This document shows positions 1 through 64,000 of a stretch of 64,000 bases of DNA, piece after piece. The notes under the pieces are model-generated. The model worked only from the letters and a program-made list of their open reading frames with translations. It was not told the origin of the DNA and made no database searches. Source of the DNA: Sipunculus nudus (lineage: Eukaryota; Annelida; Sipuncula; Golfingiida; Sipunculidae); contig CM049315.1 in the NCBI GenBank assembly GCA_026874595.1, positions 35,976,164-36,040,163 of the forward strand, written 5' to 3'. Positions within the stretch are counted from its first letter, which is position 1; each line of letters opens with the position of its first letter. The translations under genes and the position numbers were made by a program.

Positions 1-296
1 ATACTTATACTACATATACGGAAGTCAGATAGTCAGCTAAAGGTGTATCTTATAATAGAAATGCCGTTGTCTCATCAAATTAAATGTAAATACGGATTTT
101 TCCATCTGTGTATGTGTAAAGCTGATAAAGACCTAGCCCTAAATGCAATGTTACTTAGATTGTTTCGTCCTGAACTATACGAATAAGAAGCAAAGCAATG
201 GTACAACCTTAAATAAATAGAATTTATTGATCCTGTGAATATTGTATGAAATGGTAGACAGAAAAGGAATCTCAAAGTATAATAATTAGTAAACTG

Positions 297-640
297 GCTA
301 CCGTGGTATAGTGGTAGAACACAGGACTTAAGCCGAGAAATCGTGAGTTCGAAACTTTTCCATTTTTCACGATCAGTCTCCACCCAAACTGTTCAGGCTC
401 ATTTGGAAGGCCATGCCCAAACGAGTGCGCCTTTCGGGGGATCCTCCTTGGAATGACCTAGCAATGGGGGACGATCACACAACTATGGCCAGCAGGCGCA
501 AAAGTTACCGGGCCTGGTTAACACCAGGATATAAATCAAGAGGAAACGTGTTACGTATTCTGAAACTGGGTATTCTGCAGGTGGACAAACCTAGTTAAGC
601 TAGTATTAAAATTTACGTGGTTACCTTCAAATAAAACAAT
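297..640 (+). repeat. tRNA-derived SINE (copies at 8110-8453 and 56480-56825)
   Basis: The head has a good pol III A box (TGGTATAGTGG, 304-314) and B box (GAGTTCGAAAC, 345-355). The body (CACCCAAACTG, AACGAGTGCGCCTTTCGGGG) is shared with a second SINE at 13841-14215, so it is a conserved core. The element lies in the intron before the 69-nt stalk exon and is carried along in each duplicate. Small ORFs in it (413-598 and the antisense 75-383) are not genes. Confidence 0.75.
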
Positions 641-680
641 AAGAGATATTCATAATAACAATTTGCATCTGTGTTCTCAG

Positions 681-3600
681 ACTCATCTACCAAGCCTGAA
701 TCGCTCGGTGTGACAGCTGAAACATTGAGAGAGATCAATAGCAATACAGGTAATACGTTCTAATAGCCTCAATGCTACAACAGCATTTCTGTTGGACCTT
801 CCTACAATCATTAGAATCAAATTAACGAACAACTTTTCAATTTTCCATTAGATATGTTTATTATCAGTGTGTATTGTCTTTTATTTTTGAACGAACTCTT
901 TTTATCATCCGCTTCATTCTAAAATGCTAAAACCGATATCATATGCCATCACGATTTGTAATGTTTCAATTTGCCTTGTTAGTAATCCTTGTATAAAGAA
1001 AGAAAATCATACAGTGTATCGATATGAAAAACAAATGTACGATGACATTAATGGCTAAGGAGAATCAAACTGTCTCAATCAAAACAGAATAATCACAGCT
1101 TTAACCTGGCATAATAAATATATAGAAGTGATTCATAAAGACCTAGTTTTAGATTAGAAGTGAATCTGAATATATTCCACAGAACATAGGATAGTGGTAG
1201 GAATATTCATTATACTGAATGAACAGTTATATTATTCTTAAAGAATACTGATTAAATATACCTTAAATCAGCTTTGGAATGAAAACATTTCTTTTAATGC
1301 TTGATATGATATCTACCAATAGCTTGCTCCTATGGAAAACTTTATAATATTTGTGCGTTTGATAGACCTTTGAGAAGGCGGATTATATCTAATGAAATTT
1401 ATGTTTGGGACACATATATCTCAGTATATTTGGGCCATATCCGAAACGAAGGTACAGAAAATAAAATTTAAAACTTGAACCAATAAAAAGTAATACGTAA
1501 GCCAGATATTGTTGATATGGAAAACGCTTGGTTTTGAATAGTTTGTTAGAAATTTTCGCTATCACAGTAGCACCATGACGGTAGACGGAACTTTAGATGC
1601 ATAGGTCCAACTGCTGTAAAATCTTTGATAAGCTCTATCAACATTCTGGTCTATATCTTATTTCTTTTTTAAGGAAAAGAAAATATTAAATCTCAACACG
1701 TCTTTAATGGTATCAATGAAATTTTTTTTTATTAATGATCAATATATTCTTTTTTTACAATAGAAACATGGTATATAGGGACAAAATAGGGAAAATTTGC
1801 ATTTCCAATGGTTTTATAAATGAAAAGGCGAAAGAGTGATAAAACACTTCTGTCTGCATACCTTTAATGATCCGTGGATACAGATAATGAATGTGATTAC
1901 ATTAGACACCTGCATGTAGTAACAAATGATCGCAATTTTATTTTCTTTAATGCGAAGACTTTGTTATTAATATATGCGGCTGTGAGCCAGTGATTTTTAC
2001 CCGTAAAATAAGGTTGTTGTATTTCCGAATAGCCGCACCTAGAAAATTTATTCCTTTTTTCAAGATTTCCTGATGGATGTGATAACGATATCAAGCAGTG
2101 TTGTTCTGTCGGGGCTCGTCGTCCTGTCTCTCGCCGTCTTAATGGTACACTGGAATGCTAGAAGAGACAGACGCAGAGCCGAAAGGAAACAAATTAGGAT
2201 GAGGCGACGGTTACGTCCCCTTCGAGTCAAAGCGGCGAAAGATGCATCAAAAGTGGACACCACAGAATCCCAGACGAGGAATGCCACGGAGACTTCAGGT
2301 ATTGGAATATCAAAAAATTACCTTGGATTGTCATAAAACTAGCGGGTCAGTCTATTGTTAATACTCAAAATTCTGATTCAGCGACTCCACTCCATGAATT
2401 TATTTTTCGAATTTGAATAGAAAATAAGTGATATGGTAGCTCGTGATAAAAAGCATCGCCTTTTTTTGAATATTTATTGCTCCTAAAATTATGTTATATT
2501 GCTCATTGAGCATTCTTTTTGGCTTCTCCGGGAATATCTAATCACATGATCTTAATAAGTAATAGTAAAATTAACAAAGAGCCAAAGAATAAATAATCAT
2601 CTGGACATTTAAATATCGGAAAGATTTAACACTGTTCGGTTCATTCACAACGTTTAACTGAACATTGTAACATTATATCTTCAAAATCTTAAACTAGGTC
2701 CCACTGGCTAATTGTTGTAAATAAGATTGCTACAAATCCCTTTCTTCTTTTTTTTCCATGGTGATGAATACATATTTTTCTTCGGCTAATTAAACTAGAA
2801 TAATGCTACTCAAACACAAATATACCTGTCATCTGAAGAATTTTTAAGCAGTCAACAGATTTCTCAGTCATGGATTCCTTGATCGTCTTTGAACTTAAAT
2901 GCATAATCTCAAATTATGTTGGCCGCTGTACAACAAAGACGTGAGCGATATCTGACAGACTTTTATTTTGTGTTATCTGCCTTAATACAGGCTGTCATGT
3001 CACAAAAGATATCCTCAGGATTATTCATCTGAGATAATATTACTTGTAATTTTAAAAATTGAGAGTCGTGATAGTTTTCCGTCATGTGGTAATAGTTGCC
3101 ATTGTGCTTGCTAGCTATTTGTGTCTAACGTTTCTCACTGATCAGCACTATCCTGGTCAGTTAACACTGTAGATATTTCAGAAATGATATGATTATTAAA
3201 TATGCAGAATCTTAGCCTTTCTACATTAGATTTCTAGATTCGGATGAAGCTCGACTCTATAACGTGGCTGTTAAGTGATTTGTCTCATATAACATTTCTC
3301 TTCCAGGCTTGAAAATAAATTGACACTTTCAGGCTTAATGTACTTTGAAAAATAGAGATTTCAGTAATCATACGATTATTAATTAGGAGGAATTTGGATC
3401 TTTTCTGTATTATAGATAGATATTTTTGACGCTTGACTCTTCTGATTTCACATTTCTCTTCCAGGTTTGAAAATGAATTGGCACTACTCAACTTGATACA
3501 ATACGAATCTTTTAAAAAAAAAAAAACGAAACATTTAACAAAACTTACATAATTATGAGTTCATCCAGTGTAAGGTATCCATTCCGTAAAGTCAAATACT

Positions 3601-4234
3601 ATTAATATGCTTTGGTCAGAGTTATAGCAATCTGTCATGATGAATTATTTTATCACTTACTTAGACGATAATTATCTCATTACCAATATTATTTTTTTTC
3701 TAAACCAAACCGGCTTTCATTCATTGTTCCATATATACAAACTACACTGCCTGAGACATCAATTGATGATTGTTACATGATGTGCTAAAGATTATTTTCA
3801 AATCTGTAGAGTAGAATCATCCTAAATAATCTCTCTCTCTCTCATTTACTAGAAGTCGGTAATATGGTTATAAGCTGCACCTAGCTTTATTAAACTATAT
3901 TAACCAAATCTAATAGGAGAGAAACGGCTGAAGGATTCTTGAAGTGTGTTGCTTGTTTGTAGGGTGAGGGGCCATTGGTAACTTTAAATGCTATCAATTC
4001 ATCAAATCCTCGGATGAACGTAACGTGGATATTCAATTTTCGCACACATATCGTTTCAGAGAACCCATGTCACGCTGCGCTTGAGACACAACACACGATG
4101 CTGAGTGTCTACTCAGGCGTGTCCTACAGGTGAATGTGCAAGTGTACGTCTACCCACAGCTTTCGTCAGAATTCGGACACTGTATATATGGAGTGTCAGC
4201 TCCTCCATACAAGGGAAACTCAGATGATTTATAG
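681..4234 (+). CDS. 3' end of a second kringle-mucin gene (5' part off the window)
   Basis: Three exons match the complete gene exactly in length, phase and splice sites: 681-749 (stalk, 69 nt), 2065-2298 (transmembrane plus Arg-rich, 234 nt) and 4170-4234 (tail EFGHCIYGVSAPPYKGNSDDL). The alternative tail exon is at 4060-4133. Compared with the complete gene, the membrane exon differs at a handful of codons (LAVLMVHW for LIVLIVHW; RNATE for RNTTE). Because the tandem duplication joined downstream of this copy, the gene that starts upstream of position 1 should still have its own 5' end and tail. It may be intact, but its kringles cannot be seen here. Confidence 0.7.
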
Positions 4235-4419
4235 ATCATGAAGAATTGCTGACACACACTGGTCAAATATTGATAATGATTCCCCATCACGTACCTTAAA
4301 ATGATTTTTTTCCGTTTGGAGGTTGTCCTTACGTTAACAAATCATTCACTTTCACCGAGACCAAATGATTTTGCAAGCTTACTTTATCTGAAATGTTAAT
4401 TCCTTTGTTTTAATGTTTA

Positions 4420-4421
<2 letters not shown>

Positions 4422-4465
<44 letters not shown>
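4422..4465. repeat. TA microsatellite family
   Basis: (TA)n tracts also lie at 6483-6526, 7760-7806, 12241-12286, 27954-28006, 35370-35404, 52351-52391, 54839-54892 and 56129-56174. The tract is 44 bp here and 46 bp in the tandem partner. ORFs reading YIYIYI are products of these tracts. Confidence 0.95.
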
Positions 4466-4468
<3 letters not shown>

Positions 4469-5194
4469 CTAATATATGTTCCCATGTCATCGCAACTCCG
4501 TTGTATGACATTGAATCTTAAGTTGATACATGAACTCTTTGAAAAAAAAATATTTAATGCGTCTTTATCTTGCTTAAGAATAATAAAATCATGGAAAATA
4601 TATTTATTCGAGTTTTCTCCTCTTATTTTCAAAGGGATTACCCCAGTTTAATAATTGTTGTGTATTGCTTGTTGCATGATTTACGATCGGTCCCAGGGGG
4701 TTTCTTATGGTTTATGGCAATCTTGTTTAAATTACAGACGGTTCACTTTCGACTTCGGGTAATGTGAGTGAATACAAGCAAGAAGACAATGGGTAGGGTG
4801 ATCGACGGTTTTGAATTAATAATTCTGCTCAGTGTATCGAATGGTGTTTCGATTTATTGCGCATCATTAATAAAGAAATCTGAGTCCGGATATTTTATCT
4901 ACTTGGATTTTGTTTTCAATAGGACTAATCATTTTTTTAATATTTCAAAATGTCTTGACTAAACATAAAAATTACAACCTGAACAGACACGCCTGAATAT
5001 CTTACCCTTTCCTATGGGTGCTTTGATATCCTGCATACAATACAAACGTCAAAGTGCGTGTAAGAGGAATATCATTTACGAATTTTACATAGAATATACT
5101 ACGTTATATACATAAAATTGAAACACTTTCAAATGCATTAAGAAATTGATACATTAGGCCATGAGATAATAGAGATACTCCAGTCAGGATCTTG

Positions 5195-5201
5195 ATAACA
5201 A
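5195..5201 (+). other. Tandem-duplication junction with 7-bp microhomology
   Basis: The left side of the junction follows the 3' flank (GATCTTGATAACAA, as at 13011-13022). The right side follows the Thr-rich exon (ATAACAACAGACACC, as at 53549). The shared ATAACAA is present in both parental sites, at 13016-13022 and 53549-53555. The reading frame of the Thr-rich exon is kept after the join, but no exon leads into it. Confidence 0.85.
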
Positions 5202-6479
5202 CAGACACCACGACAACTTCAGTAAGAATACCAACAACAAATGTTCAAACAACTCCCTACCAAGAAACATCAAGTACTGAGGGGACAACAGACGGACCTA
5301 CAACAACCATCTTCACAACAACAACGATGAAAGCAAGAAAAGCCGAAAAAGCAACGACAACTAAAAAAGCAACAAAAACCGAAAAGGCAGCAACGAGAGC
5401 AACAACAACCAAGAAAACAACAATGAGAGCAACAACAATAGAGAATACAACAACCAGAGCAACAACAACCGAGAAAACAACAACGAGAGCAACAACAACT
5501 GAAAAAGCAACAACCACGAAATCAACAACGAACGAGAAGGCAACAACAACAGAAAAAGCAACAACAGTGAGGACATCAACATCAAACGTCAAATAACCAC
5601 ACCAACATTGCAAGGAAAAACATCAACCGAGGAAGCAATAATATCAACCGTGGGAGCAAAATCAACGGAGAGAGCGACAAAGATCAAAGAAACAACAAAA
5701 AAGGACGATTTATCAACAACGCAGTTGGCTAAAACACAGGCAATAATCATGCCCAGAAGAACAAAAAACCTAGCGACCACTGATATATATGTCACAGCTG
5801 TGTATACCAGGCCAGTTGTGGACAAGACTACAGGCAAAAAGGAAGTATCAACCTTACAAATGACCACTTTCGATAAAAACACAAAAGGTGAGGAGACGAC
5901 AACCATCACAATATTATCACCAGCAGAAACAACAGCAGCTGCGAAAACGACAGATGGAAGGACGGGGCTACAAGATTCGACGGTTTCCTCGGAAATAGAG
6001 CAGACCACGTTAACAGGGACCACGGCACAAGTGGTTGTCAGAGTAGATAGTCCGAAAAAAAACACACAAAAGACAGTTCAAACCGTCGTCTCTACTCAGA
6101 ACAGTTACAACACTGACGTGGACGGATCTATTTCGAAAACACCAGATTTCGTAAAGTCTTCCAAGATTTCATCGACCAGATCAACCACGAAAGCCCAGTC
6201 ACCACGAACTACTATAAAATCTGTACCAATCAGTATATTATTAAACACTCAGGTAACCGGTCACGGGACAACCGAGAGTACAGAGAGCTTCGGGAAGGGA
6301 GGGCCTGCTGTCTCAAAGGAAATGTTAACCAAATTCCATGGTCACTCCGCAGGTAAGCATGCTTCGATTAACTCATAAGAACTCCAATTCCCCCTTTCAG
6401 GACAAAAATGTCACTATGTTGCACTTTAGTTATACCTTTATCATTTGTTTCTTCTTGATTCACCTGTGATATGTCACTT

Positions 6480-6530
<51 letters not shown>

Positions 6531-7757
6531 CATAATAACATTATGCTTACCACGTAGGCAGAATATGCCGTCACCAATCACAGAATATAAAAAATTAAAT
6601 CATTTTTTTTCGTGTAGATCAAGATAACGTAACGTCGTATAATATGTCTAAAACAAAATCCCACGCGACGTTCGGCGAGACCAGTACAACTAACTCTACA
6701 ATATCTGAGAAAACTATATGCAAACAATCCGAGACATTTAGACCCACGACAGACAGCAAACCCTTATCCAAGGAGTCCGAGAATAGAGAAAACAGAACAG
6801 GTGGTATTCCCGTAACATCGGATTCCATTACAATGAGGTATACAACATTTGACAAAGAGGCAACAAAGTCCACACAGACTGCATACGTTGCAAAGAACAC
6901 AACGGTACCAAGGCAGTCGGAATACACAACAAGTTCCATTGGGGTCTTTCAAAACGGTCAGTGATGATAATACTTTACTGTAATGTCTGTCTCGTTACAT
7001 TCACTACAAACAAACTGCTCACTGCCTTTTCTATGAATATTTTGGACATTTATTTCTATTAAATCTCATATATTATAACGGAACTGATCATTATATTTAT
7101 TCCGGAGCTGAAACCCATATGTGCATGTGTTCAAATAGCATATGTCAAATCGTACTCTTTAAATCTGTTTGTAACCTCAAAGAATAAAAAATTTACAAAA
7201 AAAATATTATAAGGCGCAAACATTAAAGATAGACGCTAATTATTCCTGGAGTTTAATACGTGCCACGACTGTCCTAGCATTTCTGCAAAGATATACGTTG
7301 TGTTTACCCGTATATCATGAAAATGTAGTTCATTATACACAATGTTATATATTGTGGTTTTGATTAAAGATCACACAAGCAAGAAGGCAGTATCAGACAT
7401 TAAAAATCATGCCTCGCCAGACCCAGCTGCCACAAGAACAGCAAAAGTATTAACAGGTATGCATGAACTTCAATTGTCTCAGTGAAGTATCATAAAGAAA
7501 ATGTAATGCAGAAAACAGCTGCGCTTAACGGTAAAAGGTCATATTATAGAGATAGTATTTACAATATCAGGTATTTTTTTGTGCATAACTAACCCAGGCT
7601 TTAAATGAATCATTTTGTTTCATCATCCGTGTCACTAATGATGTTACATTACTCTCAGAACCCATTCATATTACCAATTTTTTTGCAACTACATTACATT
7701 GAAACAATTTATGACATTTAATTTTTTCAATTAGGGAGAGACCGATTCTAGTATATG

Positions 7758-7808
<51 letters not shown>

Positions 7809-10800
7809 CTTTAATACTTATACTACATATACGGAAGTCAGATAGTCAGCTAAAGGTGTATCTTATAATAGAAATGCCGTTGTCTCATCAAATTAAATGT
7901 AAATACGGATTTTTCCATCTGTGTATGTGTAAAGCTGATAAAGACCTAGCCCTAAATGCAATGTTACTTAGATTGTTTCGTCCTGAACTATACGAATAAG
8001 AAGCAAAGCAATGGTACAACCTTAAATAAATAGAATTTATTGATCCTGTGAATATTGTATGAAATGGTAGACAGAAAAGGAATCTCAAAGTATAATAATT
8101 AGTAAACTGGCTACCGTGGTATAGTGGTAGAACACAGGACTTAAGCCGAGAAATCGTGAGTTCGAAACTTTTCCATTTTTCACGATCAGTCTCCACCCAA
8201 ACTGTTCAGGCTCATTTGGAAGGCCATGCCCAAACGAGTGCGCCTTTCGGGGGATCCTCCTTGGAATGACCTAGCAATGGGGGACGATCACACAACTATG
8301 GCCAGCAGGCGCAAAAGTTACCGGGCCTGGTTAACACCAGGATATAAATCAAGAGGAAACGTGTTACGTATTCTGAAACTGGGTATTCTGCAGGTGGACA
8401 AACCTAGTTAAGCTAGTATTAAAATTTACGTGGTTACCTTCAAATAAAACAATAAGAGATATTCATAATAACAATTTGCATCTGTGTTCTCAGACTCATC
8501 TACCAAGCCTGAATCGCTCGGTGTGACAGCTGAAACATTGAGAGAGATCAATAGCAATACAGGTAATACGTTCTAATAGCCTCAATGCTACAACAGCATT
8601 TCTGTTGGACCTTCCTACAATCATTAGAATCAAATTAACGAACAACTTTTCAATTTTCCATTAGATATGTTTATTATCAGTGTGTATTGTCTTTTATTTT
8701 TGAACGAACTCTTTTTATCATCCGCTTCATTCTAAAATGCTAAAACCGATATCATATGCCATCACGATTTGTAATGTTTCAATTTGCCTTGTTAGTAATC
8801 CTTGTATAAAGAAAGAAAATCATACAGTGTATCGATATGAAAAACAAATGTACGATGACATTAATGGCTAAGGAGAATCAAACTGTCTCAATCAAAACAG
8901 AATAATCACAGCTTTAACCTGGCATAATAAATATATAGAAGTGATTCATAAAGACCTAGTTTTAGATTAGAAGTGAATCTGAATATATTCCACAGAACAT
9001 AGGATAGTGGTAGGAATATTCATTATACTGAATGAACAGTTATATTATTCTTAAAGAATACTGATTAAATATACCTTAAATCAGCTTTGGAATGAAAACA
9101 TTTCTTTTAATGCTTGATATGATATCTACCAATAGCTTGCTCCTATGGAAAACTTTATAATATTTGTGCGTTTGATAGACCTTTGAGAAGGCGGATTATA
9201 TCTAATGAAATTTATGTTTGGGACACATATATCTCAGTATATTTGGGCCATATCCGAAACGAAGGTACAGAAAATAAAATTTAAAACTTGAACCAATAAA
9301 AAGTAATACGTAAGCCAGATATTGTTGATATGGAAAACGCTTGGTTTTGAATAGTTTGTTAGAAATTTTCGCTATCACAGTAGCACCATGACGGTAGACG
9401 GAACTTTAGATGCATAGGTCCAACTGCTGTAAAATCTTTGATAAGCTCTATCAACATTCTGGTCTATATCTTATTTCTTTTTTAAGGAAAAGAAAATATT
9501 AAATCTCAACACGTCTTTAATGGTATCAATGAAATTTTTTTTTATTAATGATCAATATATTCTTTTTTTACAATAGAAACATGGTATATAGGGACAAAAT
9601 AGGGAAAATTTGCATTTCCAATGGTTTTATAAATGAAAAGGCGAAAGAGTGATAAAACACTTCTGTCTGCATACCTTTAATGATCCGTGGATACAGATAA
9701 TGAATGTGATTACATTAGACACCTGCATGTAGTAACAAATGATCGCAATTTTATTTTCTTTAATGCGAAGACTTTGTTATTAATATATGCGGCTGTGAGC
9801 CAGTGATTTTTACCCGTAAAATAAGGTTGTTGTATTTCCGAATAGCCGCACCTAGAAAATTTATTCCTTTTTTCAAGATTTCCTGATGGATGTGATAACG
9901 ATATCAAGCAGTGTTGTTCTGTCGGGGCTCGTCGTCCTGTCTCTCGCCGTCTTAATGGTACACTGGAATGCTAGAAGAGACAGACGCAGAGCCGAAAGGA
10001 AACAAATTAGGATGAGGCGACGGTTACGTCCCCTTCGAGTCAAAGCGGCGAAAGATGCATCAAAAGTGGACACCACAGAATCCCAGACGAGGAATGCCAC
10101 GGAGACTTCAGGTATTGGAATATCAAAAAATTACCTTGGATTGTCATAAAACTAGCGGGTCAGTCTATTGTTAATACTCAAAATTCTGATTCAGCGACTC
10201 CACTCCATGAATTTATTTTTCGAATTTGAATAGAAAATAAGTGATATGGTAGCTCGTGATAAAAAGCATCGCCTTTTTTTGAATATTTATTGCTCCTAAA
10301 ATTATGTTATATTGCTCATTGAGCATTCTTTTTGGCTTCTCCGGGAATATCTAATCACATGATCTTAATAAGTAATAGTAAAATTAACAAAGAGCCAAAG
10401 AATAAATAATCATCTGGACATTTAAATATCGGAAAGATTTAACACTGTTCGGTTCATTCACAACGTTTAACTGAACATTGTAACATTATATCTTCAAAAT
10501 CTTAAACTAGGTCCCACTGGCTAATTGTTGTAAATAAGATTGCTACAAATCCCTTTCTTCTTTTTTTTCCATGGTGATGAATACATATTTTTCTTCGGCT
10601 AATTAAACTAGAATAATGCTACTCAAACACAAATATACCTGTCATCTGAAGAATTTTTAAGCAGTCAACAGATTTCTCAGTCATGGATTCCTTGATCGTC
10701 TTTGAACTTAAATGCATAATCTCAAATTATGTTGGCCGCTGTACAACAAAGACGTGAGCGATATCTGACAGACTTTTATTTTGTGTTATCTGCCTTAATA

Positions 10801-12053
10801 CAGGCTGTCATGTCACAAAAGATATCCTCAGGATTATTCATCTGAGATAATATTACTTGTAATTTTAAAAATTGAGAGTCGTGATAGTTTTCCGTCATGT
10901 GGTAATAGTTGCCATTGTGCTTGCTAGCTATTTGTGTCTAACGTTTCTCACTGATCAGCACTATCCTGGTCAGTTAACACTGTAGATATTTCAGAAATGA
11001 TATGATTATTAAATATGCAGAATCTTAGCCTTTCTACATTAGATTTCTAGATTCGGATGAAGCTCGACTCTATAACGTGGCTGTAAAGTGATTTGTCTCA
11101 TATAACATTTCTCTTCCAGGCTTGAAAATAAATTGACACTTTCAGGCTTAATGTACTTTGAAAAATAGAGATTTCAGTAATCATACGATTATTAATTAGG
11201 AGGAATTTGGATCTTTTCTGTATTATAGATAGATATTTTTGACGCTTGACTCTTCTGATTTCACATTTCTCTTCCAGGTTTGAAAATGAATTGGCACTAC
11301 TCAACTTGATACAATACGAATCTTTTAAAAAAAAAAAAACGAAACATTTAACAAAACTTACATAATTATGAGTTCATCCAGTGTAAGGTATCCATTCCGT
11401 AAAGTCAAATACTATTAATATGCTTTGGTCAGAGTTATAGCAATCTGTCATGATGAATTATTTTATCACTTACTTAGACGATAATTATCTCATTACCAAT
11501 ATTATTTTTTTTCTAAACCAAACCGGCTTTCATTCATTGTTCCATATATACAAACTACACTGCCTGAGACATCAATTGATGATTGTTACATGATGTGCTA
11601 AAGATTATTTTCAAATCTGTAGAGTAGAATCATCCTAAATAATCTCTCTCTCTCTCATTTACTAGAAGTCGGTAATATGGTTATAAGCTGCACCTAGCTT
11701 TATTAAACTATATTAACCAAATCTAATAGGAGAGAAACGGCTGAAGGATTCTTGAAGTGTGTTGCTTGTTTGTAGGGTGAGGGGCCATTGGTAACTTATC
11801 CTTTAAATGCTATCAATTCATCAAATCCTCGGATGAACGTAACGTGGATATTCAATTTTCGCACACATATCGTTTCAGAGAACCCATGTCACGCTGCGCT
11901 TGAGACACAACACACGATGCTGAGTGTCTACTCAGGCGTGTCCTACAGGTGAATGTGCAAGTGTACGTCTACCCACAGCTTTCGTCAGAATTCGGACACT
12001 GTATATATGGAGTGTCAGCTCCTCCATACAAGGGAAACTCAGATGATTTATAG
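5195..12053 (+). pseudogene. Orphan 3' copy of the kringle-mucin gene, truncated and frameshifted
   Basis: This copy starts abruptly inside the Thr-rich exon at the duplication junction. It has no promoter, signal peptide, kringles or splice acceptor of its own. Exons: 5202-6352 (Thr-rich, partial), 6618-6956, 7370-7456, 8494-8562, 9878-10111, 11989-12053. Splice sites and phases are intact downstream. In the Thr-rich exon a run of four A in the right copy (53945-53948) is three A here (5591-5593), which shifts the frame into TAA at 5594-5596. The rest of the exon is open in the shifted frame to the donor at 6353. A dead by-product of the tandem duplication is the simplest reading. A single-base assembly error in an A-run is possible, but the loss of the 5' end is not explained that way. 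Confidence 0.75.
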
Positions 12054-12238
12054 ATCATGAAGAATTGCTGACACACACTGGTCAAATATTGATAATGATT
12101 CCCCATCACGTACCTTAAAATGATTTTTTTCCGTTTGGAGGTTGTCCTTACGTTAACAAATCATTCACTTTCACCGAGACCAAATGATTTTGCAAGCTTA
12201 CTTTATCTGAAATGTTAATTCCTTTGTTTTAATGTTTA

Positions 12239-12289
<51 letters not shown>

Positions 12290-13022
12290 CTAATATATGT
12301 TCCCATGTCATCGCAACTCCGTTGTATGACATTGAATCTTAAGTTGATACATGAACTCTTTGAAAAAAAAATATTTAATGCGTCTTTATCTTGCTTAAGA
12401 ATAATAAAATCATGGAAAATATATTTATTCGAGTTTTCTCCTCTTATTTTCAAAGGGATTACCCCAGTTTAATAATTGTTGTGTATTGCTTGTTGCATGA
12501 TTTACGATCGGTCCCAGGGGGTTTCTTATGGTTTATGGCAATCTTGTTTAAATTACAGACGGTTCACTTTCGACTTCGGGTAATGTGAGTGAATACAAGC
12601 AAGAAGACAATGGGTAGGGTGATCGACGGTTTTGAATTAATAATTCTGCTCAGTGTATCGAATGGTGTTTCGATTTATTGCGCATCATTAATAAAGAAAT
12701 CTGAGTCCGGATATTTTATCTACTTGGATTTTGTTTTCAATAGGACTAATCATTTTTTTAATATTTCAAAATGTCTTGACTAAACATAAAAATTACAACC
12801 TGAACAGACACGCCTGAATATCTTACCCTTTCCTATGGGTGCTTTGATATCCTGCATACAATACAAACGTCAAAGTGCGTGTAAGAGGAATATCATTTAC
12901 GAATTTTACATAGAATATACTACGTTATATACATAAAATTGAAACACTTTCAAATGCATTAAGAAATTGATACATTAGGCCATGAGATAATAGAGATACT
13001 CCAGTCAGGATCTTGATAACAA
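7814..13022 (+). repeat. Tandem duplication, copy 2
   Basis: This is nearly identical to 1-5201. It continues past the breakpoint into sequence (from 13023) that also follows the right-hand copy near 61360, so the ancestral order is retained at this end. It holds the stalk exon 8494-8562, the membrane exon 9878-10111 and the tail exon 11989-12053. Confidence 0.95.
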
Positions 13023-13840
13023 ACCAAGCAAGCGGAGCATATAATACCCCGTATATATTAAAAAAAGTAGCAGTATAATACAGGGTGGCAACACCAGGGA
13101 GTTTCTAATTATAGAATTGAATATCATACTTATGGGACTTTGCAGTTATACAGATGGAAATTAATCAATAATGACATATTTGAATGTTTTGATGCGAAGA
13201 ATCTCGCGCCTATTCAGTTATTGCATCCTCATAAAGAACTGTTTTAATTTAATTTGTAGATATGTTTGCCAATACTTTACACCGTAGCCTGAATATTGGG
13301 GCTCTTGCCTCAACGTGATAATATTAGTAATGTGTAGATACTGTTCATAATTACTGTCTGATGTGTAGCCTCAAAGAGAATGAATATTAGCAAATCTTGA
13401 AAACTACTCCTTGCTGTTATTTTCATAAGGAGTAGTTATTTCGTAAATCTTAAATATTTCACAGAAAAAATTACCTACTCTCAGAGGCTATCCCAAACAT
13501 TTTATTTCATTATAAAAAGTTACCATTGTCGATTCGCATAATTTCAAGTTCTTTCATAAAATTTCATCACAGTAACAATTACAGTTCCTTTTGCTTCTTC
13601 AAAATACTAAACAATTACTTTTTTGGTTGTTTGGTTTGGAGATGTTCTGTGTCCTGTGCTCTTGGCTAGGAATGGTCAGAAGAGTTTCCCAGTGAATTGT
13701 TCACTGATTTGAGGTCGATGCTTGAAACCCTTGGCTTTGGCCTCTAACCAAGCGTAAAGTATGCGATCATTTACATTACACTTCTACTTTTATCCAGTAT
13801 AATTCAATAAAATAATCATAAAAAAGTTATGGGATATTCG
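13023..13840. other. 3' flank without a recognised gene
   Basis: This stretch is conserved with 61370-62194 in the right copy but has no ORF or splice-flanked frame I can support. Confidence 0.6.
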
Positions 13841-14215
13841 CCGGCTTCTGTGGCTCAAGGATAGAGCCCAGGATTCAAAGCTTGGAGCTCTTTAGTCAAA
13901 TCTCAGTCAAGGCGGTAAGAATTTTCACGGTCGGCCCCCACCCAGGTTGAGCACTCTGCAGGCCTAGTGGCGAGTCTATGCCCAACAGTCGCGTTTCAGT
14001 CACAAACGAGTGCGCCTTTCGGGGGTCTGTCGGTGTTATAATACAGCAATGGAGATGACACACAGCCAGGTCCCGAAGGAGTGACAGGCCAAGCCTGGTT
14101 GACACCAGGATTATCGCGTGTAAACCCCCATCACGAAGTCCGAAACGGGGATGGAATTCTGAAGATGTACATAATACATTGTTAAGCAAGGACTAAGAAA
14201 TTAAGGTGGTTACCT
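13841..14215 (+). repeat. Second tRNA-derived SINE with the same core (copy 62195-62460)
   Basis: The head GGCTTCTGTGGCTCAAGGAT then AGAGC resembles a tRNA 5' half. The middle has CACCCAGGTTGAGC, CTGCAGGCCTA and ACGAGTGCGCCTTTCGGGGG, which match the core of the SINE at 297-640. It ends near GGTGGTTACCTCCACC. The right copy lacks about 100 bases of the middle. Confidence 0.7.
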
Positions 14216-14280
14216 CCACCAAAAAGAAAAGAAAAAAGTAATAGGATATGCATGAACAAGTTTCCTAGATGACTCACGTT

Positions 14281-16322
14281 TATAAAACCGCCACGTTTCC
14301 GTCCATGATTTTTTGGGTAATGTTATTGTCCGTCGTTCGTCCGTCCCTCTCTCTGTCTCTCTGTCCGCCTGTCCTTCTGTTAACAGGGCACAAATTGTAA
14401 CCGCGGGACCTGGAACATGTCAATGAACATCCATGTTGGTTCTAAATCTCCATGGAAACTTGAATTTAGGTCATGGTGACCTATATACTGCAAGCTACAG
14501 GCAAAAAAACATGATTTTAAACACCCAGACATGGCACAAAACTCTAATGTTGGAATTAAAATCTTCTAACTTGTCATCCAAGGAGGTCTTAGAAAACACC
14601 CAGGACGCCACTGCGACTTTTATTCTCTGAGTTACGGGGTCCGTTATTTCACCCCAGAATGATTAAAATTCTTATACAAAAGGTCTAGTATCTGAATAAC
14701 TAATACACTGAATGCCATGATTCTTTCCATGCATATTGATCATGTAGTGTTACTAATTTTTCAGTATTTTTTTCTATTTGAGACATTCAAATGATCGAAG
14801 CAGTCCGGCCGTTAACAGGGCACAAACTATAAGCGTTAGACCTAGAATCTTCAAACTGTACATCCGGGAAGGTATTAGGCAAATCTTCAAGGAATTATGA
14901 AACTAGGTCATGGTGACCTATATTTTGCAAACTCCTTGCCGAAAACAAGATTTTGAGTATTTAGTTGGTCAGACGGGTTACAAATAGTACCTGTTATGCC
15001 TAGAATCTTGTAAGGCAAGATCTAGGGAGGTTCTGGCCACATCTACTTGAAAAGGTAAAGGTAGCTTGTAAAGGTAGTGGGTTTCACCGACCATGTAAGC
15101 CTCATACGACTTTTCACTTTGCGTTCCGGCTTTTTTCGGCTTGTTCATTCCTGTAGCTTTTTCTCGTCTCTTGCAAGCATACAAATCAGCAGCCATTACA
15201 GGCGCTGAAATGGCATTCCTTCTACACTCCCTGTCACCCATTATCAGTACCCATTCACTTCTGGGTCTAGAGAGCGCACCCTTGTAGTAAAGACTTTGGC
15301 TAGGAGTCTCAGTGCACACGGCGGTCAGAGCGGGATGCGGAACCACAACGTTTTGGTAAGACCGGCCTAGTCGATACAATCGACTCAATTCCTCCGACTA
15401 ACAAAGCCATCAAACTTGTTCTTGCTGTGTTGCAACACTAAAAAGAAACACTGCCACTTCTCTTGAAATTATATAACTAACAATATAATTATATAATGAC
15501 TATTTCATCAACTGTGAAGGTCAACCGGATGTAGGACGGTCAGCGCCACACAGCCCGGCCAAACTTTATTATTGACGCCAGCAGAACTGGTTGGTTTATC
15601 CCAGAAATTTTCTCCAAACCAACATGGTTCTATAGGTCATTGTCTATTGCGCTCTTCCAGTTAGTTAATAATATCCTGATTTAATTAGGCCTAATATTAT
15701 TCGGCCCTTCCAAATGTTAAAATCGTTGAGACTTTAAACAGTATAAGTCTCATACTAAGTGGTATGTTTTACATTTACCGCTAATCAGCCCATCGCTCCT
15801 CAAAATTGGCTTTTTTAAACAAAATGTAACAACAATCTGGCTCAGTAAGTCAGCCTGGCCTACGGTGAAATTCATTAAACACGGAACAATAGCAGTAAAA
15901 AAGTAATACGTGTACCTGATGGCTGAAACAATCTTGAAGATTCGTGTGTTTGCGATCTTTACTGATGGATCTAGAACCTTGTAATATGACATTTAAAGAA
16001 TGTCCTTGCCAAGTCTCCTTTGATTCCTGAAATTAAGTTCCTGTGACCTGTATTTTGTGGGCTATAGGAAAACCAATTAGTTCTGATAAAGTCAGATGGG
16101 CACAATTCAATACGGTTGGACCTAGAACCTAACTTAAAATACAAGGAGGTCCTGGGCAAATCTCCTTCAACACTTGAGATCAGGTCATTATGATTTTATT
16201 TCAGTAAGCTATGAGCGGAAAACCTAATTCTGAGTACCCAAAAGTCCGAAAGTGAACAGATTTCAACTGTTGGATCTGATGTCTTTCTCATTGTAAATGG
16301 ATGTAATTGTAATCTCTCCTTG
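14281..16322 (+). repeat. Degenerate dispersed repeat with AGGTCA palindromes (right copy 62515-63648)
   Basis: A unit of roughly 100-400 bp recurs with the phrases 'gacctagaa', 'ggcaaatcttc', 'aggtcatggtgacct' and 'attttgcaa'. Perfect AGGTCATGGTGACCT occurs at 14468-14482 and 14905-14919, and in the right copy at 62696-62710 and 63131-63145. Weaker versions are near 16177 and 63507. I see no protein-coding content. The short ORFs here (14433-14630, 15971-16159, 62504-62707) are within the repeat. Confidence 0.65.
15007..15913. mobile_element. 907-bp insertion present only in the left copy
   Basis: Flanking bases TAGAAT (15001-15006) and ACCTGATGGCTG (15914 on) are adjacent in the right copy near 63235, so this block was inserted left or deleted right. 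It contains a 136-codon minus-strand ORF (14978-15388) with Lys/Arg-rich middle that I do not recognise. No clear terminal repeats or target duplication are visible. Confidence 0.5.
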
Positions 16323-18344
16323 CCTTCTGTTTTACGGCCATTTGTATTGCCTAACATAACAAAAATTCATAAAATTTTAAAATTTTTAACTGTCATGATT
16401 AGGTAAATCACAAAATGTCTAGTACATAAACATAGAATATTTCACCCCATAAGATTTTAGCAGCTTGTGTCAAATACATGCCTCATAAATATCTAATGTC
16501 AAAATAATACAACTTGAGCAAATATACAAGAGTTGTAATACTAATGTTTTTTAGAACACAGTATTTTATAGCTTATTCGCATGCCTGTTTTCATAAATAT
16601 ATGTTCCTGAGAAAAGTACAAAGAAGATAAAATAAATATTAACACCGAACTTACTTACTCGTGTAAAATGAAAACCCAATTTAAAAAGTCTATACATTTT
16701 TGTGGCAGTTTAGCAAATTACCTTTAAGTTTAACTTTGGTGACACATTGCAAGTCTGTTATTGTTAATGAATTAATTACTTGCACCATAAATTTTGTAAT
16801 GCACATAATAAGAAGAAATGTACACATATAAGAATGAGGATTACAGAGTTTGATAAACAAGATATGTGTTGATATGTAATGAACAAAAATGCTCAAATAT
16901 AGTTTTTCTTAGCAATTATGTCATCCACCTCAATACATGCATAAATTTATGGTGGAAGATGACAATATGAGCCAATAAATTTGACTTAGGAGACACAAAT
17001 TCACATGGACTCTCAAACAAGACCACTTGACGGTTCTATCACTTCCGCCGTCAATTATTCATGTATATCATTCCGTGAAGACTATCAAATAAGCAAGTAC
17101 TGATTTCCACTCTCCCAAGGAGTTGGTAGATGGAACGGAGGAGTGTTTGTAAGATATTCATTTACAGAAAGATATTCATTTACAGAAGCTCTTTAGGATA
17201 ATGACTATGTTGATGAATATATATGAAATAACAAACTAATGTTATTAGGCTTACCTTTGAGATGCATATTTATCTAATCAGTACAGTGAAAACGGTCTTA
17301 AAATACACAATGTTACATTTATAGTTTTAATTTTTTGTTTAATCAAAATTTTCCACCTTTTTGACACCACAGTAACATCACTGAAAATGCTTAAGGTGAA
17401 ATAAGTGGTATAGTAAATTACTGAAACGATCTACTAGGGTACAGGTGCCTGTCCAATTTAACTGTCTGGGCTTTACCTGGTATTCTAAGCCAAGAGCCGA
17501 TAGCACCAGTGTGAGCTCATGGACAAAAAATCAGAGCTCACTAATGAGGTGCCAACAGCCTACTGATAAAAAATCTTAGCCAGTTATCAAGTACAGTCTA
17601 GCCTCTTTCATTTGCCCCTTGTTCATTCGCCATTTCCTTACTACTTATTTACCTCATTCATTTGCCAGCCTCGCTATCCGCTATCCGCCAGGAGCTTTTT
17701 TTTTACCCAAATGTGCTAGATTCCCTTGATCATACGCCAACTTCATGATTCCAGCTTAAGACAAGTCGGTAATATTTCGTCAAGCCTGGGTGTTCACGCC
17801 TGAGCTCAGCTGACCCGGCCGCGTCTTTGTGTACAACATGTGACGCCTCACTCTTGTGGATCAAGTGCCCGGTGCCACTGATTAATTAATGAATTACACC
17901 CCTTGAGTTGTTTGGGGACAGCTGTCATCAGCTGAGTGACCAGTGTTAATTTCACACATAGAGTTGTATGGATAGGTTTCATTTAATAAGGAAAAACAAA
18001 TTAGTAGTTTTGAACAATTAACACATTAACAGGTCCGTACCCGGACGCATTGGCCACTAGCTATTGGTCCGGCACAGTGTGTGGGCCGGACGCGTGAACA
18101 CAGGGCCATTGCTCCGGCATTGGCCCAGCGAGCCGGCATTGTTACGGCCCTGATACGGCCGGGCTTGTGACCAGCCAAGCTATAGCTCCGACTCTAATTT
18201 GTCTGGACTGCCGACCTGTCCACTTCTGCTGTTCCGTTATCCCCTCTTTGTTAAGACATTTATGTTTTTTGCCTGACAAGTGCTGTCAGAGCTGGTGGTC
18301 CGTCACTTTAATAAAATAAGTCGAGCTTGCCGCTTATATAATTT
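16323..18344. other. Intergenic, no gene seen
   Basis: The sequence is AT-rich with scattered short ORFs (for example 16690-16896) lacking any family pattern. A GC-richer patch at 18030-18200 repeats GGCCATTG and CCGGCATTG, a small local duplication. Confidence 0.5.
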
Positions 18345-19270
18345 TTAAGATAGCAACGGGTCCGTCACTTGCTTCAATTGGGCCCCTACTAGTACCATTA
18401 ATAATGTTACGTCTCTGGACTGCCGGAACCGGAACAAACATCTATCACAAAAAACACAGTTTTCACACTGTTCTTTAAGGGCTGTATGACACATTTTGCA
18501 ATGCCAGACTGGGTGTTTTCTTATAGTTTTTTTCAGCTGTTGTATTTCTTTCCATGCTACTGGTGTGAAATTACTTTTTACACTGTTCACAGATACAGAA
18601 TCCTCCAGCAGTGCATGTGAAACACATGTTCTGAGGTCTTTCTTTTTTAGTTTTCTATTAGTTTCATTGCATGCCTTGCTGCGTCTTCATCAACTTGTAA
18701 TGACACAGTGACTGCAAAGATCAGAAATATAAATTTTGTGTATATGTTTGTATGTATTTTTTTTCAGCTGGAAATGACTCAAACATTTTAAAATACTAAC
18801 CAATAAAGACACTTTAGGTTATCAGTAACAAGAAAAAATTATAAAAAAACAAGGACATAATTAAACAATAACTGGTTTCAGTGTTTTTTCCCCACAAATT
18901 ATGATTTTTGTTAAATTGAGAAACAAGTTCTTACTCATTTTCTTTTCATCAGTGGGCCTCCTCACAAAGGGCAGCTAGGCGAAGCGAGGCTTCTTCGTTG
19001 GAAGTCCTATAACTCTTTTTTACCACCTTTAGGTCTTCCTCTTTTCCGAAGCACTGGAGGCAGTTTGATCAGCCGTAAGTCTGAATAAAAGAAATGCACA
19101 TTATAAGCAAGAAGATCTTGTTGATGTATGAGTTCTTACTTTTGCTTTTCCTTACCATAAAATGAATAGGGATATATAATCTTTTTCTTAAAAGATATAT
19201 ATATATATAAATATTCTGAAAAAAAACTTTTAAAGAAAACTAGTTTCTGGTTAGTAAAAATGAAACCTAC

Positions 19271-20040
19271 CAGTAACATTGATGTCTTGGTGCGTCTGTT
19301 GCAGTTCCTCTGTTTTTTTTTTCAGTAGACTTTGCTGTCACATCAACACTTGTTCTTGGTACATTGCCTGTAAAAGAAGCAAGAGAGGCATGAAATGACC
19401 ATTACTGACAAATACCTGAAATCCAAGAGAATCGTAATTCAAACCGACACATCATACCAATAAGATGATTTGTTACTTTTTCTTTTCCTTATCATAATTG
19501 TGTACTTTGTCTATAACCTTTATCATTAAAAGATATGTGAAAAAATTATGCTACAAAAAAAGGAAACTTTTAGATAACACTAGTTTCTTGTTAGTAAAAA
19601 TGAAACCTACTAGTAACACTGATGTCTTGGTGCGTCTCTTGCAGTTCCTCTGTGTTCTCAGTAGACTCTGTTGTCTCATCAACACTGGTCCTTAGGACAT
19701 TGCCTGTAAAAAGAAACAAGAGAGGTATGAAATGACCATTACTGAGAAATACCTGAAATCCATGAGGATCGTAATTCAAACCGACACTTATCATACCAAT
19801 AAGATGATTTGTTACTTTTTCTTTTCCTTATCATAAATGTGTATTTTGTCTATAACCTTTATCATTAAAAGACATGTGAAAAAATATGCTACAAAAAAGG
19901 AAACTTTTAAATAACACTAGTTTCTTGTTAGTAAAAATAAAACCTACCAGCCACACTGATGTCTTGGTGTGTCTGTTGCAGTTCCTCTGTATTCTCAGTA
20001 GACTCTGCTATCTCATCAACACTTGACCTAACGACACTGC
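19271..20040 (-). repeat. Tandem triplication of a 93-nt exon (unit about 337 bp)
   Basis: Three exon-intron units lie head to tail at 336-337 bp spacing: exons 19948-20040, 19611-19703 and 19271-19367. Each follows TTACAG and ends before GTAGGTTT. Each codes a Glu/Ser/Thr-rich acidic segment, such as SSVDEIAESTENTEELQQ then THQDIS. The first two are 93 nt and phase 1. The third is 97 nt through expansion of a T-run (A-run on the coding strand) and would shift the frame. Confidence 0.8.
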
Positions 20041-20242
20041 CTGTAAAAAAGACAAGAGAGGTATGAAATGACTGTGACTTTGGTTATATCATTTTTAAAA
20101 ATCACATTCATATTTTTGTAAACTTGTGTTTTCAATCATATCACCTAATTCCAATATAATGTTCTACCCTATGCTTTTTCTACGTCATCTTGTAAAAGTT
20201 ATTAAATGATAAATATTTGTTCTATACATTAATAAAAATTAC

Positions 20243-20994
20243 CTGAAACACGTGTAGCCCTTCTTTCATGCAGATTCTGAAGAGAAGCAAGCCTTGACTC
20301 AAACTTCTCCATACCGACCTCTGCAGCAAGTGAGGCTAGTGCTGTGGCAATCCGCATGGCTTTATTATACTTCTGATGGCTGCTGAGCCGGGTTCTTCTG
20401 GTTAACTCCAGGGGAGTGACACTAAGTGAGTTGTGGGTTTCAACTTGGGCTTTCTGTCCTTGAGATTCAGCAAGGTAACTCAGAGTCCAGCGGTCCAGCA
20501 CTAAATCCAATAGATTAACCTGCAGACCCTCTTTTTTATGAACACAAAACATGTGCTGACATGGCAATGTCATTGAACTACGGAAGCTGCATGTACAGGA
20601 ATGAGCGGTCACAGAGAGCAACTCCCCACTTGCTCTAACACTCCGGTTTCCCCTACAACACTCTAAAACCACTTTCTGAGAAAGTTCCAATTGTTGACAA
20701 ACCTGCCTCGCAGCATATGGGGTAAGCACATTATTTATTTCTTCAGCCTGTGGATTACTTGCAGCTCTTCTCTTCGCCATCGCCACCACAGAGTTGTGGC
20801 TTCTCTCTTTCCTTAGCACTGTCACAATGGAAATAAAATTCCGAAAGAAATGTTCAAGTTTTGCATGCTTGCTGCAGACACTCTTGATCTTCGAATTGAT
20901 ACTTTCTATGCGATTGTTTGTCGTTTCCCCAAGGGTTAGAAAAAGATCCCAGTAAATGTATCATCATCCCCTTTGAAGACCTCAACGGTTGAAC
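20243..20994 (-). pseudogene. SWIM zinc-finger exon
   Basis: The exon has acceptor TTTTGATAG and donor GTAATT. The N-terminal part reads STVEVFKGDDDTFTGIFF, then hits a stop one base out of frame before LTLGETTNNRIESINSKIKS. One more T in the TTTTT run would restore the frame. The SWIM motif CxC..CxH is CTC at the start and CQH at the end, with 12 residues between (20545-20610 region). The longest open part is 20229-20825. Whether the T-run is a true mutation or a sequencing error decides if this exon is alive. Confidence 0.75.
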
Positions 20995-21583
20995 CTATCA
21001 AAAGAATAAGAATATCAATGATTTTCAGATATGGAATTATGTATTATATTAAAATCACACAATATTTTTTTGAGTAAACACACACACACAAAATGGGTAA
21101 CAACAGGCCTATGGAAAAATCTAGAAGTAGTGCAAAATAATGCGATGCACAGTTTGTTCCACTGCGATTAAATAACCTTGTTGTTAAATGGTTGGTACTC
21201 TGTGGAACCAGCCAGGTACACCTATAAGAGAGTTCTGTAAATAAATCTAAATTAACAAAAGACAGAAGGTGATCTAGTATAACATAAATCCACTTGGCCT
21301 CTGGACTGAGCAGGGTGTGTTCCCTAACATGTTAGATATATCAGCTTTATTGGGCTAGCAAGCAAACAATGCTATCAGAACATGATAAATTTTCCCATGA
21401 CACTGTAAAGATTACTTAACATTATATATTTAAGAGACACTACACTTCCAATGTTTGGTACATTATCTTAATATTTAGAATCAATCTTGCCTTGAATAAA
21501 TTCAGAGATCTGATAATGGGAAAAAAGAGAAACATTGCTCTCACCTTTGACACAGTGACACGGGTGAATGTGTTGCTCATTAA

Positions 21584-22583
21584 AGCGGGGCTCACACTAC
21601 AGACTTAAGTCAGCCAACACCAGTCTTCATACAGAAATCTGCTTGTGTGAACCGGTCAAAGACATACGTTGGACATGTAACTGATACTTTCCCTGATGTC
21701 GGGGAGGAATAGAGCTTAGTCCTATTCTCACCGACACAACTAGTGAAAAATAATACCTTAATGAGGTTTTAATGAGTTACAAGGCACAGATCTACTGTGT
21801 GTACAGCCAAAACGGGAAGATAGAGCCAAAATTGTGAAATTAGAGGTAATATTAAGACCAGCAGTTTGTATTTTTAAAGTCTTTGGCATTATTATATTAA
21901 TCATTGATATTTGATATTGTTTCCTATTTATTCAGGATAAGATTTAAGAATTGATAAAAAGTTACATAAGTTTATGAAAGTGATCTGTGGTGAATAAAAA
22001 TTTAGAGAGGAACAGTTATAAACAATCACTGACAAACATTTAATTTTAAGCTACACTTTACTGCTTTCTATAAGAAATAATATATATATATATATATATA
22101 CATAGATAAGTATATGGTTAGAACATATTTCAGCTGATTATCTTCATTTACTACTGTATAATAATGCAATTACTTTGAAAATTCTGGTTAACATTTTTGT
22201 ATACATGTCTGTGTAATAAAGTGAAATTCTCATCAACTCAGCATTCCATTACACTATTATTCTTTTTTTTAAATACGTGATTTATAAATTTAAATTTCCT
22301 GTAAAATTATCTCCATACCATATCACCGTTTTCAGATCATTATACTGCCATTCGCACTCTAAGTAGGCCTAATTTTGAAACATTTAATTTTGCCAAGATG
22401 TATTAACATATTTTATCTGTTCTATTTACTTCATCTAATTTTAACTCATACCAAATGGGATATACACATGCATGTCCACTGACACAAATCTGCAGTCTGA
22501 AAACAGTCTGAGTCTGCTTGCAGACTCGTTAAGTGACCACTGGCCAGGGTCTGCAAGCACATGTCTGTAGTGTGAACCCAGCT
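21584..22583. mobile_element. 1,000-bp non-autonomous TIR DNA transposon
   Basis: Terminal inverted repeats of 21 bp match at 19 positions (left AGCGGGGCTCACACTACAGA, right inverse AGCTGGGTTCACACTACAGA). The left flank is TTAA; the right flank is TTAC, consistent with a degraded TTAA target duplication. It interrupts a ZSWIM-like exon: the coding text before and after joins as VLTHG / FNEQHIHPC, as in relatives. I see no transposase inside. The TTAA target would fit piggyBac- or Kolobok-like elements, but the family is unproven. Confidence 0.7.
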
Positions 22584-23341
22584 TACCATGTGTCAAAACC
22601 AGAAACTGCTTGTCGTTATTAAGGGCAAGCTTAATCCCAGCCTTGCACTCTTGTTTTATGGTCCTACAAGAAATAAATATGAAAGTAAAGATTTTTAAAA
22701 TACAAAATTGGTACGGCTTAGCAGCCATTGTGTAATAGGATCCATTCTCACTTTAAGCAACCATGACGTCATGAAGCAACCAGAATTCTTAACAATTAAA
22801 TCAAAGCAAACTCATTATGAGATATCCAATACTAACCAATAATATCACATGAGTTTTAGACTTAAGCTCATCAACACACTGTCTTTACACATAAAGTATT
22901 GTTAACCAGCAAGTTGGTAATTGGTCTTAAAAATAATGAAGATTGCAAATTATATTCTAAAGAGAATTTAGCAAGGATTTTATACTGTTATGCAGGAATA
23001 TTATCCCTGCCACCAGTTTTGTCTTTATATATGTGTGTATAAAGCCGGGTTTTCTCCTGCCGACAGTTTAGCCAGTTTACATAACAGCCGGCAGTTTAGC
23101 CACTTTCTAAAAAAATCGAAATGAATAGTTCCTGATGTATGTACAAATGACAAAACATTGGTGAGCTTATATAAAACATACCAATTCTTAAAACCAATAC
23201 GAATTCACAATCGTTCGGAGAAAAGCAAATGTGCACTTACCGCTGGCATGGGCGAGTTCCTTGTCCTTTACTTTTGTATTTCTTGCCACCACAGGCGCAT
23301 GTGAAGTGCATGGTGTAGTATTTGAGACCATTGTTTGCTCC

Positions 23342-26300
23342 CTAATCTTTATACCTGACATGACGACGATGTATTCTGGTTCGCTGCTTTTCCTCCAAAT
23401 CCAACAGCGTTAATGGGTGCTCTCTTTTAAACGCTGGCAGCCTGTTAACAGCAATTTCAGCGGGAGAATCTCGGCGCCAGCACTCAGACAGGCTTACAAA
23501 CAGCCAGGCTAAACATACAGACCGCGGTTTCCGGTGACCTGCGCAAACGTTGCGCAAACGTGCTCTGCGCATATAAACCGGATAGAGTGCGGAAAAATAG
23601 CTGTACGGGAGATAGCGTCATATCGACCATCTGGCATTACGACCAGATTACTAGCGCCAGAGTGTCATGACATCTATGTCTGAGGATCGCATTAATGAAG
23701 ATGCAAATATTTTCGTCATTTCTGACAATGCTTCATGGCCTACAGGTACACTGTCAATCAACATAAACCAGGCCAATTGTTGGCATATTTTGTGTATTTT
23801 CTAATAATACCAAACATGAGCGAGAAAAGTTCCGTTTTAATCCAGCACATTAGTAAACCCTTTGGCGTCTTTGTTGAATTTATGATCGCATGAACACAAG
23901 TATGGCTCGCACGGGTTACAGGACGCAGGCAGCTTGCAGGCAATACAGGAAATATCCCGTCCATTGAGACGGTGTTTCAGTTTTGGTTGTGAGCTCACAT
24001 GTATACTATTGTGTAAATTCATTATTTTTAGCATAATATTGAAATTATGGGCCGTTTACCACGATATGAATGCAATCTGATGCAAGACTACTGCGATACA
24101 TTCCTAGATATAACTTGACTCACGGCCCGAGTAGGTTTACTAGCCCAATTATCCGATTGCCTACTGTGTCGGGTTGTCACGGCTATACGGGAGGCTTCAC
24201 GGAACCGGAGCTCTAGACACTTCGAAAAAAAAGCAATTTTTAAACTACCTTTATCTCTGGAAAGAATGAACACCCAAGTTCTGGTCACTATAACTGCCAA
24301 AATACTCCAGACTTTACCACCTTTTGTCATAAGGGGGAGTGGAAATAAGCAATCCTTATTTCCACTCCCGGGAAGAGGAAATAAGGCCTGCTATCAAATA
24401 ACATGGGTAATTACTATCCTTTATGACATTGTCATTAATTATTATCACTTACCCAGAACACTGATGGGTGACGGTTTCCTGCCCAGGCTGACAGGGTTTT
24501 AGAACCGCGAGTAGTTCATTTTGTGGTTGCTTTTATAACGGCACCATCACAAGTACGTGTGAAGTTTCTCTGCTGCGTTCCGTTCACTTCAAACAACTCA
24601 ACCGTGAGCTGACCTGATGTTTGTGTTTGATTCGGTCACATGATCTGTCTTTCTTACTCCACTACAGAAGAGCAATAAGGTCCTGGTCCAAATAGGCCGG
24701 TGCAGTCTGAGGTGCGGGGGGGGGGGGGGGGGGGGCTGGGCAGATTTCTCACACTTTTCTCATAATTAGTTTCATTTGATTCATCCTCATTTATAAAATA
24801 ATGGCCGATACTAAGCAGTGTAATAATGAAAATATTGCATCTATCGAGAAATTAAAAAAACAGTAAACAGTGGCGGACCCAGAACCCCCACCCCCTTGAG
24901 CTGTAACTCCTCTCAAATTATATATTTCTTTTCCCATTCACTCGTCATTAATTTTCATTTTGCATATTTCTTTTTAATTCATTAGCAATTTAAACTATTA
25001 AGTTATTCGATCACAATTTATTACTTTCGTATGCATTAGCTGATATAAATGGATAGCTGTGTGATTAAGACAGCATCAGAATTTTCTATAATGAAGGATG
25101 GAGTCTTTTCGTCTTTATACTCTGCTGGGTCATAACACTGAGGAAACCACAAAATCAAGTTGCATTTTTTTCTTTAGGCACGGCCTTCCTGTTAGCCTTT
25201 GGAGTGCTAGGACTGGTATGGGGTCGAACGTGAAAACCCGATGGCTCCTCTGCTGATACCGGTACTTATACTCACGATCTGTAATCTGCTGCCCGAATCT
25301 TGTGCACTGCCTGGACCACAGATGCCAGTAAAATGCATGCAAATTTAATATAAGAATTCAACATATGAATTATTTTACTGTTAGCATTACATTTAAAAGA
25401 TGATATTTTGAAGATTATAAACGTATAATGGCATTTTCACCATAGACATCAACATGTTACAACATATTTGTACAAATATAAATATTAAATATTGAACCCC
25501 TGTAACGTTTGATTAGGGGAGGAGGACCCTCTCTCATACCCTCCCCATGTACTTTTCATTAACTGAAATAAAAACAAATATTTATAATTTTCATAGCCTG
25601 AAAATATATTTCGTAATGATATAAACACACAGACATGTGTATATATATTCAACAAAAAAATCGTTTAAAGAACTTAGTTTTCATAAATCTCGCCAACCGC
25701 CAACCCAGTATTGCCCCCCCCCCCCCCCCCCGTTCTGGAATTTCTCCCACTGCCAAAACATGCATATATGCACACCTGGTTCATGTTTTGGCGTGCATGA
25801 TGATGGCTCGAATTGCGCAGACTCGGGCTCACAGAGTACGACTCTGGTGTTTCGGAATAGTTTGAGTCAAAATCTTCATTAAAATGCACCGGGTCTTCTA
25901 AATATACCAGCGGCATAGGTTTAAATGTAGCAAAGAGGACAATGTAGTCCGTTCAACTATTCGAAAAGAATTGTTTCAAGGTAAGATACATAGGCCTAAG
26001 CATGGGTGTTTTTGTGGTGAGGACTTCACGGTATAAGTAACATTTTGCAAGCATGCGCATGTGAAATGTTAACAGAATGTGTTTCCTTGAAATGTAACAA
26101 AATTTATTTCTAAGTTTGGCAGTAGAGACAAGTAGTCCCGGTCGTGTCCCAGTGCCCCTAACGGAAGAGGTTTATTTACAGTAGAATCTACATATAGCGG
26201 AAGGTTGCATGATGGGTGGAGTTGGACATTGCTTCAACCTCAATCACATGCAGATATTTACTCATGTAATTATTTTTGTATATGAAGAAAATTTACGCAT

Positions 26301-27951
26301 GTGAGAAAAATTCTACTTTATAGTAGGCCTATATTTACATTGTGTTCACATTTTATTCAGGTTCATGTATGCAAATTGACATATAAACACACTATAAAAA
26401 TTAAACAAAGACACAAGGATCCAAAGCTCAAGTGTGAAAATTTCCTCTTTGGTGACAATACAGCTATTTTGAAACAAGAATTGTGCCATTTCATGTTGGA
26501 TGAACGTTTTCCGATCAGGACATTTCGGATTTGGACAACCCGGACAAGGACGTATCGAACAGGCTTTTTGCATGAAAATGCTGTAAAGTTTCAAAACGTG
26601 TAAATGGGTACACATCTAGGTCAATCCACTAATATGTCTGCAAAAGCACTGAAAGAAATGTGTGAAGATAATTTTCTTCATATTTGCATAATGACAGGAA
26701 TAAAAGTTTGGCTGATGCCCACACTTTCATTTTTATAATGACTTGCACAAAGATGACAACATATCACATTACTACAAATGTAACTTTCAAACCAGCTCTT
26801 AGGACACAAACGCACATTAAATAGGCTAACCAAGATTGTAGATGGCGCAACCAAATTGGCTATGCTAACTTCGTCCAACATAAACAGGAATTACACATAT
26901 TGTCAGTATTCGTGTAGATATTATTTAGAAAAGGTATTAATAGACATCGGACTGAATAATGGATTCGCCATGGCTCCTTAGTCAACCGGTCAGTGCTATC
27001 TTTAGCAGTAGCTAGGTATGAACTATTTAATTAAAAATGGATGACAAGGTAAGGGAAGGATGTAGCCTGGCGCACAAGGAGTTGGACACCGGAGATGAAA
27101 GGTAATTGGTGCATTCGCCAACAATGCAAACAAAAAATATCAAGGTTTGTCCTCCCCTTCATTACCATCTCAGAACTGTCCCCCAATTCTGTTTTATGAT
27201 TGTAACGAGTCGGTTGTTGTTTAACACCTCCATAACTGTTGTTCTTGGATCACCTGATATGTATATATTCTTAAACCTAAGAATATTCCCTACAGCCTGG
27301 CGTATAAAAATTGTACGATTTCTTAAAAGTGGTTGATTTCATTTTTTAAGTTAAAAAACAGTGGTTTCACTTATTTACCTTTTAATCGACATTTCTCAGT
27401 CATTAATGGTTGGAAACATTCAATTTCCAACATACATTCATTTATTTATAAACATATGCACTAAAATGCATACATTAGGGCCTTTATATATTTAACAGGA
27501 AGCCGGTTTTTGATAAAAAATTTGAAAAACACTTCATGCGCATTTCAATCCTAAATGCCTTATTATATCATAATTTTGAAAGTAAGTAACCCAGATAAAA
27601 GTATGTAAATATACTAAATATGTCTTAGGGTCTACCAAAATTTTTACATAATTCATAGATATAGGTTTTTTAATTGGTTCATTTATGTTGGAATAATTTT
27701 TTTTAGTCAAATACCGGGAATCTATTAAAATATTGTAAAATCTGGATCAAAACAACCTTCATCATCCAGAAAACCAAAAGATGTCATATAATTACATGTA
27801 GAGGGAATTCTTAGCACTATGCACAATTAAGTTATTGTTTTGATTTTGACAAAAAAATATTAATTTTAATCTTGACCTAGGACGACTGAATTGCTTCAAA
27901 TCAATGAATATGTATTCAAAGGCCGGTTTGTAATAAAAAAAGTTCAGTTTG

Positions 27952-27953
<2 letters not shown>
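23342..27953. other. Intergenic, no gene recognised
   Basis: Short ORFs on both strands (23342-23572, 24088-24330, 25130-25342, 26301-26603, 27106-27336) show no family pattern and no splice context. A G-run (24717-24735) and a C-run (25713-25731) are homopolymers that may be misassembled. Confidence 0.5.
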
Positions 27954-28009
<56 letters not shown>

Positions 28010-28059
28010 AATAGAATATCTGTTTACATGACACAATTTACTTAATCGGTAAGTATTGG

Positions 28060-28184
28060 TTATAGCCCAATGAAATGTTATGCAAGCCTTGAGGTTTGCG
28101 AGGCTTGTGTCAACGGCTCGCCTGCCATGATTGACACAAGACAAGCAAATCTCATGGCTTGCATTAGATTTCATTGGGCTATAA
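28060..28184. mobile_element. 125-bp foldback (hairpin) element
   Basis: Two 54-base arms (28060-28113 and 28131-28184) are inverted copies with about 8 mismatches around a 17-base loop. The ends are TTATAGCCCAATGAAAT and its inverse. It sits just after a TA tract. A foldback MITE is most likely; a hairpin RNA precursor is possible. Confidence 0.8.
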
Positions 28185-29139
28185 CTGATTTGTCCCACAT
28201 GCTCCGCCTCCTTGGTTGAAGGTCCAGCGTGTCATTTTTTTTTTTTTTGGCAGCGCACCCGTTCTTTGCCATATTTGGAAAATCGCTATGCAACTTCACT
28301 TGCATGGTCACTTTTCATGACCCTGTGATGCAAGCAGATTTGAACATACAGTTAGAACCAAGGAAAATTCGCCGCATGTGGGACAATATTAGTTTTGCAT
28401 CACCCCCTGAGGACGTGCAAATACACTTTTACTTATGTCTGTTTACTCCAGGGGTATTTATACTCACATATACAAATCTGTTCACATGGCTCAGCTAGTA
28501 TACTTACATAAGTAAATTTACTCACATTTATATATATACAGGAGTAAATGTGTGCATGTGAATGGGGCTTAATTAGACTTGGCTGGTGGGTATTACATGT
28601 AAAAGGTAAAGTTGGACGTCAAAACTCCCGCAACACGTCTCCGCCAATCAGCAGTTCCATCCACGATGTGCGTTGTCAACACACATCATACTTAACGCAG
28701 ACACGCCCCCAGCAATGATTTCGTTGGAAAATTGACCTAAACAAATTCGCAGACAAGACGTCGCCTACCAGACATAGTTACTGTGGAGACCGTCATACAA
28801 GATCGGTTCTCAGGAGTCCATGCTACATAGAAATGAACATCAAAGAATGCAGGTGGCGCCTACTGATTGCCTAACTGATTTGGAATTTACACCAATTGAA
28901 ACATGTGTTCATCCTTACTGGGTTTCTCACGTTAATGGCTAAACATGATACTTCATAAAATTAATCAAACTTGAAAAAAAATTTGGTCATATTCCCCATA
29001 TCTTAATATACAAAGTCGTAGTACTCTTGTGACAATCATGCCATATCCAAAATGATGATCGTCCTCACCAAACACATAAAAAAAACATAGTGGGCAGTAT
29101 AAGCTATGGAATCACTAGACATGAAAGCATTGTGAGCCA

Positions 29140-30425
29140 GTGGATAGCTTTAGAAGTTCTGGACAATCTACTATACTGAGAATGGGCTCCTGGTGACAAC
29201 ATTCCAAAGATTCAACATCTTGTGACACCGTGGCCTTTGAGAAAACAAATCATAAAATTTATCCACAACAAGCAACTAGTTTGACATTAGAGTGTAACAA
29301 AGACCTTGCATAATGTACACAAACGCTTTTATTAGCCCGGTTACAAGCGGAACGTGATTCGTTGGTGTCAAAAGTGTAACGTTTTTGCCAATAGAAAGCC
29401 ATGCATGGGACCCAATGAGGCAACACTTCGTCAACGCCTAGTAGGAGAAAGGAAGGAGCGCCTGGCCACAGGCCTTCGTTTTCAGCAATAAACGGCTAAG
29501 AAAGCGTAAACACATTGGGTATGGTCGATAAAGAATCGTCCATACTCAATGTGTTTACGGTTTCTAAGCCATTTTAGCACTGGAAATGCGTGCCTATGCG
29601 CGTGGCCATAGACACTTCGGAATCGCTAAGGACCACCGGCAATGGAAGTCAGTTCATTTGTGTCCTTTTCGACTTTCACGAAAACAGAAAAGGCTTACGT
29701 GATTACGAACCACACGGTTCTATAATCACCGAACGACTAATGCATATGTTCATAATGGAACATGGAATCCACGGTATTTGCACAGTTACTAAGGACCAGA
29801 TCGTCAGTCGAAGCTCCTGAACCAACTATGCAAGTTACTGGAGATTAACAAAATAGGGATCTGCACCTATCGTCCCAAAAATGATGTCACAGTCGAACGA
29901 GAAAAGATGACCTTTCTACAGATGTTGCTTTGTTTCGTGAATGATTTTCAAGACAGCTGAGATGATCTATTGCCCCACATGATTCTCCTTATCGTGCGAT
30001 CTCCAACGACGTCACAAGATCTTTACCAGACCTAATGTTCCAGGGTAAGAAAATACCATACCTATCGACCTTTTACTGAGATAACCCCCGTACGACCAGG
30101 TACTCCAGTGTCCTCAGGTGTGTGTTAACTGGGTAAAGATGGCCATCCTGACAGAAATACCTTATGAAGGCGGCCGAACAGGAAAAAAACGTAACTACGA
30201 TGTCAATGCAATGTACCAGAAATTCCCAATTGGAAGTCGGGTGTGGCTCAAAGGGCAATCAGAAGCTATAGAATGAGTCTGGGCGGGTTGTATTTCGTAG
30301 CAGATAAGTGACTGAGGTTATCCTTCGAAATCAAGAGGCCCCTTAAAAGACTTGTAAAGTTGTCTATATGGACTTATTAAAGACCTACGTCGGAGACTCA
30401 CCACGTGAAATATTAATAGGAAATT
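29140..30425 (+). pseudogene. Decayed Ty3/gypsy integrase
   Basis: In order: the pre-integrase stretch (LVTPWPLRKQI, TKTLHNVHKRFY), zinc-binding CC part of an HHCC module (RWCQKCNV, near 29360), integrase core start (MRVAIDTSES, 29595 on; FICVLFDF), YRPKND near 29870, and the C-terminal signature VVYMDLLKTYVGD (30363 on). Many stops and frame changes interrupt it, including TAG near 29333 where the family has Trp. Gag, protease and reverse transcriptase were not seen upstream. It is a dead fragment. Confidence 0.85.
29494..29570. mobile_element. 77-bp hairpin inserted in the gypsy integrase
   Basis: Arms of 31 bases pair with three mismatches (GGCTAAGAAAGCGTAAACAC and on) around TCGATAAAGAATCGT, whose CGAT/ATCG also pair. 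It lies between the zinc module and the core of the integrase, where relatives have no such sequence. TTCAGCA (29481-29487) and TTTAGCA (29573-29579) flank it as a possible target duplication. Confidence 0.7.
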
Positions 30426-31193
30426 AAAGCGAAGAGAGTGAGTAACGAGATCTCCCGGTAGGTTCAGATTGCCCGGAGATCAGCGATGAGCACCAAGCTA
30501 AACCATGCGGAGAGGGTGACGTGGAATAAGGGGAGACCCGAACCAGGAGTAGGAGTAGTCTGGGTGATCGGAATGATGATGCTTCTTCAAAGGTTCCTGT
30601 ATGAAAATGGAAATGACATTGATCTTGACGCGGAGGCCAACGGGCCGATGAATTTAGATAGGCCTTGATTGTCATGTCAAGAGACCTGTGGATAGGCTAG
30701 AGTGTCCAACAGACATACAAATGGATGAAAATTATGAATAGGGATTCCAGATATAAAGCAATCAGACTCATACATTTGGTGAATTTGGCTCAAATGATAG
30801 AACCATCAAGAGCTGAATGCTTAAAATTCATAGGTTAACCCATGTTTGCTTAATTATCACAGACGGAGCTACTAAATTAGCAGAGATGAATGTTTAGCTA
30901 GGAATTTCAAGAAGTCGGAAATGTCAGCATTATGTTCATGTACTAAATTGCTCCGCGTTTCCTGTTCTGAACTGTGTTTTCTTAAACGCCAGACCTCCCA
31001 TATTTCTAGGGATATTTGTAGGTCAACGTTGCTCATCCATTGGTGATGATGCCAGGACTATGTTGTATTTCTCTATCGCATGATTAATCCAGACACCGTA
31101 ACCTGGACGCCAGTTACTTTTATTAAATAATAGATGATATTAAGCTTTTACTTTGTTCCCGCTTCATGCATCAACACCGGTCCTCGCTGGGCT

Positions 31194-31655
31194 GGTATCC
31201 GTCTTCCTGGCGACGGGAACATATGACTATAAAAGAGTTTTTAAGAAGACAAATTATTTAGGGGAAAACATTGGGCAGATCCAAGTTTGGAACCCATGTT
31301 GAAGGCGCACAAGTCCGGCGTTCCAACCGCTTTGCTAGAAAAGCAAGCCTCACTAGCGAGTTCGGTGCGCTTTTATGTCACCCCGTAACACACCCCTGTT
31401 TAAAGCGTTCTGCTATCAGAACAAGACTAACTATCCCAGGATTCAATTTTTGGTGAGCTTTTCCCTGGGCAACAATGTTTACCGTCATCCCGGACGAGCC
31501 CCCATTTTGTTACGAAGACACATTATTTAGGGGAAAACATTGGGCCGATCCCGGTTTCGAACCCAAGTTGGTGGCGCACAGGTTCGGCGTTCAAAACGCT
31601 TAGCTAGAAAAGCAAGCGAGACAGATCGGTGCGCTTTTATGTAACCCCGTAACAG
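31194..31655. repeat. Direct repeat, copy 1 (LTR-like, tRNA-like core)
   Basis: It matches 32032-32468 closely. Shared landmarks are GGTATCCGT..TTCCTGGCGACGGG, TATAAAAGAG (TATA-like), GACAAATTATTTA, and CGGACGAGCCCCCAT then TTGTTAC. On the minus strand 31553-31563 is a perfect pol III B box (GGTTCGAAACC) inside a tRNA-like stretch. The copies could be solo LTRs or SINE-containing repeats. No coding region lies between them. Confidence 0.6.
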
Positions 31656-32031
31656 AGTCTTCATCTTTTGATACTTCGACGGAGCGGGAACAACGTGTGA
31701 GCTTTATATGATCTATTATTTTAAAAAAGGAAGGCTAACACTGCAGGATATCAACGCCTACGTTCTCTTAATTGTTAACGCTGACATGGCATGTACTCGT
31801 TCTCTGACAATATCAGAATAAAAGACTAAAAAAATTTCTGGTGTAAAAACACTCCGGGTTTTCCCTGTTGCAAGAGTTAATAACCTTCCTTTACCTTCCA
31901 CCCCTCTTAAAAGCGTTCTGCTAATGTTTCACTTTTAAAACAGAGCTTTTAATGATTGATTAAATTTCTGGAGGATTCTTTGATATTTCTGTGTCTATGA
32001 TCAGGGAAATCTGATAATTTTTTTTTGCTGT

Positions 32032-32468
32032 GGTATCCGTGTTCCTGGCGACGGGAACATATGGCTACTATAAAAGAGTTGTTAAGAAGACAAATTATTT
32101 AGGGGAAAACACTGGGCAGATCCAAGTTAGGAACCCATGTTGGAGGCGCACAAGTCCGGCATTCCAATCGCTTCGCTAGAAAAGCAAGCTTCACTAGCGA
32201 GTTCGGTCCGCTTTTATGTCACCCCGTAAAAGCGTTCTGCTATCAGAACAAGACTAATTATCCCAGGATTCAATTTTTGGTGAGCTTTTCCCTGGGCAAC
32301 AATGTTTACCGTCATCCCGGACGAGCCCCCATATTGTTACAAGACAAATTATTTAAGGGAAGACATTGGGCCGATCCCAGTTTCGAACCCAAGTTGGTGG
32401 CGCACAAGTCCGGCTTCCAACCGTTTCGCTAGAAAAGCAAGCGAGACAGATCGGTGCGCTTTTATGTC
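32032..32468. repeat. Direct repeat, copy 2
   Basis: This is the partner of 31194-31655, offset about 838 bp. It lacks 13 bases after CACCCCGTAA found in copy 1 and has a weaker B box at 32389. The 376 bp between the copies show nothing recognisable. Confidence 0.6.
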
Positions 32469-33045
32469 CTAAAGCTTTCATATAGTCTCTTGGTGCATGT
32501 ATTCCAAGGTAAATTTTAAAAATGAGGCATAGCAAGCGTCCAGTGCAAGTACAAATAGCTTGCATGGATTGTTAAACAGTTTTTGGCCATCCACCATCAT
32601 GTTACAGAACAATCATAGGGTTTGGAGACTTCTCTTCTGCACACAAACAAAATAGAAAAGAGAGATAGTAAAACACATGAGATAAATGTGTAAGTATATA
32701 ATCCCTTTACTGTTTAGATATATTTTAGAAGTTTTCATAGTCTGACACTCTTTACATTTACATTACAGACAATATCTTGCTAAGCTTTTGTTCTTTCTTC
32801 ACAAAATTTCAACAAATACAACAAAACTAGTTTCTCTTTAGGTCAATAGGAACCTTTAGAACTGATAATAAATATACATAATTATATCAGATACATAAAT
32901 CTATATTTACAGTCAAGATCATTCTTGTTTTTCTTCTTTCTTTTCCATATGGGAATAACATATTACCATAACCGTGCACAGAGAAAAATGAACAAACATA
33001 ACATTTGCCAGTAGTTGACTGGTGTAAGTGTTAGCAGAATTTTAG

Positions 33046-33096
33046 GGGTGGGTGGGGGGGGGGGGGGCGGGGGGCCTTTGCGCCCCCCCCCCCCCA
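33046..33096. repeat. G-run/C-run hairpin
   Basis: A run of G (with single T and C breaks) is followed after CCTTTGCG by about 13 C. It can form a strong stem or, on the G side, a G-quadruplex. Assembly of the exact length is unreliable. Confidence 0.7.
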
Positions 33097-33437
33097 TGAA
33101 TACGCCCCTGCTTAGTAATTGATTTATGTCAACGATAACGCATTTGCTGAATGCAAAACGTTACCATGGATAATGCTTCTCATATCTGGTATTAAGTGTT
33201 TATGTATACAAGTAAGTATAATGAGGAAGCTGTAATCAAAGTTTTAAAATTTCACGATCACACAGTTGTTTAATTCGAAGTATGATGTTGACTTAACAAC
33301 CGAGTTGCGGGGGCCACCCTACGGTCGCCGTAGATTATGTGAGTGCAAACAACGTGTGATGAAAATCACATCGTGATCGTACGGTTTTGAAAACCCACGG
33401 CAAGCCGGCGGGTTATGAAATATGTACGGCGCCCGGT

Positions 33438-33446
33438 GTATATTTA
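33438..33446 (+). promoter_or_regulatory. TATA-like element upstream of the methyltransferase gene
   Basis: TATATTTAA lies about 150 bp before the ATG at 33587, a plausible distance for a promoter with a 5' UTR of about 110 bases. It follows a local GC-richer patch (33300-33430). Confidence 0.35.
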
Positions 33447-33586
33447 AGCTAGGCTACAGTGTCCTTGTCTTTGTAAGCATGTTAAACATACATATAGGTC
33501 AAATACTCAGTAACGTTACGCCAAGTGTGACTGGAATACGCGTATGTATGCTGCTTGTGTTGGTGTGGGTTTAGGTCTCTGTCAAG

Positions 33587-35365
33587 ATGACAGCTGCTGC
33601 AGTGTCAGACGAATATCACAAAGGCCTGTCATCATACAGGTCCAATAGCACTGATGCAGCAGCCATGAGCAAATGGTTTAAGGAGAAATTACCAGATCTG
33701 CTTTCGTCGACTGTTAGGGACGTGCAGCGAGACGAAACACTCAGAATCCTCGCTATAGCATCTGGATCAGGTAAGATTGTAAAACCTATAAAAAAATAAT
33801 TTATTTAGCTGTATTACAAGCTCACTTTATAGGCCAAATGGTGATTCCTGGTTTCGTGGATTGTGTTTTGGATCCTAGGGGCAACTGATGTCCCACTGGT
33901 AATTCAGGATTGGTCTTGTACTGTTGTAAGCAGTATCGACATTCACCACGTTACCAAACTGATTTTAAGAGGCCGAAGCGTAGTGAATGCAGTATCGAAA
34001 GTTTCTTTCACAGACACACGGTGGCGCTCCGCAACCCCATGTGAAGCCTGTGAAAGAGACTGCAGTATGGACCAAGACGACATCGCGTTGGGGAGGTTAC
34101 ATAGAAACTTTTCGGGGAAGGGTTTCGAAAAAAAATTAGTTGTGTTCTGATTCTAGTCCGATTCTAATACAATAATATTCATAATACAATGCAGTATGTC
34201 ACATATAGATCAAACGCCGGAAGCAAAGGATGTCCCTATATCATGATAAATTACTGCTTGACAGAATGCGAAAATGTCAAGAACAATTATGTTCGTAAAT
34301 TCCATTGGTTTCCCTGTTTGTTGCTTGTCTCGAGATAAACTGCAGTGTATTCGTTTACAACTCCAAATGAGTTTGTATCATGAAATGGAATTAATCTACA
34401 TTATCTTTGTGTATTTCAGGGCTTCCAGATGCTGAAATCCTTGAGCTCTTGCTAACTTTTATTCGGCCCATTCAATACACTGTCGTTGACCCGAATGAGT
34501 CAAGTGTGCAGATATTCAAGGACACGGTGACTAAAGCCCCTCAATTCAGAGACACTAACTTCAAATTCTACACACAGACTATACAGTCATTCCTGGACGG
34601 ACCGGACTGTAGCGGTCCCTACCACCTGATCCACATGATCGACGCTTTATGTTATATTGATGATGTGTTTGAGTTGGTCATAGAGACATGTGTCCGCTTG
34701 TTAACACCAGAAGGTATATTTTTCACCTATTTCCCTGGGGCAGGTGAGTACTCGGAAGTTAAATATTGACCATTAACCCATTAAATCCGTATTCGTCAAC
34801 AGGACAAGAATATTTAAATACAAAATACTATTGTGAATCTGGGTCCAAAACAAGGTATGTCAATGAAAATACCTTTACGTCAAATAAGCTGCAGCATTTA
34901 TAAACTAAGGGCCTGTCAGGCTGTCGTTTGATAGTGTAAATGTTTAATTATTTCTAGTTAAACACATGTATTCTCCTTTTTTTGCTTACGAGTATATGGC
35001 TTAATTCCTGTAAGTTAAGATATTTCATATATAGGTTTTGTAACACTTTTGCAATACTCCTATAACCTAAAGTACTCAAACTGCATTTGACAGATGTAGG
35101 CATGATTAAAGTATACAACAACAGCCAGGAAAGACTTTCTGGTCCGTCTCGGCAGATGTACCTGGTGGAAAACATGGAAAAAGTGTTAGCGGATCGGGGT
35201 ATCCCTTTCACAAGAGATGCATATGATGTTTACGTTGATATCGGTAAGCGATTGCATGGTTGTAACACTAAGTATAGACTGGATAGGGCAATGTTAATCC
35301 TAATACCTTATATCAATTAATCTTTTACATTAAGTTCATAGACACCAGTTAAGAGGTTAGGTATA

Positions 35366-35406
<41 letters not shown>

Positions 35407-35967
35407 GTAGTTTGCTTAATCTGTTGCCTTAGTCCATTCAACAAAGGGATATCTTTCAACAGAATATTGGTAAATGTTCCGTTTTAAAAGAAATCATGTA
35501 AGCGTGACATCCCCAAATGACATGTTGATGCCAACTGTAGTTTCCAGTCGGAAGGAAATTCCTATTTATAAGAATGTCATATAATCATCTTCAGTTCCCC
35601 AATTTATAGACCAAAATGTCTGAATAAGTAATCGCCAAAACTGGTATAAACGGTGTTTCTCTATGCAAGAATATCTCGAACAGCGATTGTCCATGAACAA
35701 GTTTTTAACACAACGCGATACAATTCGCCATATATAACATACAGCGTGATGTCCTTACATGTTGCAGGTGCTATATTTTCTGGAGCAAATGAGGAAGCAG
35801 ATGAGTTATTGGAAGTTTTGACAGAGGTAAAGGACGTCCGCACGAAGGCTCCGGCCCTGATACAGCCTCTTCTTGATGACATCAAACAGGAAATGATTAC
35901 AGTTGATGGTAAATTGTTCCTAAAAGATTTGTACTGTTTTTTCGTCATGCGGAAGCCAAAATCTTAG
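33587..35967 (+). CDS. Histamine N-methyltransferase-like SAM methyltransferase (4 exons, 285 residues)
   Basis: Exons: 33587-33770, 34420-34743, 35094-35243, 35768-35967. All introns are GT..AG and phase 1; the sum is 858 nt. It resembles HNMT, a cytosolic enzyme that transfers methyl from S-adenosylmethionine to the imidazole of histamine, and is close to its usual length of about 292. Landmarks: an N-terminal YHKGLSSYRS..MSKWFKEKLP, the glycine-rich SAM motif ILAIASGSG (split by intron 1), an acidic turn VVDPNESS, the HMIDALCYIDD segment, and a C-terminal block ADELLEVLTEV ending KLFLKDLYCFFVMRKP. The substrate in an invertebrate is not proven, since HNMT-like genes are often expanded there. 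The ORF at 33863-34150 lies in intron 1. Confidence 0.87.
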
Positions 35968-38900
35968 GAAGGAATTACAAGCTGGTCACACTTATGTTGG
36001 TGGACATAGTGGCTTCGATGTTTGCAATTCTTATAGTATTGCCTGTGCCTTTCCAATTGGTATATGCCATATTTAACTTATGCATATTGGTATTGTATAT
36101 ATTTGCTCTCCGACACATTTGTATTTCCGTAGCATGCGGGTCTCGTGCGGAGATAAGCATGAAATACCAAGCTTCATGTGCTCAAGAACTCTTAAGCCTC
36201 GGCAGTGTTTTAAAACGATGTTAGTTATAGTGTTACTATCAGACATGGCGAATGTTCAAATTGAGCATGAGACTCGGGCATTGTTACTGAACTTTCAAAT
36301 CATATTATTTTACTCAAACCATGAGCCTTAGCATTGGAGAAACCGAAAGTCCTTTCAGTCCTGATTTAGACTCGAAATATTTATAAATAAATATGTATAT
36401 AATTTGTAAAAGTATGGATTCATATTTTATTACGAAAATATAAAACAAAATGAAACAGGGCTTTTCATAGAATATTAAAGTAGCTTATATGTCCTAAATG
36501 AGTCGCCAGCAAATAAAATTAAACGCTTCTCTTCCATGACCTGTGTTTTGTATGCGACAAGGGAAGCATAGTAGAGTCTGGCATCTTTACCCGGAGCACA
36601 TGACAAAGCGTGTGAAAAGGATATGTTCTATTATAGAGAGTGTTCTGAATCATGGAAAGTCAGTATGCAGGGTATCAATTTATCATTTCCTCCCTGAGTC
36701 TTTACTGTATTATAAAAAAAGAAGGTATCAGTCTACCATACGCTGTTTTTTATATCAACCAGCAGACCAGGCTGTGAACTTATTAGAATAACCCCTGAAC
36801 CGCATGATTAAACATAATGCTAAGTTTAGGCAAGATACAGTTCAGATTGGCTGATAATGTTTTTCGAAACACAATAGTTTTCCATTTTGGCTACGCTGTT
36901 TCCACAGCGCATCTATATATCTATACACGTATATACTTTTGGAGGGCGGTTCTAAAAGTCTTCAAAGGCTATTTGTTACACAGTTATTTCTACAAATCAA
37001 TATTAACTGGAGTGGTTTTCAGCTGAGATATCACTTGCTATGATAAATTTATTACAAGCAAAATGATTTCTCTAACATCCTGGTTGAAGAAGACTCAACT
37101 CAAGCGATCCAGCAAGGCGGGATTACCAGACTCACGTGACTGTGTGTCAGGGGAGAACCCTGCAGTCTTCCAAGTGGCGAACGATCGCATCGATCAGCAA
37201 GTAACATCACAACCTGCCAAGCGCCGCCGGGATGATACCAAGATTTCGATGAAAACACTTGACGTTTGTGCATACAAAATAAATTTTGTATGTAAAAACA
37301 GTGTTGTTCAGTTTCTCAGTGCCCCATCTACATGACAAAGCATCGTCTATTCAATGCGCCATTACTCTTTACTTGTATCTAACAATAGTGTCCGCGTCTG
37401 ACGGTAAAAAAAGTAAATACACGGACATGTTTGGGGTGTTCGAAATAGATTTCCGTTACGTCGGAAAACATTCAATAACACAGGTTATTGAATACATTGT
37501 CCAAATGCTGGCCGAGCAGTTTTAACGTACTAGTCCCTATTGTATGTCAATGTAATAAACGAACAATGTCGCAAAACATGAATTCCAACGACAAATATAT
37601 CAGGAACACCAGCATCAGTCAGCGCCTAATGTATATACATATCGATTTTGTGCTGAATATGCAACTGATTTGAACATTTAACCTAGTTTCTGCGTTTGAG
37701 TTGAAGGACTATTTTAATAGGCTTTACCACTTCATTATCTGTGATTTTGATGACTGTTCATACGTTTTTCTATTCTAGTGATGTAAACAATCCTTGAATG
37801 TATATCCCAGTAGTAAAGGCGTGGGACAAAGGAGCAAATGTTTCCCCATAAAGAAACCCGCCTGTGCCTTAATGGCATAATGATGAAATCTCAGAGTTAT
37901 AACCTCCGAGATATATCTTTATTACACGATACACCGTATATTCCTAGTAAAACCTAAATTCCAGTAAGTATAATAATAACATGTTAAGAAATGAAAACTT
38001 ATCCTAATAAAATTTACAAATATTTCAAAACGAAGGTTGGCCCATACCAATTTACTGTAAAATTCCAATCTGGGCCCAAAGAGGTATCAGCCAAAGTAAA
38101 TCAGTAAATCAGAAACAGCAGTATGCACACATGGTACCTAGATTGTATTTGTTGTTCTAAGCTGTAAAAAAATAAGAATATTCAGATGTAAACAGAAATG
38201 TTTAAACACATTGCTAATCGTCGATTTTCTCATACGGATAACATTGAACATATAGCAAACGGATTTTAGACAATAAAAGATAGTACATCTGACAAAGCAC
38301 TCGCAAACACAGTTGCCTTTCAACTGTGATTGCACTTTCTGCCGTGTTCCTAAGCCACTTTAGACTAACCGGAGAAGGGCTCCAGTGCCAGGTTTGGTGA
38401 GATATACTTCTATTAGCAACTGTACCACTTGTAATTTGCCAAATTTATCCAGCTTTTTAAAAGTGTCCCACTGCAGTGCGTGCTCGTCTTTCACTCGCAT
38501 ATTTGTTATAATTGAATGGACAAATTAACTGACCATGCTGTTAACCAGATAATAGATATGAATCACTAAGAAATGGAAATAAAAATCTTTTTGGAAGAAG
38601 TAATTGAAGCATGTATTTTTTTCTACTTCTCATATAAATCATATAACGGAAGACGGTGAATATATTCATTTTTAAATTTATGTTGGTAAAAAGCCCCTTC
38701 TATTTCATGCCGGGAATTGTATCCACCCCTTCAATTGTACCAACAGTGTCTCGAAGATTTTTCCCAGAGATCCGTGTAGGTTGAAAGACTGGCATTAGGT
38801 ATGATTTGTAGCAACGAATGTTTACCAGACCGAAGTTTTTCAAGCAATATATCAAACGACAACGAATTTGAAATTCTTCAGGCGCTGCAAACTCCGATAT

Positions 38901-39004
38901 TTCTTTAATTTACCATACAGTGTAGGAAAATTATAGATATAATGCATTTCTTAACCCCTTTTTACAACGTTATCACTAATGTGTGTATCGTAAGTATGAA
39001 CTCT
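35968..39004. other. Intergenic, with one possible transposon-type ORF
   Basis: ORFs at 36543-36791 and 36817-37026 show no pattern. 37063-37335 (90 codons) reads LTSWLKKTQLK..ANDRIDQQ..AKRRRDD, a composition like the N-terminus of mobile-element proteins, but I cannot assign a family. A region of (A)/(T)-rich sequence follows with nothing recognised. Confidence 0.4.
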
Positions 39005-40585
39005 CCCCTTATTGCTTTGGCTTCCGCATAGCAAGAATGCAAAACCTGTCTTTGAAAAGTGTCATACCATCGACTGTAACTATTTCCTCTTTGATGTCGT
39101 CAAGGACAGGTTGGATGATAGAAGAGCCCATTTTTCAGGCCTCCTTTACTTCAGTGAATAAGTCCAAGAGTAATCTGCCTCTTCACTCTCTCCGGAAAAT
39201 AGAGCACCTGTAATGTTCAATAACTTGTGTATAGCACTCTTGTTCACTCTCACTTTCTTTCCTAGCTTGTGTTTTGAATTCTGCTTCTTGGCACTGTCCA
39301 TAAAATGGAGCATATGTAATTTTTTTTATATAAAACGTTGTATGATTTGTCAACACCACAGCGTCATAGATGAGTAATAACACGGATTATAACACAGTGA
39401 TAACAATTGCTTAACTATCTGCCAACACTCGGTTCAAACCGTACATGAAACAGCTGACAACCAAACACTGCGTGGAATTTTATTTTATAATATTGATGCC
39501 GACATGCACTAGATATTGTTAAACGTTGCTATATAGCTGTAGTACACATTGCCTCCTGGCAAGCACTGTTCCATTATAAACCCTTTTTCTCTTTAAGACG
39601 TTTATTAAAGTCTTCTCCAGTGTTAAGCTGTATGGATTTGTATATTCTAATAACCGAGATATGGCGATATACGAGATATGTGTCTACTTCACTGAAAATT
39701 CGCGTTTTAATTCACGTTGAACCGATATAGACATGTGTTTAAGTCCCAATCACGGCTTTGTACACTTTAACGGACGGATAGACGAACAGATAGGCATACG
39801 AAGGACGAACAAAAAGTGATCGCTAAAACCAGACAAGGGTTAGTGCCATGGGCTGTCATTGGGCCAAAGGGTATTTTGTGTATTTTGAGACTGACGTCAT
39901 GACGCTTTAGTCATGCATCTCTTGTATAAAGGGTGCACCTTTCATCCGAAATTTTTTCCCATGTTTTCAACCAAATAGATCTGTGCAGAAGGACCAACAC
40001 GCCTCTCGTTATTGTTGGTTATCTTATAGACACCATGATCTGTAAAAAAAAATATCTTATAGACACCATAATCTTTTGAAAACAGTTTACCACACCATGC
40101 GTGATGGATACTGACAAGAATAAAATTATATGAAATGTATGGTGTCTTTCCAAATATTTTAAGATAAAATATAGAGAGCAATGGTAACAGAAATATATCT
40201 GTGATCCATGATTAATAAAAACAGAACTGATAACAAGTACATACTCTACCGTGTGATAAATAATAAAAATGGAAAAAATGGGAGTACTCACTTGTCCCTG
40301 TGAAACAGAAAGAAAATATCCAACATGGGGTTAACAAGTTCAAACATTTCTCCATATGACCATCTCAAACACATCATCGATATAACATAAAGCGTAGATG
40401 ATATGGATCAAGCAGTAGGGACTCCGAACCCAGTCCGGCCTGTCCAGGAATGACTGTAAAGTCTGTGTGTAAAAGTTAAATTTGATCTCTCTGAAAAGAC
40501 GGGCTTCAGATGCTGTGTTTTGAATATCTGCACACTTGACTCATACGGGCCCACAAGAGTGCATTGCATAGGCCGATTTTAAGTT
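39005..40585 (-). pseudogene. Decayed HNMT-like copy, minus strand
   Basis: On the minus strand, in gene order: exon-2 remnant 40365-40585 (KFNFYTQTLQSFL, then HIIYALCYIDDVFEMV), exon-3 remnant 39940-40035 (VYKITNNNERRVGPS, YLVENMGK) and exon-4 remnant 39012-39212 (starts after TTACAG; PVLDDIKEEIVTVDG). Frame breaks occur in exon 2 and in exon 4 after EEADY. No exon 1 was found. It is a relative of the intact gene at 33587, turned round. Confidence 0.8.
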
Positions 40586-41239
40586 ACCAACGTTAATTCA
40601 CGTCACAAACATATATGGACATCCTGAGTTATATGGCAGAAAGTGAACATACAGAGGTCAACATTCCCATATACCTTGCCTCCAAAAATTTATTCTCAAT
40701 TATTTCTCATATAATGCCATAACATGGCTCGGGACAGTCTATGCCTTTTATTTTTAAATCATTTTGCCAGTCTCTCCACATGACCATCAAGGAATGTCCT
40801 CTGTGTCGTCAGTATACTGACTTTGCTTTAGAACCGTACTTTCAACACAGGAAAGCCCTCCCTTCGTGACATTATTTTAAGGAATTACGACACGAATGCC
40901 GCGCAGCTCTTAAGCGCTACCCGGAGCGATTAAGAAACTCTTGTTCGCTCTCGCACTCGAGGTAGCATACGTGCATATGGAAACGCTCCAGTGATAATAC
41001 TAAAAAAGCATATTTTTATTGCGTTCGCTCTCACGTTCGCGCTTATGGAAACGCAGTTTTAGGGTTTAGAAGATATCGGACGAAACATCATTGATATTGT
41101 TTCTTTGTTAAATTGAATTCAAGTAAGCGATACGTTGCTGATGACACAATTCCCTCAAGCTATTTAATCCGCATTAAATGCCATAAAATCGAAGAATTAA
41201 GTCCTAATTATGAAATTATTTAGAATGATGCCCACCTTG

Positions 41240-42846
41240 AATGCTAGTATATCAGGCATTCGAGATGTTGCTGAATTTAAATCTGTTGTTGAGTCCAACG
41301 AAGAAAGCTGGCAAATATCCAAGGATACGGTGTCTAAGGCTCGTCACTTAATGGGCATCAAATTTAAGTTTTACAAGCAGACAATACAATCATTTTTTAA
41401 TGTTCGGACCGTGTGGGTCCATACACCCTGATCCACAACATCCGCGCTTTAATCTATGATGATTATGTCTTGGAGTTCGTCATAGAGAAATGTGCGTGCT
41501 TGTTAACACCAAAAGGGGTATTTTTCACCTTTCATCCCGGTGAAAGTAAATATATGGGCAATTTAAAAGGAAAACTCAAACTTTACCTTTTCCATATTTG
41601 TTTGGAATACGTTTGATTATTCATATAAGAAAGGTGTTATCTTCACCTTTAGTCATGAATATTACTTGCTTAACTTTTTTTTAGAAATTGAGTAAAATAG
41701 AGCGCCGAATATTAAATATTAAAACAGTGCGACTTCCGGTTGGTTACAGCATTTGTCCCTTAGGCTTCTCAGCTTGCATATCAAATGTATGTGGTTATGA
41801 TCATTTTTTTTATAAACATTCGTCCGTGAATGTTTCTGTTTAAACTCTTCCTCACAGGATAGCTTTTTTATCTGCATGTGTTTGTGCGACAAATACAAAT
41901 GATTTGCATTAATATAGCTAAAGATATTTTCCACTCAGGATTTGTCAAACTTTTTCAGGTGTAGGTAGCGTGTTTGTGTACAACAATAACAAGAAAAGAC
42001 TCTTTAGTCAACCCAGGCAGATGTAGTTTGTGGAAAATATGGAAAAGATGCTGGAAGATCAGTGTATCCCTTTTACAGGAGATGCTTTTTATGTCTTCCC
42101 TGACGTTGCTAAGTGTGATTCGGAAATGAGCAAGTGGCATTAAACAATGGGTAAGTTTCAAATCTGGTTATGGTCACTATGAAATTTCAAACCATATTTC
42201 CTTATTTAACATATTCGTTTATTGTGTGTATGGTTTTAAAGGGTAAATGCGTATAGGTAAAAATGTAGACCGGATTTTAGAAAATATGCACATCCATACA
42301 TCAGTTAACCTTCAGTTTTTTAAAATGTAAAAAGATCAAGGGAACACCTTTTAATAAAATTATGGAAGCTACTCCCTTTTTTAAACCTAGAATTGGAACT
42401 TAATTTATGAGACACTCATATGAAGTCCTCAATACATCAACAGCGGCAAGATCAAACCCAAGATCAAACATACGAAAGCATACAAAAATAATCGTGATTT
42501 AAAAGAATGTTTGTATGGCGAATAGAAGAGCTTCATGTAATAGTGTTCTTAGCAAAAAATGAGAAGCAACGAATGTTGGCATATTTAGATCCTCTTTCAC
42601 TGTTCATAACAATAGTATTTACAACACGTCCTTGCATGTTACAGGTGCTCTGTTTCCCGAAGGTGAAAATGATGAGGCAGATCGCCTTTTGGAAATATTC
42701 ACCGAGGTAAGCGGCGCCCGCAGAAAGGCCTTTCCCCTTGCTCAACATGTGTTTGGCGACGTTAAGGAGGAAATGGTAACAATCGATGGCTAAACTATCC
42801 TAAAAGATATATATTTTCTTTTCGCCATGTGGAAACCAAACCATTA
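41240..42846 (+). pseudogene. Decayed HNMT-like copy, plus strand
   Basis: Exon-2 remnant 41240-41560 (VESNEESWQISKDTV, FKFYKQTIQSFF, a frameshift, then CACLLTPKGVFFTF), exon-3 remnant 41959-42150 (VFVYNNNKKRL, in-frame TAG at 42024-42026 where the intact gene has Tyr) and exon-4 remnant 42647-42846 (ALFPEGEND, EADRLLEIFTEV, a TAA soon after EEMVTIDG). Splice acceptors are still visible. No first exon is seen. Confidence 0.8.
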
Positions 42847-44439
42847 AGGTGAAATTTCATATTTAAAATTCAAAGATATAGTGAGGATTAATAGAGGTAA
42901 ATGTATGTTATCCTTAATTTTCCTGAATAGAATATTAATTATAGCGAAAGATGGATTGTCTTTGTTTATTGAAAGTGCTTGTATATTTATCTGTTTGCCT
43001 GCAATATGTTTACTATGTAACTTTTAGACAGACATGCGGTAATAGCAACCTTTTTTATTTTATAGGAACCGATGGGAGGGGATTCAGTTTGATCCCAAAT
43101 TGTGATCTCCTTTTAATATGTGTGTGCTTTTGTACTTCAGTATGTGTTTACTCGGGGCGTATAACTTTCTCTTTATGTTGATCTTGTTCTCCTTCTCTTC
43201 ATCCGAAAATAGAAGAATTTCGAAAATGTCTTAGTAGATCACGAATTATAACTCGAATTTTAATCCCCTAGCTGCTAAGTGCAAGGATTATCCCATTACA
43301 GTTTTAGACAATAATAAGCTGAAATAGGAACCTAAGATTATATACTTAGGAATAAATATTTCCAGTTCTCTCACTGGGTGTGTGGTTAAATGTGCAAGTA
43401 AACTCTGTCTAATAGAATTTAGTACCCTTCCTAGAAAGTTATCGAATACATCTTTTCTCAATATTGCTATTTTGTTTATGGTTCAAGGAATTTAAAGCTC
43501 TGAAGTAAAGATATTGCTTCTCTCACCACTACATATAATAAAGGTATGAGTAATGTTTGTAAATCCCCGCCAACAGTACTTAAATATATTGCATTAAATG
43601 TAACCGGGGACAAAATAAGATGTCAGAAATGCCTTTTAGAAAAATCGTTACCTTCAAATTTAGAAAATTCTAACTCTATATTCAGAGAGGTCCGTGAAAA
43701 ATCTGCTTTGAAACTTGAAATTAGGTCTCTGTTAACCATATCCTCGGAAGTATGCTTCAGTTGAAATGGAATACCACCTACAAAATTTCAGATGATAAAA
43801 TTCCTTTTGTGAATGTCTTTCTATTCAGCTGAGCGTCAAGACACCGGGGTACCTTGTTTCGTTTTTATTAGATTCACGCGGAGAATATCACAAAATAATC
43901 AACCAGTGCTAAAAAAGTGCTAACGTTTCATTACTCGAAATATGTTCAGTATCAACATGTCAGTACAATATCAACTTCATACCAAACCGAAGACTTTGTA
44001 ATCTCTTTTAAAATAACGGTCCTGAAGTTGCCGTAATATTTATACCTTCTTACTTAAATATTCATTTTATAATGAGGAGGTTATTCGTTACCTAATGATT
44101 GTGATATATTTATATAAAATGGTGCAAAGATTGGGTTTTTCGAATTGTTTGCACTTCCACATATTTGCTAATAAATGTTAAAATTAGGTCTAAAGCTGGA
44201 CGCATAAAATGAATTGGCTTTTGCTATTCATCTGTGTTAGGTCACCACATGGACCATTCATGGCATTTGAAGCGATGATTTCTATGTTTCCTATGCTTAA
44301 CAAACGGCAAAAGGACTTTACCGAAGTAAGTCCATCGGCTGCAGTTTAAAACATTTGAACATCAGGATACTATTATGTTACAGTTTTACGTTGGCAAGTG
44401 TATTAAGTCGTTTAATTATTAATTACGGTCCGGTAATAT
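42847..44439. other. Intergenic, possible retroelement trace
   Basis: Near 43330-43480 a frame reads IIYLGINISSSLT, faintly like the end of a LINE reverse transcriptase; this is weak. The ORF at 43546-43764 is not recognised. Confidence 0.35.
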
Positions 44440-44965
44440 AGCAATATTGAACATTGTCTCGTGCATGTCGGCATCAGTATTGTCAAATTAGTACTATATG
44501 TTTGGTTGTCAGCTGTTTCATTCACGGTTTGGAACGGAGTGTTGACAGATATTAAGCAGTAGTTAACTGTTATCACACACGTATGACGCTACAGTGTTGA
44601 CAATTTATAGAATTTTTTAAAAATAAAATCTTTAACTTTGTTTATGCTCTATTTTCAGGACAGTGCCAAGAATCATATTACAAAACACAAGAAAACAGCT
44701 TTTCTTCTTTTTTCAAGAGAGAGTGAACAATATTGCAAAACACATTTTCTTGAACATTACAGGTGCTCTATTTTCCGGTAACAGTGAAGAGGCAGATTAT
44801 TTCTTGGAATTATTTACCAAGGTAACGGTCGTCCACAAAAATGGACCCTTCTCTGATTCAACCTGTCCATGACGACATCAAAGAGGAAATGATTACAGTC
44901 GATGTAAAAATACTTTTAAAAGACTGGTGCTGCATCTTTGTTATGCGGAAACCAATGCAATTTAT
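44440..44965 (+). pseudogene. HNMT-like last-exon fragment, inverted repeat of 39005-39535
   Basis: Exon-4 remnant from 44763 (after ACATTACAG): ALFSGNSEEADYFLELFTKV, then a frameshift and DDIKEEMITVD, with a final LKDWCCIFVMRKP. About 320 bp upstream of it also match the reverse complement of 39215-39535 (TTTGGTTGTCAGCTGTTTCA and GACAGTGCCAAGAA). The two blocks form an inverted repeat about 4.9 kb apart. Confidence 0.8.
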
Positions 44966-45811
44966 TTTAAAGCTTAAAGTGTTGAGCAAAGTAATTACTG
45001 TCGGGTTTTGAAACGGCTGAAGAATGTTATATACCTTGTCGTTTGATATGTTGCATGAAAAAATTATATATCGGTCTTTTAAATATAACTGGTACAGTAT
45101 TAATGTCATGGCTAACAGAGAAAATAATTTAAAATGTTAGATAAACAAAGGTTTATGTAAGAAATTGAATTAATAGCTTGCTTTCTAGATATGGCATATA
45201 ATTTTCTGAAATATATTGTTAAATTCGTAACTGGGATCTGCAGACAAGTAAGACGTATGCTCCATTTTTTACGATATAAATGTCAGCAACCATGTAATAT
45301 TGGGATAGTTGTTCATTTGCTGGACACAAAGATACCTTTAGAAGCACATTCTCTTTGATAATAAATACATTCTGATCCAAGATCAATTCAACTTTGATAT
45401 GGCCAAATAAAGAACTATACTTAAATTCATTTGTCATTGTATGGCATACGGCTGAAATCGCCAATGTACAGCTGTCAGAATACATTTTATTAATAAATTT
45501 ACAAAGCAGATGGAAAAATAGTTCTCTTTGTGGTTAAACCCAAATTGACAGTGCATGTCAGGTCTATGGATGTGGCCCAAATGGGGTATACTTTGATATC
45601 TTTCAAGTCACCCTATATAAATTAACAATTTCAATATAACCGACAAGCTCATTTGATGTACATTGTTTGCCTTTGCATTACTAAATTGTCTGTGTTTAAA
45701 CCTGTGGGAAGCAGCAGTGACTCATACAATAAATGAAGCCGTCGCTATACTTAAATCGATCTTCCCCACACTAAAACACATAGTTCCCGGATAAAGACTG
45801 CCACAGGAACG
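44966..45811. other. Region upstream of the kringle-mucin gene
   Basis: No ORF of note. The last 100 bp before 45812 must hold the 5' UTR and probably the promoter; only the AP-1-like site stands out. Confidence 0.4.
45718..45724 (+). promoter_or_regulatory. AP-1/bZIP consensus upstream of the kringle-mucin start
   Basis: TGACTCA lies 88 bp before the start codon of the complete gene. It is a perfect AP-1-type match, but a 7-mer is expected by chance in a window this size. I see no clear TATA box here. Confidence 0.2.
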
Positions 45812-47178
45812 ATGGCCTTCAAGCAAGGTATGTGTAGGTTTACCTTATTAATACACATACCGCATTAATTGTCTTTCCGAATGGTTGTGGACTATGAGTG
45901 GAGAACATTTATAGGATGATACACCTTTTCTAGAGACGCTAGTAATAATGTCAAGCTCCCATAAGTAATAAAGGAAACATATTAACTTATCCTTTTTGCT
46001 CTTCGAGGTCTTCCCTGGTCATTTCTTACTACCGAATATCTCATTATTAAATCCGACTGTTTATGTGTCCTCGAATATGCCAGTCTGAACAAAGGGTGCA
46101 CTGTAGGTTGCTCTTCATGGAGACGGTAAAAAGTATCTCGGAACGAATCGACATTAGAGGAGCCAATGGAAAGTACATTGGTCAAAATAAACACAATCAG
46201 GTTCATGCCTACATGTTATTGTCTTATGTTTTGAACCACAGATTAAAGAAAATTTGGGAACATATATTTATATATTAACATTTACCTAACAAGAGGAGTT
46301 TAACGTTACTCATGTCTGGATATTCTGTAAGACCAGGTTGGAGCGTTTATCTATGTACAACAAAGCGTGTCAGACGTTCAATTAGTGAGGCATAAAATCA
46401 AGCCGTGTTGGGGACGTTTTTCTAATATTGGTAACAGTGAGTCTGGTATATAAAGTAACATACACTGAAAATGTCAATATTAAAGCATATACTTTTCAGA
46501 TATTCAGCAAGGCTGAATGCTTAGCTGAATTAAAGGTTCCTTCGACAATGGGAACATGGCTCCCAGCGTGCTCAAATTCATGCATTTTGCAAATAGACCT
46601 TGGGTATATATCAAGTGACCTTATTCTACATCCAGCTGCTACCATTCTGCCCATCTGACCTTCTGAGTGTAAAAATCATGTTCTTTCACAAAGCTTGCAG
46701 AATATAGGTCACAGTGACACTTTTACTGGTTTTTACAATAACCTCCCTGAATCTTCATCTTATTAAAATTTTCTAGGTCCCACTGTAATCAATATTGCAA
46801 ATCTGCCGTTTAGGGTGCTCAAATCATAACTATTCACTGACATTGTAGAAATATTACAATGTTTCATGAAGCGGGTTTTCTCCATGTAATAATGGTATGT
46901 TACAAATCCGCTTTGACAACCAGACCCAACATTTTTATACACACGGCTTTCAAGTTCTCATTCGTTATATCGATTCGTTGAGTTGGATCGAGATTATTCG
47001 GAGTCAAATGATCACATTTAATACGATACACTTCAGTAGTTAACATATGATTGCCAATGATTAGGAATTCTTATATTTTCATTGTGCTCTGTTTTAACGA
47101 AATTGCTCATTGCTCATTCATTTGCAGCTTCTATTTTTGGCGTCTTTGTGGCTGTGATGGGTCTATATCTGACAGATG
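45812..47178 (+). CDS. Signal-peptide exons 1 and 2 of the kringle-mucin gene
   Basis: The start ATG is at 45812. Exon 1 codes MAFKQ and ends at 45827 before a GTATGT donor, phase 1. Exon 2 (47128-47178) follows a TTTGCAG acceptor and ends before GTATAC, again phase 1. Joined, they read MAFKQASIFGVFVAVMGLYL followed by TDG. This is a short basic start then a hydrophobic core, as in a signal peptide, and it leads straight into the first kringle cysteine. I chose this start because it is the nearest upstream ATG with a phase-1 donor whose product is a secretion signal. The exons are too short for ORF scans. Confidence 0.7.
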
Positions 47179-50100
47179 GTATACAATTTATGAATAAATA
47201 AAAACATCTTATACTAATATATGTAATTAGCCACGTTATGTAAGATTTAATTTTGGGAAACGTATCTAGCATTAATAATGAATTTATCATGACACTCTGT
47301 GCGTAATTTCAGCTGTATAGTCTCACTTTTTATTTCATGATCAGGAATGTAAACCTATCATCCCGATATTATTTTTTTTTAAATTATTCCTCAACTACCT
47401 GAATAATAGGCCTAATTTCTAAAGTGCCTAGTTATTTGTTTCTAGGCATAGTTACTTTACGGATGTCGGATATACACTATAAAAATACCTAAAAAATATG
47501 CCGACCATGTCAAGATAACAATTTCGAAAACAATGGACAGAGTGCAATATCGGCTTTCATATGTAAACGTATGTAGATTGCGTCGGGTGAGAAATATTGT
47601 CATCCAAAGTCACATTTACGGTATATGCAGAACGTAGGAACACTTGGGCGGATATCAATAAAAACATTTTTTTTTCTGACTGACCATTTTAATATAATAT
47701 TTCAACAAATTTTAACGAATCGTTTCGTAAGGGTGCAAATACACAATTATGGGGAGAGAATACGCTGGGACAGTTGACACAACAGTGACAGGTGATAAGT
47801 GTCAGCGCTGGGCTGACCAGTACCCTCACAGACACTCGACGCATCTGGAAGAACTACCGGATGAGACGCTCCCGGACGCAGCCAACTTCTGTCGTAACCC
47901 TGACAACAGAGAATCAGGCCCCTGGTGTTACACTATGAACCCTAAAATCAGGACTGAGTCGTGCGATGTCCCTATGTGTGGTAAGAAAATAAGGGATGAT
48001 CATATCCCCAGATTCCATCCAATGATTAAATCCCCCGTTAAATATGGTAAGCGGAATAATATTTTTAACATTATTTGAATTAAATTCAATGTATTATATT
48101 TGTTTATCAAGTTATTAAGAAATGTGAAAAGCACCAAAAATTAAGCCCTGTGAACATTGTCACATCGATCGATTGTTATAAAATATTTGATCAAAGTTGG
48201 TAATGTAACAGAATGGTAGCTTAGCTCATCCTAAATGATATTCTAAAAATATTTTTTTAAAGTTTTAACCGAATGGACAGGACATTTTTTATATTTATTA
48301 TGCTTTAGCTCAAGCTTTGACTATTACGAAATAATTAATATTTTTATTGCTTGCAGAATGTTATTACACGGAAAGGGGAACCAACTATCTTGGTACCTTG
48401 AATATATCCGAAAAAGGATATTTTTGTCAGGATTGGATCAAAGACCTGCCACATGTTCATCTGGATAAGAAAGATGAAATGTTCCCCGAAAAATCGGTAG
48501 AAAAAGCCAAGAACTATTGCAGGAATCCGACAAATGATGTTCGACCTTGGTGTTACACAGAATACATACTTGAACGAAAAAACTTTTGCGACGTCTCAAT
48601 ATGCCGTGAGTATTTAAAAATATATATAAATATTAATTAATATATATATAAATATAAATATTAATTTATATATATAAAATAAAAATAGACCAAGACCTCG
48701 AGCCACAAAGGCACAACTGGGTCTAAAATTTTAGACCGCCTATAACGGGACGTAGCATGGTAAACCAACGATCCGTCCGTCCGTCCATCTGTATGTCCGT
48801 CGGTTTACTTTTAGTGTCGCCCCGATAACTTAGCAATAGATTATCCCGCCCGAGTTCGAATTTGGGTAATATCCACATATATTTAATAAGGTCGGAGGTT
48901 AATGGGCTTCTTTATGGCTGGAATAATCCATTGATAAGTAGTTTCGTAAAAATCCACCAAAGCTCCGGTAAATTATCGTGGCGACACTAAAGGTGAACGG
49001 ACTGACACAAGGTAATACCTTCAGTTCGATTCCTTGCAAAATCCGTACATATTAAAGCGGTCAGAGATCACCAGACTTCGGTGTGGTTGTTTCACCAAAT
49101 GAAGGACGGATATACATTGAACTCATTATAAAAAAAAATCTATATATTAATAGCGTAGGGCGAATTTTGTAATTTTTCTCTAATACTCTTGTACGGATGA
49201 CCGTGATTTTTGACATACATACGCTCTGGGTTTGAAATATAAGCGTATTACGTGCATAATTAATAACTTAAAATTTAACACCCCCAAAGTTTTTAACATA
49301 TAATATTGACTTAAAATGTTTTAAAAATCGAGGTTTTTGTCTCATTCCTGCAGTAACACATGTAAAATTCCTGTAAAATATTGATTTAATACGTTCTAAC
49401 TGGTATTAGTTTCTTTACATGCATATGCAATCTCATTTCAATAATGTTTATGTAATACTTTTTTTTCAACGCCTTTGTTTTCTCATTCAGTATCTATGCT
49501 TATTGCGTATAAGTCATGGCCATCATAGTTACTATTTTCACAAATGAAACTGGTATTTCTGCATTAACTTCTAAGGTCTTATTTTTAATGTATATATGAT
49601 ATTGTGGATCAGTTTCTCATGTCACATGGCACATGTGTAAGTGACAATTTGTCAAAGAAGAACCGGACCACATGTTAGGCACTGGCTTGGGGCGATCGTG
49701 TGCGACTGTACGCAGTTCCGAAACATGTTCCGAAAGATTTTTATCCATAACACCATACAAATAATGGATCTATATATAAACAGCATACCGCGATTTATGT
49801 GATTTTCCGTATCTCCAGATTTCCGATACCACCGTCCGGACTGTCGTATTCGCCCCAAACCGTGCGTAATTGCTAGTAGTTTCTCATATGAATTACATTT
49901 TTATCGACATTCACGCATATGTAATGAGATCAGGTATCACAAGGTCTGCGACGGGCGTATTATGCTCTAATTGCGGTGCTCTTGTTTTATTTTATGGTCT
50001 ACCACAATATTAATATGATTTGATATTCTATCAGTGTTACAATGCACAAAAATTCCTGTGCATTTCAGCATGCTCTAACGACGTTCTAGGAACAAAATAT

Positions 50101-52347
50101 CAAGGAGACATAGCTCAGACACAAAGCGGCCTCACTTGTCAAGAATGGTCGTCACACAGTCCTCACCGTCACTCTGTAAATGCTGACAGCTCGATGAGCA
50201 ACAAATGTCGAAACCCCACGGCGAGTGTGGACGGGCCTTGGTGTTATACCATGGACCCGTTAGTCAAGTCAGAAAGCTGTGGTGTACCGTCATGTCGTAA
50301 GCTTTATTTTCCCAAAAAGTAATGTGTTGGTTAAGGTACTTAATTAAGCAGGGGTCAAAATTCCCTTTCTCCCCAGCGGCCCTGAGGCATGTACTAAAAT
50401 CTATGAATCATCCGCTGTGACTTTTTTATGTACGAGTAGAACCCTTAACCCCTTAAATCCACTACGTAAAATTATCAGAAATTTTTACTGGCCTCGTTAT
50501 TGAATTGTTAGACCGTCAAACGTTTTTGAAAGTTTATTAAGCTATAGTCACCTGGGAGAAATGCTATCCCTTTTGTTCAGAGAAGTTTGGAAATCTGACT
50601 CTATATACGAAATTGAGAAATTTTTGTAGTTTGCACCACAGGTGACATTTTTATTCATTGATACTTTTGAGGAAATTGGCTGTTATGAAGCGCCGCTGCA
50701 GTGGTAGCGTAATGGAGCTTACTTATTCAGAAGCAGCTCATGGAAGACGTTTTCTATCATTTGACTCTTGGCATACATTGTGCGTTGTAATATGATTTAT
50801 AACATATATATGTAACACACATATATGTTGTATATTGTTATTTAAGACCGACAACTGACTTCCTGGGTAATTTTCCATCAAAAGCATCGCTCATACTACA
50901 CTCTTTATCCACTTAAAATAAAAAAAAAAATGGTAGAAATTGTGAAATAATAAAATATAAATCTTGTCCTTTTATATTTGTTTGAAGACTTCAGGAAAAT
51001 TCGGACTCTGGTGTATGAAGGAGACATAACAGGTTTGTATTCAGTACGACTACACATGTTCATCACACATAATAAAAAAAACCTAGCCACATTTTGAGTA
51101 TTCATTGGACTTCTGGGTGGCCTTTTGATTTTATGTGCTTGAGAAACTATAGGGTAAAGGTTATAAAAAGTGTACTTGTTATATTTTGACTATACTGCCT
51201 TAAGGATTTCCGCCTTCTAATGATGCCCAGACCTTTCTTTTACCATTGCTTTCGGTGCACGATAACTAACTGCGTTTACCCAGTCAGCCTAATTTGGTAG
51301 TCCAGGTTAACACTTACTAAAGTTTTAAATTTCCCTGTGACGCAAAGTCTGCCATTATTCCGTGGCCTCTCGTCCGTTTAGTCTTTCAAGGAAATGGCTA
51401 AACGGATTTGTCAAATATTTGTAAAACAGGACAATAAACCTCGACAGTTTACCCACCCTAGGATAATTATCCACCCGACAATTATCCCGTAAGACAATTA
51501 CCCCGGTAATTGTCCGATGGCCTGTTTGTACGTACGTTTGGTCAGTGATTCTAGGGTGTTTAAGTTTTGTTTGTTAGGCATAAAAAATGTTTAATAAGTA
51601 TTTTTGAATGTAAGCATAACGTTAGCATTCTTAAAAATTATAACTTTTTCAAACTTTCATAGAAAAAAATTAAATGAAGTGAACTGATGATCATTCCAAT
51701 GAGTTCATATGGAACTATTTGTATATATCTGCGTGTGTGTATGTATGTATATACATATGTTTTTCTGTAATAATATGTCACCCGGATATTATTGCCTTGC
51801 CATATATTTAGTTCTCAAACCAATATGCACTTGAGCAGAGGTATATCTTTATGAGGTAATCTACCTAGAGACCTTGTGTTTTCACGTAACTGTTGTTATG
51901 TTTCTAAATTCTTTGGAAACTGGTAACAGGTAAAGAATGGTTGTTTGGGTCCTTGTGCATCTTGTTTCGGTCCATATTTCTAAAGCTTATTTTTCAAAGA
52001 ATGTAAAGCTGATATACTGGGAGAAGATTATCGAGGAACCCAGACTAGGACCGTCAGTCTTAAGACCTGTCAAAGATGGGACACACAGTACCCACACTCA
52101 CATCCTTACACGGACGCCAAAAACTTCCCAGATGATTCTATAGAGGAAGCGAGCAACTTCTGCAGAAACCCTGACAAGGCACCTACAGGGCCGTGGTGTT
52201 ACACGACCGACCCAGACACTGAACTAGAAACCTGCAACGTTAAAGCATGTGGTGAGTTGGACTGCAAAACCTCAACTAGTCATGGCGGAAGGCTAACATT
52301 CCAACTATTTGCTTATGAATGCTCGGCTAATTTGCAGCTGTCAAACA

Positions 52348-52394
<47 letters not shown>

Positions 52395-52525
52395 TGTGTG
52401 TATGTGTAGGTAAAGAGAAAGAGTGACACCATTCAGATAGACTAACTTGTTTATTAAACACGAGCTTTTGAAGCGCACAGGCTTCTTCATCAGATGACCA
52501 CACAGGTGACGCACACACCCTCCCT

Positions 52526-52557
<32 letters not shown>

Positions 52558-54836
52558 CCGTTGGTCCCGCAAGAAACTGTCGCAAGCGTGATCTAGGCTA
52601 TGAAACATACAGTGAGTGATACTGGAAATACCAAACAAGTCCCGGTGGTTTTGTAATACATGCATGTTCTGACGTCTTCATATCATCTAAGATTGTGCAT
52701 ACAGTTGCAAGGTGTCGTGGGATTTCTTTTATATCGTGTTACTCAGGCTACAATATATGAAGTGTGACCCATTCCTTACATTTCGTTAGAAATATCTATA
52801 GAACAGCATGACTGCAGCCGTTCTTGTATAATACGAATGGCCAATTGTTTTTTTGTGTTTTGCATTTTGTCAAACATTTTGCAGGCTGCAAGAAGACACG
52901 CGCTGGGATCGATTATGCTGGGAAAATCTCTAGAACTAGGTCTGGATTTACCTGCCAGAGATGGACCGACGTTACCCCGCACGAACATAACCACACGGAT
53001 GCAGAGAATTTCCCCGAATCCAACATTCCGGAAGCAGAAAACTTTTGTAGAAATCCGGATAGAAATCCAACAGGTCCATGGTGCTTTACGGTAGAATATA
53101 ATGTCAGATGGGATTTCTGCGATATACCCATATGCAGTAAGTGCAGGGGCCTGTCCTAAATAAAGATATCATAAAATGCATGGCAAATCATCATGAATGC
53201 TTTCATTATTGTACACTTAAACATAGTAATGCCTATTTAACCATGACACATATCCTGAGAACAGACGATAATGAATTATATATATGAAAATGTAAAGCGT
53301 GTTAATTCCATAATTAACTTTAAAGTGTTGCATTATATGTTACTAAATAATATTTTTTCATAATAAAAGAGCCAAAGCCCACGCAAGCTCAGGAAAAGTT
53401 GAAAGTATCAACAACGGAGAAACGCACAACTACAGAACTGGAGACAGAGAGAACGACAATTCAGACTACAACCAGTGTCCAGACATCGACTGTAAAAGAA
53501 ACTCCTTCAACAGCACAAGCGGCAATGTCAACCAAAATTACAACTCGTATAACAACAGACACCACGACAACTTCAGTAAGAATACCAACAACAAATGTTC
53601 AAACAACTCCCTACCAAGAAGCATCAAGTACTGAGGGGACAACTGACGGACCTACAACAACCACCTTCACAACAACAACAACGATGAAAGCAAGAAAAGC
53701 CGAAAAAGCAACGACAACCAAAAAAGCAACATCAACCGAAAAGGCAACAACGAGAGCAACAACAACCGAGAAAACAACGAGAGCAACAACAATAGAGAAT
53801 ACAACAACCAGAGCAACAACAACCGAGAAAACAACAACGAGAGCATCAACAACTGAAAAAGCAACAACCACGAAATCAACAACGAACGAGAAGGCAACAA
53901 CAACAGAAAAAGCAACAACGGTGAGGACAACAACATCAAACGTCAAAATAACCACACCAACATTGCAAGGAAAAACGTCAACCGAGGAAGCAATAATATC
54001 AACCGTGGGAGCAAAATCAACGGAGAGAGCGACAAAGATCAAAGAAACAACAAAAGAGGACAATATATCAACAACGCAGTTGGCTAAAACACAGGCAATA
54101 ATCATGCCCAGAAGAACAAAAAACCTAGCGACCACTGATATATATGTCACAGCTGTGTATACCAGGCCAGTTGTGGACAAGACTACAGGCAAAAAGGAAG
54201 TATCAACCTTACAAATGACCACTTTCGAGAAAAACACAAAAGGTGAGGAGACGACGACCATCACAATATTATCACCAGCAGAAACAACAGCAGCTGCGAA
54301 AACGACAGATGGAAGGACGGGGCTACAAGATTCGACGGTTTCCTCGGAAATAGAGCAGACCACGTTAACAGGGACCACGGCACAAGTGGTTGTCAGAGTA
54401 GATAGTCCGACAAAAAACACACAAAAGACAGTTCAAACCGTCGTCTCTACTCAGAACAGTTACAACACTGACGAGGACGGATCTATTTCGAAAACACCAG
54501 ATTTCGTAAAGTCTTCCGAGATTTCTTCGACCAGATCAACCACGAAAGCCCAGTCACCACGAACTACTATAAAATCTGTACCAATCAGTATATTATTAAA
54601 CACTCAGGTAACCGGTCACGGGACAACCGAGAGTACAGAGAGCTTCGGGAAGGGAGGGCCTGCTGTCTCAAAGGAAATGTTAACCACATTCCAGGGTCAC
54701 TCCGCAGGTAAGCATGCTTCGATTAACTCTTATAAGAACTCCAATTCCCCCTTTCAGGACAAAAATGTCACTATGTTGCACTTTAGTTATACCTCTATCA
54801 TTTGTTTCTTCTTGATTCACCTGTGATATGTCACTT

Positions 54837-54897
<61 letters not shown>

Positions 54898-56128
54898 CAT
54901 AATAACATTATGCTTACCACGTAGGCAGAATATGCCGTCACCAATCACAGAATATAAAAAATTAAATCATTTTTTTTTTTCGTGTAGATCAAGATAACGT
55001 AACGTCGTATAATATGTCTAAAACAAAATCCCACGCGACGTTCGGCGAGACCAGTACAATCGACTCTACAATATCTGAGAAAACTATATGCAAACAATCC
55101 GAGACATTTAGACCCACGACAGACAGCAAACCCTTATCCAAGGAGTCCGAGAATAGAGAAAACAGAACAGGTGGTATTCCCGTAACATCGGATTCCATTA
55201 CAATGAGGTATACAACATATGACAAAGAGGCAACAAAGTCCACACAGACTGCATACGTTGCAAAGAACACAACGGTACCAAGGCAGTCGGAATACACAAC
55301 AAGTTCCATTGGGGTCTTTCAAAGCGGTCAGTGATGATAATACTTTACTGTAATGTCTGTCTCGTTACATTCACAACAAAAAAACTGCTCACTGCCTTTT
55401 CTATGAATATTTTGGACATTTATTTCTATTAAATCTCATATATTATAACGGAACTGATCATTATATTTATTCCGGAGCTGAAACCCATATGTGCATGTGT
55501 TCAAATAGCATATGTCAAATCGCTCTCTTTAAATCTGTTTGTAACCTCAAAGAATAAAAAATTTACAAAAACATATTATAAAGCGCAAACATTAAAGATA
55601 GACGCTAATTATTCCTGGAGTTTAATACGTGCCACGACTGTCCTAGCATTTCTGCAAAGATATACGTTGTGTTAACCCGTATATCATGAAAATGTAGTTC
55701 ACTATGCACAATGTTATATATTGTGGTTTTGATTAAAGATCACACAAGCAAGAAGGCAGTATCAGACATTAAAAATCATGCCTCGCCAGATCCAGCTGCC
55801 ACAAGAACAGCAAAAGTATTAACAGGTATGCATGAACTTCAATTGTCTCAGTGAAGTATCATAAAGAAAATGTAATGCAGAAAACAGCTGCGCTTAACGG
55901 TAAAAGGTCATATTATACAGATAGTATTTACAATATCAGGTATTTTTTTGTGCATAACTAACCCAGGCTTTAAATGAATCATTTTGTTTCATCATCCGTG
56001 TCACTAATGATGTTACATTACTCTCAGAACCCATTCATATTACCAATATTTTTTTGCAACTACATTACATTGAAAAAATTTATGACATTTAATTATTTCA
56101 ATTAGGGAGAGACCGATTCTAGTATATG

Positions 56129-56177
<49 letters not shown>

Positions 56178-59100
56178 CTTTAATACTTATACTACATATA
56201 CGGAAGTCAGATAGTCAGATAAAGGTGTATCTTATAATAGAAATGCCGTTGTCCCATCAAATTGTAATGTAAATACGGATTTTTCCATCTGTGTAGGTGT
56301 AAAGCTGATAAAGACCTAGCCCTAAATGCAATGTTACTGAGATTGTTTCGTCCTGAACTATACGAATCAGAAGCAAAGCAATTGTACAACCTTAAATAAA
56401 TAGAATTTATTGATCCTGTGAATATTGTATGAAAAGGTAGACAGAAAAGGAATCTCAAAGTATAATAATTAGTAAACTGGCTACCGTGGTATAGTGGTAG
56501 AACACAGGACTTAAGCCGAGAAATCGTGAGTTCGAAACTTTTCAATTTTTCACGATCAGTCTCCACCCAAACTGTGCAGGCTCATTTGGAAGGCCATGCC
56601 CAAACGAGTGCGCCTTTCGGGGGATCCTCCTTGGAATGACCTAGCAATGGGGGACGATTACACAACTATGGCCAGCAGGCGCAAAAGTCACCGGGCCTGG
56701 TTAACACCAGGATATAAATCAAGAGGAAACGTGTTACGTATTCTGAAACTGGGTATTCTGCAGGTGGACAAACCTAGTTAAGCTAGTATTAAAATTTACG
56801 TGGTTACCTTCAAATAAAACAATAAGAGATATTCATAATAACAATTTGCATCTGTGTTCTCAGACTCATCTACCAAGTCTGAATCGGTTGGTGTGACAGC
56901 TGAAACATTGAGAGAGATCAATAGCAATACAGGTAATACGTTCTAACAGCCTCAAAGCTACACCAGCATTTCTGTTGGACCTTCCTACAATCATTAGAAC
57001 CAAATTAACGAACAACTTTTCAATTTTCCTTTAGATAAGTGTATTATCAGTGTGTATTGTCTTTTATTTTTGCACGAACTCTTATCATCCGCTTCATTCT
57101 AAAATGCTAAAACCGATATCATATGCCATCACGATTTGTAATGTTTCAATTTGCCTTGTTAGTAATCCTTGTATAAAGAAAGAAAATCATACAGTGTATC
57201 GATATGAAAAACAAATGTACGATGACATTTAATGGCTAAGGAGAATCAAACTGTCTCAATCAAAACAGAATAATCACAGCTTTAACCTGGCATAATAAAT
57301 ATATAGAAGTGATTCATAAAGACCTAGTTTTAAATAAGAAGTGAATCTGAATATATTCTACAGAACTTGAAAACATAGGATAATGGTAGGAATATTCATT
57401 ATACTGAATGAACAGTTATATTATTCTTAAAGAATACTGATTAAATATACCTGAAATCAGCTTTGATTGAAAACATTTTTTTAATGCTTCATATGATATC
57501 TACCGAGAGCTTGCTCCTATGGAAAACTTTGTAATAGTTGTGCGTTTGCTAGACCTTTGAGAAGGCGGATTATATAAAATGAAATTTATGTTTGGGACAC
57601 ATACATCTCTGTAAATTTAGGCCATATCCGAAACGAAGGTACAGAAAATAAAATTTAAAACTTAAACCAATATAAAGTAATACGTAAGCCAGATATTGTT
57701 GATATGGGAAACGCTTGGTTTTGGGTAGTTTGTTAGAAATTTTCGCTATCACAGTAGCACCATGACGGTAGACGGAACTTTTAGATGCACAGGTTCAACT
57801 GCCGTAAAACCTTTGATAAGCTCTATCAACATTCTGGTCTATATCTTATTTCTTTTTTAAGGAAAAGAAAATATTTAATCTCCACACGTCTTAGATGGTA
57901 TCTATAAAATTTTTTTTTATTAATGATCAATATGTTCATTTTTTACAATAGAAACATGGTATATTTCTATTTCGTCAAAGCTGATTAATAACGCAATCGC
58001 TACGACACAAAATAGGGAAAATTTGCATTTCCAATGGTTTTATACCTGAAAAGGCGAAAGAGTGATAAAACACTTTCTGTCTGCATATGTTTAATGATCT
58101 GTGGATACAGATAATGAATGTGATTACATGAGACACCTGCGAAGATTTTGTTATTAATATATGCGGCTGTGAGCCAATAATTTTTAACCGTAAAATAAGG
58201 TAGTTGTATTTCCGAATAGCCGCCCCCATGAAATTTATTCCTTTTTTTTCAAGATTTCCTGATGGATGTGATAACGATATCAAGCAGTGTTGTTCTGTCG
58301 GGGCTCGTCGTCCTGTCTCTCATCGTCTTAATAGTACACTGGAATGCTAGAAGGGACAGACGCAGAGCCGAAAGGAAACAAATAAGGATGAGGCGACGGT
58401 TACGCCCCCTTCGAGTCAAAGCGGCAAAAGATGCATCAAAAGTGGACACTACAGAATCCCAGACGAGGAATACAACGGAGACTTCAGGTATTGGAATATC
58501 AAATAATTACCTTGTATAATCATAAAACTAGTCTATTGTTAATACTCAAAATTCTGAATCGGTGATTCCACTCCATGAATTAATTTTTCGAATTGGAATT
58601 GAAAATGTGATATGGTAGCTCGTGATAAAAAGCATCTCCTTTTTAAATATTTATTTCTCCTAAAATTGTGTTATATTGCTAATTTAGCATTCGTTTTGGC
58701 TTCCCCGGGAATATCTAATCACATGATCTTAACAAGTAATAGTCAATTTAATAAAGAGCCAAAGAAAAAATAATAATCTGGACATTTAAATATCGAAAAG
58801 ATTTAACACCGTACGGTTCATTCACAACGTTTAATTGAACATCGTAACATTATATCTTCAAAATCTAAAACTAGGTCCCACTGGCTAATTGTTGTAGATA
58901 AGATTGCTACAAATCGCTTTCTTTTTTTATATTTTTTATTGGTGATGAATACATATATTTCTTCGGCTAATTAAACTGGAATAATGCTACTCAAACACAA
59001 ATATACCTGTCATCTTAAGAACTTTTGAGCAATCAACATATTTCTCAGTCATGGTTTCCTGGATCGCCTTTGAACTTATATGCTTAATCTCAAATTGTGT

Positions 59101-60428
59101 CGGCAGCTGAACAACAAAGACGTGAGCGGTTTCTGACACACTTTAATTTCGTGTCATCTTCCTTAATACAGGATGTCATGTCACAAAGGATATCCTCAGG
59201 ATTATTCATTATTAATATTACTTGTAATATTGAAAATTGAGAGTCGTGATAGTTTTCCGTCTTGAGCTAATAGTTGCAGTTGTGCTTGCTGTCTATTTGT
59301 GTCTAACGTTTCTCACTGATCAGCAATATCCTGATCAGTTAACATTGTAGATATATCATTAATGATATGATTATTAATTATGCAGAATCTTAGCCTTTCT
59401 ACATTAGATTTCTAGATTCTGTTGAAGCTTGACTCTATAACGTAGCTGTTAAGTGATTTGCCTCATATTACATTTCTCTTCCATTCTTGAAAATGATTTA
59501 AAACTTTCAGACTTAACCTTGAAAAATTGGGATTTCAGTAATCATATGATTATTAATTTTGAGGATTTTGGAGCTTTTCTGCATTACAGATAGATATTGT
59601 TGACGCTTGGCTTGATAATGTAGTTGTCAAATGATTTGTCTGATTTCACGTTTCTCTTCCAGGTTTGAAAATGAATTGACACTACCCAGCTTGATACAAT
59701 ATGAATATTTAAAAAATAAACGAAACATTTAACAAAACTGACATAATTATGAGTTCATCCAGTGTAATGTATCCATTCTGTAAAGTCAAATACTATAAAT
59801 ATGCTTTGGTCAGAGTTATAACATTCTATCATGATGAATTATTTTAATCATTTACTTAGACGATAATTATCTCATTTCCAATATTATTTATTTCTAAACC
59901 AAACTGGCTTTCATTCATTGTTCCATATATACAAACTACACTGCCTGAGACATCAATTGATGATTGTTTCATTATGTACTAAAGATTCTTTTCAAATCTG
60001 TAGAGTCGAAACATCCTAAATAATCTCTCTCCCTCTCATTTACTAGAGGTCAGTAATTTGGTTTTAAGATGCACCTAGCTTGATTAAACTATATTAACCG
60101 GATCTAATAGGAGAGAAACGGCTGAAGGATTCTTGAACTGTGTTGCTTGTTTGTAAGGGTGAGGGGCCATTGGTAACTTATCCTTTAAATACTGTCATCA
60201 AATCCTCGGATGAACGTAACGTGGATATTCAACTTTCACACACGTCGTTTCAGAGAACCCATGTCACGCTGCGCTCGAGACACAACACACGATGCTGAGT
60301 GCCTACTCAGGCGTGTCCTACAGGTGAATGTGCATGTGTACGTCTACCCACAGCTTTCGTCAGAATTTGGACACTGTATATATGGAGTTTCAGCTCCCCC
60401 GTACAAGGGAAAATCAGATGATTTATAG
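45812..60428 (+). CDS. Complete gene: secreted-side kringle x5 / mucin-like / single-pass membrane protein (13 coding exons)
   Basis: Exons: 45812-45827, 47128-47178, 47732-47980, 48357-48605, 50069-50296, 52000-52251, 52885-53136, 53370-54707, 54988-55326, 55739-55825, 56864-56932, 58254-58487, 60364-60428. The exons sum to 3,429 nt, giving 1,142 residues plus stop. Every junction has GT..AG and is phase 1, so each internal exon is a multiple of three and the reading frame never breaks. Predicted order: signal peptide (1-22), kringles (about 24-105, 107-188, 190-264, 266-348, 350-432), Thr-rich region (433-878), further stalk (879-1043), transmembrane helix (about 1049-1073), Arg-rich juxtamembrane segment and short tail. 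This is a type I membrane protein with kringles held out on a mucin-like stalk. Kringles bind proteins, often through lysine, but the ligand here is unknown. I know no named family with this order. A transcript is needed to prove the linkage and to settle the last exon. Confidence 0.8.
47732..47980 (+). CDS. Kringle 1 exon
   Basis: The 249-nt exon is phase 1 at both ends (acceptor CGTAAG, donor GTAAGA). The domain starts with Cys at 47734, before the internal ATG at 47749. It carries the kringle pattern: YAGTV, CQRW, PHRH, FCRNP, GPWCYT and a closing CDVPMC. All six cysteines are present. Asp55 of the lysine-binding site is present (NPD), but the second acidic position and the Arg-Trp pair of lysine-binding kringles are altered (KIRTESC), so lysine binding is doubtful. 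Confidence 0.92.
48357..48605 (+). CDS. Kringle 2 exon
   Basis: The 249-nt phase-1 exon has acceptor TTGCAG and donor GTGAGT. It shows CYYTERGTNYLG, FCQDW, PHVH, YCRNP, PWCYT and CDVSIC, with all six kringle cysteines. It is the most divergent kringle: the loop before PWCY reads NDVR and lacks the usual Gly and the Asp pair, so a canonical lysine site is unlikely. It lies 376 bp after kringle 1. Confidence 0.9.
48800..49000. repeat. Short inverted repeat, MITE-like
   Basis: ACTTTTAGTGTCGCC near 48810 and its inverse GGCGACACTAAAGGT near 48980 match at 14 of 15 positions, with CCGTCCGTCC before the first arm. It lies in the intron after kringle 2. No target duplication was verified. Confidence 0.4.
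50069..50296 (+). CDS. Kringle 3 exon (shortened loop)
   Basis: The 228-nt phase-1 exon has acceptor ATTTCAG and donor GTAAGC. Motifs are LGTKYQGD, TCQEW, PHRHS, KCRNP, DGPWCYT and a closing CGVPSC, with six cysteines kept. It is 7-8 codons shorter than its sisters because the segment between PHRH and CRNP, which reads NFPE..EA.NF in the others, is cut down. The ATG at 50020 lies in the intron and is not the real start. Confidence 0.9.
51455..51514. repeat. Cluster of palindromes
   Basis: 51493-51514 is a perfect 22-bp palindrome (GACAATTACC then CC-less inverse GGTAATTGTC). Nearby GGATAATTATCC is a second perfect palindrome, and GACAATTATCCCG repeats the theme. It may be the end of a small inverted-repeat element. 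Confidence 0.55.
52000..52251 (+). CDS. Kringle 4 exon
   Basis: This 252-nt phase-1 exon (acceptor TTTTCAAAG, donor GTGAGT) has no internal ATG, so a start-codon ORF search misses it and reports a wrong-frame ORF instead (51937-52143). In frame it reads CKADILGEDYRGT, KTCQRW, YPHSHP, NFCRNPD, TGPWCYTTDP and CNVKAC, with all six cysteines. The intron upstream is 1.7 kb; kringle 5 follows after 633 bp. Confidence 0.9.
52395..52520 (-). mobile_element. Possible Penelope-like element end with hammerhead-like motif
   Basis: On the minus strand CTGATGAAGAAGCC, then GCGCTTCAAAAGCTCGTG, resembles the conserved end of Penelope-like elements that carry hammerhead ribozymes. GAAGC/GCTTC can pair as stem II, but the expected GAA after stem II is CAA here, so self-cleavage is unlikely. 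It lies between a TA tract and a CA repeat (52523-52548). Confidence 0.35.
52885..53136 (+). CDS. Kringle 5 exon
   Basis: The 252-nt phase-1 exon has acceptor TTTTGCAG and donor GTAAGT. Motifs are IDYAGK, TCQRW, PHEH, FCRNPD, TGPWCFT, VRWDFC and CDIPIC, with six cysteines. Of the five kringles it best keeps the aromatic and basic wall of a lysine-binding site: the Trp of PWC, Phe two residues later, and Arg-Trp in VRW before the fifth cysteine. The second Asp of the usual DxD is replaced, so any lysine binding is inference. Confidence 0.92.
53370..54707 (+). CDS. Thr-rich mucin-like exon of the complete gene
   Basis: This 1,338-nt phase-1 exon (acceptor ATAAAAG, donor GTAAGC) is joined in frame to kringle 5 (TGC A + AG CCA AAG). 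It codes 446 residues dominated by Thr, Lys, Ala, Glu and Ser. The first half contains an imperfect repeat of about 9-10 residues built on ATTTEKTTTR; the second half is less repetitive. Such composition implies dense mucin-type O-glycosylation and an extended stalk. The unit is intact here, unlike the left copy. ORFs on the opposite strand are low-complexity shadows rich in Val or Leu. Confidence 0.88.
54988..55326 (+). CDS. Stalk exon with N-glycosylation sequons
   Basis: This 339-nt phase-1 exon has acceptor CGTGTAG after a T-run. The donor at 55327 is the less common GTCAGT; reading on meets a stop within three codons. The Ser/Thr-rich sequence contains NVT, NMS, NRT and NTT sequons and a single Cys (ICKQS). 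The left copy at 6618-6956 has the same length and frame with few changes, which supports it as a real exon. Confidence 0.75.
55739..55825 (+). CDS. 29-codon stalk exon
   Basis: This 87-nt exon lies between TTAAAG and GTATGC, phase 1 on both sides. It codes HTSKKAVSDIKNH followed by a Pro/Ala/Thr-rich end (TAKVLT). It is found only from the splice signals and the frame. The left copy at 7370-7456 keeps the length, phase and both splice sites. Confidence 0.65.
56864..56932 (+). CDS. 23-codon stalk exon
   Basis: This 69-nt phase-1 exon lies between TTCTCAG and GTAATA. It codes SSTKSESVGVTAETLREI then NSNT. The same exon occurs at 681-749 and 8494-8562 with splice sites and frame kept in all three copies. 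Confidence 0.65.
58254..58487 (+). CDS. Transmembrane and juxtamembrane exon
   Basis: This 234-nt phase-1 exon follows a long pyrimidine tract ending CAAG; the donor is GTATTG. It encodes a hydrophobic run of about 25 residues (VITISSSVVLSGLVV through LIVLIVHW). An exceptionally basic stretch follows, with about 15 Arg/Lys in 29 residues (NARRDRRRAERKQIRMRRR and on), then a Ser/Thr-rich part. The positive-inside rule puts the basic part in the cytosol. Most differences from the left copies are synonymous or conservative (Ala/Ile, Met/Ile in the membrane; Ala/Thr near the end). Confidence 0.85.
60364..60428 (+). CDS. Probable terminal exon (cytoplasmic tail), with an alternative just upstream
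   Basis: Acceptor TTCGTCAG at 60363, phase 1, gives E + FGHCIYGVSAPPYKG then KSDDL and TAG. Between the left and right copies five bases differ, and four of them are silent third positions in this frame, which is a coding-like pattern. A second phase-1 acceptor (GTTTCAG, exon 60254-60327) would instead give a 24-residue tail starting ENPCHAALETQHTML and ending at TGA. It is also open in all three copies. The two may be alternatives, and only cDNA can decide. Confidence 0.5.
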
Positions 60429-61025
60429 ATCAGGAAGAATTGGTGAAACACACTTTATCAAATAATGATAATGATTCCCCATCACGTATAAAAAATGATT
60501 TTTTCTCCGCTTGGAGGTTGTCCTTACGTTCAGAAATAATTCACGTTCACCGAGACTAAATGATTTAGCAAGCTTACTTTATCTGAAATGTTAATCCCTT
60601 TGTTTTAATGTTTATAATATATATCTCCTTATATATGTTTCCATGTCATCGCAACTCCGTTGTATGACATTGAATCTTCAGCTGATACATGAACTGTGAA
60701 AAAATTATTTAATACGTCTTTATCTTGCTTATAATAATAAAATCATGGGAAATATATTTATTCCAGTTTTTTTTCCTCTTATTTTCAAGGGGATAACCCC
60801 AGTTTGATAATTGTTGTGTATTGCTTGTCGCATGATTTATTTACGGTCCCAGGGGGTCCCTAATGGTTTATGACAATCTTGTTTAGACTACAGACAGTTC
60901 ATTTTTCGACCTAGGGTAATTTGAGTGAATACCAACAATGAGACAATGGGAAGGGTGATCGACGGTTTTAAATTAATAATTCTGCTCCATGTATTAAATG
61001 GTGTTTCAATTTATTGCGCCTCATT

Positions 61026-61031
61026 AATAAA
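61026..61031 (+). promoter_or_regulatory. Candidate polyadenylation signal of the complete gene
   Basis: AATAAA lies about 600 nt after the stop. The same hexamer sits at 4869-4874 and 12690-12695 in the left copies, in a well-conserved stretch. An earlier AATAAA (60736-60741; left 4582-4587) is also conserved and could be used instead. Confidence 0.4.
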
Positions 61032-63648
61032 GAAATCTGAGTCCGGATATTTTATCCACTTGGATTTTGTTTTCAATAGGACAAATCTTTTTTTTAACGT
61101 TTCAAAATGTGTTGACTAAACATATAAATTACAACCTGAACAGACACGTTTTAATTATCTTACCCTTTCCTGTGGGTGCTGTGGTATCCTGCATACAATA
61201 TAAAAGTCAAAGAGCGTGTAAAAGGAATATCATTTACGTATTTTACATAGAATATACTACGTTATATACATAAAAGTGAAATACTTTTAAATGCATTAAA
61301 AAATCAATACATTTGGCCATGAGATAATAGGGATACACCGGTCAGGATCTTGATAACAAACCAAGCAAGCGGAGCATATAATACTTCCTACTTAATAATA
61401 GAATGAATGTCACCAGTAGCAGTATAATACAGGGTAGCAACACCAGGGTGTTTCTTACTTTTTCTAAATATCATACCTATGGGACTTCGCATTTATACAG
61501 ATGGAAATTAATCAAGAATGACATATTTTAATGTTTTGATGCGAAGAAACTCGCGCCTATTCTGTTATTGCATCCTCATAAAGAACTGTTTTAATTTAAT
61601 TTGTAGATATGGAAGATATGTTTGCCAAGACTTTACACCGAAGCCTGAATATTGGGGCTCTTGCCTCCACGTGATAATATTAATGTGTACATACTGTTCA
61701 TAATTACTGTCTGATGTATAGCCTCAAAGAGAATGAGTATTAGCAAAACTTGTAAACTACTCCTTCCTGTCATTTTTCATAAGGAGCAGTTATTTCGTAA
61801 ATCTTAAATATTTCACAGAAAAAAATTTCCTACTCTCAGAGGCTATCCCAAACACTTTATTTCACTATAAAAAGTTACCATTGTCGATTCACATAATTTC
61901 AAGTTCTTTCATATAATTCCATCCCAGTAACAATTACAGTTCCTTTTGCTTCTTTAAAATAATAAACAATTATTATTTTGGTTGTTTGGTTTGGAGATGT
62001 TCTGTGTCCTGTGCTCTTAGCTAGGAATGGTCAGGAGAGTTTCCCAGTGAATTGTTCACTGATTGAGGTCGATGCTTGCAACCCTTGGCTTTGGCCTCTA
62101 ACCAAGCCTAAAGCATGCGATCATTTAGATTACACTTCTACTTTTATCCCATATAATTCAATAAAATAATCATAAAAAGTTATAGGATATTCACCGGCTT
62201 CTGTGGCTCAAGGATAGAGCCAAGGATTCAAAGCTTGGAGCTCTTTAGTTCAAATCTCAGTCAAGGCGGTGAGAATTTTCATGGTCGGCCCCCACCCAGG
62301 TTGAGCGTTCTGCAGGCCTAATGTCGAGTCAATGCTTGTTTTAGCTTATCGCGTGTCAGCCCCTATCACGAAGTCCGAAACGGGGATGGAATTCTGAAGA
62401 TGTACATAATACATTGTTAAGCAAGGACCAAGAAATTAAGGCGGTTACCTCCACCAAAAAGAAATGAAAAAAGTAATAGGATATTCATGAAAAAGTTTCC
62501 TAGATGACTCAAGTTTATAAAACCGCCACATTTCCGTCCATGATTTTTTGGGTAATGTTATTGTCCTTCGTTCGTCCGTCCCTCTCTCTGTCCGCCTGTC
62601 CGTCTGTTAACAGGTCACAAATTGTAACCGCGGGACCTGGAAACTTGTCAATGAACATCCATGTTGGTTCTAAATCTCCATGGAAACTTGAAGTTAGGTC
62701 ATGGTGACCTATGTACTGCAAGCTACAGGCAAAAAACATGATTTTAAACACCCAGACATGGCACAAAACTCTAATGTTGGAATAAAAATCTTCTAACTTG
62801 TCATCCAAGGAGGTGCTAGAAAAAACCAAGGACACCACTGCGACCTATATTCTCTGAGTTACGGGGTCCGTTATTTCACCCCAGAATGATTAAATTCTTA
62901 TACAAAAGGTCTAGTATCTGAATAACTAATACACTGAATGCCATGATTCTTTCCATGCATATTAATCCTGTAGTGATACTAATTTTTCAGCATTCTTTTC
63001 TATTTGAGACATTCAAATGATCGAAGCAGTCCGGCCGTTAACAGGGCACAAACTATAAGCGTTACACCTAGAAGCTTCAAACCGTACATCCGGGAAGGTA
63101 TTAGGCAAATCTTCAAGGAATTATGAAATTAGGTCATGGTGACCTATATTTTGCAAACTCCTTGCCGAAAACAAGAATATGAGTATCAAGTGAATCAGAC
63201 GGGGTACAAATAGTACGTGTTATGCCTAGAATGCATTTACCTGATGGCTGAAACAATCGCGAAGATTCGTGTGTTTGCAAACTTTACTGATGAACCTAGA
63301 ACGTTGTAATATGACATTTAAAGAATGTCCTTGCAAGGTCTCCTTTGATTCCTGAAATTAAGTCCCTGTGACCTGTATTTTGTGAGCTATAGGAAAAACA
63401 ATTAGTTATGATAAAGTCAGATGGGCACAATTCAGTACGGTTGGACCTAAAACCCAACTTAAAATACAAGGAGGTCCTGGGCAAATCTCCTTCAACGCTT
63501 GAGATCAGGTCATTAAGACCTTATTTCAGTAAGCTATGGGCGGAAAACCTAATTCTGAGCACCCAAAAGTCCGAAAGGCAACAGATCTCAACTGTTGGAT
63601 CTGATGTCGTTCTCATTGTAAATGGATGTCATTGTAATCTCTCCTTGG

Positions 63649-64000
63649 GCCGTGACCTATTTTCTGCGTGATATGTGAAATAATATAATTTGAGCACCAT
63701 ATAAGACAGATCTGCATAGTTGGACTTCGAAACCTTTTTTTTTTTTAATTTATATCAAACTAAATTATATTGGATAGATTTATAAGATTTTTAATGTGCT
63801 CTATTAGTTGCAACTGACCAGGAGTTGTGTGAATGTCAGAGAGGGTAATAAAGGCCTAGATCAAAGCAAAAGACATTAAAAACACCTTGAAAAACATAAA
63901 TAATTATATATCTTTGGCACCGTACCCTAATTTATAATGTTATAATTTTTCTCATTTACCTGATAAAATCTTCATTCTCTCAAGGTTACAGAAGTAATCG
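63649..64000. other. End of window, nothing recognised
   Basis: This is past the end of the segmental duplication. It is AT-rich, with no ORF or repeat identified. Confidence 0.5.

What the first reader, a model, noticed from the sequence alone, without database searches (positions are those of the whole stretch)
45812..60428. A membrane-tethered kringle-mucin receptor-like protein, apparently undescribed
Seen: 13 exons, all phase 1, giving signal peptide, five six-cysteine kringles, about 600 residues of Thr/Ser-rich stalk, one transmembrane helix and a short basic tail. Known: kringles occur in secreted proteases, apolipoprotein(a), ROR kinases and Kremen. I know of none on a long mucin stalk with no other domain. 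Inferred: a cell-surface or shed decoy/adhesion molecule.
Basis: partly seen in the sequence, partly recalled or inferred. Interest (0 to 1): 0.9.

Follow-up and report, generated by a model that had tools for sequence, protein, structure and literature searches.

The report
Five-kringle cell-surface receptor gene family
This animal gene encodes a predicted membrane protein with five disulphide-knotted kringle domains on a long threonine-rich stalk, and it belongs to a duplicated family that resembles, but has not been shown to descend from, a kringle membrane protein that flatworms need for temporary adhesion.

Summary
A 13-exon gene model (45812-60327), all 12 introns phase 1 with AG/GT borders, encodes 1,145 residues: putative signal peptide, five kringles (Pfam 335 bits, no other domain), a 611-residue Thr/Ser-rich stalk (37.6% T+S), one hydrophobic helix and a basic tail. 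No transcript was available; conservation stands in for it. An apparently intact neighbour matches it at exons 3-8, 12 and 13 and otherwise only at repeat-like sequence; kringle dN/dS is 0.26, TM-exon 0.23. A third locus 29 Mb away has the same order.

It is not a singleton. Five kringles recur at 11 loci read on two chromosomes (five of them the broken or intact copies near the window or picked from a hit list, so not a random sample), and kringles group by position (K1, K3, K4 supported; K5 weakly; K2 not). None of 57 kringles has the Asp-x-Asp lysine site, so plasminogen-type lysine binding is doubtful. Best reading: an adhesion/recognition receptor, ligand unknown. Window 1-13022 holds kringle-less tandem copies of a pseudogene's 3' half.

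The parts
45812..45827 (+). exon 1, start codon, MAFKQ (putative signal peptide, first part)
   Evidence: ATG, GT donor, phase 1
47128..47178 (+). exon 2, hydrophobic core of the putative signal peptide
   Evidence: 89% identical over 18 residues in the upstream pseudogene
47732..47980 (+). exon 3, kringle 1 (83 residues, six Cys)
48357..48605 (+). exon 4, kringle 2
50069..50296 (+). exon 5, kringle 3 (short form, 76 residues; K3 has this length at 4 of the 11 loci whose five kringles were translated)
52000..52251 (+). exon 6, kringle 4
52885..53136 (+). exon 7, kringle 5
53370..54707 (+). exon 8, main Thr/Ser/Lys-rich stalk exon (446 residues)
   Evidence: 65% DNA identity to the neighbour's stalk exon over 53480-54331
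54988..55326 (+). exon 9, stalk (113 residues)
   Evidence: weak protein match in the neighbour
55739..55825 (+). exon 10, stalk (29 residues)
   Evidence: no match in the neighbour
56864..56932 (+). exon 11, stalk (23 residues)
   Evidence: no match at the matching place in the neighbour
58254..58487 (+). exon 12, transmembrane helix and basic juxtamembrane tail (DRRRAERKQIR)
   Evidence: nine matches in the genome including itself, all on the same chromosome; four copies aligned
60254..60327 (+). exon 13, end of cytoplasmic tail with TGA stop; AATAAA at 60736
   Evidence: 76% DNA match over 60244-60306 in the neighbour, whose reading frame stops earlier
1..5194 (+). 3' part of one 7.82-kb tandem unit derived from the upstream pseudogene (exon 11, TM and tail exons; no kringles)
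   Evidence: four units, 99.7-99.8% identical, from -18270 to 13022
5195..13022 (+). last complete 7.82-kb tandem unit (partial stalk exon with interrupted frame, exons 9-13; no kringles)

Best explanation
It is a type I cell-surface adhesion/recognition receptor and one member of an expanded family. Five kringles, joined by single-residue linkers (one residue between the last Cys of one and the first Cys of the next), form the ligand-binding head. The 611-residue Thr/Ser-rich stalk, probably O-glycosylated, lifts the head clear of the membrane. One helix anchors it, and the conserved Arg/Lys-rich juxtamembrane tail holds it at the surface, perhaps through lipids or the cortical cytoskeleton. 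It would work like flatworm Tmed-krg1: membrane-bound kringles gripping a secreted or matrix protein, though by different binding chemistry. SHOWN by sequence: domain order, phases, exon-restricted conservation, purifying selection on kringle and TM exons, family membership. INFERRED: splicing, glycosylation, topology. GUESSED: the ligand and the adhesive role.
For: Gene model and domains. Exon-restricted conservation with the neighbour. Kringle dN/dS 0.26 over 410 codons and TM exon 0.23 over 78 codons against the neighbour. Same order (five kringles, T/S-rich exon, TM exon) at a locus 29 Mb away. TM/tail core RDRRR..R..IR invariant in the four aligned copies. Kringles group by position. No protease signature motif in the 254 kb of three clusters (regular expression, no positive control). 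Tmed-krg1 precedent.
Against: No RNA or protein data. 0 of 57 kringles carry the Asp-x-Asp pair on which lysine binding, and so the Tmed-krg1 hypothesis, relies. Homology to Tmed-krg1 was not tested: its sequence was not held; that knock-down was scored on three animals per group. Of 11 five-kringle loci of this type, the complete order was read at 3 (window, neighbour, 6.55 Mb); partial 3' modules at 4 (C1, C2, D, H); at 1 the module stands beside broken kringles (upstream pseudogene); none was seen at 3 (C3, E, F), where 3 to 7 kb downstream was read. The stalk is low in proline. Selection on the stalk was not tested against the neighbour; exon 9 against the pseudogene gives 1.23 on five changes. 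The tail end differs between neighbours.
Confidence: 0.42

Rival explanations
1. Diversified recognition repertoire: the family is an immune- or self-recognition receptor set, with kringle heads diversified by tandem duplication.
For: At least 150 kringle matches in the genome (150 scored of 350 candidates), many in tandem clusters; very recent duplications and a decayed copy beside the gene; kringles 2 and 4 evolve fastest (dN/dS 0.35 and 0.44).
Against: Overall purifying selection on the kringles (0.26); no site-wise test of positive selection was run; no signalling motif recognised in the tail; kringles keep position-specific identity at most loci, unlike a shuffled repertoire.
Confidence: 0.2
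2. Membrane-tethered decoy or growth-factor (HGF-type) modulator that is shed.
For: Kringles match plasminogen and HGF best among solved chains; long exposed stalk.
Against: No cleavage site or shedding evidence was looked for or seen; the best matches may only reflect which kringles have been solved.
Confidence: 0.12
3. PIK3IP1-like signalling regulator: an ectodomain-gated inhibitor of an intracellular kinase.
For: Kringle plus one TM plus short tail without enzyme is the closest vertebrate plan (PMC7520711, PMC4380398, passages).
Against: The tail has six sub-threshold Pfam matches at E up to 10, none over its curated cut-off and none to a p85 inter-SH2 domain; five kringles instead of one.
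Confidence: 0.1
4. Mis-joined gene: the kringles are a secreted protein, and the stalk-TM exons belong to another transcript.
For: The 3' module also exists in three extra tandem units without kringles; no transcript was available.
Against: Same order at two other loci; matching phases; exon-only conservation.
Confidence: 0.08

Closest known systems
Tmed-krg1, polyclad flatworm Theama mediterranea (PMC9229212; sections 12 and 25 and passages read)
   Same: Several consecutive kringles in a large predicted extracellular region, TM segment, no other domain named, similar size (1,357 aa in its table, 1,367 in its text)
   Different: Six kringles; no signal peptide predicted; kringles called lysine-binding by the authors; the word threonine does not occur in the text; homology untested
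PIK3IP1 / TrIP (PMC7520711, PMC4380398; passages)
   Same: Extracellular kringle, TM, no enzyme
   Different: One kringle; cytoplasmic p85-like segment that binds PI3K; no such match here
Plasminogen / apolipoprotein(a)
   Same: Plasminogen also has five kringles (recalled); best solved-structure match, 311.5 bits
   Different: No protease domain or motif here, TM anchor present, lysine-site Asp pair absent
ROR and NRK receptor kinases (PMC2772990, passages); Kremen (recalled)
   Same: Membrane proteins with a kringle
   Different: Single kringle with cysteine-rich/Ig/kinase or, for Kremen, WSC/CUB domains; none found here
Membrane mucins (recalled)
   Same: Long Thr/Ser-rich stalk, one TM, short tail
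   Different: Proline-poor stalk, no SEA domain, kringle head

Membership tests
Kringle domain proteins (Pfam PF00051) | Kringle domain above the curated cut-off with six cysteines | tested here: met
   335.4 bits against cut-off 34.3, five stretches; six Cys in each of the window's five
Plasminogen / kringle serine proteases | Trypsin-like protease domain | tested here: not met
   No Pfam protease in the product; no GDS[GA]G or [TS]A[AG]HC motif in 254 kb of three clusters; no positive control, and a motif split by an intron would be missed
Lysine-binding kringles | Asp-x-Asp anionic centre in the NPDxD loop (positions recalled; pattern visible in plasminogen) | tested here: not met
   0 of 57 kringles, the window's five included
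PIK3IP1 | Single extracellular kringle | tested here: not met
   Five kringles
PIK3IP1 | p85-like cytoplasmic segment | tested here: not met
   No such Pfam match at E up to 10
Tmed-krg1-like protein | Consecutive kringles, TM, no enzyme domain | tested here: met
Tmed-krg1-like protein | Sequence homology beyond the kringle fold | not testable with these tools
   Its sequence (ON323680) was not available to me
Tmed-krg1-like protein | Expression in adhesive anchor cells; knock-down loses adhesion | not testable with these tools
   No expression data
Membrane mucin (PTS domain) | S+T >= 40% and P >= 5% per 100 residues (recalled rule) | tested here: inconclusive
   4 of 512 windows here, 0 of 351 in the neighbour's main stalk exon, 160 of 463 in the 6.55 Mb locus
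Five-kringle family of this genome | Five kringle exons whose kringles group by position with those of other loci | tested here: met
   K1, K3, K4 and K5 of the window gene fall in their positional groups; K2 groups with three other K2s

The most novel reading that the evidence does not exclude
An undescribed, expanded family of five-kringle cell-surface receptors, in which each kringle position has kept its own identity while whole genes multiplied over at least two chromosomes, serves as a recognition or adhesion repertoire whose kringles bind something other than lysine.
Probability: 0.35. Interest if true: 0.7.

Novelty: new variant of a known kind. Interest (0 to 1): 0.5.

Why it matters
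Kringles are known mainly from blood proteases and a few single-kringle receptors. A duplicated family of multi-kringle membrane proteins without protease or kinase would show that kringles were recruited as cell-surface heads in an invertebrate lineage. Together with the flatworm adhesion protein Tmed-krg1 it suggests a testable wider class, and the missing lysine site raises the question of what these kringles bind.

Tried and rejected
Rejected: plasminogen-type protease; PIK3IP1 membership; singleton gene; chance exon set. Locus G is set aside: it is a 10-kb slice (five kringles) of a longer array on C9 with many more kringle hits on either side, and its kringles group with each other or with K2s, not by position.

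Led nowhere: the molluscan haemocyanin search gave nothing, and its control rang nowhere either, so the taxon stays open. The COX1 search, meant to name the species, gave 11 matches: nine alike on unplaced contigs, one on C123 and one fragment on C5. Only the C60 and C123 genes were read and both look bacterial; relatives of the C60 protein reach at most 58% identity, in many phyla (capped at 80 loci). An exon-like remnant in intron 5 (about 50985-51033) was not pursued. No structure was predicted: the spliced product is not a contiguous translation, and single kringles needed no fold.

Dropped or limited: loci D to H were picked from the hit list because several kringle hits lay close together, so they are not a random sample. 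The tree has 57 rows: five kringles from each of 11 loci (G included) plus K4 and K5 of the upstream pseudogene, whose K1-K3 were left out because their frames are broken. K2 does not form one group (5 changes); one K2 (C3) sits with K4s and one (C1) with K5s; the K5 group is weak (88/3). Locus C2 lacks a cysteine in K3 and in K4 and may be decaying.
Full report
WHAT IS THERE. The window lies at C10:35976164-36040163 of a 1.43-Gb assembly in 153 contigs. Thirteen exons join with AG/GT borders at all 12 introns, all phase 1, into one frame of 1,145 residues ending at TGA 60325-60327, with AATAAA at 60736. Pfam sees five kringles and nothing else at E <= 0.001. The stalk covers residues 433-1043: 611 residues, T 167, S 63, P 21, six N-glycosylation sequons. 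The only strongly hydrophobic 21-residue stretch is in exon 12. The cytoplasmic part is 74 residues with 18 K/R and 8 D/E. The signal peptide (MAFKQASIFGVFVAVMGLYLTDG) is a reading by eye.

IS IT REAL. No RNA is available, so I used conservation. A second gene lies downstream, kringle 1 to kringle 1 about 21 kb (C10:36045079-36048934, TM exon 36056049); its five kringle exons, main stalk exon and TM exon are open. Plus-strand blastn between the two regions matches exons 3, 4, 5, 6, 7, 8, 12 and 13, that is 8 of 13 exons; everything else it reports is AT repeat or one 219-bp stretch that looks like a dispersed repeat. Exons 1, 2, 9, 10 and 11 do not match at DNA level. Kringle codons give dS 0.44, dN 0.11, ratio 0.26 (410 codons); the TM exon gives 0.23 (78 codons). 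By kringle the ratios are 0.16, 0.35, 0.18, 0.44 and 0.17. The stalk was not tested this way against the neighbour; exon 9 against the pseudogene gives 1.23 on five changes. The neighbour's own tail stops earlier.

A THIRD LOCUS. At C10:6.549-6.557 Mb, on the minus strand, lie five kringle exons, then an open phase 1-1 exon of 562 residues with 35% T+S and 12-residue repeats (TTVGNPTTSSIM type), then a TM exon about 50% identical to exon 12. Order and phase are those of the window gene. Its signal-peptide exon was not identified.

THE FAMILY. The genome's kringle search was cut at 150 scored of 350 candidates. Eleven loci of this type were read: the window gene, its downstream neighbour, an upstream pseudogene (kringles 1-3 broken), B at 6.55 Mb, C1-C3 at 7.28-7.35 Mb, D at 7.81 Mb, E at 24.74 Mb and H at 39.19 Mb on C10, and F at 52.4 Mb on C5. 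Each shows five kringle exons in the stretch read. D, E, F and H were chosen from the hit list because several hits lay together. A twelfth stretch, G, is a slice of a longer C9 array and is not counted. In a tree of 57 kringles, 10 of 11 K1, 10 of 11 K3 and 11 of 12 K4 group by position (support 100/99, 97/82 and 97/88; the K4 group also holds one K2); 11 of 12 K5 group weakly (88/3, with one K2); K2 scatters. The exception in each of the K1, K3, K4 and K5 groups is G. This points to one ancestral five-kringle protein that was copied whole. The TM/tail exon has nine matches in the genome, itself included, all on C10, and a tenth weak one at 39.18 Mb (E 9e-4), 11.4 kb downstream of locus H. 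A further match on C11 has E 3.1 and is treated as chance.

HOW GENERAL IS THE STALK AND ANCHOR. Of the 11 loci, the full order was read at 3 (window, neighbour, B). At 1, the upstream pseudogene, the 3' module stands beside broken kringles. At 4 it is partial: C1 has a TM exon with an in-frame stop 12 kb away; C2 has T/S-rich frames, but the nearest TM exon is on the other strand; D has a T/S-rich frame and a different hydrophobic segment; H has the weak TM exon. At 3 (C3, E, F) none was seen in the 3 to 7 kb read downstream; in the window gene the TM exon lies 5 kb beyond kringle 5, and at H 11 kb, so this does not show absence.

THE TANDEM DEBRIS. Window 1-13022 belongs to a 31-kb array of four 7.82-kb units (99.7-99.8% identical) that runs from C10:35957893 to window 13022. 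The first unit is the pseudogene's own 3' half; the other three repeat it. No kringle match lies in the three extra units and the stalk frame is interrupted. Pseudogene and window gene are about 72 kb apart and 90-97% identical over their longest aligned blocks.

LIKELY MECHANISM. A type I membrane receptor: kringle head, extended and probably O-glycosylated stalk, anchor and basic tail. The nearest tested analogue is Tmed-krg1, whose knock-down left flatworms non-adhesive (three animals per group, double-blind); its authors state that the protein was not localised. Their lysine hypothesis fits poorly here: 0 of 57 kringles hold the Asp-x-Asp pair, and the window's five kringles are net acidic (45 K+R, 60 D+E). 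So the plan is krg1-like but the binding chemistry is probably different. The adhesive role is an analogy, not a result.

KNOWN OR NEW. Papers seen: PMC9229212 (sections 12 and 25 and passages); PMC7520711, PMC4380398, PMC2772990, PMC7333891, PMC4581086 and PMC2762978 (passages only). The last three mention other invertebrate kringle proteins: a secreted limpet mucus protein with many domains, a mussel MAC/perforin-kringle protein and an annelid one. Nine library searches listed no paper on this five-kringle family; most subscription journals are not held. Kremen, membrane-mucin features and the lysine-site numbering are recalled. I rate it a new variant of a known kind.

LIMITS. No transcripts, no species name, no proteome of relatives. 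One dN/dS method (Nei-Gojobori) on single pairs; kringle dS against the 6.55 Mb locus is saturated.

Noticed in passing
window 1-13022, continuing upstream to C10:35957893: A 31-kb tandem array of four 7.82-kb units (99.7-99.8% identical), three of them carrying only the 3' half of the gene: very recent duplication, copy-number variation or assembly artefact.
   Followed up: partly
C10:35948995-35957479 (upstream of window): Pseudogene copy of the window gene with kringles 1-3 and the stalk frame broken; kringles 4 and 5 open and nearly identical to the window gene's.
   Followed up: partly
contigs C60, C61, C62, C66, C72, C74, C75, C89 and C123 of the assembly: Cytochrome oxidase genes of bacterial type on unplaced contigs: nine near-equal matches and one cbb3-like (by eye) on C123; only those of C60 and C123 were read. 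Possible symbionts or contaminants; best relatives of the C60 protein 58% identical, in many phyla.
   Followed up: partly
window 34395-34769: Open frame with a methyltransferase domain (Pfam Methyltransf_12, E 1.6e-7), an unrelated neighbouring gene or exon.
   Followed up: no
window 19224-20072 and 20229-20960: A 337-bp tandem repeat, 2.5 copies, 90% matches, next to a 243-residue minus-strand open frame that resembles a transposase by eye; no Pfam match.
   Followed up: no
window 50985-51033: Short exon-like stretch in intron 5 (KIRTLVYEGDITG) resembling the start of a kringle; possible kringle remnant.
   Followed up: no
C10:7347234-7352798 (L035, L036): In this locus kringle 2 is nearly a copy of kringle 4 (tree support 100/99), suggesting exon duplication or gene conversion.
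   Followed up: no
C9:28894681-28948550: A long array of kringles of another type (at least 20 hits among the 150 scored); one 10-kb slice was read (locus G).
   Followed up: partly
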